A stretch of DNA of 51,496 nucleotides from Phenylobacterium sp. GTDB taxonomy: Bacteria; Pseudomonadota; Alphaproteobacteria; Caulobacterales; Caulobacteraceae. The notes under the pieces were generated by a model. It had not been told where the DNA came from. It saw only the letters and a list, made by a program, of their open reading frames with translations, and did not search any database. Below, in pieces: positions 1 to 51,496 of the stretch; position 1 is the first letter of the stretch, and the number at the start of each line of letters is the position of its first letter. The stretch is taken from assembly GCA_003136395.1 (NCBI GenBank), contig PLEH01000120.1, positions 1-51,496 of the forward strand. Reading direction: 5' to 3'. The translations under genes were made by a program, and so were the position numbers.

Positions 1-2
1 TG

Positions 3-872
3 CGCGCCACGGTCTTCGTGGAGTGCGGGGCGATGTACCGGGCCGACGGGCCGGCGGAGCTGCGCCCAGTCGGTGAAACCGAGTTCGTGAACGGCGTCGC
101 GGCCATGAGCGCCAGCGGCGGCTATGGCGAAACCCGCGCCTGCGCCGGCATCGTCGGCAAGGCGGACCTGCTGCTGGGCGATGGGGTGAAGCCGGTGCTG
201 GAGGCCCACGTTCTTGCGGGTGGAGGGGGGCAGGCGGCCAGCGGGCGGTTCCGCGGCATCCGCAACTCAGCGTCGTTCGAGGCCGACAAGGAGGTGCTGG
301 GGCCGCTGAACCGGGTGGAGGAAGGCCTCTATCTCGATGCGACCTTCCGCAAGGGGTTCAGGCATCTGGCGCCCATGGGCCTCAGCTTCGACGCCTGGCT
401 GCTGGAGCCGCAGCTACCCGATGTGATCGACCTGGCCCGCGCCTTCCCCGAGACGACGATCATCCTCGACCACGTGGGCACCCCGCTCGGCCGGGGAAGC
501 TTCGAGGGGCGGCTCGCCGAGCGGTTCCCGATCTGGCGCGACAACATCCGCGAACTCGCCAAGTCGCCCAACGCAGCGGTGAAGCTGGGGGGCCTGGCCA
601 TGGCCTTCTGCAACTTCCCGTCGTTCCTCGCCGAGCCGCGCGCGCCGTCCGAACAGCTGGCGGCCGAATGGGGCCCCTATATCGAGACCTGCATCGAGGC
701 TTTCGGTCCCGAGCGCTGCATGTTCGAGAGCAACTTCCCGGTGGACATGGGCGCGTGCACCTACGCGGTCCTGTGGAACGCCTTCAAGCGCATCGCCAAG
801 GGCTATTCGGCCGACGAGAAGACCGCGCTGTTCTCCGGCACGGCGACCAAGGTCTACCGGCTGGCGTACTGA
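3..872 (+). CDS. Amidohydrolase family protein (5' truncated)
   Basis: C-terminal part of a TIM-barrel metal-dependent hydrolase of the amidohydrolase 2 type (COG3618-like). The frame is open to the left window edge, so the gene begins outside; an internal GTG at 18 is probably not the start. Family features visible are ILDHVGTPLG near the middle, VKLGGLAM, and the late strand MFESNFPVD, whose final Asp is normally a metal or general-base residue. Such enzymes cleave lactone or amide bonds, but the substrate cannot be read here. A 19-bp gap separates its stop from the convergent PEP-CTERM gene. Confidence 0.85.
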   Translation, partial: RATVFVECGAMYRADGPAELRPVGETEFVNGVAAMSASGGYGETRACAGIVGKADLLLGDGVKPVLEAHVLAGGGGQAASGRFRGIRNSASFEADKEVLGPLNRVEEGLYLDATFRKGFRHLAPMGLSFDAWLLEPQLPDVIDLARAFPETTIILDHVGTPLGRGSFEGRLAERFPIWRDNIRELAKSPNAAVKLGGLAMAFCNFPSFLAEPRAPSEQLAAEWGPYIETCIEAFGPERCMFESNFPVDMGACTYAVLWNAFKRIAKGYSADEKTALFSGTATKVYRLAY

Positions 873-891
873 GCGGAATTTGAATACCGAC

Positions 892-1503
892 CTAGGCCGC
901 GACCGCCGCCCGCCGACGCCGCAGCGCCGCGCCGGCCAGGCCGAAACCCGCGATCATCAGGGCCCACGCCGAGGGCTCCGGAACGCCGGGCGGGCCCGCG
1001 CTCTCAAGGTCGAGGGAGACGCCGCCGAGGTTGTCGCTCAGAGGTGTGTCATCCACGAAGAAGCGGACCGTCTGCGCGCTAGCCAGGGTGAAGCCAATCC
1101 CGGCCGTAGGCACGAAGCCGGCGGGGATGGCGTCGACGAACAGCGGGCCGGCTTCGTAGACGGAAAGCGCCTGGGCGGCGGTGCTGAAGATCCCGTTCCC
1201 GGGACCGCCGACACTGTAGAGATCGACGTTTCCGCCGCCGAAATCGATGGCGACTTCGTCCAGCCATCCCGTGGAGCAGTTCTCGCCGGAATTGTCGCAG
1301 CCGCTCACCTGGCCCCAGGCGTTCCAGGCGTCATAGGCTCCGCCATTGGCGATGCCGATGTAGTTCGCCGTATAGGTCCCTGGGCCCAGGTTGAGCGTGG
1401 TTCCTGCCGAACTGCGCGCATCGACATCGACGATGGTGGCCCGCGCGGGGGCGGCCGATGCGATCGCGGCCGCGGCGGCCATCGCCAAGATCATCTTCCT
1501 CAT
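892..1503 (-). CDS. PEPxxWA-CTERM sorting domain protein
   Basis: Exported protein of 203 residues. An N-terminal signal peptide (MRKMILAMAAAAAIASA) is followed by a roughly 150-residue beta-rich, Gly/Asp-rich region with one CDNSGENC cysteine pair. The C-terminal sorting signal is VPEPSAWALMIAGFGLAG followed by an RRRR cluster. PEP-CTERM tails are known to be processed by exosortase and tied to surface or exopolysaccharide export; no exosortase is in the window. I chose the ATG at 1503 because the signal peptide starts there and GGAG lies upstream; the frame stays open further 5' but that part looks like non-coding. It is divergent from a two-component pair, with three inverted repeats between them. 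Confidence 0.85.
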   Translation of the reverse strand: MRKMILAMAAAAAIASAAPARATIVDVDARSSAGTTLNLGPGTYTANYIGIANGGAYDAWNAWGQVSGCDNSGENCSTGWLDEVAIDFGGGNVDLYSVGGPGNGIFSTAAQALSVYEAGPLFVDAIPAGFVPTAGIGFTLASAQTVRFFVDDTPLSDNLGGVSLDLESAGPPGVPEPSAWALMIAGFGLAGAALRRRRAAVAA

Positions 1504-1594
1504 GGTGACCACTCCATCTCCCGGCCGCGCGGATGGCGCGCACCCTGTCCGTTCAGGCCGGCATTCTGGGCGCCGGACACCTGGCGGCGCCATT

Positions 1595-1606
1595 GCCTAT
1601 TTAGGC
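1595..1606. promoter_or_regulatory. Inverted repeat GCCTATTTAGGC, copy 1 (candidate operator)
   Basis: GCCTA-TT-TAGGC: two 5-bp arms around TT. It is the first of three identical copies in the divergent intergenic region and lies 92 bp upstream of the PEP-CTERM start. The role as a binding site is inferred from perfect repetition and position. Confidence 0.6.
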
Positions 1607-1633
1607 AGTCAAGGGCTGATTTTATTCGGCAAA

Positions 1634-1650
1634 TTCCCCCTGCAGGGGAA
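1634..1650. repeat. Palindrome centred on CCCCTGCAGGGG
   Basis: CCCCTGCAGGGG (1637-1648) is a perfect 12-bp palindrome flanked by TT and AA, making arms TTCCCC/GGGGAA. It sits between copies 1 and 2 of the GCCTATTTAGGC element. It could be a second regulator's site or part of a promoter architecture. Confidence 0.4.
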
Positions 1651-1655
1651 AAAGC

Positions 1656-1667
1656 GCCTATTTAGGC
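1656..1667. promoter_or_regulatory. Inverted repeat GCCTATTTAGGC, copy 2
   Basis: Identical to the copies at 1595 and 1672. Starts are 61 bp after copy 1 and 16 bp before copy 3. Confidence 0.6.
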
Positions 1668-1671
1668 TATT

Positions 1672-1683
1672 GCCTATTTAGGC
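1672..1683. promoter_or_regulatory. Inverted repeat GCCTATTTAGGC, copy 3
   Basis: Third identical copy, closest to the response-regulator start at 1751 (68 bp away). The paired arrangement with copy 2 (16 bp apart) suggests cooperative binding by a dimeric regulator. Confidence 0.6.
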
Positions 1684-1750
1684 GACGAGCCGATCCTACT
1701 CGCCGAACGGGTTCAGCGACGGCTGTGACGTTTGGGGGGTCTTAGGTCCA

Positions 1751-2350
1751 GTGACGGTGACCGCGCTCTTGGTCGACGACCACCCGTTGTTCCAGGACGG
1801 ATTCGCCGCGATGCTGAGGCATCACCGGCCGGATTGGACGCTGAGGAGCGCCAGTTCCGGCGCCGAGGCCGTGGGGCTGCTGGCCGGGGGCGAACGCCCT
1901 GACCTGGCGATCATCGACATCCAGCTGCCCGACATCGACGGATTCGACGCCGCCCGGGTGATCGCCCAGATGGCGCCCATGGTCAGCCGGGTAATGATCT
2001 CCGGACGCGAAGACGGCGCCGCGCGCCTGCGCAGCCGCGACTGCGGGGCCTCGGGCTTCATCTCCAAGGCCTGGGCGCCGGAACGCATCCTGGACTTGCT
2101 GGAGCAGGTGCTGGCGGGCGGCGTGGCGTTCGAGGCGGCGGAACGAGAAAGCGGCAAGGCGATCACCTCGCGCCAGCTGGAGGTGCTGTCCCTGCTGGCC
2201 GACGGCCATTCCAACAAGGCCATCGAGCGGCGGATGAATATCGCGCCGCGCACGGTGCGCGCCCACCTGACCGAGATCTTCCGGCTGCTGGAAGCCGACG
2301 GGCGCATGCAGGCGATCCTCAAGGCCAGGCAGCTGGGCCTGATCAGGTGA
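1751..2350 (+). CDS. LuxR/NarL-type response regulator
   Basis: Response regulator of 199 residues. The receiver domain (about 1-120) has the acidic pair D9-D10, the phosphoacceptor D56 in LAIIDIQLPDIDG, and a conserved Lys in GFISKAW. The C-terminal LuxR helix-turn-helix (about 135-197) includes ITSRQLEVLSLLADG, SNKAIERRMNI and TVRAHLTEIF. The GTG start at 1751 follows the intergenic operators. Its stop overlaps the start of the hybrid kinase (GTGA), so the two are translationally coupled and probably form one phosphorelay. The three upstream inverted repeats are the obvious candidate target, which would allow autoregulation and control of the divergent PEP-CTERM gene; this is inference. Confidence 0.93.
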   Translation: MTVTALLVDDHPLFQDGFAAMLRHHRPDWTLRSASSGAEAVGLLAGGERPDLAIIDIQLPDIDGFDAARVIAQMAPMVSRVMISGREDGAARLRSRDCGASGFISKAWAPERILDLLEQVLAGGVAFEAAERESGKAITSRQLEVLSLLADGHSNKAIERRMNIAPRTVRAHLTEIFRLLEADGRMQAILKARQLGLIR

Positions 2351-4194
2351 GCGCGGCGGGCGAAGCGCTGGCGCCGGCTCCCGCGCCGACGCCGACAAGC
2401 GCGGGCCTGCGCATCGATCCGGTGCGCGCCGAATGCATCCGAACCCTGTTCCAGCAGATTCCCGCCAGCATCACCGCGGCCGGTGTGGTCATGCTCTACA
2501 TATGCGCCACGGCCGCGCCCTTCCACAGCTGGCGCCGGATCGGGCTGTGGCTGTCGATCCAACTGTCGACCCAGCTGTTCCGGCTGTGGCTGGTGGCCCG
2601 CTACCGGCGAATTTCGGCCAGCGACGATGGGACCCGGCTCGAGGCCGCGGCGCGGCTGAACAGCCTCTACATGCTGAGCGCGGGCCTCGCCTGGGGCTCG
2701 ACGGCCTTCTTCTTCATGGACGTGCGCCAGCCGATCACCGTGGCGCTGACGCTGTGCGGCCTCTACGGCGTCACCGGGGGCAGCGTGCCGGGCAATGCCT
2801 ACAATCCGCAGGGGCTGTACGCCTTCATCGGGGCCGTCTTCGGCCTGGTGATGCTGCGGTTCCTGCTGATCGGCCAGTACGCCTATGACGTCCTTGGCCT
2901 GGCCTCGATCGGCTATTCGGGGATCCTGGTGATGTTCTGCCGGGTGCAGAACCGCGAACTGAAGGAAGGCTTCGCGATCCGCTTCGAGAACCGCCGGCTG
3001 CTGGCCGCGCTGGAGGTGGAGAAGGCCGAGGCGGAGGCCGCCCGGGCGCGGGCCGAAAAGGCCAACCTCGCCAAGTCGCAGCTGCTGGCCGCCGCCAGCC
3101 ACGATCTGCGCCAGCCGCTGCATGCGCTGTCGCTATTCTCCGGCTCCCTGCAGTCGCTGGCGCTGGACGACGAGGCCAAGGACGTGGCCAGCCGCATCCA
3201 GGCCAATGTCGCGGCCATGGAGAAGCTGTTCAACGGCCTCCTGGACATCTCGCGGCTGGAGGCCGGCGTCGTGCAGAGCCATCGCGAGCCGATCTCCTGC
3301 CAGGACCTGTTCGACCGGCTGGCCGGCTATTTCGACCCGGTGGCCGAGCAGCAGGGGCTGGACCTGCGGTTCCGCGACACGGACCATTGGATCGACTCGG
3401 ACGCCGCGCTCACCGAGCAGATCTGCGTGAACCTGGTGACCAATGCGCTCCGCTACACCCGCACCGGCGGCATATTGGTGGCGGCGCGCCGGCGGCAGGG
3501 CCGCGTCTCCATCGAGGTCAGCGACACCGGCGTCGGCATCGCGCGCGCCGACCAGGGGCGGATCTTCGACGAGTTCGTGCAGATCGGAAATCCGGAGCGC
3601 GACCGGAGCAAGGGCCTGGGGCTGGGCCTGGCCATCGCGCAGCGCCTGGCGGCGATCCTGGAAAGCCGCATCGAGATCTCCTCGGTGGAGGGGCGCGGGT
3701 CGCGGTTCAGCCTGTCGCTCCCCGGCGCGGAGCCGGCGAAGGTTCCCAAGACCGCCACGGCGCCCGACCTGATGCAGGGCATGCGGCTGCTGCTGGTCGA
3801 CGACGACGCCATGGTGCGCGAGGGCGCGGGCTTGCTGCTGCGGCGATGGGGCGTGGAGGCCGCGGCCGTGCCGGACCTGGCCGCGGCCGAGGCGCTGATC
3901 GCCGAACAGTTGAAGGATGCGGGCGGCGCGAGGTTCGACATCTGCCTGGCCGACTATCGCCTGCCGGGCGATGTCAACGGCCTGGGGGTCATCGCGCGGC
4001 TGGCGGGGCTGGCCGGCGCGCCCAGGAGCTTCTGCCTGGTCACCGGGGACATGGGACCCGAGGTGCTGGCCGCCGCCGACGCGGCGGGCGTGCCGATCAT
4101 CCACAAACCCTTGCATCCGGCGCGGCTGCGGGCGCTCTTGAACCACCTGGCCGCCGGGGCCACGGAGCGGCGCGGCCACGCCCGGGCCGGTTGA
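2347..4194 (+). CDS. Hybrid sensor histidine kinase with C-terminal receiver
   Basis: Hybrid kinase of 615 residues. The first ~210 residues hold about six hydrophobic segments with no recognisable large periplasmic domain. A charged helical linker (about 212-245) is rich in EAEAARARAEKA. The HisKA box is ASHDLRQPLHALSLF with phosphoacceptor H252. The ATPase domain has an N-box (CVNLVTNALRYT), G1 (DTGVGIA), F-box (FDEFVQ) and G2 (GLGLGLAIAQRL). A receiver domain follows from about 475, with acidic LLVDDDA and phospho-site D536 in CLADYRLPGD. The GTG start overlaps the regulator's stop by 4 bp. Membrane sensing with intramolecular transfer to D536 and then the partner regulator is the expected mode; the stimulus is unknown. 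Confidence 0.92.
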   Translation: MSAAGEALAPAPAPTPTSAGLRIDPVRAECIRTLFQQIPASITAAGVVMLYICATAAPFHSWRRIGLWLSIQLSTQLFRLWLVARYRRISASDDGTRLEAAARLNSLYMLSAGLAWGSTAFFFMDVRQPITVALTLCGLYGVTGGSVPGNAYNPQGLYAFIGAVFGLVMLRFLLIGQYAYDVLGLASIGYSGILVMFCRVQNRELKEGFAIRFENRRLLAALEVEKAEAEAARARAEKANLAKSQLLAAASHDLRQPLHALSLFSGSLQSLALDDEAKDVASRIQANVAAMEKLFNGLLDISRLEAGVVQSHREPISCQDLFDRLAGYFDPVAEQQGLDLRFRDTDHWIDSDAALTEQICVNLVTNALRYTRTGGILVAARRRQGRVSIEVSDTGVGIARADQGRIFDEFVQIGNPERDRSKGLGLGLAIAQRLAAILESRIEISSVEGRGSRFSLSLPGAEPAKVPKTATAPDLMQGMRLLLVDDDAMVREGAGLLLRRWGVEAAAVPDLAAAEALIAEQLKDAGGARFDICLADYRLPGDVNGLGVIARLAGLAGAPRSFCLVTGDMGPEVLAAADAAGVPIIHKPLHPARLRALLNHLAAGATERRGHARAG

Positions 4195-4230
4195 GCCGCA
4201 AGTCGCGACCTGAATGACCTGGAGAGTCCC

Positions 4231-5127
4231 ATGAAGCGTGTGATCCTGCTGGCCGCCGTCCTGGCGCTCGCCGCCTCGCCGCAGATGGCGTCGGCCAAGG
4301 CGGTCGGCCATCCGGCCATGCCGGCGGCGATCTTCACCGATCCGCCGGCCGACGCGGCCCACCCGCCCCGGATGGAGGTGCTGCATATCCCGAGCGGCGG
4401 GGTGAAGATCAATGGCGTGGCCTATCTGGCCGCAGGCGCCGGCCCGCACCCGACGCTGGTCCTGCTGCATGGACTGCCGGGCAACGAGAAGAACCTGGAC
4501 CTGGCCCAGGCGGTGCGCCGCGCCGGCTGGAACGTCGTCACCTTCAACTATCGCGGCTCCTGGGGCAGTCCCGGGACCTTCAGCTTCGAGGGCAACCTGG
4601 CCGACGCGCGCGCCGTGCTGGCCTTCGTGCGCGATCCGGCCAACGCCACGCCCCTGAGGATCGACCCGAAGAAGCTGGTCATCGGCGGCCACAGCATGGG
4701 CGGCTGGGTGACGGCGCTCACCGCCGCGCAGGACACGGGCCTCGCCGGCGCCATCATGATCTCGGCGGCGGACATGGGCGGGCGCGGGGCCACCTCCGCG
4801 GCCAGGCCGGCGATCGTCAAGTCGATGTCGGAGGACATGGAGACCCTGTCGTCGACCACGCCGGAGAAAATGGCCGACGAGATCATCGCCTTTTCGCCGC
4901 GCCTGTCGTTCAACGCCGAGGTGGTCAAGGGACTCTCGACCAAGCCGCTCCTGGTGCTGACGTCGGACGACGGCCTGGCGGCCAATGCGGAAAAGCTGGT
5001 GAAGGCGATCAAGGCGGACGGGGGACGCCAGGTGAGCCTGCATCACGAGGCCACCGATCACAGCTGGAGCGGCAAACGGCTCGCGCTCGAGGCGCTGGTG
5101 ATTACCTGGCTGCAGGGTCTGAAATAA
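4231..5127 (+). CDS. Exported alpha/beta hydrolase
   Basis: Protein of 298 residues with a clear signal peptide (MKRVILLAAVLALAASPQMASA), so periplasmic. The alpha/beta-hydrolase core has the oxyanion-type LLHGLPGNEKN, a nucleophile elbow GGHSMGGW with S155, a late acidic TSDDG and the catalytic His in ATDHSWSG. The best general description is a dienelactone hydrolase/esterase-like enzyme; the substrate is unknown. It lies 36 bp after the hybrid kinase and may share its transcript. An ATG with TGGAGAG upstream supports the start. A long palindromic repeat begins 7 bp after the stop. Confidence 0.9.
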   Translation: MKRVILLAAVLALAASPQMASAKAVGHPAMPAAIFTDPPADAAHPPRMEVLHIPSGGVKINGVAYLAAGAGPHPTLVLLHGLPGNEKNLDLAQAVRRAGWNVVTFNYRGSWGSPGTFSFEGNLADARAVLAFVRDPANATPLRIDPKKLVIGGHSMGGWVTALTAAQDTGLAGAIMISAADMGGRGATSAARPAIVKSMSEDMETLSSTTPEKMADEIIAFSPRLSFNAEVVKGLSTKPLLVLTSDDGLAANAEKLVKAIKADGGRQVSLHHEATDHSWSGKRLALEALVITWLQGLK

Positions 5128-5133
5128 ATAGAG

Positions 5134-5259
5134 CCGCTCATCCCGGCGAAAGCCGGGACCCAGATCTCAAAGCTGGGTGGCGGCCTGGCCCGGCTCTGCG
5201 CCCATAGCGCCCGCCGCTGTAATTTCCGTCTGGGTCCCGGCCTTCGCCGGGATGAGCGG
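5134..5259. repeat. Palindromic intergenic repeat, type A copy 1
   Basis: Two ~31-bp arms in inverted orientation (5134-5164 and 5229-5259), each containing GCTCATCCCGGCGAA and GCCGGGACCCAG, flank about 64 bp. A second copy is at 15050-15176 and a degenerate half copy at 31714-31735. It lies at the junction of convergent genes and could act as a bidirectional terminator. The right part is also read as the 3' coding end of the minus-strand membrane protein. Confidence 0.8.
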
Positions 5260-5640
5260 AATTGACGAGGCGCCGTCTTCGGACTCACGGCGGCGGTGGG
5301 ACCGCACGTCGCCCTGGGCGATCTGGCGGAAGCGGGCGATGTAGATGGGCGCCGACCCCATCAGGACGCCGGCCATGTCGGCGAACATGTGCGGCGCCGA
5401 GATCTCCTGGCCGAGGAAGCACGGCGTGACGCCGACGCCCAGCACCACCCACATGGCCACCATGGCGATGTCGCCGCGGCGTACGAAGGGCAAGATCCCG
5501 TAGGCCCCGGCGGTGACGCCGTAGAAGGTGAACATGTGGACCGGGATGCTGTCCGGAAGGATCGCGGCGCGGAGCGACAGCGGCGAGACCAGCACCAACG
5601 CGCAGACCAGCACCACCAGCGCGGACGCCAGCCGCATCAT
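5167..5640 (-). CDS. Small integral membrane protein with repeat-derived C-terminus
   Basis: Unrecognised membrane protein, 157 residues from the ATG at 5640 (adjacent ATG at 5637; a TTG at 5754 would add 38 residues). About four hydrophobic helices span residues 1-110: LASALVVLVCALVLVS, VHMFTFYGVTAGAYGILPF, MVAMWVVLGVGVTPCFL and MFADMAGVLMGSAPIYIA. The last ~40 residues are encoded inside the palindromic repeat and contain SIPLIPAKAGTQ, the usual translation of this repeat type. The native stop was probably lost when the element arrived. Function unknown. Confidence 0.6.
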   Translation of the reverse strand: MMRLASALVVLVCALVLVSPLSLRAAILPDSIPVHMFTFYGVTAGAYGILPFVRRGDIAMVAMWVVLGVGVTPCFLGQEISAPHMFADMAGVLMGSAPIYIARFRQIAQGDVRSHRRRESEDGASSIPLIPAKAGTQTEITAAGAMGAEPGQAATQL

Positions 5641-5812
5641 CCACAGGGAAGGCGTCGGAAACACGTGTCGGACTTCCGTCAGAAAGGCGGCGTCCCGGAT
5701 GAGGGGGCGGCCGAATTGGCGATCATCGTCCTTCTCTAGGGCCGCGCCCGTCAATTCAGGGTGAATTTTCCTGGTTAGCGAGAGCTGAAACCGGGGCCGG
5801 CGACCCCTCGCC

Positions 5813-6187
5813 CTACGCCAGCCGGCCCGCGAACATCATGCGGTGGCCGGCCGGGGTGGCGACGGCGATCTCGCGCATCCCCCAGGGCCTGTCGGCCAGG
5901 GACGACAGCACGATCGCGCCGCGCGCGGCGATCGCCTCGGCGTAGGCGTCGACATCGGCGAGCTCGAAGTAGCCGAAGTAGCTGTGCGAGCCGAGGGCGG
6001 CGGGCGCGAGATCGTCGGCGCACTCGCCGAGCATGACGCCATGGCCGTCGAGCGCCAGGAACAGCCAGCCCGGCGGGCTCTCGCGCCGCGCGAACCCCAG
6101 CACGCCGCACCAGTAGGCCTCGGCCTCCGCGAGGCTCGGGACCGCCAGCACGAACTGGGTGCGGATCACGCTCGGTTGCTCAGCCAT
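5813..6187 (-). CDS. VOC (glyoxalase/bleomycin resistance) family protein
   Basis: Small vicinal-oxygen-chelate fold protein of 124 residues. It opens with VIRTQFVLAVPSLAEAEAYW, has the second beta-alpha module around YFGYFELADVDAYAEAI, and ends with the family-typical ATPAGHRMMFAGRL. The ATG at 6187 is preferred over an upstream in-frame ATG at 6301 because the VOC fold begins at once and the extra N-terminus is low-complexity basic sequence. The Arg/His pattern is loose, so enzymatic activity cannot be assumed. Confidence 0.85.
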   Translation of the reverse strand: MAEQPSVIRTQFVLAVPSLAEAEAYWCGVLGFARRESPPGWLFLALDGHGVMLGECADDLAPAALGSHSYFGYFELADVDAYAEAIAARGAIVLSSLADRPWGMREIAVATPAGHRMMFAGRLA

Positions 6188-6281
6188 GGCGGTCTTCGGG
6201 CGACATGCGCCGCAGTCTTTCGCAAAGGCGCGGCGTCGCCAAGCCGTTGGCGGAATGACCGGGGGCCTGTAGGAATGACCC

Positions 6282-6476
6282 ATGCCCGGGGTGACCGACA
6301 TCGCCGTCTACCAGAAGCTCTCGGAAGTCGCCGACGAGCTGGACCAGTTGGCCTCCGAGGGGGTGAGCCTGGTGGGCGAGGTCGCGCTCGGCACCGCGTC
6401 CAAGACCGTGCGCGGCATGGCCAGCGCCGTCTACCAACGCATCATGTCCGACGCCGACGAGAAGCTGGACAGCTAG
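6282..6476 (+). CDS. Small hypothetical protein, 64 aa
   Basis: Predicted soluble, acidic 64-residue protein (MPGVTDIAVYQKLSEVADEL...), probably two amphipathic helices (about 8-25 and 36-60). No family recognised. It has an ATG start, divergent from the VOC gene, with a 94-bp intergenic region between them. Codon use is like its neighbours. It may be a small cytoplasmic helper protein, but there is no functional evidence. Confidence 0.55.
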   Translation: MPGVTDIAVYQKLSEVADELDQLASEGVSLVGEVALGTASKTVRGMASAVYQRIMSDADEKLDS

Positions 6477-6562
6477 GGCCGGCGCGACCGTGGTCTTGCA
6501 TGGCCGGCTTGCCATGCCCGCGGAACTGGCGAGGATGACGCCAACCAAACGAGGGGGACACC

Positions 6563-7036
6563 ATGAAGATCGCAAGCCTGACCGCCCTGGCCGCGGCCCT
6601 GACCTTGAGCGTGGGGTCCCTCAGCGCGGGCGCGGCGCGGGCGGCCGGGCCGCCGGCCAATCTGAAGCCGACCCACGTGGATGGCTCGGGGCTGAACGTC
6701 CTGGACCTGGAAGGACAGAAGGCCTGGTACGCCGACAAGCTCGGGATGGTGCTCGTCAACACCATCAAGCGGGCCGACAAGCCCTACGAATACATCATGG
6801 GCTTCGGCGACGGCGAAGGCCGGGCGATCATCGCGCTCCTGCTGTCGCCGCAGCGTCCGCCGGGCCCCAACGCCTATGGCCGCATCATCCTGGCCGTGCC
6901 CAACGCCAAGGGCCTGGCCGACTGGCTGAAGACCCAAGGGGTCGACAACCGCGAGGTGATCCCGAACGCGGCCTATTTCATCCATGACCCCGAGGGCAAC
7001 AATATCGAGCTCTACACGGCTCCGCCGAAGACGTAG
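6563..7036 (+). CDS. Exported VOC family protein
   Basis: Protein of 157 residues with a signal peptide (MKIASLTALAAALTLSVGSL, cleavage near AARAA), which is unusual for this mostly cytoplasmic fold. The single VOC module includes LNVLDLEGQKAWYADKLGM, EYIMGFGDGEGRAIIALLL, and the C-terminal IHDPEGNNIELY, whose Glu is the usual metal ligand. The ATG follows GAGGGGGACACC, a good ribosome-binding site. It precedes the methyltransferase-like gene by 8 bp, so they are likely co-transcribed. Substrate unknown. Confidence 0.85.
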   Translation: MKIASLTALAAALTLSVGSLSAGAARAAGPPANLKPTHVDGSGLNVLDLEGQKAWYADKLGMVLVNTIKRADKPYEYIMGFGDGEGRAIIALLLSPQRPPGPNAYGRIILAVPNAKGLADWLKTQGVDNREVIPNAAYFIHDPEGNNIELYTAPPKT

Positions 7037-7044
7037 GGCCGGTC

Positions 7045-7608
7045 GTGGCGCCGCTGCACCGGCTGATCCCCTATGGGCTGGTGGTCCTGATGGCGGGCAT
7101 GGAGGTCTACGCCAGCCGCCTGCGGCGCGGCGACGCCCAGAACCGCGACCGGGGCAGCTTCTTCGCGGCCATCGCCGCGATCGGCGCCGGCTACTGGATC
7201 ACCTTCAGCCTCTGGAGCCTTGATCGGGCGATCTGGCCGCTCGGCGAATGGGCGCTCTGGACGGGCGCGGCGGCGGCGCTCGCGGGCATGGCGCTACGGG
7301 TCTGGAGCGTCGCCACGCTCGGCCGCTATTTCACCTATGTGGTCATGGTGTCGCCGGACCAGAAGGTGGTGGAGACCGGGCCCTACCGGCTGCTGCGCCA
7401 CCCGTCCTATTCCGGCGGCCTTCTGACCGGCGTCGGGATCGGGCTCTCGCTGCGTTTTGGCCTGGCGCCATTGGTCATCGGCGCCACGACGCTCGCGGGC
7501 TACCTGATCCGCATGAGGGTCGAGGAGCGGGCGCTGGCCGAAGGGATCGGCGAGCCCTATCGCGCCTACATGAGCCGCACCAAGCGGCTGATCCCCTTTA
7601 TCTGGTGA
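7045..7608 (+). CDS. Isoprenylcysteine carboxylmethyltransferase family protein
   Basis: Membrane protein of 187 residues with about five hydrophobic segments. It carries the hallmark of the ICMT/phospholipid methyltransferase fold, VETGPYRLLRHPSYSGG (about 108-124), followed by a conserved RVEERALAEGIGEPY near the C-terminus that normally binds S-adenosylmethionine. It probably methylates a small lipophilic acceptor in the inner membrane. The GTG start lies 8 bp after the preceding VOC gene. Confidence 0.88.
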   Translation: MAPLHRLIPYGLVVLMAGMEVYASRLRRGDAQNRDRGSFFAAIAAIGAGYWITFSLWSLDRAIWPLGEWALWTGAAAALAGMALRVWSVATLGRYFTYVVMVSPDQKVVETGPYRLLRHPSYSGGLLTGVGIGLSLRFGLAPLVIGATTLAGYLIRMRVEERALAEGIGEPYRAYMSRTKRLIPFIW

Positions 7609-7669
7609 GGATCTCGTCACAGAAGCGCCGAAGTCGGGCCGGAGTCTCGCGGTCCCGCGGGGACCCGAC

Positions 7670-8479
7670 ATGACGCCCTTCCGCAACGACGACACCAATC
7701 CGTACAACCGCCCGACCTTCTGGCCCAAGATGCCGCAGACGCCGCTCAGCGTCGGCGTCCTGCCCAGGCGCCCGCCGCCGGCCCTGCCCACACCCGCGCC
7801 GGGGCCCACGCCCACCGTGGCCGAGGCGGAGGTGATCGCCGTGGCGGCCGAGGCTGAGCTGGCGATCCCCGAGCCCGCCCCCGAACCGGCGGCCCAGCCG
7901 CAGCTGCGGCCTCTGCCGATCGCCGCCCCGATCGGCGTGCGGCCCGCCCGCCCGTCCCGGCCGCAGCTGCGCCTGACCCCATTGATCGCGGCCGCGGCGG
8001 TGGGCGCGGGAGGCATGGCCGCCGTCTTCCTGCTGATCGGCGCGCGGCCGGCCGCGAGGCTCCCCGCCACGGCGCCCGCCCCGCCCCGCGCGGCGCTCGC
8101 GGTCGGAGATCTGGTGGGCGAAACCGCACCGGCCTCGCCCCCCGTCGCGCAGGCCGTCGCGCCCCCGGCCGCCGCGCCCCGTCCCGCCTCCAGGCTGGCC
8201 GTCGCCGCCACTGTCCCCGCAGCGCCTGCGCCTCGAGCCGCCCTCGCCTCGCGGACCATCCCCGGCGGGGGCGGACTGAGCGTTGCGCCTCCGATCCGGA
8301 TTCAGCCCCCCGCCTCCGAGCCTGTCTCGACGTCGCTGCTGCTCCCGCAGCCCCGGCCGATCGCCAGCCTCGTCGGCGCCGCGGAGCCGCAGCAGACGCC
8401 CGCGCCCGCGCCCGCGCCCTTCGTTCCGCCGCCGGCCCCCGACCGCAACGCGCCGATCGCCACCCACGTCCCGGATTAA
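7670..8479 (+). CDS. Proline/alanine-rich single-pass membrane protein
   Basis: A 269-residue low-complexity protein. Residues 1-100 are cytoplasmic-type and Pro-rich, one transmembrane helix lies at about 104-126 (LTPLIAAAAVGAGGMAAVFL), and the remaining ~140 residues are Ala/Pro-rich, as in periplasmic spacer regions of TonB or cell-wall proteins, but with no folded terminal domain. No family recognised. Both strands are open here because of extreme GC content; this frame is chosen for its ATG, its helix and its place in the co-directional series. Moderate confidence. Confidence 0.55.
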   Translation: MTPFRNDDTNPYNRPTFWPKMPQTPLSVGVLPRRPPPALPTPAPGPTPTVAEAEVIAVAAEAELAIPEPAPEPAAQPQLRPLPIAAPIGVRPARPSRPQLRLTPLIAAAAVGAGGMAAVFLLIGARPAARLPATAPAPPRAALAVGDLVGETAPASPPVAQAVAPPAAAPRPASRLAVAATVPAAPAPRAALASRTIPGGGGLSVAPPIRIQPPASEPVSTSLLLPQPRPIASLVGAAEPQQTPAPAPAPFVPPPAPDRNAPIATHVPD

Positions 8480-8556
8480 GGGCGGAGCGTCGCCGCCGCA
8501 CAGGGGTTTTTCAAACCAGCAACACAGCTAAGGTGTGTCGAGAGTAGGACTCCCCG

Positions 8557-9114
8557 ATGCGCCATATTCCGATCCTGATCGCCGCCGCCCTCGCCCTGAG
8601 CGTGCCCGCCCTGGCCCAGACCCCGGCGGCCAAACCCGCGCCCGCCCCCGCGCCGGCCGCCCCAAAGCCCCTGCCGAAGGCGACGCTGCTCTCGGTGAAG
8701 GATGTGATGCGCCACATCGTCAATCCGGCGGCCGAGACCTACTGGGCCCACTCCGGCGAGGTGGACGACGAGAAGGGCGCCAACGACCGCATCCCGACGT
8801 CGCAGGCCGACTGGAACATCAATATCGACACCGCCGCCACCATCGCCGAGGCGGGGAACTTGCTGATGATGGACGGGCGGGCCCGCGACCCGAACGGGCC
8901 CTGGATGAAGTACGCCGCTGCGCTGAACGCCGCCGGGATCGCCGGCATGTCCGCGGCCACCGCCCACGACCACGACAAGACCAACGACGCCGGCAGCGCC
9001 ATGTACGACGCCTGCTTCCAGTGCCACGGCCGCTATATCCAGCGGCCCAAGGACAGCCTCTACAAGCACGACATCGACAAGGACCTGAGAGACGCCGGCA
9101 AGGCGCCGAAGTAG
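8557..9114 (+). CDS. Mono-haem c-type cytochrome, exported
   Basis: Protein of 185 residues with a signal peptide (MRHIPILIAAALALSVPALA) and an Ala/Pro linker, so periplasmic. The haem-binding site is C153-F-Q-C156-H157, near the C-terminus as in cytochrome c'/c556-like proteins. It is paralogous to the lipoprotein cytochrome at 20685-21245: compare VMRHIVNPAAETYW here with FMGHVVDPASFAYW there. It is separated from the next small gene by 7 bp. The redox partner is unknown; its paralogue sits in a putative metal-uptake operon. Confidence 0.85.
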   Translation: MRHIPILIAAALALSVPALAQTPAAKPAPAPAPAAPKPLPKATLLSVKDVMRHIVNPAAETYWAHSGEVDDEKGANDRIPTSQADWNINIDTAATIAEAGNLLMMDGRARDPNGPWMKYAAALNAAGIAGMSAATAHDHDKTNDAGSAMYDACFQCHGRYIQRPKDSLYKHDIDKDLRDAGKAPK

Positions 9115-9121
9115 CCGCTTC

Positions 9122-9460
9122 GTGAGGCCCATCGCCCTCGCCGTCGTGGCCGCATTGGCCTGGCCCCAGGCGGGCGTGACCGCCGCCAAAGAGCCCGCCT
9201 GGACGGTCTACGCCGACTGCGCGGCGGCCTATCAGGCCAATGCGCGGATCGCCGACCCGGATCGCCCGGCGTCGATGACCGCCCAGGTCTCCGACGTGGC
9301 CAATGACTACGCCGCAGCGGCCCGCGCGCGCTATCGGCCAGCGAAGGCCGCGCGCGCCCGGGTCCAGACGCGCATCGAGCGCCAGACCAGGCTCCTCGCC
9401 GGCCAGCCGCGCGAGGCGGTGGAGCACATCATCGACGCCTGTCCGCAGGTCGGCGGCTAG
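9122..9460 (+). CDS. Small exported hypothetical protein
   Basis: Protein of 112 residues with a signal peptide (MRPIALAVVAALAWPQAGVT, GTG start) and a mature helical domain with two cysteines, one near each end (YADCAAAYQAN and HIIDACPQV), that could form a disulfide. No family recognised. It follows the cytochrome by 7 bp, so the two are probably co-transcribed and may both be periplasmic. Confidence 0.6.
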   Translation: MRPIALAVVAALAWPQAGVTAAKEPAWTVYADCAAAYQANARIADPDRPASMTAQVSDVANDYAAAARARYRPAKAARARVQTRIERQTRLLAGQPREAVEHIIDACPQVGG

Positions 9461-9499
9461 GCCCGGTTCCGCGACGGGCCGGGGGTGGAAAAGGTCCGC

Positions 9500-9529
9500 T
9501 TGACAATTCTATATTTCTGGAAGTATCGT
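9500..9529 (+). promoter_or_regulatory. Predicted sigma-70 promoter of the arsenic operon
   Basis: A -35 box TTGACA (9500-9505) and a -10-like TATCGT (9524-9529) with an 18-bp spacer, in an AT-rich island upstream of arsI. It is one of the few consensus-like promoters visible in this GC-rich window. Confidence 0.6.
9511..9526. promoter_or_regulatory. Candidate ArsR operator
   Basis: Imperfect palindrome ATATTTC-TG-GAAGTAT lies between the -35 and -10 boxes, the usual place for ArsR-family repression. Arms differ at one position. ArsR is encoded two genes downstream. Confidence 0.55.
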
Positions 9530-9557
9530 ATCACACTTGCCATCAGCGGAGACCACC

Positions 9558-9983
9558 ATGAAGCGTCTGCATCTACACGTGAGCGTGCCTGACCTCGCCC
9601 AGTCCATCGGCTTCTACGCGACCCTGTTCGGGGCGCAGCCCAGCGTCGTGAAGGACGACTACGCCAAGTGGATGCTGGACGATCCCAAGGTGAACTTCGC
9701 CATCTCCAAGCGCGGCGGCGCGGTGGGCCTCGATCACGTGGGCGTCCAGGTGGACACCCGCGCCGAGCTCGACGGGATCTCCGGACGCCTGAAGGCCGCT
9801 GGCGCGGCGACCTTCGAGCAGGAGGCCACCACCTGCTGCTACGCCCGCGGCGACAAGAGCTGGGTCACCGACCCGGCCGGCGTGCGCTGGGAAAGCTTCT
9901 ACACCTTCGGCGAGGCCACCCAGTACGGCGAGGACGCGCCGGCGGCGGCCGTGACGGCCAGCGCCTGCGGCTGCGCCGCCTGA
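9558..9983 (+). CDS. arsI: ArsI/CadI-type VOC protein, C-As lyase
   Basis: Protein of 141 residues from the ATG at 9558 (preceded by GGAG). ArsI is a ferrous-iron dioxygenase that cleaves the carbon-arsenic bond of trivalent methylarsenicals and aromatic arsenicals. The expected residues are visible: metal ligands near H5, H60 (LDHVGVQV) and E112 (RWESFYTF), and the vicinal arsenic-binding pair C93-C94 in ATTCCYARGDKSW. Extra cysteines end the chain (SACGCAA). It is first in the arsI-arsR-arsC-aquaporin operon, with a promoter and ArsR-type operator directly upstream. CadI is the alternative name for close relatives. Confidence 0.88.
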   Translation: MKRLHLHVSVPDLAQSIGFYATLFGAQPSVVKDDYAKWMLDDPKVNFAISKRGGAVGLDHVGVQVDTRAELDGISGRLKAAGAATFEQEATTCCYARGDKSWVTDPAGVRWESFYTFGEATQYGEDAPAAAVTASACGCAA

Positions 9984-10020
9984 GGGCGGGGCCGCGCCGC
10001 GTCACGCCTTCGTCGTAAAT

Positions 10021-10036
10021 TTCGGGTATTGCCGAA
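10021..10036. promoter_or_regulatory. Inverted repeat just before arsR
   Basis: TTCGG (10021-10025), a 6-bp loop, then CCGAA (10032-10036), ending 2 bp before the arsR ATG. It could be a second ArsR operator or an mRNA hairpin limiting translation. No ribosome-binding site is obvious here. Confidence 0.4.
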
Positions 10037-10038
10037 TT

Positions 10039-10392
10039 ATGGAAACGATTCCCGCGGTCACAGCCCTCTCCGCCCTGGCTCACGAAGGCCGACTGGAGAT
10101 CTTCCGGCTACTGGTGAAGGCCGGCCCGGCCGGCCTTGCGGCCGGTGAGATCGCCAGGCTCACCGGCGTCCTGCCCAACACGCTCTCGTCGAACCTGAAC
10201 ATCCTCAGCGTCGCGGGCCTGGCCACCTCGCGGCGCCATGGCCGCTCGATCATCTACGCGGCGGCCTACGACAGGATGCGCGAGCTCTTGGCCTTCCTGA
10301 TGGAGGACTGCTGCGCCGGGAGCGCGGCGATCTGCGCGCCGCTGGCCGAGGTGGTGAGCCGCTGCCGCGTCGCCGAAGCCGTCGCCAGCTGA
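10039..10392 (+). CDS. arsR: ArsR family metalloregulatory repressor
   Basis: Winged-helix repressor of 117 residues. It has LSALAHEGRLEIFRLLV at the N-terminus, the recognition region NTLSSNLNILSVAGLATSRR, and a beta-wing GRSIIYAA. It lacks the classical ELCVCDL As(III) site of the E. coli type. Instead, cysteines cluster near the C-terminus (EDCCAGSAAICAP), as in ArsR proteins whose As(III) site lies in the C-terminal region. It is expected to repress the operon until arsenite or methylarsenite binds. It lies between arsI and arsC, 14 bp before arsC. Confidence 0.9.
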   Translation: METIPAVTALSALAHEGRLEIFRLLVKAGPAGLAAGEIARLTGVLPNTLSSNLNILSVAGLATSRRHGRSIIYAAAYDRMRELLAFLMEDCCAGSAAICAPLAEVVSRCRVAEAVAS

Positions 10393-10406
10393 CGAGGGAG
10401 GCGGAC

Positions 10407-10940
10407 ATGGCCGACACCGACCGCAGGCTGTTCAATGTGCTCTTCCTGTGCACCGGCAATTCGGCCCGCTCGATCATGGCCGAGGCGATCCTGAACCGCG
10501 TGGGCATGGGCCGGTTCAAGGCCTATTCGGCGGGCTCCATGCCGACCGGCAAGGTCAATCCCCACGCGCTCGCCCTGCTCGCCAAGCTGAACCACGGGGT
10601 CCAGGGCCTGCGCTCCAAGCCCTGGGAAGAGTTCTCCCGCGACCGCAATCCGCAGGCCCCTGAGCTCAACTTCGTCTTCACCGTCTGCGACAACGCCGCG
10701 GGCGAAGTCTGCCCGATCTGGCCGGGCCAGCCGATGACCGCGCACTGGGGCATCCCCGACCCGGCCGCGGTCCAGGGGTCGGAGGCCGAGATCGGCGTCG
10801 CCTTCGCCGAGGCCTACCGCCAGCTCAGCAACCGCATCGGCCTGTTCGTCAATCTGCCGATGACCTCCCTCGACCGGATGGCGCTGCAGGAACGGCTGCA
10901 CCGCATCGGCGCCGCGCGCGACGCGCCGGAACGGGCATGA
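10407..10940 (+). CDS. arsC: Arsenate reductase, low-MW phosphatase type
   Basis: Protein of 177 residues with the low-molecular-weight tyrosine phosphatase fold. The CX5R loop is C15-TGNSA-R21. A second pair, CDNAAGEVC (C-x7-C), matches the resolving cysteines of thioredoxin-coupled ArsC, so electrons probably come from thioredoxin. It reduces arsenate to arsenite in the cytoplasm. GAGGGAGG precedes the ATG. Its stop overlaps the aquaporin start (ATGA), coupling production of arsenite with the exit channel. A C-terminal extension of ~35 residues continues beyond the core fold. Confidence 0.92.
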   Translation: MADTDRRLFNVLFLCTGNSARSIMAEAILNRVGMGRFKAYSAGSMPTGKVNPHALALLAKLNHGVQGLRSKPWEEFSRDRNPQAPELNFVFTVCDNAAGEVCPIWPGQPMTAHWGIPDPAAVQGSEAEIGVAFAEAYRQLSNRIGLFVNLPMTSLDRMALQERLHRIGAARDAPERA

Positions 10941-11632
10941 CCGCCGACGCGAGCCTCGAGCCGCCGCTCGGGGATTTTGGCCTCGCCCGCCGCGTCGCCG
11001 CCGAGGCGCTGGGCGCGGCCCTGCTGCTCGCGGTGGTGGTGGGCTCCGGGATCATGGGCGAGCGGCTGTCCGGCGGTAATCAGGCCATGGCCCTGCTCGC
11101 CAACACGCTCGCCACCGGGGCGGGGCTGGTGGTGCTCATCACCGTCTTCGGGCCGGTCTCCGGCGCGCACTTCAACCCGGCCGTGACCCTGGTCTTTGCG
11201 ATCCGCCGCGAGCTCGGCGCGGGCGTGGCGGCCGCCTATGTGGCGGCGCAGATCGCGGGCGGGGTGCTGGGCGTGTGGGCGGCGCACGCCATGTTCGCCG
11301 AGCCGATCTGGCAGGTCTCGACCAGGCTCCGCGACGGCCCGGCCCAGGCTTTTTCGGAGTTCGTGGCGACCTTCGGCCTGATCCTGACCATCCTCGGGAC
11401 CCTGCGGTTCCGGCCTCAGGCGACGCCCGCGGCGGTCGGGCTCTATATCGCCGCGGCCTACTGGTTCACCGCCTCGACCTCCTTCGCCAACCCGGCGGTG
11501 ACGCTGGCCCGCAGCCTGTCGGACACCTTCGCCGGCATCGCGCCCAGCTCGGCGCCGGCCTTTATCGCGGCGCAACTGGCCGGAGCCATGGCGGCGGCCG
11601 GCCTCTGCAAATGGCTCCTGGCTAAGCCCTAG
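10937..11632 (+). CDS. aqpS: MIP family aquaporin (AqpS-like arsenite channel)
   Basis: Major intrinsic protein of 231 residues with six predicted helices and two NPA half-helices: GAHFNPAVT (N80) and SFANPAVT (N185). The residue after the second NPA, normally the selectivity-filter Arg, is V188. Loss of that Arg widens the pore and is typical of arsenic-operon AqpS proteins. In AqpS systems ArsC makes arsenite inside, which leaves by downhill flow through the channel, replacing an ArsB or Acr3 pump. No pump is encoded here, which fits. It overlaps arsC by 4 bp. Confidence 0.88.
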   Translation: MTADASLEPPLGDFGLARRVAAEALGAALLLAVVVGSGIMGERLSGGNQAMALLANTLATGAGLVVLITVFGPVSGAHFNPAVTLVFAIRRELGAGVAAAYVAAQIAGGVLGVWAAHAMFAEPIWQVSTRLRDGPAQAFSEFVATFGLILTILGTLRFRPQATPAAVGLYIAAAYWFTASTSFANPAVTLARSLSDTFAGIAPSSAPAFIAAQLAGAMAAAGLCKWLLAKP

Positions 11633-11761
11633 CGGCTTGAACCGTGCGGCCAAGCGTCTAGTCTGCGGGCATCCGGGCCGACGCGGGCGCCCGGACCAAG
11701 ACGGTGCGCCGTCCAAGACCCGCTCCTGTTGATCCGGCCGAGGGCCGGGAGGGAGCGCGAT

Positions 11762-12829
11762 ATGTCGGAACCCAACTCCAGTCCGTTCAAGGTCGCGGTC
11801 GTCTGGCGCGGCGACGCCCAGGCCCGGGCCGAGGCGCGCGGCGAGACCAGCCGGCTGAAGGCGATCTTCGAGGCCCTGGCGCGGCAGGGGATCGCCGCCG
11901 GGCCGGCGGTCTGGTCGGAAGAGCTCGCCGGCGAGGTGCGCGCGCAGCTCATGGGCATGGACGGGGTGCTGGTCTGGGTCGACCCGATCTCGACGGCGAG
12001 CGGCGCGCGACGCGGGATGCTGGACGACCTGCTGCGGGAGGTCGCCGCGAGCGACATCCTCGTCAGTACGCACCCCGACGTGACGGCCAGGATGGGCGTG
12101 AAGGACGTGCTCTACACAACCCGCGAGCTCGGATGGGGAAGCGACACCCATCGCTATGACACCCATGCGGCGTTCACGCGGGCTTTCCCCGCGCGCTTGG
12201 CTGGCGGCGCCAGGGTGCTGAAACAGAACCGCGGCAATGGCGGCATCGGGGTCTGGAAGGTGGAGGGCGCGGGCGGCGCCGACGTCGCTGTCCGGGAGGC
12301 GAAGGGCGGGAGCGCGCCGCGCACCCTGGCGCTGGCGGACTTCATGACTGAGCGGGCGGCGGACTTCGAGGCCGCCAATCCGGGAGGCGGGGGCGGCCTG
12401 GTCGACCAGCCGTTCCAGCCGCGCCACCTGGAGGGCATGGTCCGCTGCTACATGGCGGGCGATCGCGTCGTGGGCTTCGGCCACCAGCTGGTGCGCGCGC
12501 TCGCGCCGCCGGAGGCGGGGCCGGCCGGGCCAAGGCTCTACTCCGGGCCGGCGGACCCGCGGTTCCAGCGCCTGCGGGCCCTGATGGAACAGGATTGGAC
12601 GCCAGGCCTTTCACGGTTGCTCGCGATCGCCCCGGACGACCTGCCGGTGATCTGGGACGCCGACCTGCTGCTGGGGCCCAGGACCCCGGAGGGGGATGAC
12701 AGCTACGTGCTTTGCGAGATCAATGTCAGTTCGGTCTTTCCGATCCCGGACGAGGCGCCCGAGGCGTTGGCCGAGACCACCCTCAAGCGGCTCGCGATGG
12801 CCAGGACGAGACGCCGCAACGCTTCCTAA
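11762..12829 (+). CDS. ATP-grasp-like protein, Cj0069 family
   Basis: Cytoplasmic protein of 355 residues with ATP-grasp features. These are a nucleotide-loop lysine in VLKQNRGNGGIGVW, a substrate region FQPRHLEGMVRCYM, and a late metal-binding segment YVLCEINVSSVFPIPDEAP with the expected Glu-x-Asn. It resembles the Cj0069 family, whose reaction is unknown. The ATG at 11762 follows GGGAGGGAG, a strong site; an upstream in-frame start at 11729 is less likely. It is followed 27 bp later by superoxide dismutase, so the two may be co-transcribed. Confidence 0.8.
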   Translation: MSEPNSSPFKVAVVWRGDAQARAEARGETSRLKAIFEALARQGIAAGPAVWSEELAGEVRAQLMGMDGVLVWVDPISTASGARRGMLDDLLREVAASDILVSTHPDVTARMGVKDVLYTTRELGWGSDTHRYDTHAAFTRAFPARLAGGARVLKQNRGNGGIGVWKVEGAGGADVAVREAKGGSAPRTLALADFMTERAADFEAANPGGGGGLVDQPFQPRHLEGMVRCYMAGDRVVGFGHQLVRALAPPEAGPAGPRLYSGPADPRFQRLRALMEQDWTPGLSRLLAIAPDDLPVIWDADLLLGPRTPEGDDSYVLCEINVSSVFPIPDEAPEALAETTLKRLAMARTRRRNAS

Positions 12830-12856
12830 CCTGACCCCCAAGGATGGAGACTTCCC

Positions 12857-13558
12857 ATGTCTGAACCGACCCTCGACCGCCGCATGCTGTTGGGCGGAGT
12901 TGCGCTCGCCGGCGCCGTCGCCGCCACGACGGCCGCGGCGCAATCCGCGCCGCCAGCCGCGGCGGGGGGTTTCAACCCGCAGCCCCTGCCCTTCGATCCC
13001 AAGGCGGTGGCCGGGCTCTCCGAGAAGCTGCTGGTGAGCCACCATGACAACAACTATGTGGGCGCCGTGAAACGGCTGGGCGTCATCCGCGCGGAGTTCG
13101 GCAAGCTCGACCCGACGTCCGCGCAGGGCTTCTTGGTCAATGGACTGAAGCGCGAGGAGCTGCTCGCCTGGAACTCCATGATCCTGCACGAAGTCTATTT
13201 CGCGGGCCTCGGCGCAGCCGCGGCGCCGAGCACGGGCCTGGCCCAGGCGGTGGAGCGGGACTTCGGCAGCCACGACCGTTGGGCCGCGGAGTTCTCCGGC
13301 ATGGGCAAGGCGCTGGGCGGCGGTTCGGGCTGGGTGATCCTGGCCTACAGCCCCCATGATCGTCGGCTGGTGAACACCTGGGCGGCCGACCACACCATGA
13401 ACCTGGCGGGCGGCGCGCCGCTGCTGGCGCTCGACATGTACGAGCACGCCTACCACATGGACTACGGCGCCAAGGCCGCCGCCTATGTGGACGCGGTGAT
13501 GAAGGTCCTCTCCTGGCGCCACGCCAACGAGGCGTTCCGGCGGGCGAGCGCGGCGTGA
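12857..13558 (+). CDS. Fe/Mn superoxide dismutase with Tat signal
   Basis: Protein of 233 residues. A twin-arginine signal (LDRRMLLGGVALAGAV) indicates folded export to the periplasm. SOD landmarks are the first metal His in VSHHDNNYVGAV, the second in NSMILHEVYFAGLG, and the C-terminal Asp/His ligands in LDMYEHAYHMDYG. Relative to typical enzymes with HHxKHHxxYV, three residues including a KHH stretch seem to be missing after the first ligand, marking a divergent subgroup. ATG with AGGATGGAGA upstream. A stem-loop follows the stop. Confidence 0.88.
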   Translation: MSEPTLDRRMLLGGVALAGAVAATTAAAQSAPPAAAGGFNPQPLPFDPKAVAGLSEKLLVSHHDNNYVGAVKRLGVIRAEFGKLDPTSAQGFLVNGLKREELLAWNSMILHEVYFAGLGAAAAPSTGLAQAVERDFGSHDRWAAEFSGMGKALGGGSGWVILAYSPHDRRLVNTWAADHTMNLAGGAPLLALDMYEHAYHMDYGAKAAAYVDAVMKVLSWRHANEAFRRASAA

Positions 13559-13566
13559 ATCCATTT

Positions 13567-13595
13567 GGCGGCGCCCTCGATTTCACGGCGCCGCC
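13567..13595 (+). terminator. Stem-loop after superoxide dismutase
   Basis: GGCGGCGCC (13567-13575) and GGCGCCGCC (13587-13595) form a perfect 9-bp stem with an 11-nt loop, 8 bp after the stop codon. There is no U-tract, so termination efficiency is uncertain. Confidence 0.6.
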
Positions 13596-13676
13596 ACAAC
13601 GGTCTGCTACCTGGGCGAGGTTCGCGCGCTCCTTGCGCGATGGCGCGCGGCGCTGGGCTGGATTGGGACTGCGATC

Positions 13677-15041
13677 ATGAAACGAAACCCGATGGCTTGC
13701 GCCGCATTGTCCGCCGCCCTTGCCTTGAGCCCGCTCGTCCCGGCGCGGGCGCAGGACGCCCAGCCGCAGCAGGCGAACCCGGACGGCAAGGCGGCGGTGG
13801 CTCCGGAGGCCTGGGCGCTCCACCTGCAGGCCACCGATATCCTGCAATACTATCCGGCCTTCCACAGCCCCTTCCAAGGCCCCAACAGCTTTCGGCCGCA
13901 GGCGACCAGCGGCAACACAGTGGACGCCACCCTCTACGCCGGCGTGAAGCCATGGGCGGGCGGCGAGGTTTGGGGAGACCTGGAGATGTACGAGGGCTAT
14001 GCGCCGAGCAACACGCTGGGCGCGGCCGGATACGTGAACGGCGACGGGGCGAAGGTGGGCCGCGCGCATCCTTATGCGCGGATCGCCCGGCTGTTCATCC
14101 GCCAGACCTTCGACCTGGGGGGCGAGGCCGACGACCAGGACGCCGATCTCAATCAGCTGGCCGCCCACCGGACCAGGGACCGGCTGGTGTTCACCGCCGG
14201 CAAGCTCAACGTCACCGACATCTTCGACACCAACAGGTACGCCCACGACCCACGCCATGACTTCCTCAACTGGAGCCTGATCACCGCCGGAAGCTTCGAC
14301 TACGCCGCCGACGCCTGGGGTTACACCTACGGGACCGCGGCGGAGTGGTATCGCGGCGACTGGACCTGGCGGGTGGGCGCCTTCGACCTATCCGTCGTGC
14401 CGAACAACGCGACCCTGACCTCGGACCTCAGCCAGTTCCAACTGGTCGGCGAGGCCGAGCGTCGGCTGACCCTTGGCGGACGGCCCGGAGCGATCCGGCT
14501 GGCGGGCTTCCTCACACGCGGGAGGATGGGTCGCTACGACGACGCGGCGGACCTGGCGCTGGCGACGGGCCGGCCCGCGGACACCGCGCTGGTGCGTCAC
14601 TACCGCAGCCGTCCGGGCGTCTACCTTAATCTGGAGCAGGAGGTGGCCGACGGGGTCGGGGTGTTCGCTCGCCTGGGAGGGTCCGACGGGACCTACGAGT
14701 CCTACGAATACACCGACATCGACCGCACGGCCCAGGCCGGCGTGTCGGTCACCGGCGCGCGCTGGGGACGCAAAGACGACACCGCCGCCGCCGCCTTCGT
14801 CGTCAATCAGCTCTCAGGGGCCGGCCATCGTTACCTCGATGCGGGCGGTCTCGGCATTCTGGTGGGCGATGGGCGGCTGCCGCATCCGGGACCGGAGGAC
14901 ATCGTCGAGGCCTACTACAGCCTGTCGCTGGCCAGGGACATGACGCTCAGCCTCGACGACCAACTCGTCGAACATCCGGCCTACAACCGCGACCGCGGGC
15001 CGGTGAACGTGGTGTCGCTGCGGCTTCACCTGCAGCGGTAA
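13677..15041 (+). CDS. OprB-like carbohydrate porin
   Basis: Outer-membrane beta-barrel of 454 residues with a signal peptide (MKRNPMACAALSAALALSPL, cleavage after ARA). The mature part alternates aromatic/polar strands, with typical OprB features: an early LQATDILQYYPAFHSPFQG, FIRQTFDLGGE, KLNVTDIFDTNRYAHDPR, and a closing strand VNVVSLRLHLQR. These porins admit sugars or other small solutes. The FQGPNSFRP start region suggests the carbohydrate-selective porin family. It is convergent with the Nramp-like gene across a palindromic repeat. Confidence 0.85.
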   Translation: MKRNPMACAALSAALALSPLVPARAQDAQPQQANPDGKAAVAPEAWALHLQATDILQYYPAFHSPFQGPNSFRPQATSGNTVDATLYAGVKPWAGGEVWGDLEMYEGYAPSNTLGAAGYVNGDGAKVGRAHPYARIARLFIRQTFDLGGEADDQDADLNQLAAHRTRDRLVFTAGKLNVTDIFDTNRYAHDPRHDFLNWSLITAGSFDYAADAWGYTYGTAAEWYRGDWTWRVGAFDLSVVPNNATLTSDLSQFQLVGEAERRLTLGGRPGAIRLAGFLTRGRMGRYDDAADLALATGRPADTALVRHYRSRPGVYLNLEQEVADGVGVFARLGGSDGTYESYEYTDIDRTAQAGVSVTGARWGRKDDTAAAAFVVNQLSGAGHRYLDAGGLGILVGDGRLPHPGPEDIVEAYYSLSLARDMTLSLDDQLVEHPAYNRDRGPVNVVSLRLHLQR

Positions 15042-15049
15042 GTTCAATA

Positions 15050-15176
15050 CCGCTCATCCCGGCGAAGGCCGGGACCCAGATGGAAAGACTCAGATGTGGG
15101 CTCCGCCGGCTCGGAGCACGACCAACCCGCCACCAAGCCATGGGATCTGGATCCCGGCCTTCGCCGGGACGAGCGG
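15050..15176. repeat. Palindromic intergenic repeat, type A copy 2
   Basis: Inverted arms 15050-15080 and 15146-15176 match the element at 5134-5259 almost base for base (GCTCATCCCGGCGAAGGCC and its complement), while the ~65-bp centre is unrelated. It again lies between convergent genes. Confidence 0.8.
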
Positions 15177-15182
15177 ATGGGC

Positions 15183-16496
15183 CTACTTCCCCCAGGTCGC
15201 GATGAGACCCACCGCGGCGGCGGCCATGACGGCGGTGGCGAGCCAGCCCACGGTCTTCAGGCCGCGGCCGAGCTGGAAGCCGCCCATGGCGGTCTTGTGG
15301 CTGGAGAGGTGCATCATCAGGACCATGACCGGCACGGCGACGACACCGTTGATCACCGCGCTCCAGAACAGCGCCTTGATCGGATCGATGGGGCTGTAGT
15401 TGAGCAGCACGCCCAGCGCCGTGGCGACGGCGATGGTCCAGTAAAAGGCCTTGGCGCGGCGCGGCTTGCGGGCCAGGCCCACGTGCCAGCCGAAGGTCTC
15501 GCCCAGCGCATAGGCCGACGAGCCGGCCAGGACCGGCAGAGCCAGGAGGCCCGTGCCGATGATGCCGATGGCGAAAACGGTGAAGGCGAAGCGCCCGGCG
15601 ATGGGACGCAGGGCCTCGGCGGCCTGGGATGAGGTCTGGATGTCGGTGATCCCGTGGGCGTGCAGCGTCGCCGCGGTGGTCAGGACGATGAACAGGGCCA
15701 CGGCATTGGAGAAACCCATGCCGACGTAGGTGTCCAGGCGGATGCGGCTGAGCTCGGCCGGCGCCTGCTCGGGCGCGCGTTCCAGCGGCTTGGCGTCGGT
15801 GCGTTCCTTGACCTCCTCGACCTCCTCCTCCGCCTGCCAGAAGAACAGGTAGGGGCTGATGGTCGTGCCCAGCAGCGCCACGACCACGGTCATGTAGGCC
15901 GGCGTGAAGCTGATCTGCGGGATCACCAGGCTCCTGGCCACCTCGCCCCAAGGCGTATGGACGATGAAGACCACGCCCACATAGGCGAACAGCGACAGCG
16001 TCAGCCACTTCAGGATCGAGACATAGCGGGAGTAGCGGGAGAAGACCTCCAGCAGCACGGTGCCCAGCCCGAAGATCGCGGCGTAGACGAGCTGTGGTCC
16101 GCCGATCAGCAGCTTCAGGGCCGCGCCCATGGCGCCCAGGTCCGCGCCCAGGTTGATGACATTGGCCACCACCAGCAGGGTCACGATCGAATAGACCACC
16201 GGCGCCGGGTAGTGCCGCTTCAGGTTGCCGGCGATGCCGCGGCCGGTGACCCGCCCGATCCGCGCGCTGATCTCCTGGATGGCGCACATAAGCGGCCAGG
16301 AGAACAGCAGGACCCAGGAGAGGCCGAAGCCGAACTGGGCGCCGGCCTGGGAATAGGTCGCGATGCCCGAGGGGTCGTCGTCGGAGGCGCCGGTGATCAG
16401 ACCCGGGCCCAGCACCTGCAGCAGCGGCGGCCGCTCCGGCTGCTTGACGCCCCGATGTGGCCTGGGGCGGATCTTCGGCGGCGCAGGGTCACTCAT
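15183..16496 (-). CDS. Nramp-like divalent metal transporter
   Basis: Inner-membrane protein of 437 residues with about 11 helices. Helix 1 has the Nramp signature GASDDDPSGIATYSQ, keeping the metal-binding Asp but with DPSG in place of the canonical DPGN. The helix-6 motif MPH of Mn/Fe transporters is replaced by TISPYLFFW, with no methionine, so selectivity may differ from MntH, for example towards a harder ion. A soluble loop QAEEEVEEVKERTDAK follows. It is last in a run of six minus-strand genes starting with the cytochrome lipoprotein and is 78 bp from copC. Confidence 0.85.
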   Translation of the reverse strand: MSDPAPPKIRPRPHRGVKQPERPPLLQVLGPGLITGASDDDPSGIATYSQAGAQFGFGLSWVLLFSWPLMCAIQEISARIGRVTGRGIAGNLKRHYPAPVVYSIVTLLVVANVINLGADLGAMGAALKLLIGGPQLVYAAIFGLGTVLLEVFSRYSRYVSILKWLTLSLFAYVGVVFIVHTPWGEVARSLVIPQISFTPAYMTVVVALLGTTISPYLFFWQAEEEVEEVKERTDAKPLERAPEQAPAELSRIRLDTYVGMGFSNAVALFIVLTTAATLHAHGITDIQTSSQAAEALRPIAGRFAFTVFAIGIIGTGLLALPVLAGSSAYALGETFGWHVGLARKPRRAKAFYWTIAVATALGVLLNYSPIDPIKALFWSAVINGVVAVPVMVLMMHLSSHKTAMGGFQLGRGLKTVGWLATAVMAAAAVGLIATWGK

Positions 16497-16574
16497 GGAA
16501 ATCCGGTCCCGTGAATTCCCGAGCCTAACGCCACAGCCGCGCCAAGGCTCCGCCTATCCCGCGAAGCCTTCCGC

Positions 16575-16928
16575 CTATTTGACGGTGAAGCCGAAGGTCC
16601 CGTCAGTCTCGTGGCCGTCCTCGGTCTTCATGTGCCAGGTGACCCTGTAGGCGCCGGCGGCGAGCGCGCCGGTCAGGGGCACGGTGACGACCTTCCTGGT
16701 CTTGTCCAGCGCCATCGGGCCGCTGGCGACCGCGGCGCCCGAGGGGCCCGCGACCTTCACGCTCGAGGCGGCCGGCACGAGCTCTTCGCTGTAGCGCAGG
16801 GTGAGCGCCTTGGGGGCGGCGACGGTGGTCCCGACCTTGGGCGTCGCCTGGATGAGCCGCGCGTGGGCCTGGGCCTGTCCGGCCGCGATGAGCACAACGC
16901 CGGCGGCGATCAGAAATATCTTACGCAT
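16575..16928 (-). CDS. copC: CopC domain periplasmic copper-binding protein
   Basis: Protein of 117 residues with a signal peptide (MRKIFLIAAGVVLIAAGQAQA) whose cleavage would leave H22 as the N-terminal residue (HARLIQATP), the classic Cu(II) ligand of CopC. The immunoglobulin-like domain ends with TWHMKTEDGHETDGTFGF, supplying the conserved Asp/His. It probably binds Cu(II) in the periplasm. I chose the ATG at 16928, where the signal peptide starts. No CopD is seen next to it. It follows the outer-membrane protein gene by 10 bp. Confidence 0.88.
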   Translation of the reverse strand: MRKIFLIAAGVVLIAAGQAQAHARLIQATPKVGTTVAAPKALTLRYSEELVPAASSVKVAGPSGAAVASGPMALDKTRKVVTVPLTGALAAGAYRVTWHMKTEDGHETDGTFGFTVK

Positions 16929-16938
16929 GAAAAGTCTC

Positions 16939-17850
16939 CTACCAGATGGGCTTGCCGATCGACCTGGGGAACAGGTCGTCGAGGAAGAAATGCGCCTGCA
17001 CGACGAACCCCGCGCCACGACCGCTCTGGCGGTTGATCGGCAAGGTCGCTTCCGCGCCGAGCTGGAACCGTCGCCCCGACCAGATCAGGCCGGGATTGAC
17101 CGTCCCGGTCGTCCGGGCGCCGGAGGTGTTGGCGACGGGGGTCTCGAAGGCGGCCTCCACGACGGGCGTCAGGTGGTTCACGAAGTCCGGAAGACCATAG
17201 TCCTTCACGTGCGAGGACAGGTACGGAAAGCTGTATTCCAGCGCCAGGCCATAGCGCAGAACCCTGGCGTTGGCGTCCGGCCCGTCGTGCGCGCGGCTGG
17301 GCAGGGCGTAGCCGACCAGGCCCGTCACCGCGAAGGGGCGCGCCCAGGCCAGGCCGTCGGGAAGCTCGCCCGCGCCCTTGCCGAAATAGAAGGTCGGCGT
17401 GAACGTCGAGTGATGCTCGGCGCCCACCTGATCGGCGCCGGTCCGCGCCCATTCGGCGCTGAGCCCCACGGCCAGGATGGCTTCGTGCTCGGGGCTGGCG
17501 ACGAACTGGTATTTCACCGTGGTCTCGAGGTTCTGGAAGCCCTGGACCTTGCCGGCGCCGGGGGTCCTGAGCCGGGTCCAGGTCTCGCCGAACGACACGC
17601 CCAGCCGGCTGGTCAGCCGCTTGGAATATTCCCCGGAGACGTCGAGCTCGCGGGCGGCGGGATCGTCGCCGGTTTTGAAGGACGAGACGGTCGGGAGCGA
17701 GAGCTCGTCGGCGACGCCCGGGTCGTCGGTGGCGATCGTCGCGGGGAAGAAGCGGTCGCCGACCACGGCGTGGGCGCAGGCAGGTTGGGCATAGGCGCTG
17801 AGCGCGGCGGCGAGGCCGGCCGAGCATCCCAGGAGGGTGGCGTTGCGCAT
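16939..17850 (-). CDS. Outer-membrane beta-barrel protein of the metal locus
   Basis: Protein of 303 residues with a signal peptide (MRNATLLGCSAGLAAALSAY...CAHA) and a beta-barrel-like mature sequence: repeated amphipathic strands such as FQNLETTVKYQF, GLALEYSFPYLS, RFQLGAEATLPI, and a final GFVVQAHFFLDD. The start at 17850 gives the signal peptide; a longer frame to 18378 overlaps the DUF2946 gene and is rejected. Similar proteins often sit beside CopC in Alphaproteobacteria. Function unknown; outer-membrane location is inferred. Confidence 0.75.
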   Translation of the reverse strand: MRNATLLGCSAGLAAALSAYAQPACAHAVVGDRFFPATIATDDPGVADELSLPTVSSFKTGDDPAARELDVSGEYSKRLTSRLGVSFGETWTRLRTPGAGKVQGFQNLETTVKYQFVASPEHEAILAVGLSAEWARTGADQVGAEHHSTFTPTFYFGKGAGELPDGLAWARPFAVTGLVGYALPSRAHDGPDANARVLRYGLALEYSFPYLSSHVKDYGLPDFVNHLTPVVEAAFETPVANTSGARTTGTVNPGLIWSGRRFQLGAEATLPINRQSGRGAGFVVQAHFFLDDLFPRSIGKPIW

Positions 17851-17933
17851 GGGCGCTCCGGAGGATCTGAGGATTCCTGCGCCGCGGCGCGCGGGCCTGC
17901 TCAGGCCGCCGCCGGACGGGCGAGAGGGTAGGC

Positions 17934-18347
17934 TCAGACGAAGGTCGGGGGCGCTCGTGGCGCCTGTTCGCGGTAGCGCGGGACGGCCGCTGGCGAAGCC
18001 TGGGTCGCGACCGGCGCTGCGGTCAGACTGACGAAAGCAGACTTGCCCGAGGCCAGGGCGATTTCGAAGGCCGGCGCGGCCTGATGGCCGGCGAAGGCGC
18101 AGAGGTCGTGGCGCTGGGCCGACTGCGGCTTGGCGGGCTCGGGTTTGGTGGCGTGGCCTTGGCGGTCGAGCTGGACGAGATGGCTGCCGTCGGCCGTGCA
18201 GATGACCAGGGGCGCGCCGAGCACGCCCTGCGGGTTGGGCATCCAGCCGGGCGGCGTCGCGGCCCGAAGCAGCAGCGCGGCCAGCAACAGCAGCAACATC
18301 CAGGGGCGGTTCGCCCGCGATGACGTCGCTCTTTTGGACCCGGCCAT
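17934..18347 (-). CDS. DUF2946-like protein
   Basis: Protein of 137 residues with a basic N-terminus and one hydrophobic segment (PWMLLLLLAALLLRAA) followed by ATPPGWMPNPQGVLGAPLVICTADG and a HDLCAFAGH motif, then a Pro-rich tail ending PRAPPTFV. This arrangement (GWMP, ICTxxG, CxFxxH, proline-rich tail) fits DUF2946, found beside copper genes and TonB receptors. The Cys/His residues may bind copper, but this is unproven. It is 58 bp downstream of the TonB receptor stop and 83 bp before the outer-membrane protein. Confidence 0.65.
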   Translation of the reverse strand: MAGSKRATSSRANRPWMLLLLLAALLLRAATPPGWMPNPQGVLGAPLVICTADGSHLVQLDRQGHATKPEPAKPQSAQRHDLCAFAGHQAAPAFEIALASGKSAFVSLTAAPVATQASPAAVPRYREQAPRAPPTFV

Positions 18348-18405
18348 GACCGCGTGGGTCGCAGGATGCGGAGGTCATGTCAATTTCCGAGGGATCGGAG
18401 CGGCC

Positions 18406-20649
18406 CTAGAAGGCGTAGGTCAGGGCGAAGCGCGCCGAGCGCGGCTCTTCCGGGTGGATCTGGTAGCACGTCGACTCCCGGGTGATCTCGCAGTTCGGCG
18501 TCGGCCCGCCGGGCGCAACGCGCGTCTGATAGAAGTAAGCCGAGCTGTTCAAGTGGCTGTCGGCCAGATTGAAGACCTGCAGTTCCGCCTTCAGCCGGTC
18601 GTTGATCGTATAGCCGATGTTCAGATTGATCTCGCTATAGCCCTTGTCCTGCGGGTTCGCGTCGCCGTCGCTGATCGGATAGGCGCCGAGCTTGCGCCAC
18701 TGCAGCCCGCCGAACCACGGGCCCGCGTTGTTCACCAGAACGCCGAACGAGCCGATGAAGCTGGGCGCGTTGGCGATGGACGTGCCGTCGAGCTGGAACA
18801 GCGCAAGCGTCGCGGCCGAGGCGCGGTAGTGCGCCTGCGAAAACGCCAGGTCGGTGTTGAACTCCAGCCACGGGAGCGGCCGAAACTGCGCCGACACCTC
18901 GATCCCCTGCCGGCGGCTGGGGGCGCTGGCGGTGTCTTCGCCCTCGTCGGCCACGTAGCGCTGCTCGGACTGGAAGTCTTCGCGGAACACCGCCACCTGC
19001 ACCTGGGTCTTCGGGATGAGGTCGGTGCGCATTCCGACCTCGAAGCCCTCAGCCGGCGCCAGCAGGGGGGTGCGGCCCAGGAGGCCCGGCTGGCCCTCGC
19101 CGGGCACCGTGCCGAACACGCCGCGCACATCCTCGGAGTGGAAGCCGCGCCCGGCGCTGACGTAGAGTTCGGTCTTGTAGAAAGGACCGACCGCGATGCT
19201 GCCTTTCGGCTGCAGCAGCGTCTGCGACGTCGCCCCGGAGAAGCCGGTCGTCAGGCTGCGGTCGTGGGCGTTGTAGACCTCCTCGCGCAGGCCCGCCGTC
19301 ATCCGCAGCCAGTCGGTCCAGTGGACCGTGACCTCGCCGAAGAGACCGAGGTCGTTCAGGCGCGCGGTGTCCGAGGTGCAGGCGCCGCCAAGGGCGCGGA
19401 ACGCCACCGCCTGGGCCGGATCGGTGTGCGCGTCGGCCGGCGCCGGCAACTGCCCGGCCGTCGGCGACGCGGGCAGGCCGATGTTGCAGTAGTCGAGGAC
19501 GGCGCGGCCCACGGTGTGCCGCCGGTCGATGAAGACGTCGTCGTAGCGGTCCTGGAAGCCGACCTGGCCCTCCACGCCGATCCCCATGATGTCGGCGCCG
19601 CGGCTCAGGATCGCGTTCAGGCCCAGGGTCGTGCGCGCCTCGTCCTGCTGCTCCTGGTCGCCGTTCACGGGGTCGAACAGGAAATGGGTGAAGTCGTTCC
19701 AAAGGATCATCCGCGACCGGATCGCGAAGCCATCGACGTTCAGCGTCCAGCGGTCGCCGCCGCGCGCGAAATGGCCGGAGAGGCTCATCCGCTCGGACTC
19801 GCTGCGATCGGTCGGGTCCAGCGTCCCGAAACGGCCAATTGCGCCCGCGTCGATCGCCCGCGCCGGCTGGTCCGTGAGCAGGCCGCCGCCGCTCTTGTAG
19901 TACATCGCCGTCAGCGCATAGCCGTCGGCGGCCACGCCCTGGCTCAACCGCGCGGCCGCCACGACCTTGCGGAAATTTTCCGGCGGCGACCATGGCCCGT
20001 CGAAATGCGAGGCGGCGCCCGCCACCCAGAGCCGCCTGTCCTCGCCGAGGTGCATCGTGCCGCCGGCGTAGAGTTCCTGATCCCGTTGCGTGCCGACGGT
20101 GGCCGACACCGTGTTCGGAAGGTCATCGATCAGATTCACATGGGTCGAGCCCACGGCGCCGAAATCGCCGATCTCGGCGTAGTAGGGCCCCTTGGTGTAG
20201 TCGAGCCCACCCACGACCTGAGGGATCAGGAAGTTCTGGTCGGAGTAGCCCTGGCCATGGGCGTTCGTCGGCCGGTTCACCGGCATGCTGTCGACGAAGC
20301 TCGCGAAGTCCGTGCCGTGGTCAAGGTTGAAGCCGCGCAGCAGGTATTGGTTGGCCTTGCCCTCGCCGGAGTGGATCGTCACCACCAGACCCGGCACGGT
20401 CTCATAGAGCTGGCCCACGCGGAAGATCGGCCGCAGCTCGACCTCCGTGCGTGTGATTACGCCCTGGCTCGCGGTGTCGGCCGTCCCCAAGAGGTCCTGG
20501 CGCGACGCGGTGACCACGACCTCGCTGACCTGGCCCGGCGGGGCCGCGTCGTCCGCCGCTCGAGCCGCCTGGACGCGCAGCGCCAGGACGGCCGCGGTCG
20601 CGAGCAGCGCGAGTTTTCCCCCTGCGCGAGCGCGCATGGCCAGAATCAT
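18406..20649 (-). CDS. TonB-dependent outer-membrane receptor
   Basis: Receptor of 747 residues with a signal peptide ending near ARAADD, TonB box-like QVSEVVVTASRQDLLG, and a plug domain with LYETVPGLVVTIHSGEG, QYLLRGFNLDHGTDFASF and GGLDYTKGPYYAEIGDFG. The 22-strand barrel finishes with SARFALTYAF and a terminal Phe, as expected for BAM recognition. The ATG at 20649 is used; upstream codons lie in non-coding sequence. Its place between a cytochrome lipoprotein and DUF2946/CopC genes suggests uptake of a copper or other metal complex. Substrate inferred only from context. Confidence 0.93.
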   Translation of the reverse strand: MILAMRARAGGKLALLATAAVLALRVQAARAADDAAPPGQVSEVVVTASRQDLLGTADTASQGVITRTEVELRPIFRVGQLYETVPGLVVTIHSGEGKANQYLLRGFNLDHGTDFASFVDSMPVNRPTNAHGQGYSDQNFLIPQVVGGLDYTKGPYYAEIGDFGAVGSTHVNLIDDLPNTVSATVGTQRDQELYAGGTMHLGEDRRLWVAGAASHFDGPWSPPENFRKVVAAARLSQGVAADGYALTAMYYKSGGGLLTDQPARAIDAGAIGRFGTLDPTDRSESERMSLSGHFARGGDRWTLNVDGFAIRSRMILWNDFTHFLFDPVNGDQEQQDEARTTLGLNAILSRGADIMGIGVEGQVGFQDRYDDVFIDRRHTVGRAVLDYCNIGLPASPTAGQLPAPADAHTDPAQAVAFRALGGACTSDTARLNDLGLFGEVTVHWTDWLRMTAGLREEVYNAHDRSLTTGFSGATSQTLLQPKGSIAVGPFYKTELYVSAGRGFHSEDVRGVFGTVPGEGQPGLLGRTPLLAPAEGFEVGMRTDLIPKTQVQVAVFREDFQSEQRYVADEGEDTASAPSRRQGIEVSAQFRPLPWLEFNTDLAFSQAHYRASAATLALFQLDGTSIANAPSFIGSFGVLVNNAGPWFGGLQWRKLGAYPISDGDANPQDKGYSEINLNIGYTINDRLKAELQVFNLADSHLNSSAYFYQTRVAPGGPTPNCEITRESTCYQIHPEEPRSARFALTYAF

Positions 20650-20680
20650 CGGAAATCCCCCAGGATTTGCTGTCGAGCGG

Positions 20681-20692
20681 CCGCCTAGGCGG
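20681..20692. repeat. Palindrome over the cytochrome stop codon
   Basis: CCGCCTAGGCGG is a perfect palindrome (extends by G/C on each side) and contains the TAG stop. It lies in the 35-bp gap before the TonB receptor and might form an mRNA hairpin affecting relative expression. Confidence 0.35.
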
Positions 20693-21245
20693 CGGGCTTG
20701 AACTTCTGCTGCTTGGCCTTGATGTCGGCGGGCCATTCCGGCAGCGGATTGCCCTGGGCCGGGCCGTTGGCCTTGATGCCCGGGTCGATCACGTACTCTT
20801 TGTGGCAGGCCGTGCAGATCAGATAGACCTTGGCGCCCTCCGCATAGGTCGCGGCCTTGTCGTGCTTCTCGGCCGCGGCCTTGGCGAGAACCGCCTCGGC
20901 GGTGAGCTGCTGGGCGAACTTGTCGAAGTCCGCTTCCGGCGCCCGCGGACGGCCCGGCAGCTGCAGGGCGTTGCCGGCCTCAATGAGGACGGCCGCGGCC
21001 GTTTCCATCTGCTCCCAGCCCTCGTCGGTGGTGGGCGACAGGTCCTTGGTGCCCTTGGCGGTTTCCTCGGTGCCGGAGCCCTTCCAGTAGGCGAAGGAGG
21101 CCGGATCGACCACGTGGCCCATGAACTCCTTCATGTCCAAGGCGTCGGTGTTGTATTTCGCAAGCGAGGGCGGCGGCGCAGGCTTCTGCGGCGAGCAGGC
21201 GGCGAGCAGAGCAGCGCAGGCCGCAAAGGTGATCAGGCGCTTCAA
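20685..21245 (-). CDS. Cytochrome c lipoprotein
   Basis: Mono-haem cytochrome, 186 residues, with lipoprotein signal (MKRLITFAACAALLAAC) and lipobox LAAC-S. Haem site C144-T-A-C147-H148. The TTG start at 21245 is preferred because it follows GAGGGAACGACC and gives a perfect lipoprotein signal; an ATG at 21281 would add 12 polar residues. The fold matches the exported cytochrome at 8557 (FMGHVVDPASFAYW; EAGNALQLPGRPR versus EAGNLLMMDGRAR). It is first in the six-gene metal locus and might reduce the imported metal; this role is speculative. Confidence 0.85.
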   Translation of the reverse strand: MKRLITFAACAALLAACSPQKPAPPPSLAKYNTDALDMKEFMGHVVDPASFAYWKGSGTEETAKGTKDLSPTTDEGWEQMETAAAVLIEAGNALQLPGRPRAPEADFDKFAQQLTAEAVLAKAAAEKHDKAATYAEGAKVYLICTACHKEYVIDPGIKANGPAQGNPLPEWPADIKAKQQKFKPAA

Positions 21246-21305
21246 GGTCGTTCCCTCGGCAGACTTGTTGCGGCAAGCCATACTTTGCCATTCGCTCCGG
21301 CGTCC

Positions 21306-21343
21306 GGTTAAATACGGTCTCCGGGGGGTTACAGAAGGTTACA
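21306..21343. promoter_or_regulatory. Direct repeats GGTTAmA upstream of the membrane regulator
   Basis: GGTTAAA (21306-21312), GGTTACA (21327-21333) and GGTTACA (21337-21343), starting 21 and then 10 bp apart, about two and one helical turns. Tandem direct repeats at this pitch suit OmpR/CadC-type winged helices, one of which is encoded just downstream. Role inferred. Confidence 0.45.
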
Positions 21344-21348
21344 ACTGT

Positions 21349-22638
21349 TTGTCTGCCGATGACAGCGAGGGGGAGTCTGACCAGATTGCGGTGCTGGCCG
21401 CGCGCCTGCGAGCCCGCCACGCGCTGGGGCGTTCCGACGGGCTGAACCGACTGTTCGACTACCTCGCCGAATGCGCCGTCGCGGGCGGCCGTCCGAAGGA
21501 GTTCGAGGTGGCGGCCGCGGTCTTCGGGCGCACCTCGGCCTTCGACGGTTCGCAGGACGCCTCGGTGCGGGTGGCGGTGCACCGGCTGCGCCGCAAGCTC
21601 GACGACTTCTATTCCGGCGCCGGCCGCGACGAGGCGGTGCGGCTCGCGATCCCCAAGGGCGAGTACCGGATGGTCGCCGAGCCCCGGCCCCGCGACGCCA
21701 TCGCCGCGGCCCCTGTGCGACCCTGGAGCCGCTATGCGGTGGCCGCCTTAGCCGTGATGGCCGTGCTCAACCTCGCCGCCTGGGGCGTCTTCTGGGCCAC
21801 GCACGGGACCGAACGCACCTTGGCGCAGGTGCAGGCGCGCGCACCGTGGGCGTCGCTGCTGAAGGCCGAAACCCCGACTCTGCTGGTGATCGGCGACTAC
21901 TATATCTTCGGCGAGATCGACGAGCGGGCGGGGATCAACCGCCTGGTCCGCGAATACGGCATCAACAGCCGCGAGGACCTCGACGCCTGGCTGATGGACA
22001 ACCCCAAGGCCCAGGGCAGCTACCGCGACCTCGACCTCTACTACCTGCCGGTGGGCGCGGCTTTCGCGCTCAGGAGCATCGTGCCGATCATCAGCCGCGG
22101 CGCCGCGCACAGCGAGGCCCTGCACGTGGTGATGGCCTCGGACCTGACGGCGGAGATGCTGAAGCGCAACAACATCGTCTACCTGGGTTACCTCTCCGGG
22201 CTCGGCGTGCTGCGCGCCCCGGTGTTCGCAGGCTCGCGGTTTTCGTTCGGCGAGACCTATGACGAGCTGATCGATTCCCAGTCTCACAAGACCTACGTCA
22301 GCCAGGAAGGCGGCCCCAGCCCCGGCTATTCGAACGGGGGAGACGCGAGCCGCCGCGACTACGGCTACGTCACCGCCTTCAAGGGGCCGGCCGGCAACCG
22401 CATCGTGGTGATCGCCGGCGACCGCGACACCGGCCTGATGCAGGCGGCCGAGGCGCTCGCCAACCCCGAGGCTCTGAAAGCGCTGGCCAGGGGCGCCGGC
22501 GGCGACAGCTTCGAGGCGCTCTACGAGGCCCAGGGCATCGGCCGCTCCAGCCTGGGCGGGCGGCTGCTGATCGCCGCGCCGCGCAAGGCCGTGAACCCCT
22601 GGACGGAGCAGACCAACCAGACCTTCCCGGCGGGCTAG
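21349..22638 (+). CDS. CadC/ToxR-like membrane-anchored transcriptional regulator
   Basis: 429 residues from a TTG at 21349, preceded by AGAAGG; GTG at 21388 is an alternative, and the frame open to 21121 runs through the divergent gene. An N-terminal winged-helix domain (RVAVHRLRRKLDDFY, then IPKGEYRM) precedes one transmembrane helix (about 129-150, YAVAALAVMAVLNLAAWGVF). The ~270-residue periplasmic domain resembles no family I can name (LLVIGDYYIFGEIDERAG, VMASDLTAEMLKRNN). This layout is that of one-component membrane regulators. It is divergent from the cytochrome-TonB-CopC-Nramp run, which it may control through nearby direct repeats. Its stop overlaps the convergent gene's stop (CTAG). 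Confidence 0.8.
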   Translation: MSADDSEGESDQIAVLAARLRARHALGRSDGLNRLFDYLAECAVAGGRPKEFEVAAAVFGRTSAFDGSQDASVRVAVHRLRRKLDDFYSGAGRDEAVRLAIPKGEYRMVAEPRPRDAIAAAPVRPWSRYAVAALAVMAVLNLAAWGVFWATHGTERTLAQVQARAPWASLLKAETPTLLVIGDYYIFGEIDERAGINRLVREYGINSREDLDAWLMDNPKAQGSYRDLDLYYLPVGAAFALRSIVPIISRGAAHSEALHVVMASDLTAEMLKRNNIVYLGYLSGLGVLRAPVFAGSRFSFGETYDELIDSQSHKTYVSQEGGPSPGYSNGGDASRRDYGYVTAFKGPAGNRIVVIAGDRDTGLMQAAEALANPEALKALARGAGGDSFEALYEAQGIGRSSLGGRLLIAAPRKAVNPWTEQTNQTFPAG

Positions 22639-23711
22639 TTGCGGTCCGGGCGATCCGGCCGGTCGGGACGGTCTGGGCGATCGGGACGGACGGGGCCGCG
22701 GTCGCGCAGGCGGATCAGGTCTTCCGGGGTCAGGCGGGCGCCGCTCTGGTTGGCGGTGCGAATGAAGCCGGCGCTGACGCCGTGGTCGCGCAGGCGGGCG
22801 AGATCGCCCGGCGCCACGCGGTCGTAGCCCATGGCGCGCAGCTCGGCGACGAAGCTTGCGCTCACCCCGTGGTCGCGCAGGTGGACCAGGTCCTCGGCCG
22901 CGAGGCCCGTGTAGCCGGCGTCCCTGAGCTCGCCGATGTAGGCGGCGCTGATCCCATGGTCGCGCAGCCGCACCAGGTCGGCGGCGGTGAGCCGGGTGTA
23001 GCCGGCGGCCTTCAGCGCCTCGATGTACCTGGGCGAGACGCCATGGTCGCGGGCGTGGACGAAGGTCGCCACGTCGCCGAACCGGTAGCCGATGGCGTTC
23101 ATGGCGAGGAGCTGCTTCAGGCCCGCGCCATGGGTCCCGGCCCTGACCAGGTCTTCGGCGGTCGGCGTGGCGTAGGCCTCGCGTTTCAGCTCGTCGAGAT
23201 AAGCGAAACCGATGTCGGACATGGTGAGCTGGAATTGCTGATAGGGCTCCAGGGCGCCGGCGACGCCGCGCCGGGCGAGGCCGCCGGCGAAGGCCGGGTT
23301 GGCGGCGTAGACGCAGGTTCCGAGGCCCTTGCCCTGGCCGGCGACGCCCTTGCAGCGGAAGTCGCCCGCGTCGCGGCGGATCGCGAAGGAGACCGGCTGG
23401 CCCTCGGCCGCGAGCTGGCCCTCGGTCAGGCCCGAGAGCGTGGCGAGCGGCACGTCCTGGCCCCACATGGAGGAATGGTGCTCGGAGTGGTAGCCGAGCT
23501 GGAACTGGACCGTGCCGGCCGGCGCCGGCTTCGCGTCGGACCAATCGCGGGCGCCGATCGACCAGTCGAGCGCCGCCGGAATCTCCTCCGGTCCCCAGGT
23601 GCGGGCCGATGGCGCGGCAGGCATGGCGGGCAAGGCGGGAAGCGCGGGCTGGGCGGCGGGCGCGGCGAGGGCCAGGAGGCCCGTGACGGCCAGGGTGGCG
23701 GCGTTCAGCAT
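22635..23711 (-). CDS. Exported protein with 29-residue tandem repeats and RPD tail
   Basis: 358 residues with a signal peptide (MLNAATLAVTGLLALAAPAA) and an Ala/Pro linker. A globular region (about 65-175) has cysteines C120 and C133. From about 183 to 338 come five helical repeats with a 29-residue period, marked by RDHGVS at 222, 251, 280 and 309 and GY or SG about 15 residues later. The tail is five RPD triplets ending RN. Similar repeats occur after BlaR1-like M56 peptidase domains in Caulobacterales, but no peptidase domain is present here. It probably mediates protein-protein contacts in the periplasm. Function unknown. Confidence 0.75.
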   Translation of the reverse strand: MLNAATLAVTGLLALAAPAAQPALPALPAMPAAPSARTWGPEEIPAALDWSIGARDWSDAKPAPAGTVQFQLGYHSEHHSSMWGQDVPLATLSGLTEGQLAAEGQPVSFAIRRDAGDFRCKGVAGQGKGLGTCVYAANPAFAGGLARRGVAGALEPYQQFQLTMSDIGFAYLDELKREAYATPTAEDLVRAGTHGAGLKQLLAMNAIGYRFGDVATFVHARDHGVSPRYIEALKAAGYTRLTAADLVRLRDHGISAAYIGELRDAGYTGLAAEDLVHLRDHGVSASFVAELRAMGYDRVAPGDLARLRDHGVSAGFIRTANQSGARLTPEDLIRLRDRGPVRPDRPDRPDRPDRPDRN

Positions 23712-23843
23712 GGTGAGGTCTCCGGCGCAGCGGATGTTGCGGGGCGGATGGGAAGCGAGGCCGGCCAGGCCGTCACGTTAATTAATGGACAGAACGGCGG
23801 GGGCGACGGAGGTTCTGCCCGCTGGATTCTCCCGGGGGCAGGC

Positions 23844-25673
23844 ATGAAGACGATGGGCTTGGCGGCGGCGCTCGCGATGGGCTTCCTTGGCCTGTCGGGG
23901 GCAGGCATGGCGTGGGCCCAGACGCCGCCGGAGCTCTCCACCTGCGACGGCCCGCAGACTGCGGCGGCCTGCCGGGCGGTCCGGGGCAGCCGCACCGAGG
24001 GCTGGGCGGCGCAGTCCAGGGCCGAGGTCTTCGCCCAGCACGGAATGGTCGCCACAAGCCAGCCGCTCGCCGCCCAGGCCGGCCTGCAGATCCTGAAGTC
24101 CGGCGGCAACGCCATCGACGCGGCGGTGGCGACGGCGGCCGTGCTGAACGTGGTCGAGCCGATGAACGTGGGCGTCGGCGGCGACCTCTTCGCCATCGTC
24201 TACGTCGCCAAGGAGCATCGGCTCTACACCCTGAACGCCAGCGGCATGGCCCCCACGGGCGCGACGCCGGAGCATTTCGCGGCGCTGGGTTACCGCGCCG
24301 ATCCGGCCAACTGGGGCCCGGGCTCGGGCATGCCGCAGGCCGGCATATTGCCGGTGACGGTTCCGGGCGCGGTCTGGGGCTGGGAGGCGGTCCTGAAGCG
24401 GTTCGGGACCCGGTCCTTCAAGGAGGTGCTGGCCCCCGCCGCGGCCTATGCCGAGGAGGGCTTCCCGGTCTCCGAGCGCATCGCCCATGACTGGCGCCTG
24501 CCCAGGGCCCTGCCGCTGACCAGGTGCTGCACTGAGCTCGATCCGGACTCCGTGGCCGCCTGGTACATCGACGGCAAACCGCCGGTCGCGGGCCAGGTCT
24601 ATCGCAACCGCGACCTCGCCAAGACCTTGCGCCTGCTGCAGGCGGGCGGCGCGGAGGCCTTCTATCGCGGCGAGATCGCCCGGGCGCTGGTGGCCAAGTC
24701 GACGGCGGTGGGCGGGACCATGACGCTGGCCGACCTGGCCGCCTACAAGGGCGAGTGGGTGGAGGCCGCCCACACGACCTATCACGGCCATGACATGTAT
24801 GAGCTGCCGCCGCCGTCCCAGGCCTGGGCGGCGCTGGAGATGCTGAACGTGCTGGAGGCCTGCGTCCCGGTCTGGGCGCCGGGCCAGACGCTCGCCAGCC
24901 TGGGACCCCGCAGCCCGAAGTACTGGCACCTGATGGTCGAGGCCAAGAAGCTGGCCTACGCCGACCTGATCGCCTTCAACGCCGACCCGGATTTCGTGAA
25001 GGTCCCGGTGGACCGCCTGCTCTCCAAGGCGCACGCCAAGTCGCTGTGCGGCAAGGTCGATCCGGCCCGCGCCTCGGCTCCGGGACCGGCCGGAACTGGC
25101 CAGGAGATCGGCGACACCATCGTGCTCTCGACCGCCGACGATCAGGGCAACATGGTGGCCTGGGTGAATTCGAACTTCGACAGTTTCGGGTCGGGCCTGA
25201 CGGTGCCCGGCTATGGCTTCATCCTGCACAACCGGGGCAGCCTCTTCAGCCTGGACCCTAAGTCGCCCAACGTGATCGCGCCGCACAAGAGGCCCTACAA
25301 CACCTTGTCCGCCGGCTTCGTGATGGATGGCGATCAGCCGCTGATGAGCGTGCTCCTGATGGGCGGCGACATGCAGGCCCAGGGCCACGCCCAGGTGCTG
25401 GTGGACATCTTCGACCTGGGCGCCAACCTGCAGACCGCCAGCGACATGGCGCGCTTCCGGCACAGCCAGGTCCCCAACACGCTCAATCTGGAACAGGGAC
25501 TCTACGACCTGGTCGGCAAGGACCTGGCGGCCATGGGCCACCGCCTGGGCAGGCCGGACAGCAGCGCCGTGGGCGGCTTCCAGGCGATCCTGGTCAAGCC
25601 CGCCCCGGGCGGGCGGCGCGTCTACCGCGCCGGCTCCGACCACCGCAAGGACGGCCAGGCGGTGGCCTACTGA
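23844..25673 (+). CDS. ggt: Gamma-glutamyltransferase (gamma-glutamyltranspeptidase)
   Basis: 609-residue periplasmic enzyme with signal peptide (MKTMGLAAALAMGFLGLSG). It hydrolyses glutathione and transfers gamma-glutamyl groups, and matures by autocleavage before a Thr. The N-terminal large chain has HGMVATSQPLAAQAGLQIL, GGNAIDAAVATAAVLNVVEP and VGVGGDLFAIVY. The new N-terminal nucleophile is probably T425 in QEIGDTIVLSTADDQGN, although the canonical TTH triad is replaced by DTIVLS. The small chain retains VNSNFDSFGSGLTVPGYGF. The ATG at 23844 begins the signal peptide; a longer frame from 22782 is antisense to the repeat protein and rejected. Confidence 0.93.
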   Translation: MKTMGLAAALAMGFLGLSGAGMAWAQTPPELSTCDGPQTAAACRAVRGSRTEGWAAQSRAEVFAQHGMVATSQPLAAQAGLQILKSGGNAIDAAVATAAVLNVVEPMNVGVGGDLFAIVYVAKEHRLYTLNASGMAPTGATPEHFAALGYRADPANWGPGSGMPQAGILPVTVPGAVWGWEAVLKRFGTRSFKEVLAPAAAYAEEGFPVSERIAHDWRLPRALPLTRCCTELDPDSVAAWYIDGKPPVAGQVYRNRDLAKTLRLLQAGGAEAFYRGEIARALVAKSTAVGGTMTLADLAAYKGEWVEAAHTTYHGHDMYELPPPSQAWAALEMLNVLEACVPVWAPGQTLASLGPRSPKYWHLMVEAKKLAYADLIAFNADPDFVKVPVDRLLSKAHAKSLCGKVDPARASAPGPAGTGQEIGDTIVLSTADDQGNMVAWVNSNFDSFGSGLTVPGYGFILHNRGSLFSLDPKSPNVIAPHKRPYNTLSAGFVMDGDQPLMSVLLMGGDMQAQGHAQVLVDIFDLGANLQTASDMARFRHSQVPNTLNLEQGLYDLVGKDLAAMGHRLGRPDSSAVGGFQAILVKPAPGGRRVYRAGSDHRKDGQAVAY

Positions 25674-25712
25674 ACCTCGGCGACAGCGGCGATGTCTTAA
25701 TCATCGGGCGCC

Positions 25713-26876
25713 ATGCTGGCGGCTCTCGAGCTGATTGGGCGCGCGATGCCGACGACGACGATAGCGCAGCGGATGACCGAGACCGGCGGCAGGCCGACGG
25801 GCTTCGACTACCTGCGTCTGGGCCTGGCCGTCTCCATACTCTGCTGGCACAGCGTGGTGACCTGCTACGGCTCCGACGTGCAGACCGCCGTCGATTCCAG
25901 CCTGGCGCGGCCGCTGATGGCGGTGCTGCTGCCGGCCTTCTTCGCCCTCAGCGGCTTCCTGGTCGCCAGCAGCCTGGAGCGCAGCAAGACGATCGGCATG
26001 TTCCTCGGCCTGCGGGCCATCCGGATCTTTCCGGCGCTCGCGGTCGAATCCCTGATCGCGGCCCTGATCCTCGGCCCGCTGCTGACGACGCGGCCCGTGC
26101 TGGCCTATTTCGCCGACCCGCAGTTCCACGCCTATTTCCTGAACATCCTGGGCGATCCGCACTTCTATCTGCCCGGTGTGTTCACCAGCACGCCGTTCAA
26201 CCAGGTGAACAGCCAGTTGGCGACCATCCCCTACGAGCTGAAGTGCTACATCATGCTGACGGCGCTGGCGCTGCTGGGCGCGGTGCGCCGCCCGGCGGTG
26301 CTGCTTTGGGCGACGCTGGCCCTGACCGCGCTTGGGGTCGGATGGGCGGCGATCACGGCTCCCCACGACCTGACCGCGGTGGGCGGCCCGGTGGCCGGCT
26401 CGCTGCTGATCGTGAGCTTCCTGGCGGGCGTGCTGATCTACCTCTACCGCGAGCGGATCGCATGGCGCTGGTCGTGGGGTGTGGGCAGCCTGATCCTCGG
26501 GTTGCTCCTGCTCGACGTGCCCGTGGGCGAGAACCTGGCCGTATTTCCCCTGGCCTACGCCACCGTCTTCTTCGGCCTGACCAATGCGCCGAAGACCGGC
26601 GTCCTGCGGGGCGCCGACTACTCCTACGGCATCTTCCTCTACGGCTTCGCCGTCCAGCAGACCTACGTCCTGCTGGCGCCCGATGGCCGACACTGGTGGC
26701 TGAACATCGCCGTCACCCTGCCCGCCACCGCCGCGGTCGCCGCCCTCTCCTGGCATCTGGTCGAAAAGCCGGCCCTGGGGCTGCGGACCCAGCTCGCCAG
26801 GCTGGAGGCCAGGTGGCTCGCACGACCGCGCCGCGCGCCGGCCCTCTTCGGCGGCAGCCGATCCCCGGCGGCCTGA
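25713..26876 (+). CDS. Acyltransferase family 3 (OafA-like) membrane protein
   Basis: Inner-membrane protein of 387 residues with about ten helices. The opening FDYLRLGLAVSILCWHSVV contains the R/H pair (H46) expected for acyltransferase-3 enzymes; FFALSGFLVASSLERSK and LGLRAIRIFPALAVE follow as in OafA/NodX. These enzymes transfer acetyl or other acyl groups to surface sugars. The C-terminus is basic. ATG starts at 25713, 25746 and 25773 are all possible, none with a strong ribosome-binding site. No polysaccharide genes lie beside it. Confidence 0.88.
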   Translation: MLAALELIGRAMPTTTIAQRMTETGGRPTGFDYLRLGLAVSILCWHSVVTCYGSDVQTAVDSSLARPLMAVLLPAFFALSGFLVASSLERSKTIGMFLGLRAIRIFPALAVESLIAALILGPLLTTRPVLAYFADPQFHAYFLNILGDPHFYLPGVFTSTPFNQVNSQLATIPYELKCYIMLTALALLGAVRRPAVLLWATLALTALGVGWAAITAPHDLTAVGGPVAGSLLIVSFLAGVLIYLYRERIAWRWSWGVGSLILGLLLLDVPVGENLAVFPLAYATVFFGLTNAPKTGVLRGADYSYGIFLYGFAVQQTYVLLAPDGRHWWLNIAVTLPATAAVAALSWHLVEKPALGLRTQLARLEARWLARPRRAPALFGGSRSPAA

Positions 26877-26919
26877 GGCCGACGCTCCGACGACGCCTTC
26901 GCATTTTGCGCACGCCTGT

Positions 26920-26947
26920 TTGACAGGCCGAGCCTTGGGTGTATTGT
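26920..26947 (+). promoter_or_regulatory. Predicted promoter of the gntR operon
   Basis: TTGACA (26920-26925) and TATTGT (26942-26947), spacer 16 bp. The expected transcription start is within a few bases of the ATG at 26956, implying a leaderless or nearly leaderless message. Confidence 0.6.
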
Positions 26948-26951
26948 ATGA

Positions 26952-26965
26952 GTGTATGCATACAC
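26952..26965. promoter_or_regulatory. Perfect palindrome GTGTATGCATACAC over the gntR start codon
   Basis: A 14-bp perfect palindrome that includes the ATG (26956-26958). A further GTGTAT half-site is at 26939-26944, overlapping the -10. It resembles the GTxTA..TAxAC operators of YtrA-type GntR repressors, so autorepression is likely. Confidence 0.65.
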
Positions 26966-27360
26966 AGGCTCAGATATTGGCCGCCCTGCGGCTGGGGGAC
27001 ACCGGGGTCCCGATCTACGTCCAGCTGCGCGAGCAGTTCCTGCGGGCGATGGGCGCTGGCCTGATGACGCCCGGCGACCAGATGCCGACCATGCGGCAGG
27101 TGGCCGTCGAGTTGAAGGTCGACCTCAACACCGTGCGCCGGGCCTATGACGAGTTGGAGCGGCTGGGCGCGGTGACGCTCGTCCGCGGGCGCGGCAGCTT
27201 CGTCGCCGAACCGCCGCCGGCCATGGAAGGCCCGGCCCACGTAACCCAGACCGACAACCTGGCGCGCCAGACCCTGGCCGCCGCCGCCGCGCTGGGGGTC
27301 GACCCCCTGGCGCTCGCGAAACGTATCGCGGCGCTCGCCGCCGATAAGGAGAAGATGTGA
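26956..27360 (+). CDS. GntR family (YtrA-like) transcriptional regulator
   Basis: Regulator of 134 residues. A winged helix spans about 15-80 (PIYVQLREQFLRAM, QMPTMRQVAVELKVDLNTV, RAYDELERLGAVTLVRGRGSFV), followed by a short helical dimerisation tail (LAAAAALGVDPLALAKRIAAL), the layout of the YtrA subfamily. The ATG at 26956 is chosen because the promoter lies just upstream; the earlier in-frame codon would sit inside the promoter. First gene of an operon with a slipin (1-bp overlap), a hydrolase and a small membrane protein. Confidence 0.9.
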   Translation: MHTQAQILAALRLGDTGVPIYVQLREQFLRAMGAGLMTPGDQMPTMRQVAVELKVDLNTVRRAYDELERLGAVTLVRGRGSFVAEPPPAMEGPAHVTQTDNLARQTLAAAAALGVDPLALAKRIAALAADKEKM

Positions 27361-28355
27361 TGAGCATGCCTGGCTTTCCGATGAACTTGCCCGGGCAACG
27401 CGCCCGCGGCGGCAATCCGACCGCGGGCCTGATCGCGGTGATCCTGTTCGGGCTCGCGGGCCTCGCCGTCGAGGAAGGGGCGCGGCAGGGGACCTACGCC
27501 CTCTTCTGGCTGGCCGGCGTGCTGGCCCTGGCAGGCCTCCTGATCCCCTCCTCGCTCAAAATGGCCAACCAGTGGGAGCGCGCGGTGGTGCTCAGGCTCG
27601 GGCGCCTGCAATCCATCTCCGGTCCCGGCCTCTTCGTCATCGTGCCGGTGATCGACCAGGTGGTCTCCTGGCTCGACCAGCGCATCCAGACCACCGAGTT
27701 CAACGCCGAGCAGGCGCTCTCCAAGGACACCGTCCCCGTGGACGTGGACGCGGTCGTCTTCTGGCAGATCCACGACCCCGAGCGCGCCGCCCTGGAGATC
27801 ACCGACTACCGCTCGGCGATCAGCCGCGTGGCCCAGACCTCGCTTCGGGAAATGGTCGGTTCGTCCCTGCTCTCGACGCTGCTCTCCGACCGCAAGCACG
27901 GCGACGAGATGCTGAAGGAGGAGATCGGCCGCAAGACCGCCGAGTGGGGCGTGACCGCCATCTCGGTGGAGATCAGGGACATCGGCGTGCCCGCCGCCCT
28001 GCAGGACGCCATGAGCCGCGAGGCCCAGGCCCAGCGCGAGGCCGCCGCCCGGATCCATCTGGGCCAGGCCGAGCTGGCGGTGGCCGAGAAGTTCGTCGAG
28101 GCCGCGGAAATCTACGCCCGCAGCCCCGCGGCCCTGCAGCTCAGAGCCATGAACATCATCTACGAGACCACCAAGGAGCGCGGGGCCACGATCCTGATGC
28201 CGACCGCCATGGTCGACGCCATGAACCCCGGCGGCCTGCTCGGCCTGACCAACGCGGCGATGGCCGCCCAGAACGAGCCGCGGCCCGGTGAGGCGCCGCC
28301 GGCCGCGGCCCCGCCCACGCCCACGCCCACGCCCAACGTGCGCAGGCGCCGCTAG
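27360..28355 (+). CDS. Slipin/SPFH (band 7) membrane protein
   Basis: Protein of 331 residues with two N-terminal hydrophobic segments (about 22-37 and 46-62), then the SPFH domain (WERAVVLRLGRLQSISGPGLFVIVPVID, VDVDAVVFWQIHDPERAAL), a long helical region (AMSREAQAQREAAARIHLGQ) and a Pro-rich basic tail. Slipins form oligomeric membrane scaffolds and often partner with proteases, though no NfeD is adjacent. The ATG at 27360 (overlapping the gntR TGA) follows AAGGAG by 7 bp; a GTG at 27357 is an alternative. Coupled expression with the GntR regulator suggests response to membrane stress; inferred. Confidence 0.9.
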   Translation: MSMPGFPMNLPGQRARGGNPTAGLIAVILFGLAGLAVEEGARQGTYALFWLAGVLALAGLLIPSSLKMANQWERAVVLRLGRLQSISGPGLFVIVPVIDQVVSWLDQRIQTTEFNAEQALSKDTVPVDVDAVVFWQIHDPERAALEITDYRSAISRVAQTSLREMVGSSLLSTLLSDRKHGDEMLKEEIGRKTAEWGVTAISVEIRDIGVPAALQDAMSREAQAQREAAARIHLGQAELAVAEKFVEAAEIYARSPAALQLRAMNIIYETTKERGATILMPTAMVDAMNPGGLLGLTNAAMAAQNEPRPGEAPPAAAPPTPTPTPNVRRRR

Positions 28356-28387
28356 ACCGGGCAAGGGACTGAGGGGCTGTGACGACG

Positions 28388-29791
28388 ATGGCGCGCAATG
28401 TGGCGGTCTGGCTGGTGGCCCTGACCATGGCCGGGCTGATGATGGCGATGGCCCTGGCCGGCGCGGCCAGGGCGCAGGATGCCGTGGGCGCGTGGCACGG
28501 GACCCTGACCACCCCGGCGGGCGACCTGCGGATCGGCGTCACCGTCGTGCGCGACGCCGCGGGCGCGCTTAGTGGGACGATGGTCAGTCCCGACCAGACG
28601 CAGCAGCCCTTCCCGCTCGGCGACGTCAGCGCCGACTCTGGGAAGTTGACCTTCACCGTGCCGCTGGTCCGTGGGCGCTATGAAGGAACCTGGGACCCCA
28701 ATCTGCAGGTCTGGACGGGAACCTGGACACAGGGCCCGCCCTTGCGGCTGGCGCTGCTGAAGGGGCCGGTCGCCGTGCGGAACCGCCCGCAGGTTCCGCC
28801 CAAGCCCTATCCCTACGCGGAAGCCGATGTGACGGTTCAAAGCGTCCCCGGCGTGACCCTGGCCTGCTCGCTGACCACGCCCACCGGCAAGGGCCCCTTC
28901 CCCGGCGTGGTGATGATCACCGGCTCGGGCGCCCAGGACCGCAATGAGGCGCTGCTCGGCCACCAGCCGTTCCTGGTGATTTCCGACCACCTGACCCGCA
29001 AGGGGATTTCCGTCCTGCGCTGCGACGACCGCGGCTTCGCCAAATCCACCGGAGTCTTCGGGACCGCCACCAGCGCCGACTTCGCGTTGGATACCGAGGC
29101 CGAGGCCGCCTTCCTGCGCGGCCAGCCCACCATCGATCCCCGGCGTGTGGGCCTGATCGGCCATTCGGAGGGCGGCATGATCGCCCCGATGGTGGCGACG
29201 ACCGACCCGAAGATCGCCTTCATCGTGCTGATGGCTGGCCCCGGCGCGCCGATCCGCGAGCTGATGGTCGCCCAGCGCGCAGCGGTGGCCAAGGCCAGCG
29301 GCGCCGATCCCGCCGCGACCGCGCGCAATGAGGCGCTGGCGACCAAGATCGACGCGGCCGTGCTGGCCGCCAAGGACACGGCGAGCGCGAGCGCCGACGC
29401 CGCGCGTATCATTCGGCCCGAATATCCCAACCTGCCGGAGGCCATCATCGCCGGTCTGGCCGTGCCTGTGAGCACGCCCTGGTACCGCTACTTCATCGCC
29501 TATGACCCAAGGACGACGCTGGCCAAGGTGAAGGTCCCGATCCTGGCGCTGGACGGGAGCAAGGATGTGCAGGTGGTCTCCGCCCAGAACCTGCCGGCGA
29601 TCCGCGAGGCGACTAGGGCCAACAAGGACGTGACAATCGTTGAGCTGCCGGGCCTGAACCACCTCTTCCAGACTGCCGGAACGGGCGGGCCCGCCGAATA
29701 CGGGAGCATTGAAGAAACCCTTTCGCCCATGGCGCTCAACCTGATCTCCGACTGGGTCGTCAGACACACTGCGAAAGGCGCCGCGAAATGA
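28388..29791 (+). CDS. Exported alpha/beta hydrolase with N-terminal beta domain
   Basis: Protein of 467 residues with a signal peptide (ending GAARA), a DUF3887-like lipocalin-type beta domain (about 32-125: WHGTLTTPAGDLRIGVTVV) and an alpha/beta hydrolase domain. The nucleophile elbow is GLIGHSEGGMIAP with S260, and the C-terminal His lies in LPGLNHLFQTA. It is similar to periplasmic serine aminopeptidase/esterase proteins annotated as alpha/beta hydrolase family. The ATG at 28388 is preferred over the GTG at 28379, which lies too close to the GAGG box. It is 32 bp after the slipin and its stop overlaps the next gene. Confidence 0.88.
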   Translation: MARNVAVWLVALTMAGLMMAMALAGAARAQDAVGAWHGTLTTPAGDLRIGVTVVRDAAGALSGTMVSPDQTQQPFPLGDVSADSGKLTFTVPLVRGRYEGTWDPNLQVWTGTWTQGPPLRLALLKGPVAVRNRPQVPPKPYPYAEADVTVQSVPGVTLACSLTTPTGKGPFPGVVMITGSGAQDRNEALLGHQPFLVISDHLTRKGISVLRCDDRGFAKSTGVFGTATSADFALDTEAEAAFLRGQPTIDPRRVGLIGHSEGGMIAPMVATTDPKIAFIVLMAGPGAPIRELMVAQRAAVAKASGADPAATARNEALATKIDAAVLAAKDTASASADAARIIRPEYPNLPEAIIAGLAVPVSTPWYRYFIAYDPRTTLAKVKVPILALDGSKDVQVVSAQNLPAIREATRANKDVTIVELPGLNHLFQTAGTGGPAEYGSIEETLSPMALNLISDWVVRHTAKGAAK

Positions 29792-29982
29792 GTCGGGACC
29801 GAAGGATCGAACTCCTGGTGGCCGTGGCCCTGGCGGTGGGAACCGCCATCGGCGTGGTGCTGGCCCGCGGCTCCGGCTCGCCGATCGGGGCGACTTTCCT
29901 GGCCGGGGTCGGCGCGGGCGCGATGGCGACCTATGTGGCCATGACCAATGCGGTGATCGCCCGGTCGAAACAGCGCCTCTGA
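29788..29982 (+). CDS. Small two-helix membrane protein
   Basis: 64-residue protein with two hydrophobic helices (ELLVAVALAVGTAIGVVLA and ATFLAGVGAGAMATYVAM) joined by a short Gly/Ser turn, ending in a basic tail. The ATG overlaps the previous stop (ATGA), so it is translationally coupled to the hydrolase and belongs to the gntR-slipin operon. No family recognised. Confidence 0.7.
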   Translation: MSRDRRIELLVAVALAVGTAIGVVLARGSGSPIGATFLAGVGAGAMATYVAMTNAVIARSKQRL

Positions 29983-30030
29983 ATTCAACAGCCGTTTGCC
30001 GCGAGGCGCGGGCGAGTCTAGCTAGGGCGT

Positions 30031-31704
30031 ATGCGCACAATCGTCCCCGGCCTCGCCGCCACCCTCGCCCTCGCCGCCCCGCTCGCCGGGTCCGCCGCCG
30101 CCAAGACGCCCGCCGACCTGGTGATCTGGGGCGGGCCGATCTACACGGCCGTGGAGGCCCGTCCCAAGGTCGAGGCCGTCGCCGTCAGCCACGGGCGGAT
30201 CGCGTTCGCCGGAACCCACGCCGGCGCCCAGGCGCTGGTGGGCCCGAAGACCAAGGTCATCGACCTGGCGGGTTCGGCGCTCTTCCCCGGCTTCACCGAC
30301 GGCCACGCCCACCTGCGCGAGATCGGCGAGCGGGAACTGACGCTCAACCTGGAAGGCTCCAAGTCCGCCGCCGAGGCGGCCCAGCGGCTCAAGGCCTACA
30401 TCGCGGCGAACCATCCCAAGGGCTTCGTCTATGGCCGGGGTTGGATCGAGACCGGCTGGCCCGAGGGCCGCTTCCTCGACAAGACCGACATCGACGCCAT
30501 CGCGCCGGACACGCCGGTCATCCTCCAGCGGGCCGACGGCCACGCCATGACCGTCAACTCCGCGGCCTTGAGGGCCGCGCACATCGACGGGACCACCGCC
30601 GCGCCGGCCGGCGGCCAGATCCTGAAAGGTCCCGACGGAAAGCCCACCGGGATGCTGGTGGACAACGCCATGGGGCTGGTCCGGCCGTTGATGGGCTCGC
30701 CCACCCGCGATCAGCGGCTGGCGCAGTTCAAGGCCGGGTTCCGGGTGGAGACGGCCTATGGCTGGACCGGCGTCCACTACATGAGCGTCTCCTGGGCCGA
30801 CGTGCCGCTGATGGAGGAGATGGACAGGCAGGGCCTGGCGACGTTGCGGGTCTACGACATGGTGGACGCCGCCGAGGCCGGGCCGCTGTTCGCCAGCGGG
30901 CCCAGGGCCACGCCGGACGGCCGCATCACCACCCGCGCGATCAAGCTCTACATGGATGGCGCGCTGGGCTCGCGCGGGGCGGCCCTGTTCGAAGACTATT
31001 CGGACGCACCGGGGCTGAAAGGAACCTTCATCACCGATCCCAAGGTGATGGCCGGCTACATGGCCAAGGCGCTGGCCAAGGGCATCCAGGTCTCCACCCA
31101 CGCCATCGGCGACCGCGGCAACGCGACGACGCTCGATCTCTATGAGCAGGCGTTCAAGGCCAATCCGGCGGCGGGCAAGGCCGCGCGCTGGCGGATCGAG
31201 CACGCTCAGATCCTGCGGCCCGCCGACATTCCGCGCTTCAAGGCCGACAGCGTGATCGCCTCCATGCAGCCCAGCCACGCCATCGGCGACTTCCACTTCG
31301 CGCCGGCCCGCCTGGGCAAGGACCGGCTTAAGGGCGCCTATGCCTGGAAGAGCCTCCTGAAGACCGGCGCGGTGGTGGTGGGCGGCTCCGACGCCCCAGT
31401 CGAACGCGGGGCGCCGCTGATCGAATTCTACGCGGCGGTGGCGCGCAAGGACCTGCAGGGGTTCTCCAACGCCGACTGGCATCCCGAGGAGAAACTCTCC
31501 CGCGCCGAAGCCCTGAAGCTGTTCACCTCGTCGGCGGCCTATGCGCGGTTTGCGGAAAAGGATCTGGGCGCGATCGCGGTCGGCAAGCGCGCCGACTTCT
31601 CAGGCTTCTCCGTCGATCTGATGACCGCGCCGGAAGCCGAGATCCCCAAGGGCCACGCCGTCCTGACCGTCGTCGACGGCCAGGTGGTGTACGAACACCG
31701 CTAG
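30031..31704 (+). CDS. YtcJ-like amidohydrolase (amidohydrolase 3 family), exported
   Basis: Enzyme of 557 residues with a signal peptide (MRTIVPGLAATLALAAPLAG). Metal ligands are visible: H92-x-H94 in FTDGHAHLREIG, His in STHAIGDRGNA, RIEHAQIL, and the Asp of GGSDAPVERG. Members hydrolyse N-acyl or formamide-type compounds. The C-terminal beta sandwich includes GKRADFSGFSVDLM. Substrate unknown. A degenerate half copy of the type A repeat follows 10 bp after the stop and may terminate it. Confidence 0.9.
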   Translation: MRTIVPGLAATLALAAPLAGSAAAKTPADLVIWGGPIYTAVEARPKVEAVAVSHGRIAFAGTHAGAQALVGPKTKVIDLAGSALFPGFTDGHAHLREIGERELTLNLEGSKSAAEAAQRLKAYIAANHPKGFVYGRGWIETGWPEGRFLDKTDIDAIAPDTPVILQRADGHAMTVNSAALRAAHIDGTTAAPAGGQILKGPDGKPTGMLVDNAMGLVRPLMGSPTRDQRLAQFKAGFRVETAYGWTGVHYMSVSWADVPLMEEMDRQGLATLRVYDMVDAAEAGPLFASGPRATPDGRITTRAIKLYMDGALGSRGAALFEDYSDAPGLKGTFITDPKVMAGYMAKALAKGIQVSTHAIGDRGNATTLDLYEQAFKANPAAGKAARWRIEHAQILRPADIPRFKADSVIASMQPSHAIGDFHFAPARLGKDRLKGAYAWKSLLKTGAVVVGGSDAPVERGAPLIEFYAAVARKDLQGFSNADWHPEEKLSRAEALKLFTSSAAYARFAEKDLGAIAVGKRADFSGFSVDLMTAPEAEIPKGHAVLTVVDGQVVYEHR

Positions 31705-31713
31705 GGGCCCACC

Positions 31714-31735
31714 CGCTCATCCGGCGCAGGCCGGG
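31714..31735. terminator. Degenerate half copy of the type A repeat / stem-loop
   Basis: CGCTCATCCGGCGCAGGCCGGG contains CCGGC-GCAG-GCCGG and matches half of the repeats at 5134 and 15050. It lies between convergent genes and could terminate transcription. Confidence 0.5.
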
Positions 31736-31755
31736 GCGAGTGGGGAAGCGTCAGA

Positions 31756-32022
31756 CTACTGGTCGTCGCCGTCGGCGATGTCGGCGAGGCCGCCGGACAT
31801 CTTTTCGCCGAAGGCGGTGGTGACCACCTTGCCCTTGTCGATCTGGCGCGGCCTGGCTTTGCCGTCGTGCGCGGCGCGCGCTTTCTTCCTGACGTCGTCG
31901 CCATCGGCGATGTCGGACAGGTGGCCGCTCATCTTCTCGCCAAATGCGGTGTGCACGACCGTGCCCTTGTCCTTCTGGTTCGGCTTGGCCTTGTTCTTGG
32001 GATCTTCCGGCGCGTCGGCCAT
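31756..32022 (-). CDS. Small hypothetical protein with internal duplication
   Basis: Hydrophilic 88-residue protein made of two near-identical ~26-residue units, DKGTVVHTAFGEKMSG plus HLSDIADGDD (about 18-43) and DKGKVVTTAFGEKMSG plus GLADIADGDD (about 62-87), joined by a charged linker. The N-terminus is Lys-rich and likely disordered. There is no signal peptide or known family. The doubled TAFGEKMSG motif suggests a binding module used twice. It sits alone between the YtcJ gene and the sigma factor. Confidence 0.7.
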   Translation of the reverse strand: MADAPEDPKNKAKPNQKDKGTVVHTAFGEKMSGHLSDIADGDDVRKKARAAHDGKARPRQIDKGKVVTTAFGEKMSGGLADIADGDDQ

Positions 32023-32091
32023 GGGCTGCTCCTAAACTTGAAGCCCTAGCCTATTGGCAGTTCATGACGCCTTCAACCCGCCGCGGACGGC

Positions 32092-32769
32092 TCAGCCCAT
32101 CCGCTGCAGCACCGCGTCGCTGATGCGTTCGCAGCGGGCGCCGAGGAATGGATAGGCGCCCACCATGACGTCAGCGAGCTGGGCGTCGAGGGCCTCGCGC
32201 AGACGCCGCCGGGCGCGATGCAGGCGGGTCTTCACGGTCTCGACCTTCAGATTCAGATGGTCGGCGGTCTCCTCGACGGTGAGGCCCTCGACCTCGCGCA
32301 GGATGAAGACGAGCCGGAAGGGCTCCGGCAGGGCGTCGACGGCGTGCTCCAGAATGTGGCGGATCTGGGCGCGGGCGGCGTCGGCCTCGGGGTCGTCGCT
32401 CCTGATCATGCCGGGGAAATTCAGCACCTGAGCACTCTCCTGGGCGGTCTCCAGTTCATCGAGATCGACCGTGACCTTGCGGCGACGCAGGCGCCCGTGA
32501 GCCTCGTTGAGCACGATGCGGGTCAGCCAGGTGGCGATCCCCGCCTCGCCGCGAAAGTTCGCGATGGCGGCGAAGGCGCGCATATAGGCCTCCTGCAGCA
32601 CGTCCTCGGCCTCGGACTCGTCGCGGACCACGGCGCGGGCGACGCGGAACAGGCGCTGGTTGCAGCGGGTCATGATCGCGCGGAACGCGGCCCGGTCGCC
32701 GGCGCGCGCGAAGCCGACCAGCTCCGCTTCCGGCATTCCGAGATAGTCGAGGGCGTGAGTGGCGCGCAT
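32092..32769 (-). CDS. ECF RNA polymerase sigma factor
   Basis: 225-residue sigma-70 family ECF factor. Region 2 has FRVARAVVRDESEAEDVLQEAYMRAF and GEAGIATWLTRIVLNEA; region 4 has LPEPFRLVFILREVEGLTVEETADHLNLKVETVKTRLHRARRRL. The ATG at 32769 follows AGGAG by 8 bp; the frame stays open to 32847 but the ribosome-binding site decides. No anti-sigma gene is adjacent. It is divergent from the DUF4142 and cupredoxin genes, with a palindrome containing GGAACC on both strands between them, the typical -35 element of ECF-dependent promoters. Confidence 0.92.
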   Translation of the reverse strand: MRATHALDYLGMPEAELVGFARAGDRAAFRAIMTRCNQRLFRVARAVVRDESEAEDVLQEAYMRAFAAIANFRGEAGIATWLTRIVLNEAHGRLRRRKVTVDLDELETAQESAQVLNFPGMIRSDDPEADAARAQIRHILEHAVDALPEPFRLVFILREVEGLTVEETADHLNLKVETVKTRLHRARRRLREALDAQLADVMVGAYPFLGARCERISDAVLQRMG

Positions 32770-32815
32770 GGGCTGGCTCCTAGAATACACCCATTGGACG
32801 CCGCAGCCGCGGCGA

Positions 32816-32829
32816 GGTTCCCGGGAACC
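32816..32829. promoter_or_regulatory. Palindrome GGTTCCCGGGAACC (back-to-back ECF -35 elements?)
   Basis: A perfect 14-bp palindrome between divergent genes. Each strand carries GGAACC. On the minus strand GGAACC is followed after about 15 bp by CGTC, the -10 pattern of many ECF promoters, about 30 bp before the sigma-factor start. The plus strand lacks a clear CGTC. Confidence 0.5.
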
Positions 32830-32897
32830 TTCGCGGCCCTGACCCATCTGATGAGCAAGCCGCCGAGCCGGTGGCCGTTCACTCGGGAGACCACGAC

Positions 32898-33410
32898 ATG
32901 TTCAAAGCCATCGGTATCGCCGCGGCGTTCAGCCTCGCCGGCAGCGCCGCCTGGGCCCAGGCCCCCAACGATGCCCAGATCGCCCACATCGCCTATACCG
33001 CCGGCGTCGTCGACGTGGCGGCCGGCAAGCAGGCGCTGGAGAAGTCTCACAACAAGGCCGTCCGCGGCTTCGCCGAGGAGATGGTCCGCGACCACACTGC
33101 GGTGAACGACCAGGCGCTCGCCCTGGTCAAGAAGCTGGGCGTCACCCCGCAGGACAATCCCACCAGCCAGGGGCTCGCCAAGGGCGGCGCCGACAAGCTG
33201 AGGGCGCTGGGCGAGCTGAAGGGCGCGGCCTTCGACAAGGCCTATGTCGCCAACGAGGTCGCGTACCACAAGACGGTCAACGGGGCGCTTTCCGCCACGC
33301 TGATCCCCAACGCCAAGAACGGCGAACTGAAGAGCCTGCTGCAGACCGGGCTGAAGCTCTTCCAGGAACACCAGGCGCACGCCGAGCACCTGGCGATGAC
33401 CGTCAAGTAA
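32898..33410 (+). CDS. DUF4142 family exported protein
   Basis: 170-residue periplasmic protein with a signal peptide (MFKAIGIAAAFSLAGSAAWA) and one four-helix ferritin-like DUF4142 domain (AHIAYTAGVVDVAAGKQALE, VRGFAEEMVRDHTAVNDQAL, YVANEVAYHKTVNGAL, FQEHQAHAEHLAM). The ATG at 32898 starts the signal peptide. Function of the family is not established; members cluster with oxidative and envelope stress genes. It is followed 11 bp later by the cupredoxin and likely controlled by the divergent ECF factor. Confidence 0.88.
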   Translation: MFKAIGIAAAFSLAGSAAWAQAPNDAQIAHIAYTAGVVDVAAGKQALEKSHNKAVRGFAEEMVRDHTAVNDQALALVKKLGVTPQDNPTSQGLAKGGADKLRALGELKGAAFDKAYVANEVAYHKTVNGALSATLIPNAKNGELKSLLQTGLKLFQEHQAHAEHLAMTVK

Positions 33411-33421
33411 GGCGGACCGCG

Positions 33422-33766
33422 GTGACATCCCCCCACCTGTGGATCGCCGTGCTGGCCGGGGCGGCGCTCGCCGCCGCCCCGGTTTGCGGCGCCGCTGCCG
33501 CCAGGCCCCGGACGGCCGCCGTCTACACGGTGACGATCGCGGCGATGAAATTCGGCCCCACGCCGGCCGCGATCCATGTCGGCGACACCGTCGAGTGGGT
33601 GAACAACGACATCTTCGTCCATTCGGCCACGGCCAGGGACAAGAGCTTCGACGTCGAGCTGAAGCCCAAGGCGCGCCTGCGGACGACCTTCCATCGGGCG
33701 GGGACCTATCCCTTCGCCTGCCGCTACCACCCCGGGATGACCGGGACGCTGGTGGTCGCGAAATAG
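33422..33766 (+). CDS. Cupredoxin (plastocyanin-like) periplasmic copper protein
   Basis: 114-residue protein with a signal peptide (GTG start) and a type-1 copper site: H67 (DIFVHSATA), C100, H103 and M106 (FACRYHPGM). It resembles the pseudoazurin/amicyanin-like cupredoxins and should transfer single electrons in the periplasm or store copper. It is 11 bp after DUF4142, the second gene of that unit. The redox partner is unknown. Confidence 0.9.
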   Translation: MTSPHLWIAVLAGAALAAAPVCGAAAARPRTAAVYTVTIAAMKFGPTPAAIHVGDTVEWVNNDIFVHSATARDKSFDVELKPKARLRTTFHRAGTYPFACRYHPGMTGTLVVAK

Positions 33767-33806
33767 GACGGCTAAGGCTCCCTGCGCGTTCGCGAGGAGA
33801 GTCTGG

Positions 33807-34091
33807 ATGGCGGGAGGCTGGCTGATCGGGGTGCTGGTGCAGATCGCCGGCGAGCCCGCGCCGCTGCGCCACTACTACGCCGTCGGCCACGAGGATCAGG
33901 CCAAGTCCGAATGGACCGCGCTCGACTGGGCCGGCCGCGCCGGCCGTGTCGCCACCAGCCCCCTGAGCGGTCAGGAACCGGTGGAGGCGATCCGTCCGCT
34001 CAGCCTCGCCAAGATGAAGATCCTGGGCCTGGCGTCCGGCGAGGTGCGCGAGCTGGGCTGGCGGCACCCGCGGCGGTGGTTGACGGGCTAG
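33807..34091 (+). CDS. Small hypothetical protein, 94 aa
   Basis: A 94-residue protein (MAGGWLIGVLVQIAGEPAPL...) with no clear transmembrane segment, a central WTALDWAGRAGRVA and C-terminal GWRHPRRWLTG. GAGGAGAG precedes the ATG. No family recognised. It is convergent with the luciferase-like gene; the stops overlap in CTAG. Confidence 0.6.
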   Translation: MAGGWLIGVLVQIAGEPAPLRHYYAVGHEDQAKSEWTALDWAGRAGRVATSPLSGQEPVEAIRPLSLAKMKILGLASGEVRELGWRHPRRWLTG

Positions 34092-35284
34092 GCCCGCGCC
34101 GGCGCCAGCTCCACCGCCTTGACGCCGTAGCGGATGTTGAACGGCTCGGTGTCGACCTCCTCCAGCTCGATCTCGCGGGCCAGGACCCTGGCCTTCCAGG
34201 CCTCGTGCTCGGCGATGGTGGCGTGGAACTCCGGCATCACCTCGGCGGCGAAGAGTTCGAGCGACTCGCAGATATCCTCGTGGGTGTTGCGGCCCGCCTG
34301 GTTCAGCAGGATCACCTGGTCGATGTGGCTCTGTTCGAACTTGCGGAGCTTCTTGCGCAGGGTCTCCGGGCTGCCGATCAGACCGCCGGAGAGCGCCTTT
34401 TCGGCGGCCTCCGGATTGGCCCGTTTCCATTTGCCGTACTCCTCCCACATGTTCACCGCCCCGGGCGGCGGGCGCGAGCGGTCCGGCGAATTGTAGAAGC
34501 GCAGGCAGAACTGGAAGAAGGTCGCCCCGTCGGCCTTGGCGCGGGCCTCCTCGTCGGTGGGGGCGCACATGAACATGCTGACCAGCGCGATGTTCGGATT
34601 GATCGGATAGTCGGCCAGCTTGTCGAGCCGCTTGGTCAGTCCGTTGTAGTAGGCGTGGACCCAGGCGTGGGCCGCGTCGGCGCTGACGAACTGGAAGCCG
34701 AGCGCGCCCAGCCCCTTTTCGCCGGCATAGGCGATGGTCTGCAGCTGCGAACAGGCGGTCCAGAGCGGCGGATGCGGCTTCTGGCGAGGCTTTGGCAGGA
34801 CATTGCGCGCCGGGAAGTGGTGATAGGGGCCGTCGTAGCTGTGGCTGGGGCTGGTGAACATCGGCACGAGGCAGCGCACGGCGTCCTCGAAGATGGCGCG
34901 CTTTTCGTCGAAGGGAATGTTGAAGGGCGCGAGCTCGGTGATCGAGGCGCTCTCGCCCATGCCGAAGTCGACGCGGCCATTGGAGATCAGGTCCAGGGCC
35001 GAGACCTGCGCCGCCAGCTTGGCCGGGTGGTTGGTGGTGAGCTGCAATATGCCGTGGCCCAGCCGGATCTGCTTGGTCCGCTGGCTGGCCGCGCCCAGGA
35101 ACACGCCGGGCGCGGAGGAGTGGGAGTATTCCTCCAGATAGTGGTGCTCCACCTCCCAGGCGTAGTCGTAGCCCAGCCGGTCGGCGAGCTCGAGCTGCGT
35201 CAGGGCGTTCTGGTAGAGGCGGAATTCGTCGTCGACGCCCCAGGGCCTGGGCAACTGCAGCTCATAGAAGATGCCGAACTTCAT
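34088..35284 (-). CDS. LLM class flavin-dependent oxidoreductase
   Basis: 398-residue cytoplasmic TIM-barrel monooxygenase of the bacterial luciferase-like family. Typical pieces are MKFGIFYELQLPRPW, YAWEVEHHYLEEYSHSSAP, RIRLGHGI-type segment IRLGHGILQLTTNHPAKLA, and the late GLIGSPETLRKKLRKFEQ with QVILLNQAGRN. It would use reduced flavin (FMN or F420-like) to oxidise an unknown small molecule. No flavin reductase is adjacent. The ATG at 35284 follows GACGCGGGG. Confidence 0.92.
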   Translation of the reverse strand: MKFGIFYELQLPRPWGVDDEFRLYQNALTQLELADRLGYDYAWEVEHHYLEEYSHSSAPGVFLGAASQRTKQIRLGHGILQLTTNHPAKLAAQVSALDLISNGRVDFGMGESASITELAPFNIPFDEKRAIFEDAVRCLVPMFTSPSHSYDGPYHHFPARNVLPKPRQKPHPPLWTACSQLQTIAYAGEKGLGALGFQFVSADAAHAWVHAYYNGLTKRLDKLADYPINPNIALVSMFMCAPTDEEARAKADGATFFQFCLRFYNSPDRSRPPPGAVNMWEEYGKWKRANPEAAEKALSGGLIGSPETLRKKLRKFEQSHIDQVILLNQAGRNTHEDICESLELFAAEVMPEFHATIAEHEAWKARVLAREIELEEVDTEPFNIRYGVKAVELAPARA

Positions 35285-35364
35285 CCCCGCGTCCTCCCGC
35301 CGTGCCGTTGTCCGGCATCACGCCACAGGGGCCGCCAGGGTTCAAGCAGGCATGCCTACAGACT

Positions 35365-35485
35365 GCGGGATGCTCCCCCCACCGAGCCGCTTGGCGGCTC
35401 GGCCCCCCTCGCTTCGCGATCCACCCCCAGCGGGGGTGGATGGGAGCCGTCAGCGAAGGTGACTGAGGGGGTTGAAGCCCACTGG
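35365..35485. repeat. Palindromic element with two perfect hairpins
   Basis: Contains GAGCCGC-TTG-GCGGCTC (35384-35400) and a perfect 10-bp stem ATCCACCCCC-AGC-GGGGGTGGAT (35419-35441), then TGACTGAGGGGGTTGA. It resembles mobile palindromic repeats of Caulobacterales. Its right border falls within a thioredoxin-like frame, replacing that gene's 3' half. Confidence 0.6.
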
Positions 35486-35703
35486 TCCGGCCGGTCCATG
35501 GTCGCCGTCAGGATCTGGCAGTCGCCGCACCAGTCGCCGCCGAGGTCGATCAAGAGGAGCTTGCCCGAGGCCCTGGCGCGCGCCTTGGCCCTGGCCACCT
35601 GGGCGTCGGCGGCGGCCGCCTCGTCATAGGGATAAGGCAAGGGGACCTTGAGCTGGGCGAAACTGTCGATGCCGACCCTGGGCGCCGGGGCCGGCGCGGC
35701 CAT
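35470..35703 (-). pseudogene. Truncated thioredoxin-like gene
   Basis: From the ATG at 35703 the frame encodes about 78 residues of a thioredoxin-fold protein: a leader (VGIDSFAQLKVPLPYPYDEA), an Ala-rich helix, LLLIDLGGDWCGDCQILTATM with the redox CGDC, then DRPDQWAS. After that the frame runs into the palindromic element to a stop at 35356 and the second half of the fold (cis-Pro and last strands) is missing. The frame also stays open upstream to 35832. It is probably a remnant; a short functional form is less likely. It lies at the 3' end of the hydrogenase-4-like operon. Confidence 0.65.
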
Positions 35704-35806
35704 GGCGGGCGCACCCAGATCGAGTGGGCCCCGCAGGGCCTGATCTGCGAACTGTGGCTCGGGCGAGCGGACTGACTCCCCAGCGATACGGAATGTGCGG
35801 TCGGCG

Positions 35807-36343
35807 CTAGCGGGCAGGCTTGGCCGACGCATCAGCCAGCAGGGCCAGCAGGCCCTTCAGCAGCGCGGTGGGGTCGGGCGGGCATCCCTTGATGTGGAGG
35901 TCCACCGGCAAGACATCGGCCACCCCGCCGGCGCAGGCGTAGCCGCCGCAGAACAGGCCGTCGCCCGCGGCGCAGTCGCCGGCCGCAACCACCCATTTGG
36001 GGGCTGGCGTCGCGGCATAGGTCCGCTCCAGCGCCTCGCGCATATTGAGCGTCACCGGACCGGTGACCAGCAGCACGTCGGCATGGCGCGGAGAGGCGAC
36101 GAAGCGCAGGCCGAAACGCTCCAGGTCGTAGAAGGGATTGCTGAGCGCGTGGATCTCAAGCTCGCAGCCGTTGCACGACCCGGCGTCCACCTGGCGGATG
36201 GAGAGGCTGCGGCCGAGCCGCCGGCGCGCGCCGGCATCGAGGCGGGCGGCGAGTTCGGCCAGTTCGGCGTCCCCGGCCGCCGGCGGCAGCTCGGTCAGCG
36301 GGGTCCGCAGGATCCCTTCAGCCAGGAGCTTCGGCATCGACAT
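35807..36343 (-). CDS. Small [4Fe-4S] subunit, HyfI/NuoB-like (Ehr-type complex)
   Basis: 178-residue homologue of HyfI/NuoB, the subunit carrying the last iron-sulfur cluster of complex I and group 4 hydrogenases. Four cysteines of the [4Fe-4S] site are present: C57 and C60 (DAGSCNGCELE), C124 (AAGDCAAGDG) and C154 (IKGCPPDP). It keeps GGYACAGGVADVLPVDLHIKGCPPDP. It overlaps the large subunit by 1 bp (TGATG). It is predicted to sit on the cytoplasmic face as the electron-accepting module; the electron donor is unknown because no ferredoxin-like HyfA/H subunit is encoded nearby. Confidence 0.88.
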   Translation of the reverse strand: MSMPKLLAEGILRTPLTELPPAAGDAELAELAARLDAGARRRLGRSLSIRQVDAGSCNGCELEIHALSNPFYDLERFGLRFVASPRHADVLLVTGPVTLNMREALERTYAATPAPKWVVAAGDCAAGDGLFCGGYACAGGVADVLPVDLHIKGCPPDPTALLKGLLALLADASAKPAR

Positions 36344-37848
36344 CAGAGGTCAGACCCCGCATAGGCGCAGTTGAAGGATTTGTTGGCGAGGGGGAAGTCG
36401 GCGACGATATCGCCCTCCACCGCCGCCTCAACCAGCGGCCACTGAAACCACGACGGGTCCCGCAGCCAGGCCCGCGCCACGCGTCCGCGATCGAGCCTCA
36501 GCCAGGCCAGGACGTCGCCGCGGAAGCCCTCGACCAGCGCCAGGCCTTCGCCTGAGCCGGCAGGCAGGTCCCGGCGCACGGGTCCGCCCGGCAGGCGTTC
36601 GAGAATCTGCTCGACCAGGCCCAGGCTCTGGCTCACCTCGTCGATGCGGATCCAGACGCGCGCGTTGACGTCGCCCTCCGTCCGCACCGGCGTCTGGAAC
36701 TCGAGCCTGTCGTAGGGCGGGTAGCGGAGCGCGCGGCGGGTGTCGAAGTCGCGACCCGAGGCGCGGCCAACGAATCCGCCCGCAGCGAACCTGCGGACCA
36801 GCTCCGTCGACACCACGCCGGTTCCGACGGTGCGATCCTGCAACGAGGCGGTGTCGTCATAGAGGGCCGTCAGGACAGGCAGGCGTTCGCGGACCGTCCC
36901 GACCAGCGCCCGCAGGACCGACGCCCCGTCCGGAGCAAGATCCGATGTCACGCCGCCGGGGACGATCCGGTCCATCATCAGGCGATGGCCAAACGTCGCC
37001 GAGTTGGCGCGCAGGGCCGCCTCGCGCAGAACGGCGCAATGAGCGTGCATCATCAAAAAAGCGGCGTCGTTGCATATCGCGCCGATGTCGCCCAGGTGGT
37101 TGGCCAAGCGCTCCAGCTCCGCCATCAGCGCCCGCAGCCAGACGGCCCGGGGCGGCGCCTCCACCTTCAGGGCGGCCTCCGCCGCGCGGGCGAAGGCGTA
37201 GCCGTAGGCCACGGTGCTGTCGCCCGAGGCGCGGGCCGCGAGCCTGGCCGCGGTCGCCAGATCGGCGCCGGCCATGCGCGCCAGCAGGCCGCGGTGAGCG
37301 TAGCCCAGCCTGGCCTCAAGCCTGACCACGGTCTCGCCGTTGGCGGTGAAGCGGAAATGGCCCGGCTCGATGGTCCCGGCGTGCACGGGCCCCACCGCGA
37401 TCTGGTGCAGGCTCTCTCCCTCGGCGGGCAGGAAGACGTAGGGCTGCGCCGCGCCGGCCGCCGGAACAGGCGCGCCCAGGGGATGGCGCAGCGTCCAGCG
37501 GCCGTGATCGAGCCAGGCCCGCGGGTCGGGCGCGCCCCTGGCCTTGAGGCCGGTGAGGTCGCAGAGCGCGCGCTCCAGGCGGCCGGCCGGCGCATGGTGG
37601 GCGCTCACAGAGGGATAGTGTCCGTCCGGGCAATCCAGACTGAGGACCGCGACCCGTCCCGCGGCCTCGTCCAGCAGCGCCATGTGGACCTGTCCAGGCT
37701 CTCCCCAGAGGCCGAGCAGCGCGAGCTCGCCGGCCGTGAGCCGGCGGGTCGCGGCGCGCCAGACGGCCGCGTCGATGACCGTCCGCGGCCATGGGCGATG
37801 GGCCCGGACGGACCGGCCGCGGGTGGTGAGGTCTGCGAGCCGGGTCAC
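36343..37848 (-). CDS. Large subunit, NuoCD/HyfG-like but without Ni-Fe ligands
   Basis: 501 residues from GTG at 37848 (10 bp after hyfF, preceded by GAGG). An N-terminal NuoC-like part (about 1-150: LERALCDLTGLKARGAPDP) is fused to a NuoD/hydrogenase large-subunit part. The latter has GYAHRGLLARMAGADLATAA, LANHLGDIGAICNDAAFLM, and a C-terminus FPLANKSFNCAYAGSDL. The two CxxC motifs that bind Ni-Fe in hydrogenases are absent: the CGIC position reads ASGDSTVAYG and no DPCxxC exists at the end. No CxxC occurs anywhere. So it is not a hydrogenase; it fits Ehr or complex I-like large subunits. Confidence 0.87.
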   Translation of the reverse strand: MTRLADLTTRGRSVRAHRPWPRTVIDAAVWRAATRRLTAGELALLGLWGEPGQVHMALLDEAAGRVAVLSLDCPDGHYPSVSAHHAPAGRLERALCDLTGLKARGAPDPRAWLDHGRWTLRHPLGAPVPAAGAAQPYVFLPAEGESLHQIAVGPVHAGTIEPGHFRFTANGETVVRLEARLGYAHRGLLARMAGADLATAARLAARASGDSTVAYGYAFARAAEAALKVEAPPRAVWLRALMAELERLANHLGDIGAICNDAAFLMMHAHCAVLREAALRANSATFGHRLMMDRIVPGGVTSDLAPDGASVLRALVGTVRERLPVLTALYDDTASLQDRTVGTGVVSTELVRRFAAGGFVGRASGRDFDTRRALRYPPYDRLEFQTPVRTEGDVNARVWIRIDEVSQSLGLVEQILERLPGGPVRRDLPAGSGEGLALVEGFRGDVLAWLRLDRGRVARAWLRDPSWFQWPLVEAAVEGDIVADFPLANKSFNCAYAGSDL

Positions 37849-37858
37849 GGACGTCGCC

Positions 37859-39307
37859 TCATCCGAGCATCCTCGCCACATGCTGGAACCAGCTGGTGAT
37901 CAGGGGCGGGAAATAGAGGCCCGCGGCCAGCACCAGCCCCAGATGGCCGAACATGGGCAGGTAGGAGGCGTGGGCCTTCGCCGTGCCGGGCGTCGGCTCA
38001 CCGAAGGCCAGGCCCTGCAGCCGCAGCAGGAGGGCCCCGAAGGCGACCAGCAGGCCGAACACCAGCGGTATCGCCAGCAGCGGCTGGCGGGCGAAGGTCG
38101 AGCTGATCACCAGGAACTCGCTGGTGAAGATGCCGAAGGGCGGCAGGCCGGCGATCGCCATCACGCCGACGACCAGCGTCCAGCCGAGGATCGGGTGGGT
38201 GACCGTCAGGCCGCGGATCCCGGCGATCTGCTGGGTGCCCTTCACCTGGGCGATGTGGCCGACGCTGAAGAAGATCGCCGACTTGGTCAGGCTGTGCATG
38301 GTCATGTGCAGCAAGCCTGCGAAATTGGCGAGCGGGCCGCCCATCCCGAAGGCGAAAACGATGACGCCCATGTGCTCGATCGAAGAGTAGGCGAACATCC
38401 GTTTTATGTCGCGGCGGCGGTAGAGCATGAACGCCGCGAAGATCAGCGAGACCAGCCCCATGGTGACCATCAGGGGTCCCGGCGCGAGCGCGGCGTGATT
38501 GGCCGCCAGCAGCATCTTGAAGCGCAGTATCGCGTAGAGGGCGACATTGAGCAGCAGACCCGAGAGCACGGCCGAGATCGGCGTCGGGCCCTCGGCGTGG
38601 GCGTCCGGCAGCCAGGCGTGCAGGGGGGCCAGGCCCACCTTGGTGCCGTAGCCGAGCAGCAGGAATACGAAGGCCACGTTGAGCAGGGCGGGATCGAAGC
38701 CGGCGACCTTCTCGATGAGCACCGTCCAGACCATGCCATTGAGGCCTTCGCCGACCACCGGCCGGGCCGCCACATAGACCAGGATGGTCCCGAACAGGGC
38801 GAGCGCGATGCCGACACTGCCCAGGATGAAATATTTCCAGGCCGCCTCCAGCGCCTCGTGGGTGCGGTAGATCCCCACCATCACCACGGTGGTCAGGGTG
38901 GCCAGCTCGATCGCCACCCACATCAGGCCCAGGTTGTTGGACACCAGGGCGAGGTTCATGCCGAACATCAGGAGCTGGTACATGGCGTGATAGAATCGCA
39001 GCCGCACCTGGGTGAGCCGACCGATCTCGATCTCGTGGGCGATGTAGCCGCCACTGAACAGGCTGGTGGTGAAACCCACCAGGGTGTTGAGCACGATGAA
39101 GACGACGCTGAGGTCGTCGACCTGCAGATAGAGCCCCACGGCCGGGCGTCGAATGAACAGCGAGGAGGCCACGACCAGGGTGGCAAGCGCCGCGGCGGAA
39201 TTGATCCGCGCGCTGAGCCGGTAGCTGGGCAGCAGCGCCAGCACCGCCGCGGTGGCCAGCGGAATGATCAGGATCAGGTGGATGGCGTTGATCGGAACGA
39301 AGCTCAT
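37859..39307 (-). CDS. hyfF: Hydrogenase-4 subunit F-like, Mrp/NuoN-type antiporter subunit
   Basis: 482 residues, about 14 transmembrane helices, NuoL/M/N family. It keeps the proton-pathway residues: E134 in MWVAIELATL, K223 in GYGTKVGLAPLHAWLPDAH, and the broken-helix region GPTPISAVLSGLLLNVAL, plus MFAYSSIEHMG. It is expected to move protons or sodium when the complex is active. Its ATG overlaps the stop of hyfE by 4 bp (ATGA), and the large-subunit gene follows 10 bp after its own stop. Confidence 0.92.
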   Translation of the reverse strand: MSFVPINAIHLILIIPLATAAVLALLPSYRLSARINSAAALATLVVASSLFIRRPAVGLYLQVDDLSVVFIVLNTLVGFTTSLFSGGYIAHEIEIGRLTQVRLRFYHAMYQLLMFGMNLALVSNNLGLMWVAIELATLTTVVMVGIYRTHEALEAAWKYFILGSVGIALALFGTILVYVAARPVVGEGLNGMVWTVLIEKVAGFDPALLNVAFVFLLLGYGTKVGLAPLHAWLPDAHAEGPTPISAVLSGLLLNVALYAILRFKMLLAANHAALAPGPLMVTMGLVSLIFAAFMLYRRRDIKRMFAYSSIEHMGVIVFAFGMGGPLANFAGLLHMTMHSLTKSAIFFSVGHIAQVKGTQQIAGIRGLTVTHPILGWTLVVGVMAIAGLPPFGIFTSEFLVISSTFARQPLLAIPLVFGLLVAFGALLLRLQGLAFGEPTPGTAKAHASYLPMFGHLGLVLAAGLYFPPLITSWFQHVARMLG

Positions 39308-39966
39308 TTCTGGGCTTCCCGGAACCGGTCGAGGGCGCTGACGTCCACAGTGTCGAACCGCTCGCGGATGCGGAACAGGAACACGCCGACCACGATGAAG
39401 GCGATCAGTACGGAGAAGGCCACGCTGATCTCGACCACGAGCGGCATGCCCTTGGCGCCGGTGGCGGCCAGCACAAGGCCGTTCTCCAGCGACATGAAGC
39501 CGATGATCAGGCTGACCGCGTTGCGGCGGGTCACCATCATCAGCAGACCCAGCAGGAGGACCGACAACGCAAAGGCCATGTCCTCCCGGGCGAGCTGATC
39601 GGCGGCCGCCGTCACCCGCAGCATCACCACCATGGCCAGGGCCACCAGGCCGATCCCGGCCAGCATGGTTGGCCCCACGCCGACCACGGTCTCGATCTCG
39701 CGATGCACGCCCAGCCGCTTGATGATCCGGTGCAGGGCGCCGGGGATGACCAGGGCCTTGAAGACCAGGGCGATCACCGCGGTGACGTAGAGGTGCGGCG
39801 CGGCCTGGATGTAGGCCTGCCAGGCCACCGACATCGCCAGCACCAGGGCCTGAAGGGCGAAGACGTTGATCAGCGCCGTCAGACGATCCTGATAGAGCAT
39901 CATGAAGCTGATCAGCACGAGGCTGCCGGCCAGCAGGTGCGCGAAGTCGAAATCAAGTCCGCTCAA
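39304..39966 (-). CDS. hyfE: Hydrogenase-4 component E-like membrane protein
   Basis: 220-residue membrane protein with about six helices, similar in length to E. coli HyfE (216). It combines a NuoK-like C-terminal half (RRNAVSLIIGFMSLENGLVLAA) with NuoJ-like preceding helices. The conserved Glu in SLENGL corresponds to the NuoK proton-path residue. I chose the TTG at 39966 because GGAGG lies just upstream and the start overlaps the hyfC stop (TTGA); a longer frame to 40182 is antisense-like and improbable. Confidence 0.85.
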   Translation of the reverse strand: MSGLDFDFAHLLAGSLVLISFMMLYQDRLTALINVFALQALVLAMSVAWQAYIQAAPHLYVTAVIALVFKALVIPGALHRIIKRLGVHREIETVVGVGPTMLAGIGLVALAMVVMLRVTAAADQLAREDMAFALSVLLLGLLMMVTRRNAVSLIIGFMSLENGLVLAATGAKGMPLVVEISVAFSVLIAFIVVGVFLFRIRERFDTVDVSALDRFREAQK

Positions 39967-40925
39967 CGCAGGCCTCCGCGCGAAACGAACAGCAGGAGCG
40001 TCCCGAGGAACCCCAGCATGAGGGCGGCGCCGAGGAATTCCGGCGCCCGGAACACCCGCATCTTGGCGATGGCGGTTTCGAACAGCGCAAGCAGTCCGCC
40101 GGCCAGGGCGAGCTTGCCGAGGTAGGAGGCCAGGCCGATGGCGAGCGCCAGCCCGCCGGAGCCCGCCGGCGCCAGGCCCCAAGGAAGAAAGAGGCAGGCG
40201 ATCAGCGACACGTAGAGCAGCAGTTTCAGCGAGGCGGCCAGCTCGATCACCGCCAGGTGCCGGCCCGAATACTCCAGGACCATGGCCTCGTGCACCATGG
40301 TCAGCTCCAGGTGGGTGGCGGGGTTGTCGATGGGGATGCGCGAATTCTCGGCGATCGCCACCATGATCAACGCCACCAGCGCCATGCCGAGCGTGACCCG
40401 CAGGCCGACGTGGGGGGACAGCATGTAGGTCGCCACGCTGGACAGCTGGGTCGAGCCGGCCAGCAGAGCCAGCGAGAAGACAATCATGATCATCGCCGGT
40501 TCGGCGAGGGTGGCGATCATCATCTCGCGGCTGGAGCCGATGCCCCCGAAGCTGGTGCCAACGTCCATGGCGGCAAGCGCAAGAAAGAACCGGGCGCTGC
40601 CCAGCAGGGCGATGATGGCGATGAGGTCGGCCGACCAGCTGAACAAGAGGCCCGTCGCGAAGGTGGGCACCAGGGCGGCGGCCACCCAGGTCGCGGCGAA
40701 GATGAGGTAGGGCGCGACGCGGAACAGCCAGGAGGCGTTGTCGGCCAGCACCACCTCCTTCTTCATCAGCCGCATCAGGTCGCGATAGGGCTGCAGCAGC
40801 GGCGGTCCCTGGCGGCGGACCAGCCGCGCCTTCAGCTTGCGGATGAACCCGGTCAGGAGCGGCGCCAGCGCCAGCACCAGGGTCATCTGCGTCGCCTGAA
40901 TGGCCAGATCTCTGATCAGAGCCAT
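39963..40925 (-). CDS. hyfC: Complex I subunit 1 (NuoH/HyfC-like) membrane protein
   Basis: 320 residues with about eight helices. NuoH/HyfC hallmarks are the cytoplasmic loop RRQGPPLLQPYRDLMRLM and the charged segment AENSRIPIDNPATHLELTMVHEAMVLEYSG (positions about 185-214; acidic residues that couple redox to proton movement). The start ATG at 40925 lies within the last codons of hyfB (10-bp overlap). It anchors the soluble small/large subunits to the membrane arm. Confidence 0.9.
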   Translation of the reverse strand: MALIRDLAIQATQMTLVLALAPLLTGFIRKLKARLVRRQGPPLLQPYRDLMRLMKKEVVLADNASWLFRVAPYLIFAATWVAAALVPTFATGLLFSWSADLIAIIALLGSARFFLALAAMDVGTSFGGIGSSREMMIATLAEPAMIMIVFSLALLAGSTQLSSVATYMLSPHVGLRVTLGMALVALIMVAIAENSRIPIDNPATHLELTMVHEAMVLEYSGRHLAVIELAASLKLLLYVSLIACLFLPWGLAPAGSGGLALAIGLASYLGKLALAGGLLALFETAIAKMRVFRAPEFLGAALMLGFLGTLLLFVSRGGLR

Positions 40926-42937
40926 ATGGCGAGCACCAGCAGGAGCCCGACCAGGGCGAGGAACACCAGGCTGAGGTAGCGGCGGATCGTCAGGAACTGC
41001 AGGTGATTGAGACGGCCGGCGACATAGTCGATCCCGCCGGCGATCGGCGCGTAGAGCGTCTCCCAGATGCGGTCGTGGACCACCACCCTGATGCTGGCCG
41101 CACGGGTGTCGCCGGGCGCCGGCATGTCGACCTCCTCGCGGACGCCGAAGACGAAGGGGCCGAACACCCGGCGGATCGGCTGGGCGAAGCTGCCGGCGGT
41201 GTATTGCGTGGCCGGACTTGGATCGGGGAATCCGCAGTCCCAGGCGGGGGCGCGGCGAAAGGCGTGCGATCCGAACCGGTGGATCACGAAGGCCGCGAGC
41301 GACGCCGAGGCGGCGACGAAGCCCAGCACGAGCAGGCCGTTGTAGGAGCTGCGCGCCTCGGCGATCGGGACGATGGACAGCCACGGCTGCGCCGCCTGCG
41401 GCGTCATGCGGCCGCCGACCAGGCTCTGGACCGCCGGCACGATGGCGTCGATCACGAACCCGGGGAGGACGCCCGCGGCGAGGCACAGGCCGCAGCAGGC
41501 GAACATCGCCGCCCGGGACCAACGGTCGGTCTCGCTGGCCTCAGCCGCCGCGACGGAGCGGGGGCGGCCAAGGAAGGTGATCCCGAAAGCCCTCACGAAA
41601 GCCGCGGCGGTGAGCGCGGCGGCCAGCGCCAGCAAGGCGCCCACGGCGGGGATCATGATCTTCAGCGCCGAGGCGTCCAGCTTCGGACTGAGCAGGATCG
41701 CCTGGAAGACCAGCCATTCGGAGACGAATCCGTTCAGCGGCGGAAGGGCGGAGATCGCCACGCAGCCGATCAGGAAGGCCAGGGCGGTCTGCGGCATCCG
41801 GCCGATCAGGCCGCCAAAACGCTCCATGTCGCGTTCGCCCATCGCGCCCTGAACGGCGCCGGCGCCGAAGAACAGCAGGCTCTTGAACAGCGAGTGGTTG
41901 ATCACGTGGAACAGCGCCGCCGTCACCGCGAGCGCGGCGGCCAAGGCCATGTGCTGGGCCTTGAACGCCATGCCGAGACCTAGGGCGATGAAGATGATCC
42001 CGACGTTTTCGACCGTGGAGTAGGCCAGGAAGCGCTTCAGGTCGTTTTGCAGCAGGGCGTAGAGGATCCCCATGGTGGCGGTGGCGCCGCCCATGGCGAG
42101 GATGACCAGGCTCCACCAGGGCGCGGGCGCGCCCGCCAGGTCGAAGACAATGCGGATGAAGGCGTAGATCGCGACCTTGGTCATAACGCCGCTCATCAGC
42201 GCCGAGACGTGACTCGGCGCGGCCGGATGGGCCAGGGGAAGCCAGACGTGGAGCGGAACCAGCCCCGCCTTGGAGCCGGCGCCGAGGATCGCCAGCGCCA
42301 GGACGAAACCGGCGGCGATCGGCGACGGCGGATGAGACCGGATCGCGTCGAACGCGTAGCCGCCCTCCTGCCCCGCCAGCAGCCCGAACGCCAGCAGCAG
42401 GCAGATCGCCCCGAAGCTCGCCATCAGCAGATAGACGTAGCCCGCGCGGGCGTTGTCGGCGTCGCGATGGCGCGCCATGACCAGGGCCCAGGAGCTCAGG
42501 GACATGACCTCCCACACGACAAGGAAGCTGAACGCGTCGTCGGCCAGAACGACCAGGTTCATGCCCGCAAGGAAGACCGGATAGAACGGCAGGACGCGTT
42601 GGGGTTCCGGCTCGTGGCGGCCATATCCCAAGGCGTAGAGGCTGGCGACGGCGGCCCCGAGGTTGACCACCACCAGGAACACCGCCGCCAGCGCGTCCAG
42701 GCGGAACCGCGCCCCGACCCAGGGCAGGCCAAGCGGCAGCACCACGCTGTCCGGGGCGGGGGCGGCCATGAGGAGGTGCCGCAGCGCCAGGCCGCCGGCG
42801 GCCAGGGCGACCACCAGGCAGGCCGAATAGACCAGCGGCGTCGCCCACGCCCTCCGGGCGAACGGAACGGCGAACGCCGACAGCCCGAGCAGAGCGGCGC
42901 AGCACTCGAGCAGCAACTCCACGGACGTGGGGATCAT
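40916..42937 (-). CDS. hyfB: Hydrogenase-4 subunit B-like antiporter subunit
   Basis: 673 residues, about 16 helices, NuoL family, similar in length to HyfB. Proton-path residues remain: E143 (VVWEVMSLSSW), K223 (GAGSKAGLVPLHVWLP), and FLAYSTVENVG. The C-terminal extension (about 560-640) contains APAWDCGFPDPSPATQYTAG, typical of HyfB/HycC. It is first structural gene of the operon, 38 bp after the XRE regulator, and may share its promoter. HyfD, present in true hydrogenase-4, is missing here. Confidence 0.92.
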   Translation of the reverse strand: MIPTSVELLLECCAALLGLSAFAVPFARRAWATPLVYSACLVVALAAGGLALRHLLMAAPAPDSVVLPLGLPWVGARFRLDALAAVFLVVVNLGAAVASLYALGYGRHEPEPQRVLPFYPVFLAGMNLVVLADDAFSFLVVWEVMSLSSWALVMARHRDADNARAGYVYLLMASFGAICLLLAFGLLAGQEGGYAFDAIRSHPPSPIAAGFVLALAILGAGSKAGLVPLHVWLPLAHPAAPSHVSALMSGVMTKVAIYAFIRIVFDLAGAPAPWWSLVILAMGGATATMGILYALLQNDLKRFLAYSTVENVGIIFIALGLGMAFKAQHMALAAALAVTAALFHVINHSLFKSLLFFGAGAVQGAMGERDMERFGGLIGRMPQTALAFLIGCVAISALPPLNGFVSEWLVFQAILLSPKLDASALKIMIPAVGALLALAAALTAAAFVRAFGITFLGRPRSVAAAEASETDRWSRAAMFACCGLCLAAGVLPGFVIDAIVPAVQSLVGGRMTPQAAQPWLSIVPIAEARSSYNGLLVLGFVAASASLAAFVIHRFGSHAFRRAPAWDCGFPDPSPATQYTAGSFAQPIRRVFGPFVFGVREEVDMPAPGDTRAASIRVVVHDRIWETLYAPIAGGIDYVAGRLNHLQFLTIRRYLSLVFLALVGLLLVLAIWL

Positions 42938-42974
42938 GGCGGGCCTGCCCCAGGCCTGCGGGCGACCAGCCCGT

Positions 42975-43220
42975 TCACTGTCGCAACCGCAGGCCGCGGC
43001 CGCGTCCCTGACTTGGGGCGTCTTCGCCCAGGATCTCCAGCCCGGCCGCGTTCAGGGCGCCAATCAGCTTCATCAGTGAATCGACGTTGCCGCGAATGAC
43101 GCCTTCGCTCGCCTCCATCCGCTGGATGGTCGGCACGGACAGGTTCGACATGTCGGCCAGGGTCTTCTGGTCGATGCCAAGCAGCGCTCGCGCGGCCCTG
43201 AGCTGTGCGGCAGTCAGCAT
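42975..43220 (-). CDS. XRE family helix-turn-helix regulator
   Basis: An 81-residue protein. Residues 5-60 form the lambda-repressor-type HTH (AARALLGIDQKTLADMSNLSVPTIQRMEA), followed by VDSLMKLIGALNAAGLEIL and a basic Gly/Arg-rich tail. Common in Alphaproteobacteria as a single-domain regulator. It is co-directional with and 38 bp upstream of hyfB, so it is the best candidate regulator of the complex. An AT-rich TATATATA tract (43253-43260) upstream probably belongs to its promoter. Confidence 0.88.
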   Translation of the reverse strand: MLTAAQLRAARALLGIDQKTLADMSNLSVPTIQRMEASEGVIRGNVDSLMKLIGALNAAGLEILGEDAPSQGRGRGLRLRQ

Positions 43221-43442
43221 GTTCCAAACATCATTAGGCAGGCCTGATACGTTATATATAGAGTCTAAACCTTGGATGCGGCACGTTCAACACGACTTTC
43301 GCGGCAAAGGCTCTGAGGTCGCCGGCCCGGCGATCTCACCCGGCCGCACCCCGGTTGCAAGCGCCGCAACTTGGCGCGCACACTGAGCATCTTCGCCTGC
43401 CAAGCGACTGCAATTGATGCGCGGCTTCTGGGGGGCTAGGGT

Positions 43443-43468
43443 CCCCGCAACTTAACTCTGATGCGGGG
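43443..43468 (+). promoter_or_regulatory. Hairpin sequestering the ribosome-binding region of the CsgG-like gene
   Basis: CCCCGCA (43443-43449) pairs with TGCGGGG (43462-43468) around a 12-nt loop. The only Shine-Dalgarno-like Gs are in the 3' arm, and the ATG follows 6 nt later. This geometry would hide the ribosome site unless melted. Confidence 0.45.
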
Positions 43469-43474
43469 GCCAGC

Positions 43475-44431
43475 ATGCGCAAACTTCTCTCCATGGCCGT
43501 CGCGATCGGACTGGCTTGCGCCCTCTCAGCCCAGCCGGCCTTCGCCCAGTATGGCACGGACAAGAAGAAACCCTCGGGCACGCCGGAGCTGCCGCAGTGC
43601 GCCAAGCCGCTCGGCCGGGCGGCGATCAAGGAGCCGGAGCGCGACTGGTGGACGGGCCTGGGGCTCTCCAACCCCGAAACCCTGATCAAGCTCTTCGCCT
43701 CGCGCTCCAACTGCCTGCGCATCGTCGACCGCAACGCGGGCCTGGCCATGCGCAACCAGGAAGCCGCGCTGGGCGCCGGCGGCGACCTGCGCCGCGGCTC
43801 CAACATCGGCAAGGGCCAGGTCGCCGGCGCCGACTTCTTCATCGTGCCGGACCTGGCCAACTCCAACGCCAACTCCGGCGGCAACAACATCGGCGCGGTG
43901 GCCGGGGCCTTCGGCCGCAGGCTGGGCGGCCTTGGCGCGATCGCGGGTTCCGTACAGACCAAGAAGTCCGAAGCCCAGGCGCTGATCACGCTGGTCGACG
44001 CGCGCACGACCGAGCAGCTCTACGTGGCCGAGGGCACCGCTCAGAAGACCGACATCTCGTTCGGCGCCGGCGGCGGCGGCGGCGGATGGAGCGGCTTCGC
44101 CGCGCTCGCCGGCGGCGGCTATTCGAACACCGACATCGGCAAGGTGGTGACGGCGGCCTATTTCAACGCCTTCGTCGATCTCGTGCACTACATGCAGAGG
44201 GACGCGCCCACCGGCGAGCAGGCCAGCCAGGCGGCGGGCATCCAGGCCTACTTCGTCAAGCAGCCCATCGTGATGCGCAAGTCGCCGTCGCCGCAGGCCG
44301 CGCAGGTCCGTAGCTTCAACGCAGGCGACATGGTCTATCCCACCGGGCAGAAGAACGGCATCTGGTGGGAAGTCGATGACGAGAACGGCAATCGGGGCTG
44401 GGTCTCGTCGGCGATGATCGGCACACGCTAA
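43475..44431 (+). CDS. CsgG-like protein with C-terminal SH3 domain
   Basis: 318-residue exported protein (signal peptide MRKLLSMAVAIGLACALSAQ). The central region resembles CsgG/peptidoglycan-associated lipoprotein folds: SNCLRIVDRNAGLAMRNQEAAL, GADFFIVPDL, TLVDARTTEQLYVAEGTAQK. A glycine-rich stretch (FGAGGGGGGWSGFAAL) follows, then a bacterial SH3 domain (about 255-318: VMRKSPSPQAAQVRSFNAGD, WWEVDDENGNRGWV). There is no lipobox, unlike true CsgG. A possible role in envelope export or peptidoglycan binding is inferred. The ATG lies directly after a hairpin. Confidence 0.8.
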   Translation: MRKLLSMAVAIGLACALSAQPAFAQYGTDKKKPSGTPELPQCAKPLGRAAIKEPERDWWTGLGLSNPETLIKLFASRSNCLRIVDRNAGLAMRNQEAALGAGGDLRRGSNIGKGQVAGADFFIVPDLANSNANSGGNNIGAVAGAFGRRLGGLGAIAGSVQTKKSEAQALITLVDARTTEQLYVAEGTAQKTDISFGAGGGGGGWSGFAALAGGGYSNTDIGKVVTAAYFNAFVDLVHYMQRDAPTGEQASQAAGIQAYFVKQPIVMRKSPSPQAAQVRSFNAGDMVYPTGQKNGIWWEVDDENGNRGWVSSAMIGTR

Positions 44432-44504
44432 GCAGAACAGACGCGCAGCCACACGGTCCGATCGAGACCGTGATCCGCGCAGGGAAGACGTTTCGGGGGA
44501 CGCC

Positions 44505-44999
44505 ATGGTGATCGGTTCGCACGAGAATGACGCGACCCAGACAAGGCTCTGGGAGGCGATCGGACAACGTGGCATCGGCATGCTGGGGCTCACCAAGTCC
44601 GGCCTGCACGCCCAGCCGATGATCGCCTTCGTCGAGCGGCGGCGTAAGCGGCTGTGGTTCATCGCCCGCAACGACACCGACCTGGTGCGCAGTGTCGGCG
44701 ACGGCGGGTCCGGCGACTTCCTGTTCCAGGACGGCGAGCTGATGGCGTCGATCTCCGGCGCGATCAACGTCGTCGAGGACCGCCGGCGGATGGGGCGTTA
44801 CTGGAACGCGGCGGTCTCGGCCTGGCTGCCGGACGGGCTGCACGATCCCAGGCTCATCCTGCTGCGCATGGACTGCGTCGACGCCGAGGTATGGATTTCG
44901 GGCATGGGCCTGACCAAGTTCGCCTGGGAAATCGCCTGGACCGGCCCCTATCCGCGCACGCCTGAGTACGCGCGTCCGGCGCAGGCCACCCTCCACTAG
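44505..44999 (+). CDS. Pyridoxamine 5'-phosphate oxidase-fold (general stress) protein
   Basis: 164-residue cytoplasmic protein of the split-barrel flavin-binding fold, similar to general stress protein 26 family members: IGMLGLTKSGLHAQPMIAF, LWFIARNDTDLVRSV, ASISGAINVVEDRRRMGRYW. It probably binds FMN or F420; activity unknown. It has an ATG start at 44505 and lies 74 bp after the CsgG-like gene. Confidence 0.85.
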   Translation: MVIGSHENDATQTRLWEAIGQRGIGMLGLTKSGLHAQPMIAFVERRRKRLWFIARNDTDLVRSVGDGGSGDFLFQDGELMASISGAINVVEDRRRMGRYWNAAVSAWLPDGLHDPRLILLRMDCVDAEVWISGMGLTKFAWEIAWTGPYPRTPEYARPAQATLH

Positions 45000-45125
45000 G
45001 ATTTCGACTTTCCCTCCGCGCGCCGCGGGAGAGGAAGCTTGCGCCGCATCAAAATTCCCCGTTTCTTGCTGCGCACCGCAGGACCGACCCTTGCGATCCC
45101 CTTTCCGAGCATCAGAGAGACGCCG

Positions 45126-47264
45126 ATGATCCCCGTTCGCCGAAACATCCTGCTCGCCGCCGTCGCGGTGGCGGCCCTCAGCGTCTCGCCCGCGCTGAGC
45201 GCGCCTCAGGCGGCCAAGGGAACCCACAAGACGACGCAACGGGCCGTGGCCCCCCCCTTGAGCAAGAATGCGGGCGCGGCCGAGGCGCCGGTGCCGGCCG
45301 CAGACCTGGCCAACCCGAAATATGGCACCTGGGGTTTCGACACCTCGGGCATGGACACCTCCATCAAGCCCGGCGACGACTTCTTCGGTTACGCCAACGG
45401 CAAGTGGGCGGCGCGCACCGAGATCCCGTCCGACAAGGTGCGGTTCGGCAATTTCGACAAGCTGACAGTGCTTTCCGAAAGCCGCGCCCACGCCATCGAC
45501 ATGGAGGCCGCGGCCGGCAAGCTCGACGACAAGGACGGCGCCAAGATCGGCGCGGCCTACGCTTCCTTCATGGACGAGGCCCTGGCCAATCGGCTGGGCG
45601 CCAAGCCGATTCAGCCCGAGCTGGCCCAGATCCGCGCGGTCAAGACCAAGGCCCAGTTCACCACCCTGATGGCCAAGGCCAATTCCACCGAGTTCGTGAC
45701 GGTCTTCCCCGTGGGGATCTCCATCGACGCCAAGAGCCCTATGAAATACGCCGTGCATGCGGCCAACGGGGGCCTGGGCCTGCCCGACCGCGACTACTAC
45801 CTGCAGGCCTCCTTCGCCGAGAAGAAGGCCAAGTACCAGACCTATGTGCAGCAGATGCTGACGCTCGCCGGCTGGCCGAAGCCCGCCGAAAACGCCAAGG
45901 CGATCGTCGATTTCGAGACCCAGCTGGCGGAGATTTCCTGGACCCGCGTCCAACGGCGCGACCGCGACAAGACCTACAACCCCGCGACGCCCGCCGAGAT
46001 GGACAAGCTGGCGCCGGGCATCGGCTGGGCCCGCTACCTGGCCGCCGCGGACCTGCCCGGCGTGACACGAGTGGTGGTGACCACCAACACCGCCTTCCCG
46101 AAGGTGGCCAAGATCTACGCCGACACCCCGCTCGCCACGCTCAAGGCCTGGGAAGCGTTCCATGTGGCCGACGGCGCGGCGCCATACCTGTCCAAGCCCT
46201 TCGTCGATGCGCACTTCCAGTTCCGCAACAAGGAACTCGCCGGACAGCCGGAGCAGCAGCCCCGCTGGAAGCGGGCGGTGGCCTTCACCAACGGGGCGGT
46301 CGGGGAATCGGTCGGCCGGGTCTATGTGGCGCGCTACTTCCCGCCCGCCGCCAAGGCCAAGATGGACGCGCTCGTGGGAGACATCCACACCGCGCTCGAT
46401 GCGCGCATCCAGAAGCTGCCCTGGATGAGCGACCCGACCAAGGCCAAGGCGCTGGAGAAGCTCAGCAAGTTCACGGTCAAGATCGGCTACCCGGCCAAGT
46501 GGCGCGACTATTCCAAGCTCGTGCTGACGCCGGACGACCTCTACGGCAACGCCAAGCGGGCCGGCGCCTTTGAGTGGCGCCGCGACGTTTCGCGGCTCAA
46601 CGGGCCCGTGGACAAGGCCGAATGGGGCATGACCCCGCAGACGGTCAACGCCTACTACAACCCCTCCAACAATGAGATCGTCTTCCCCGCCGCGATCCTG
46701 GCCCCGCCGTTCTTCGATCCGGACGGCGACATGGCCATCAACTATGGCGGCATCGGCGGGGTTATCGGCCACGAGACGAGCCACGGCTTCGACGACCAGG
46801 GCCGAAAGTCGAACGGCGACGGGATGCTCACCGACTGGTGGGCGGCGGAGGACGCCGCCAAGTTCAAGGTGCAGACCGACCGGCTGGGCGCCCAGTATTC
46901 GGTCTTCGAGCCCCTGCCCGGCGCACATGTGCAGGGCGGTCTGGTGATGGGCGAGAACATCGGCGACCTGGGGGGTCTAAGCCTCGCGTTGGACGCCTAT
47001 CACGCCTCGCTCCACGGCAAGCCCGCGCCGGTGATCGACGGCCTGACCGGCGATCAGCGGGTGTTCCTGGGCTGGGCCCAGGTGTGGCGTGAGAAGATCC
47101 GCGACGAGACGCTGCGCCAGCGCCTGGCGACCGACCCGCACTCGCCGGCGGTCTATCGGGTGAACGGGACGATCCGCAACATCGACGGCTGGTACCAAGC
47201 CTTCGGCATCCAGCCCGGCGACAAGAACTATGTCGCGCCGGACCAGCGGGTGAGAATCTGGTGA
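45126..47264 (+). CDS. M13 family zinc metallopeptidase (neprilysin/PepO-like)
   Basis: 712-residue exported peptidase. Signal peptide (MIPVRRNILLAAVAVAALSV), N-terminal propeptide-like region, then the M13 helical domain (FDTSGMDTSIKPGDDFFGYANGKW). The zinc site is H549-E-T-S-H553 in IGHETSHGFDDQGR with the third ligand E610 and D614 in GENIGDLGGL. The C-terminal CxxW is replaced by VRIW, as common in bacterial members. It cleaves small peptides in the periplasm. The ATG at 45126 is chosen over an upstream frame start at 45039 because the signal peptide begins here. Confidence 0.93.
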   Translation: MIPVRRNILLAAVAVAALSVSPALSAPQAAKGTHKTTQRAVAPPLSKNAGAAEAPVPAADLANPKYGTWGFDTSGMDTSIKPGDDFFGYANGKWAARTEIPSDKVRFGNFDKLTVLSESRAHAIDMEAAAGKLDDKDGAKIGAAYASFMDEALANRLGAKPIQPELAQIRAVKTKAQFTTLMAKANSTEFVTVFPVGISIDAKSPMKYAVHAANGGLGLPDRDYYLQASFAEKKAKYQTYVQQMLTLAGWPKPAENAKAIVDFETQLAEISWTRVQRRDRDKTYNPATPAEMDKLAPGIGWARYLAAADLPGVTRVVVTTNTAFPKVAKIYADTPLATLKAWEAFHVADGAAPYLSKPFVDAHFQFRNKELAGQPEQQPRWKRAVAFTNGAVGESVGRVYVARYFPPAAKAKMDALVGDIHTALDARIQKLPWMSDPTKAKALEKLSKFTVKIGYPAKWRDYSKLVLTPDDLYGNAKRAGAFEWRRDVSRLNGPVDKAEWGMTPQTVNAYYNPSNNEIVFPAAILAPPFFDPDGDMAINYGGIGGVIGHETSHGFDDQGRKSNGDGMLTDWWAAEDAAKFKVQTDRLGAQYSVFEPLPGAHVQGGLVMGENIGDLGGLSLALDAYHASLHGKPAPVIDGLTGDQRVFLGWAQVWREKIRDETLRQRLATDPHSPAVYRVNGTIRNIDGWYQAFGIQPGDKNYVAPDQRVRIW

Positions 47265-47267
47265 TCT

Positions 47268-47418
47268 CTTCCCTCCCCTTCATGGGGAGGGACAGGCCGC
47301 CTAAGCGGCCAGGGTGGGGAAGTGTGGGCAGGAGTGCTGACCCAGCGCTTGAACGCGACAGCCCCACCCGTCTCGGCTTCGCCTCGCCACCCTCCCCATA
47401 GAGGGGAGGGGAAAGGGG
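47268..47418. repeat. Palindromic intergenic element, type B
   Basis: Ends in CCCTCCCC...GGGGAGGG hairpins on both sides (47271-47291 and 47390-47410), with an internal stem GGCCGC-CTAA-GCGGCC (47295-47310). The overall structure is a ~150-bp mini-element between convergent genes, unrelated in sequence to the type A copies. Confidence 0.6.
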
Positions 47419-47419
47419 G

Positions 47420-47668
47420 CTAGATCCCCTCGGCGTAGCCGACGAAGCCTTGTTGCGTGGGCGCGCGGTGGCGGTTGGTCACCATGCGCTCGTGCAGCAG
47501 CTTGATGCGCTGGCTGCCGCTCTTCTGGAAGGCGAAGGGGAAGACGGCGTGCAGCAGACAGGCCACCGCGCCCACGAACATGGTCATGGCGAACCATGAG
47601 GCCGAGTGCATGTGCTCGAAGTAGGTCTCGCCGACCGTTTCCGGATGGTCAGTGAACGCGCGAAACAT
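47420..47668 (-). CDS. DUF6356 family protein
   Basis: 82-residue membrane protein (MFRAFTDHPETVGETYFEHM) with one or two hydrophobic helices (FAMTMFVGAVACLLHAVFPF) and a C-terminal IKLLHERMVTNRHR. It matches the DUF6356 pattern found in Caulobacterales and Sphingomonadales. The frame is open upstream to 47806 but the ATG at 47668 is the family start. Function unknown. Confidence 0.8.
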   Translation of the reverse strand: MFRAFTDHPETVGETYFEHMHSASWFAMTMFVGAVACLLHAVFPFAFQKSGSQRIKLLHERMVTNRHRAPTQQGFVGYAEGI

Positions 47669-47820
47669 GGCTATCCGTCCCTCGAAGCAGCTGGCCCCAA
47701 GGATGGCGGAGGGCCGGAGAAAATCATTATCGCCTTGGGGATCGGAACGGCCTTCCGCGGATATTTCTTCTCCTTTCATGGGTCTAGGAAGAATATTGTT
47801 CTCCAACTCTCGACTGTTAA

Positions 47821-48285
47821 CTAGGTCTTAAGCCGAGAAACAGCCTCGGCGAGAATCGGCTGCTGTCCTCTGTGCAGCTTCCAGGCGGCGGTTTCGGCGT
47901 CGAACCATCCGGCCTTGTCGATTTCCGGAAAGCTTGCGCGGCGTCCCGAGCGCGGCGGCCACTCCATCTCGAAGAGATTGCTGCGGACCGCGCTGACGTC
48001 CAGGTCGGCCTCCACCAGCCACGCAAGGATCAGCTTGCCGCCAGCCGTGAGGCAGGGCGCCAGTGGCGTGGCCTCGCCGGCGATGGCCTGGCCCAACTCC
48101 TCGGCGAACTCGCGCCGGGCGGCGGCCAAGGCGGCTTCACCCTCGCCCACCAGGCCCTTGGGGATCGACCAGCCGGCGGCGTCCTTCTTCGCCCAGTAGG
48201 GACCGCCGGGATGGACCAGCAGAAACTCCGGCCCGCCCTCGCGCAGGCGGTAGACGAGGAGCCCGGCGCTGGTCTCGCGGGCCAT
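47821..48285 (-). CDS. NUDIX hydrolase
   Basis: A 154-residue protein with the Nudix box GX5EX7REUXEEXGU seen as GLVGEGEAALAAARREFAEE (about 44-63) plus LGQ. The N-terminus (TSAGLLVYRLREGGPEFLLV) and WFDAETAAWKL near the C-terminus fit the diphosphate-hydrolase family, such as bis(nucleosyl)polyphosphate-type housecleaning enzymes. The start overlaps the upstream protease stop by 1 bp (TGATG), so the two are translationally coupled. Substrate not readable. Confidence 0.9.
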   Translation of the reverse strand: MARETSAGLLVYRLREGGPEFLLVHPGGPYWAKKDAAGWSIPKGLVGEGEAALAAARREFAEELGQAIAGEATPLAPCLTAGGKLILAWLVEADLDVSAVRSNLFEMEWPPRSGRRASFPEIDKAGWFDAETAAWKLHRGQQPILAEAVSRLKT

Positions 48286-49349
48286 CAGCGGCCGGCCTCC
48301 AGGACCTCGGCGTGCGGCCCGTCCGGGGCGGGTCCGGGCGCCCGGGGCTTCAGGCCGATCATCTGCCGGCGCGGATCATAGAGCACCGAATAGGCGAAAT
48401 AGGGCGCGATGCCCGCATAGATCACCACGCCGGACACGCGGATTTCCCGGCGATAGCTGAGCCGCGTGCCCTGGTCGCGCAGGCCGATGGTCAGGGCCTC
48501 GCGCACGGCGAGGCCGCCTGAGGTGTCGAAGAGCTCCAGGGCCGCGGCCGCGCCATCGGGCCAGGGCGCAGGCCCCAGGTCGCCGTTGGCCACGGCCAGT
48601 CCCGGCGCGCCGGTGTCCATCAGGACCACGCCGCAGGCGCGCGCCCGCGCCTCGGGATTGCTGAGGCAGCCGGGCACGGCGTCGTGCAGTCCGCCGCCCC
48701 GCTCGTGGGCATAGGGCGCGGCCAGCGGGATCATGACGTAGCCCCGCATTTCCGCCGGCGTCGGGTTGAGAACCAGCCGCCCCTGGCTCTCGTCCGGCCG
48801 CGGCAGTTCGACGATCCAGCGCTGGACGCCCAGGAACCTGAGCGGGTTGCCCACCCGACCCGGAGCCATGTCGATGCCGAGGATCGCCTTGAAGCCCTCG
48901 CCCGGCAGGCCGTCGCTGGCGATGCCGTACTTCTCCAGCGTGGTGCGCGAGGCCGGGCAGTGCGGCAGGTAGACGAAACACCCGATGCTGCGGATCAGGT
49001 GGACGGGCCCGCGGCCCCGCGACGCGCCAATGGCGACGGTGGCGTCGCCCACCACGCCCTCGTAGCGCGAGCCCGAGGCGTAGCCATAGATCTCGGCCTC
49101 GGCGCTCGCCACCGCGTCGCCGGCGGCCAGCACGCCCGGCAGGATGCGCAGGCCCGTGGAGCCGGTGTCCAGCGCGGTCATGAGCGTCGTGGCGCCCACC
49201 TGGACGGGCACGGCGTAGCGGCGCGCGCCATTGCTGAGGGTGGTCTGGCGGATCTCCGCCTCGCTACGCGCGCCAGGCGCCGGCGCGGCATGCGCGGGCG
49301 CGGCGAGCGCCAAGGCAAGGGCTGCGAGGGCTGCGCGCGAACGGATCAT
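48285..49349 (-). CDS. Pepsin-like aspartic protease, exported
   Basis: 354 residues with a signal peptide (MIRSRAALAALALALAAPAHA). Two Asp-Thr-Gly motifs lie in one chain: D61 in TALDTGSTGLRIL and D245 in VLMDTGAPGLAV, 184 residues apart, close to pepsin D32/D215. A flap-like Tyr sits in AEIYGYASGSRYEGVVGDA and is followed by a DGILG-like FKAILGIDMAP. Such two-lobed pepsin (A1) proteases are rare in bacteria. It is predicted to act in the periplasm or outside. The ATG at 49349 starts the signal peptide. The next gene downstream is a NUDIX hydrolase (1-bp overlap). Confidence 0.72.
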   Translation of the reverse strand: MIRSRAALAALALALAAPAHAAPAPGARSEAEIRQTTLSNGARRYAVPVQVGATTLMTALDTGSTGLRILPGVLAAGDAVASAEAEIYGYASGSRYEGVVGDATVAIGASRGRGPVHLIRSIGCFVYLPHCPASRTTLEKYGIASDGLPGEGFKAILGIDMAPGRVGNPLRFLGVQRWIVELPRPDESQGRLVLNPTPAEMRGYVMIPLAAPYAHERGGGLHDAVPGCLSNPEARARACGVVLMDTGAPGLAVANGDLGPAPWPDGAAAALELFDTSGGLAVREALTIGLRDQGTRLSYRREIRVSGVVIYAGIAPYFAYSVLYDPRRQMIGLKPRAPGPAPDGPHAEVLEAGR

Positions 49350-49457
49350 CGCGCTATCTGACACCACGCGCCAAACCTCGGCAATTCGCGGCAAGCCTCT
49401 GGCCTTGCGGCGCGGACGAGGCGAAAAGCGCGTCAGCCGTCCCCCGGGGAGCCCAGT

Positions 49458-50387
49458 TTGAACGCCCTGCACCATGTCACCCCCTACTGGCCGCTGCGCG
49501 GGCTGGAGCCGCAGGGGGCCCGTGAGACCTTCGTGAAGATGGACGCCTATCAGCCGACGGGGTCGTTCAAGATCCGTGGCGTCGGCCTGCTCTGCCGGCG
49601 GCTGAAGGCCGAGGGCGCGCGGGCCTTCGTCTCGTCATCCGGCGGCAACGCGGGGTTAGCGGCCGCCTACGCCGGACGCGCGCTGGGAGTCCCGGTCACC
49701 GTGCTCGTGCCCTCGACCACGCCGGAATTCATGCGCCGGAAGATCGCGGCCCTGGGCGCGCGGGTGACGGTGGAGGGGGATGTCTGGGACGTGGCCGACG
49801 AGCTGGCCAGGGCCATGGTCGCGCACGGCGAAGGCGCCTATGTGCCGCCCTTCGACCACCCCCTGCTCTGGGAGGGGCACTCGACCCTGGTGGACGAGAT
49901 CGTGGCCGAGGGTCCGGTCCCGGACGCCATAGTGGTGGCGGTGGGCGGCGGCGGCCTGCTGTGCGGGGTCGCCGAGGGGCTGGCCCGCCACGGCCTGGAG
50001 GATGTGGCCATCATCGCGGTGGAGACCGAGGGTGCGGCCTGTCTCGCCCGGTCCATCGAGGCCGGGGCGCCGGTCACCCTGGAGCGCCTGGACAGCATCG
50101 CTACGAGCCTGGGCGCGCGGCGTATCGCGGATGAGGCCTTCGCCTGGACACAGCGTCGGACGGTGGTTCCTGTGCAGGTCTCCGACGCCGATGCCGTCCG
50201 CGCCTGCCTGCGCTTCGCCGACGACCACCTGGCGCTGGTGGAGCCGGCCTGCGGGGCGGCGCTGAGCCTGGCCTACGACAACCATGCGGCGCTTGCGCCC
50301 TACGCCCGGGTGGCGGTGATCGCCTGCGGCGGGGTCGTGGTCAGCCTGGAGAAGCTTGCGGCCTGGCGCGCGCAGTTCGGCGTCTGA
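49458..50387 (+). CDS. PLP-dependent serine/threonine dehydratase-like protein
   Basis: 309-residue enzyme of PLP fold-type II. The Schiff-base lysine is K38 in QPTGSFKIRGVGLL, the substrate loop SSSGGNAGLAAAYAG and the phosphate loop VGGGGLLCG are present, and ACGGVVVSLEK binds the PLP ring near the end. It is similar to eukaryotic-like L-serine/threonine dehydratase (SDS). The TTG at 49458 follows CGGGGAGCCC; later ATGs would cut into the fold. Substrate (serine, threonine or a related amino acid) is not decided by sequence. Confidence 0.9.
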   Translation: MNALHHVTPYWPLRGLEPQGARETFVKMDAYQPTGSFKIRGVGLLCRRLKAEGARAFVSSSGGNAGLAAAYAGRALGVPVTVLVPSTTPEFMRRKIAALGARVTVEGDVWDVADELARAMVAHGEGAYVPPFDHPLLWEGHSTLVDEIVAEGPVPDAIVVAVGGGGLLCGVAEGLARHGLEDVAIIAVETEGAACLARSIEAGAPVTLERLDSIATSLGARRIADEAFAWTQRRTVVPVQVSDADAVRACLRFADDHLALVEPACGAALSLAYDNHAALAPYARVAVIACGGVVVSLEKLAAWRAQFGV

Positions 50388-50406
50388 GGCGCCGATCGCG
50401 CCGCGG

Positions 50407-50529
50407 CTAATTCACCACCGCGCGCAGGGCGAAGACGACGACGATCATCACCCCCAGGAGCACCACGAAGGCGACGCCCAGGGGCGCGGCGATACGCTCA
50501 AAGCGGGACGCGCCGTTTTCACGATACAT
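50407..50529 (-). CDS. 40-aa single-helix membrane protein
   Basis: Tiny protein, 40 residues: a polar basic N-terminus (MYRENGASRFERIAAPLG) and a transmembrane helix (VAFVVLLGVMIVVVFALRAV). AGGAG lies 7 nt before the ATG. It is convergent with the dehydratase (19-bp gap). Function unknown. Confidence 0.65.
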   Translation of the reverse strand: MYRENGASRFERIAAPLGVAFVVLLGVMIVVVFALRAVVN

Positions 50530-50665
50530 GGGCTTGCTCCTGTCCCCTTGGGACTTCATGGCTCTACGCGTGAACCTAGCCCAGGTTCCACTGGGTATCG
50601 GCTGCGGGCGGGGCGGCGGGCGGTTTCAAGGCCCTGGCGGTCTGGAGCCTCCAGTTCACCTCGGT

Positions 50666-50908
50666 CTAGTGCAACGCCATCTCGGGACTGCGGGGAAGGC
50701 CGTAGGCCCTGAGCGCGGCCGGCAGGCGCAGCGCCATGCGAGCGGCTTCGCGCATGGAGGCGAAAGTCGTCGCCCGCGCCGGATCGCCCGTCCAATCGAG
50801 CGCCCCGGCCTCGGTGAGGCGCAGATAGCTGACCGGCGCATCGGGCCGCACGTCGGTGCGCGAAACCACGGCCGGCATCGGTTGGTGGAAGCTGTGTTCG
50901 ACGGACAT
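50666..50908 (-). CDS. Small hypothetical protein, 80 aa
   Basis: 80-residue soluble protein (MSVEHSFHQPMPAVVSRTDV...). An ATG follows CAGGAGCCCGCCA, a good ribosome-binding site. Short beta strands (VSYLRLTEAGALDW) and a C-terminal helix (ASMREAARMALRLPAALRAY) are visible. No family recognised. It lies 136 bp upstream of, and co-directional with, the 40-residue membrane protein gene. Confidence 0.6.
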   Translation of the reverse strand: MSVEHSFHQPMPAVVSRTDVRPDAPVSYLRLTEAGALDWTGDPARATTFASMREAARMALRLPAALRAYGLPRSPEMALH

Positions 50909-51023
50909 TGGCGGGCTCCTGTTGTCGACCAGGACGCTATGTCGGGCGCCGGAACTCAGCCATTTGGGTTTGATACCTAAGCATTGCTACGGAGCCGGGC
51001 CTGCTGAAGGAGCTCGGCGGGAA

Positions 51024-51496
51024 TTATAAACCGAACGGATAGATGTCCGGGGCGCCTTCGGGCCCCACTCCGCCCAGCGGCGACACCGCCGTCGTCTCTT
51101 CAAACCAGACCAGGGCGTCGAACTGCCGGGACAGGCGGGCCTGGAAATAGTGGCTCTGGAGTTCGGTGGCCGGCCGATAGATCACCCCGATGGCGCGCTC
51201 GAGCCGGGACCGCGACAGCGCCCCGGCCAGCGCGGGATCGCCGCGCCAGCTGGTCAGCGACCGCGGCCGCCCGGCGGTTTGGAACACATGCTCCCAACTG
51301 TCCGGCCGGCTGGGCAGCACGGACTTGACGCGCGGCTCCGAGCCCCAGTCGTCTGAGGCCATCACCTTGCCGCGGTCGGTGCCGAAACCGATCGAGACGC
51401 AGCGCCGGCCGAAGGCTTCCCGGCAGAGCTGGCCGATGTTGAACTCGCCGGACGCCCCCATCGCCGTCGCCGAAGCGTCGCCGATGTGGGAGTTGT
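51024..51496 (-). CDS. Erythromycin esterase family protein (5' end outside window)
   Basis: C-terminal ~157 residues of an erythromycin-esterase-like hydrolase. The frame continues past the window end with NSHIGDASATAMGAS. Conserved parts include FNIGQLCREAFGRR, VLPSRPDSWEHVF, LERAIGVIYRPATELQSHYF and QFDALVWFEETTAV. The family's substrate is usually unknown; some members hydrolyse macrolide lactones. Whether this copy gives resistance cannot be said from a fragment. Confidence 0.85.
   Translation of the reverse strand, partial: NSHIGDASATAMGASGEFNIGQLCREAFGRRCVSIGFGTDRGKVMASDDWGSEPRVKSVLPSRPDSWEHVFQTAGRPRSLTSWRGDPALAGALSRSRLERAIGVIYRPATELQSHYFQARLSRQFDALVWFEETTAVSPLGGVGPEGAPDIYPFGL

What the first reader, a model, noticed from the sequence alone, without database searches (positions are those of the whole stretch)
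35807..42937. Ehr-type (hydrogenase-4-like) complex without ferredoxin subunits
Six overlapping genes encode HyfB-, HyfC-, HyfE-, HyfF-, HyfG- and HyfI-like subunits in the order B-C-E-F-G-I. HyfD and the ferredoxin-like HyfA/HyfH are missing, and no maturation genes (hyp) are present. The membrane arm keeps proton-path residues (E143/K223 in HyfB, E134/K223 in HyfF, the acidic loop of HyfC), so it should pump or respond to ion gradients. Related energy-converting hydrogenase-related complexes are known in Geobacter, and a similar gene order exists at Rv0082-Rv0087 in Mycobacterium tuberculosis, but their redox reaction is unresolved. The electron donor and acceptor are open questions.
Basis: partly seen in the sequence, partly recalled or inferred. 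Interest (0 to 1): 0.75.

Follow-up and report, generated by a model that had tools for sequence, protein, structure and literature searches.

The report
Nickel-free hydrogenase-like ion-pump complex
A bacterium carries six genes for a membrane complex that looks like a hydrogen-making enzyme but has lost its metal site; it is a known but unexplained kind of complex, and a sister group of it lies behind fluoride-sensing RNA switches, which gives a first way to test what such complexes do.

Summary
Six overlapping minus-strand genes (42937-35807) encode HyfB-C-E-F-G-I homologues, without HyfD, ferredoxin subunits or hyp genes. It is an Ehr complex: the four NiFe cysteine positions of HyfG read S-S-A-G here (SSSG in 93 of 114 rows), the complex-I quinone His/Tyr pair is absent too, while HyfI's four [4Fe-4S] cysteines (110 of 110) and the proton-path Glu/Lys of the membrane arm are conserved. 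The genome (92% complete) shows no HypD and no NiFe hydrogenase.

Two things were missed. First, a small XRE regulator gene (43220-42975) heads the cluster; a homologue directly precedes Ehr in 48 of 122 loci, with a palindromic operator GATGT-N5-ACATC (22 of 45 loci at one mismatch or less; 0.13 expected). No other neighbour is widely conserved, so no donor is encoded nearby. Second, a sister clade (order C-E-F-G-I-B, ferredoxin domain fused to HyfI) has a fluoride riboswitch upstream in 13 of 13 testable loci and no NiFe cysteines; the 'formate hydrogen lyase' reported in the fluoride regulon is probably this.

Most likely function: redox-linked ion translocation for ion/pH homeostasis, not H2 chemistry. 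Donor and acceptor stay unknown. New member of a known kind.

The parts
40916..42937 (-). hyfB (antiporter-like subunit, 673 aa)
   Evidence: E143 96/96 and K223 95/96 conserved
39963..40925 (-). hyfC (NuoH-like subunit, 320 aa)
   Evidence: acidic loop E193...E218 102/102
39304..39966 (-). hyfE (220 aa, TTG start)
   Evidence: hydrogenase 4 membrane subunit model, 86 bits, below its cut-off of 136
37859..39307 (-). hyfF (antiporter-like subunit, 482 aa)
   Evidence: E134 112/112 and K223 111/112
36343..37881 (-). hyfG (large subunit, NuoC+NuoD-like; NiFe cysteine positions are S219, S222, A506, G509)
35807..36343 (-). hyfI (small subunit; one [4Fe-4S] site C57, C60, C124, C154; no ferredoxin domain)
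42975..43220 (-). XRE-family helix-turn-helix regulator gene, 37 nt ahead of hyfB
   Evidence: homologue directly upstream and co-directional in 48 of 122 Ehr loci
43218..43232 (.). putative operator GATGT-N5-ACATC (one mismatch), overlapping the start codon of the XRE gene

Best explanation
It is an Ehr complex: a NiFe-free relative of formate hydrogenlyase/hydrogenase-4. HyfG and HyfI sit on a membrane arm of HyfC, HyfE and two antiporter-like subunits. Inferred mechanism: a soluble low-potential electron donor encoded elsewhere docks on HyfI, passes electrons through its single [4Fe-4S] cluster to a changed pocket in HyfG, and this redox step drives H+ or Na+ movement through HyfC, HyfF and HyfB. 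The pocket has Ser/Gly (here also Ala) at the old cysteine places and new invariant or near-invariant residues (D221, D272, H299, D304, K501, N504); its substrate is unknown. Physiologically it most likely serves ion or pH homeostasis under a locally sensed stress, with the operon probably repressed by its own XRE regulator. Shown from sequence: gene set, cysteine loss, cluster ligands, pump residues, regulator gene and operator motif. Inferred: redox activity, direction, ion, donor, acceptor, repression, physiological role.
For: No row of 114 keeps more than one of the four NiFe cysteines; four cluster cysteines 110/110 and proton-path residues kept, which a dead complex would not keep; Ehr-specific invariants near the old active-site motifs; no HypD and no NiFe hydrogenase match in the genome; Ehr separate from hydrogenases in the tree; regulator with a conserved operator; sister clade behind fluoride riboswitches, with crcB, CLC, pyrophosphatase or enolase genes nearby in several loci, a setting of ion and pH stress (PMC11139923, passages read).
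Against: No donor or acceptor gene is regularly linked to the operon in 144 loci. The quinone ligands of complex I (positions recalled) are absent (His to I171, Tyr to G220). No window-type Ehr in the genomes tested lies near a fluoride riboswitch, so the homeostasis role is carried over from a sister clade 30-33% identical in HyfG. No structure could be predicted.
Confidence: 0.45

Rival explanations
1. A redox-silent, regulated ion transporter: the HyfG/HyfI head has become a structural or sensing cap (the D221/K501 residues plug the old metal site), and the membrane arm works as a multi-subunit cation/proton antiporter in the manner of Mrp.
For: No donor or acceptor gene regularly linked; both known catalytic sites of the superfamily (NiFe cysteines, quinone His/Tyr) are gone; membrane arm conserved; sister clade sits in a fluoride and pH stress setting.
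Against: The four cluster cysteines are invariant (110 of 110), and the sister clade adds a fused ferredoxin domain with eight or nine more cysteines in 12 of 13 HyfI proteins, which is most simply read as electron flow.
Confidence: 0.25
2. A ferredoxin- or flavodoxin-dependent quinone reductase (a minimal complex-I-like enzyme) with a non-canonical quinone pocket made of the Ehr-specific residues.
For: HyfG hits Complex1_49kDa and not NiFeSe_Hases in Pfam; pocket residues are invariant.
Against: The quinone His and Tyr of NuoD are replaced; no electron-input module is encoded in the operon.
Confidence: 0.2
3. An active [NiFe] hydrogenase / formate hydrogenlyase.
For: Best PDB match of HyfG is the large subunit of the E. 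coli FHL complex; two loci have hyp genes directly upstream.
Against: All four ligand positions lost here and at most one cysteine left in any of 114 rows; no HypD in this genome and none in 23 of 40 Ehr-bearing genomes; no ferredoxin or formate dehydrogenase gene in the operon.
Confidence: 0.01
4. A decaying operon without function.
For: Patchy occurrence: 6 of 60 genomes of the family.
Against: All frames open, residues invariant across 96-114 rows, operator and regulator conserved.
Confidence: 0.02

Closest known systems
[quoted passage not shown] PMC6349859, PMC10284858, PMC7304191, passages read)
   Same: Group-4-hydrogenase-like head without the NiFe cysteines, on Mrp/complex-I-like membrane subunits; function unknown.
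   Different: The published cases read here are in Margulisbacteria and kin, comammox Nitrospira and CPR bacteria; this is the six-gene form found widely in Proteobacteria, here with an XRE regulator and operator. PMC6349859 proposes a formate dehydrogenase partner; no such linked partner emerged here.
Fluoride-riboswitch Ehr (L203, L204, L238, L240, L241, L286-L292; L242 a divergent type), probably what others list as formate hydrogen lyase
   Same: Same subunits, no NiFe cysteines; HyfI 59-60% identical over about 130 aa; groups with the window type in the HyfG tree.
   Different: Order C-E-F-G-I-B, ferredoxin domain fused to HyfI, fluoride riboswitch upstream, L1/L2 motifs of the type RVSGxxS and NEASFGLTIAG; the window has none of these.
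E. coli hydrogenase-4 / formate hydrogenlyase (Hyf, Hyc)
   Same: Homologous B, C, E, F, G, I subunits.
   Different: Hyf has HyfA, HyfD, HyfH, HyfJ and four NiFe cysteines; the window has none of them.
Respiratory complex I
   Same: NuoC/D-, NuoB-, NuoH-, NuoK- and NuoL/N-like subunits.
   Different: No NuoE/F/G/I in the operon, quinone His and Tyr absent.

Membership tests
Ehr complex | Large subunit homologous to group 4 hydrogenases but without the NiFe cysteines | tested here: met
Ehr complex | Small subunit keeps the proximal [4Fe-4S] cysteines | tested here: met
   110 of 110 at C57, C60, C124, C154
Ehr complex | NuoH-like and antiporter-like membrane subunits in the operon | tested here: met
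Ehr complex | Phylogenetic separation from active hydrogenases | tested here: met
   SH-aLRT 99; window-type Ehr 100; Ehr plus fluoride-linked rows 93; the hydrogenase rows themselves 73; quick trees without bootstrap
Ehr complex | Grouping with the published Geobacter, Nitrospira or M. tuberculosis members | not testable with these tools
   Those sequences were not fetched; the comparison is recalled
[NiFe] hydrogenase group 4 / FHL | Two CxxC motifs | tested here: not met
   S219, S222, A506, G509
[NiFe] hydrogenase group 4 / FHL | hyp maturation genes in the genome | tested here: not met
   No HypD in G000 (genome 92% complete); the other hyp genes were not searched genome-wide
[NiFe] hydrogenase group 4 / FHL | Ferredoxin-like subunits HyfA/HyfH or HycB/HycF | tested here: not met
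   None in the operon; no ORF with a C..C..C...C motif within 3 kb on the Ehr strand in 144 loci
Complex I | Quinone-binding His and Tyr in the 49-kDa subunit (positions recalled) | tested here: not met
   I171 and G220
Fluoride-riboswitch Ehr | RF01734 upstream of hyfC | tested here: not met
   Only chrB-b reached the gathering score in the window; no RF01734 match in G000
Fluoride-riboswitch Ehr | Ferredoxin domain fused to HyfI and order C-E-F-G-I-B | tested here: not met

The most novel reading that the evidence does not exclude
Ehr complexes are redox-coupled ion-homeostasis machines, each branch wired to its own stress sensor: an XRE repressor with a GATGT-N5-ACATC operator in much of the window's branch, a fluoride riboswitch in its sister branch. 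The 'formate hydrogen lyase' listed behind the crcB motif since 2010 is then not a formate or hydrogen enzyme but a nickel-free Ehr that helps cells keep proton balance when HF carries protons in.
Probability: 0.4. Interest if true: 0.7.

Novelty: new member of a known kind. Interest (0 to 1): 0.5.

Why it matters
Ehr complexes are widespread and unexplained. A branch that lies behind a riboswitch for a known, cheap inducer (fluoride) can be induced, deleted and purified at will, so the question 'what does an Ehr do' becomes testable. It also suggests that a gene set reported as formate hydrogen lyase in the fluoride regulon is mis-named, at least in the proteobacteria sampled here. For the window's own branch, the operator gives a way to find the inducing signal.

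Tried and rejected
Hydrogenase and complex-I membership: rejected on residues (see tests). A linked electron donor: neighbour clustering over 144 loci (ORFs of at least 90 aa within 6 kb, top 22 clusters read) gave no gene other than the XRE regulator (35 loci there) in more than 11 loci; a SpeE-like methyltransferase (11), a short-chain dehydrogenase (11), an ABC transporter subunit (10), a YoaK-type membrane protein (6) and, in 4 beta loci, a SulP-like transporter are lineage-bound or scattered. DUF4365 is adjacent downstream in 5 of 84 loci. A wider regulon of the XRE operator: a strict pattern (TGATGT-N5-ACATSA) in 15 Ehr-bearing genomes gave 12 distinct places in 10 genomes, none in the window's own genome, against none for the reversed control pattern. 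One is the Ehr site of G032, one lies about 3.5 kb behind the Ehr operon of G008; the other ten are away from Ehr and were not followed up, so a wider regulon is not excluded. Fluoride link of the window type itself: 12 of 71 genomes (67 window-type, 4 of the divergent group) have a fluoride riboswitch, none near the Ehr operon (same contig only in G097 and G196, about 0.5 and 1.6 Mb away, with stricter filters that lose weak matches); in the second batch the only riboswitches near an Ehr-type gene belonged to the fluoride-linked types (to which I gave 40 of the 84 genomes). Viral contigs: no relative. In one search HypD is commoner in Ehr-bearing genomes (17 of 40) than in the 26 Ehr-free ones (2), but the latter are all from the window's class, so this is not a matched test. 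The match in G010 (29% identity) was not followed up; not every match was inspected by motif. The operator in the window alone is not significant by count (3 matches, 0.62 expected, 1 of 100 shuffles as high); its position is what counts.

Full report
WHAT IS THERE. The window (about 70% G+C; contig C112 of a 4.9 Mb draft genome of 336 contigs) carries on the minus strand six overlapping genes, hyfB-C-E-F-G-I, at 42937-35807. HyfD, HyfA, HyfH and HyfJ are absent from the operon. The genome shows no HypD and no NiFe hydrogenase large subunit; its only other PF00346 match is on contig C54 and is complex I NuoD by its residues. By its relatives in the tree the organism is an alphaproteobacterium (inference).

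THE ACTIVE SITE IS GONE, THE CLUSTER AND THE PUMP ARE NOT. I aligned HyfG from the window with rows covering at least 80% of it from the loci (114 rows in all; shorter rows, L093, L099-L101 and the plasmid copies left out). At the four NiFe cysteine positions of HycE/HyfG the rows read SSSG in 93, other combinations in the rest; six rows keep a single cysteine and none keeps two (112 rows reach the last two positions). The window reads S219, S222, A506, G509 (Ser at 506 in 104 of 112). In place of the metal ligands there are residues invariant or nearly so in this branch and different in E. coli: D221 (114/114), D272 (113/114), H299 (113/114), D304 (112/114), E485, K501 and N504 (112/112), N500 (111/112). 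The quinone-binding His and Tyr of complex I NuoD (positions recalled) are I171 and G220 here. HyfI keeps C57, C60, C124 and C154 in 110 of 110 rows; HyfB E143 96/96, K223 95/96; HyfF E134 112/112, K223 111/112; five acidic residues of the HyfC loop 102/102. So the complex is neither a hydrogenase nor a canonical quinone reductase, but is under strong selection.

PHYLOGENY. In a 76-row tree rooted on NuoD, the Ehr rows separate from HycE/HyfG with SH-aLRT 99 on a branch of 2.4 changes per column; three very divergent relatives (L101, L192, L193) fall among the Ehr rows on a branch of length 6, which I do not trust. The window groups with four members of its own family (support 96), in which 6 of 60 genomes have the operon (one of the six, G053, is a partial match). 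In a second tree of 59 rows with six fluoride-linked sequences added, the 40 window-type rows form one clade (100); the fluoride-linked rows group together (87) and beside it, the two being set off from the hydrogenases with 93; the eight hydrogenase rows hold together only at 73 (quick trees, no bootstrap; the tool flagged long branches among the fluoride-linked rows).

A REGULATOR AND ITS OPERATOR. Directly upstream of hyfB, same strand, lies a small XRE helix-turn-helix gene (43220-42975). Over 144 Ehr loci, 122 have at least 600 nt upstream; 48 of these have this XRE gene, 4 an XRE-cupin gene, 3 a ribbon-helix-helix gene in the same orientation and 67 none of the three. In 45 of the 48 the XRE start could be placed by motif; upstream of it 22 of 45 hold GATGT-N5-ACATC with at most one mismatch (0.13 expected from mononucleotide shuffles) and 34 of 45 with at most two (2.6 expected); spacing 5 is by far the best, spacing 3 next (6 loci); 156-nt control stretches elsewhere in the same loci give 37 of 5687. 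In the window the site is 43218-43232 and overlaps the start codon. This predicts autorepression; it was not tested.

NO LINKED PARTNER. Clustering of genes within 6 kb of Ehr in 144 loci found no gene other than the XRE regulator in more than 11 loci. HypC, HypD and HypE homologues are near Ehr in two loci (Pleomorphomonas L156, Oryzibacter L144), where hypE ends 0.3-0.5 kb ahead of hyfB; their HyfG still lacks the cysteines. No ORF with a ferredoxin-type C..C..C...C motif lies within 3 kb on the Ehr strand in the 144 loci. On rhizobial plasmids such as pRL11 of R. johnstonii 3841 the cassette stands alone: XRE, hyfB-C-E-F-G-I, DUF4365. HypD is missing in 23 of the 40 Ehr-bearing genomes tested.

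THE FLUORIDE-LINKED SISTER CLADE. A plasmid hit at 30% identity proved to be a Cys-less Ehr inside a fluoride-response island: six fluoride riboswitches besides the one ahead of the operon, crcB, a CLC-type channel and pyrophosphatase in 21 kb. With its Caballeronia homologue as query I found close relatives (50-65% identity) in 4 of 300 genomes of one order, 6 of 369 genomes of its class and 5 plasmid records (68% identity or more, the query's own record included; 3 of 5 read), plus a divergent type in G454 (33%). Of these, G589 is cut at the 5' end and two plasmid records were not read. In all 13 remaining loci (L203, L204, L238, L240, L241, L242, L286-L292) a fluoride riboswitch on the coding strand lies upstream of hyfC: within about 0.6 kb in 11, and ahead of a leader that includes crcB and a DUF190 gene in L240 and L241. 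All 14 HyfG sequences (with L239) lack cysteine at all four positions; HyfI has an N-terminal ferredoxin domain (Pfam Fer4 in L204; 8-9 extra cysteines in 12 of the 13 HyfI proteins aligned, 4 in L242, whose fourth cluster cysteine also did not align; L290 is cut). HypD is absent from 7 of 11 of these genomes. By contrast no window-type Ehr in the genomes tested lies near a fluoride riboswitch.

WHY THIS BEARS ON FUNCTION. [quoted passage not shown] I infer that these are the same genes; their gene lists were not checked. In the loci sampled here the complex lacks the residues to make H2, and no formate dehydrogenase is annotated beside it in the two annotated plasmid regions. The same review says that fluoride lowers the cytoplasmic pH and that Na+/H+ antiporters are the next most common riboswitch-linked class after exporters, which fits an ion-moving complex. 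I saw no paper linking Ehr to fluoride in the listings of the searches; the library holds open-licence papers only.

VERDICT. The added value is the regulator with its operator, the finding that both known catalytic sites are absent while the cluster ligands are invariant, and the fluoride-controlled sister clade that makes the function testable. Donor, acceptor and ion remain unknown.

Noticed in passing
window 35356-35832, - strand: ORF overlapping the end of hyfI with a partial Thioredoxin_7 match (37 residues); looks like a gene fragment or remnant.
   Followed up: no
window 11673-11723, + strand: chrB-b RNA motif above the gathering score, usually ahead of chromate-resistance genes (recalled).
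   Followed up: no
window 32092-33766: Sigma-factor-like gene on the - strand next to a DUF4142-like and a cupredoxin-like gene on the + strand (names by eye from the ORF list, no family scan).
   Followed up: no
L243 (G562:C46), 430-15323: Two window-type Ehr operons in tandem, B-C-E-F-G-I twice, whose HyfG fall in different sub-branches.
   Followed up: partly
L101, L192, L193 (one family of genomes of the window's class, 2.0-2.5 Mb): Very divergent Ehr-like operon in the same order with L1 motif RINAxDS and the HyfI CNGC motif kept (seen in L101).
   Followed up: partly
L144 and L156: hypC-D-E (and a HypF-like ORF) directly upstream of a Cys-less Ehr operon, same strand.
   Followed up: partly
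L182, L183 (rhizobial plasmids): DUF4365 gene directly downstream of hyfI, adjacent and co-directional in 5 of 84 loci.
   Followed up: no
L107, L068, L070, L202 and others: SpeE-like methyltransferase / spermine-synthase-domain gene a few kb from Ehr in 11 loci and, as a separate cluster, 4 other loci (Pfam of two of them).
   Followed up: no
L241 10409-10472 and 9092-10414: Second fluoride riboswitch at the head of an enolase gene, next to the fluoride-linked Ehr operon.
   Followed up: no
G169:C165, G256:C173, G341:C1 (L276, L278, L274): The same strict operator-like 17-mer occurs away from Ehr in three genomes of one genus; possible wider regulon or a coding-sequence coincidence.
   Followed up: no
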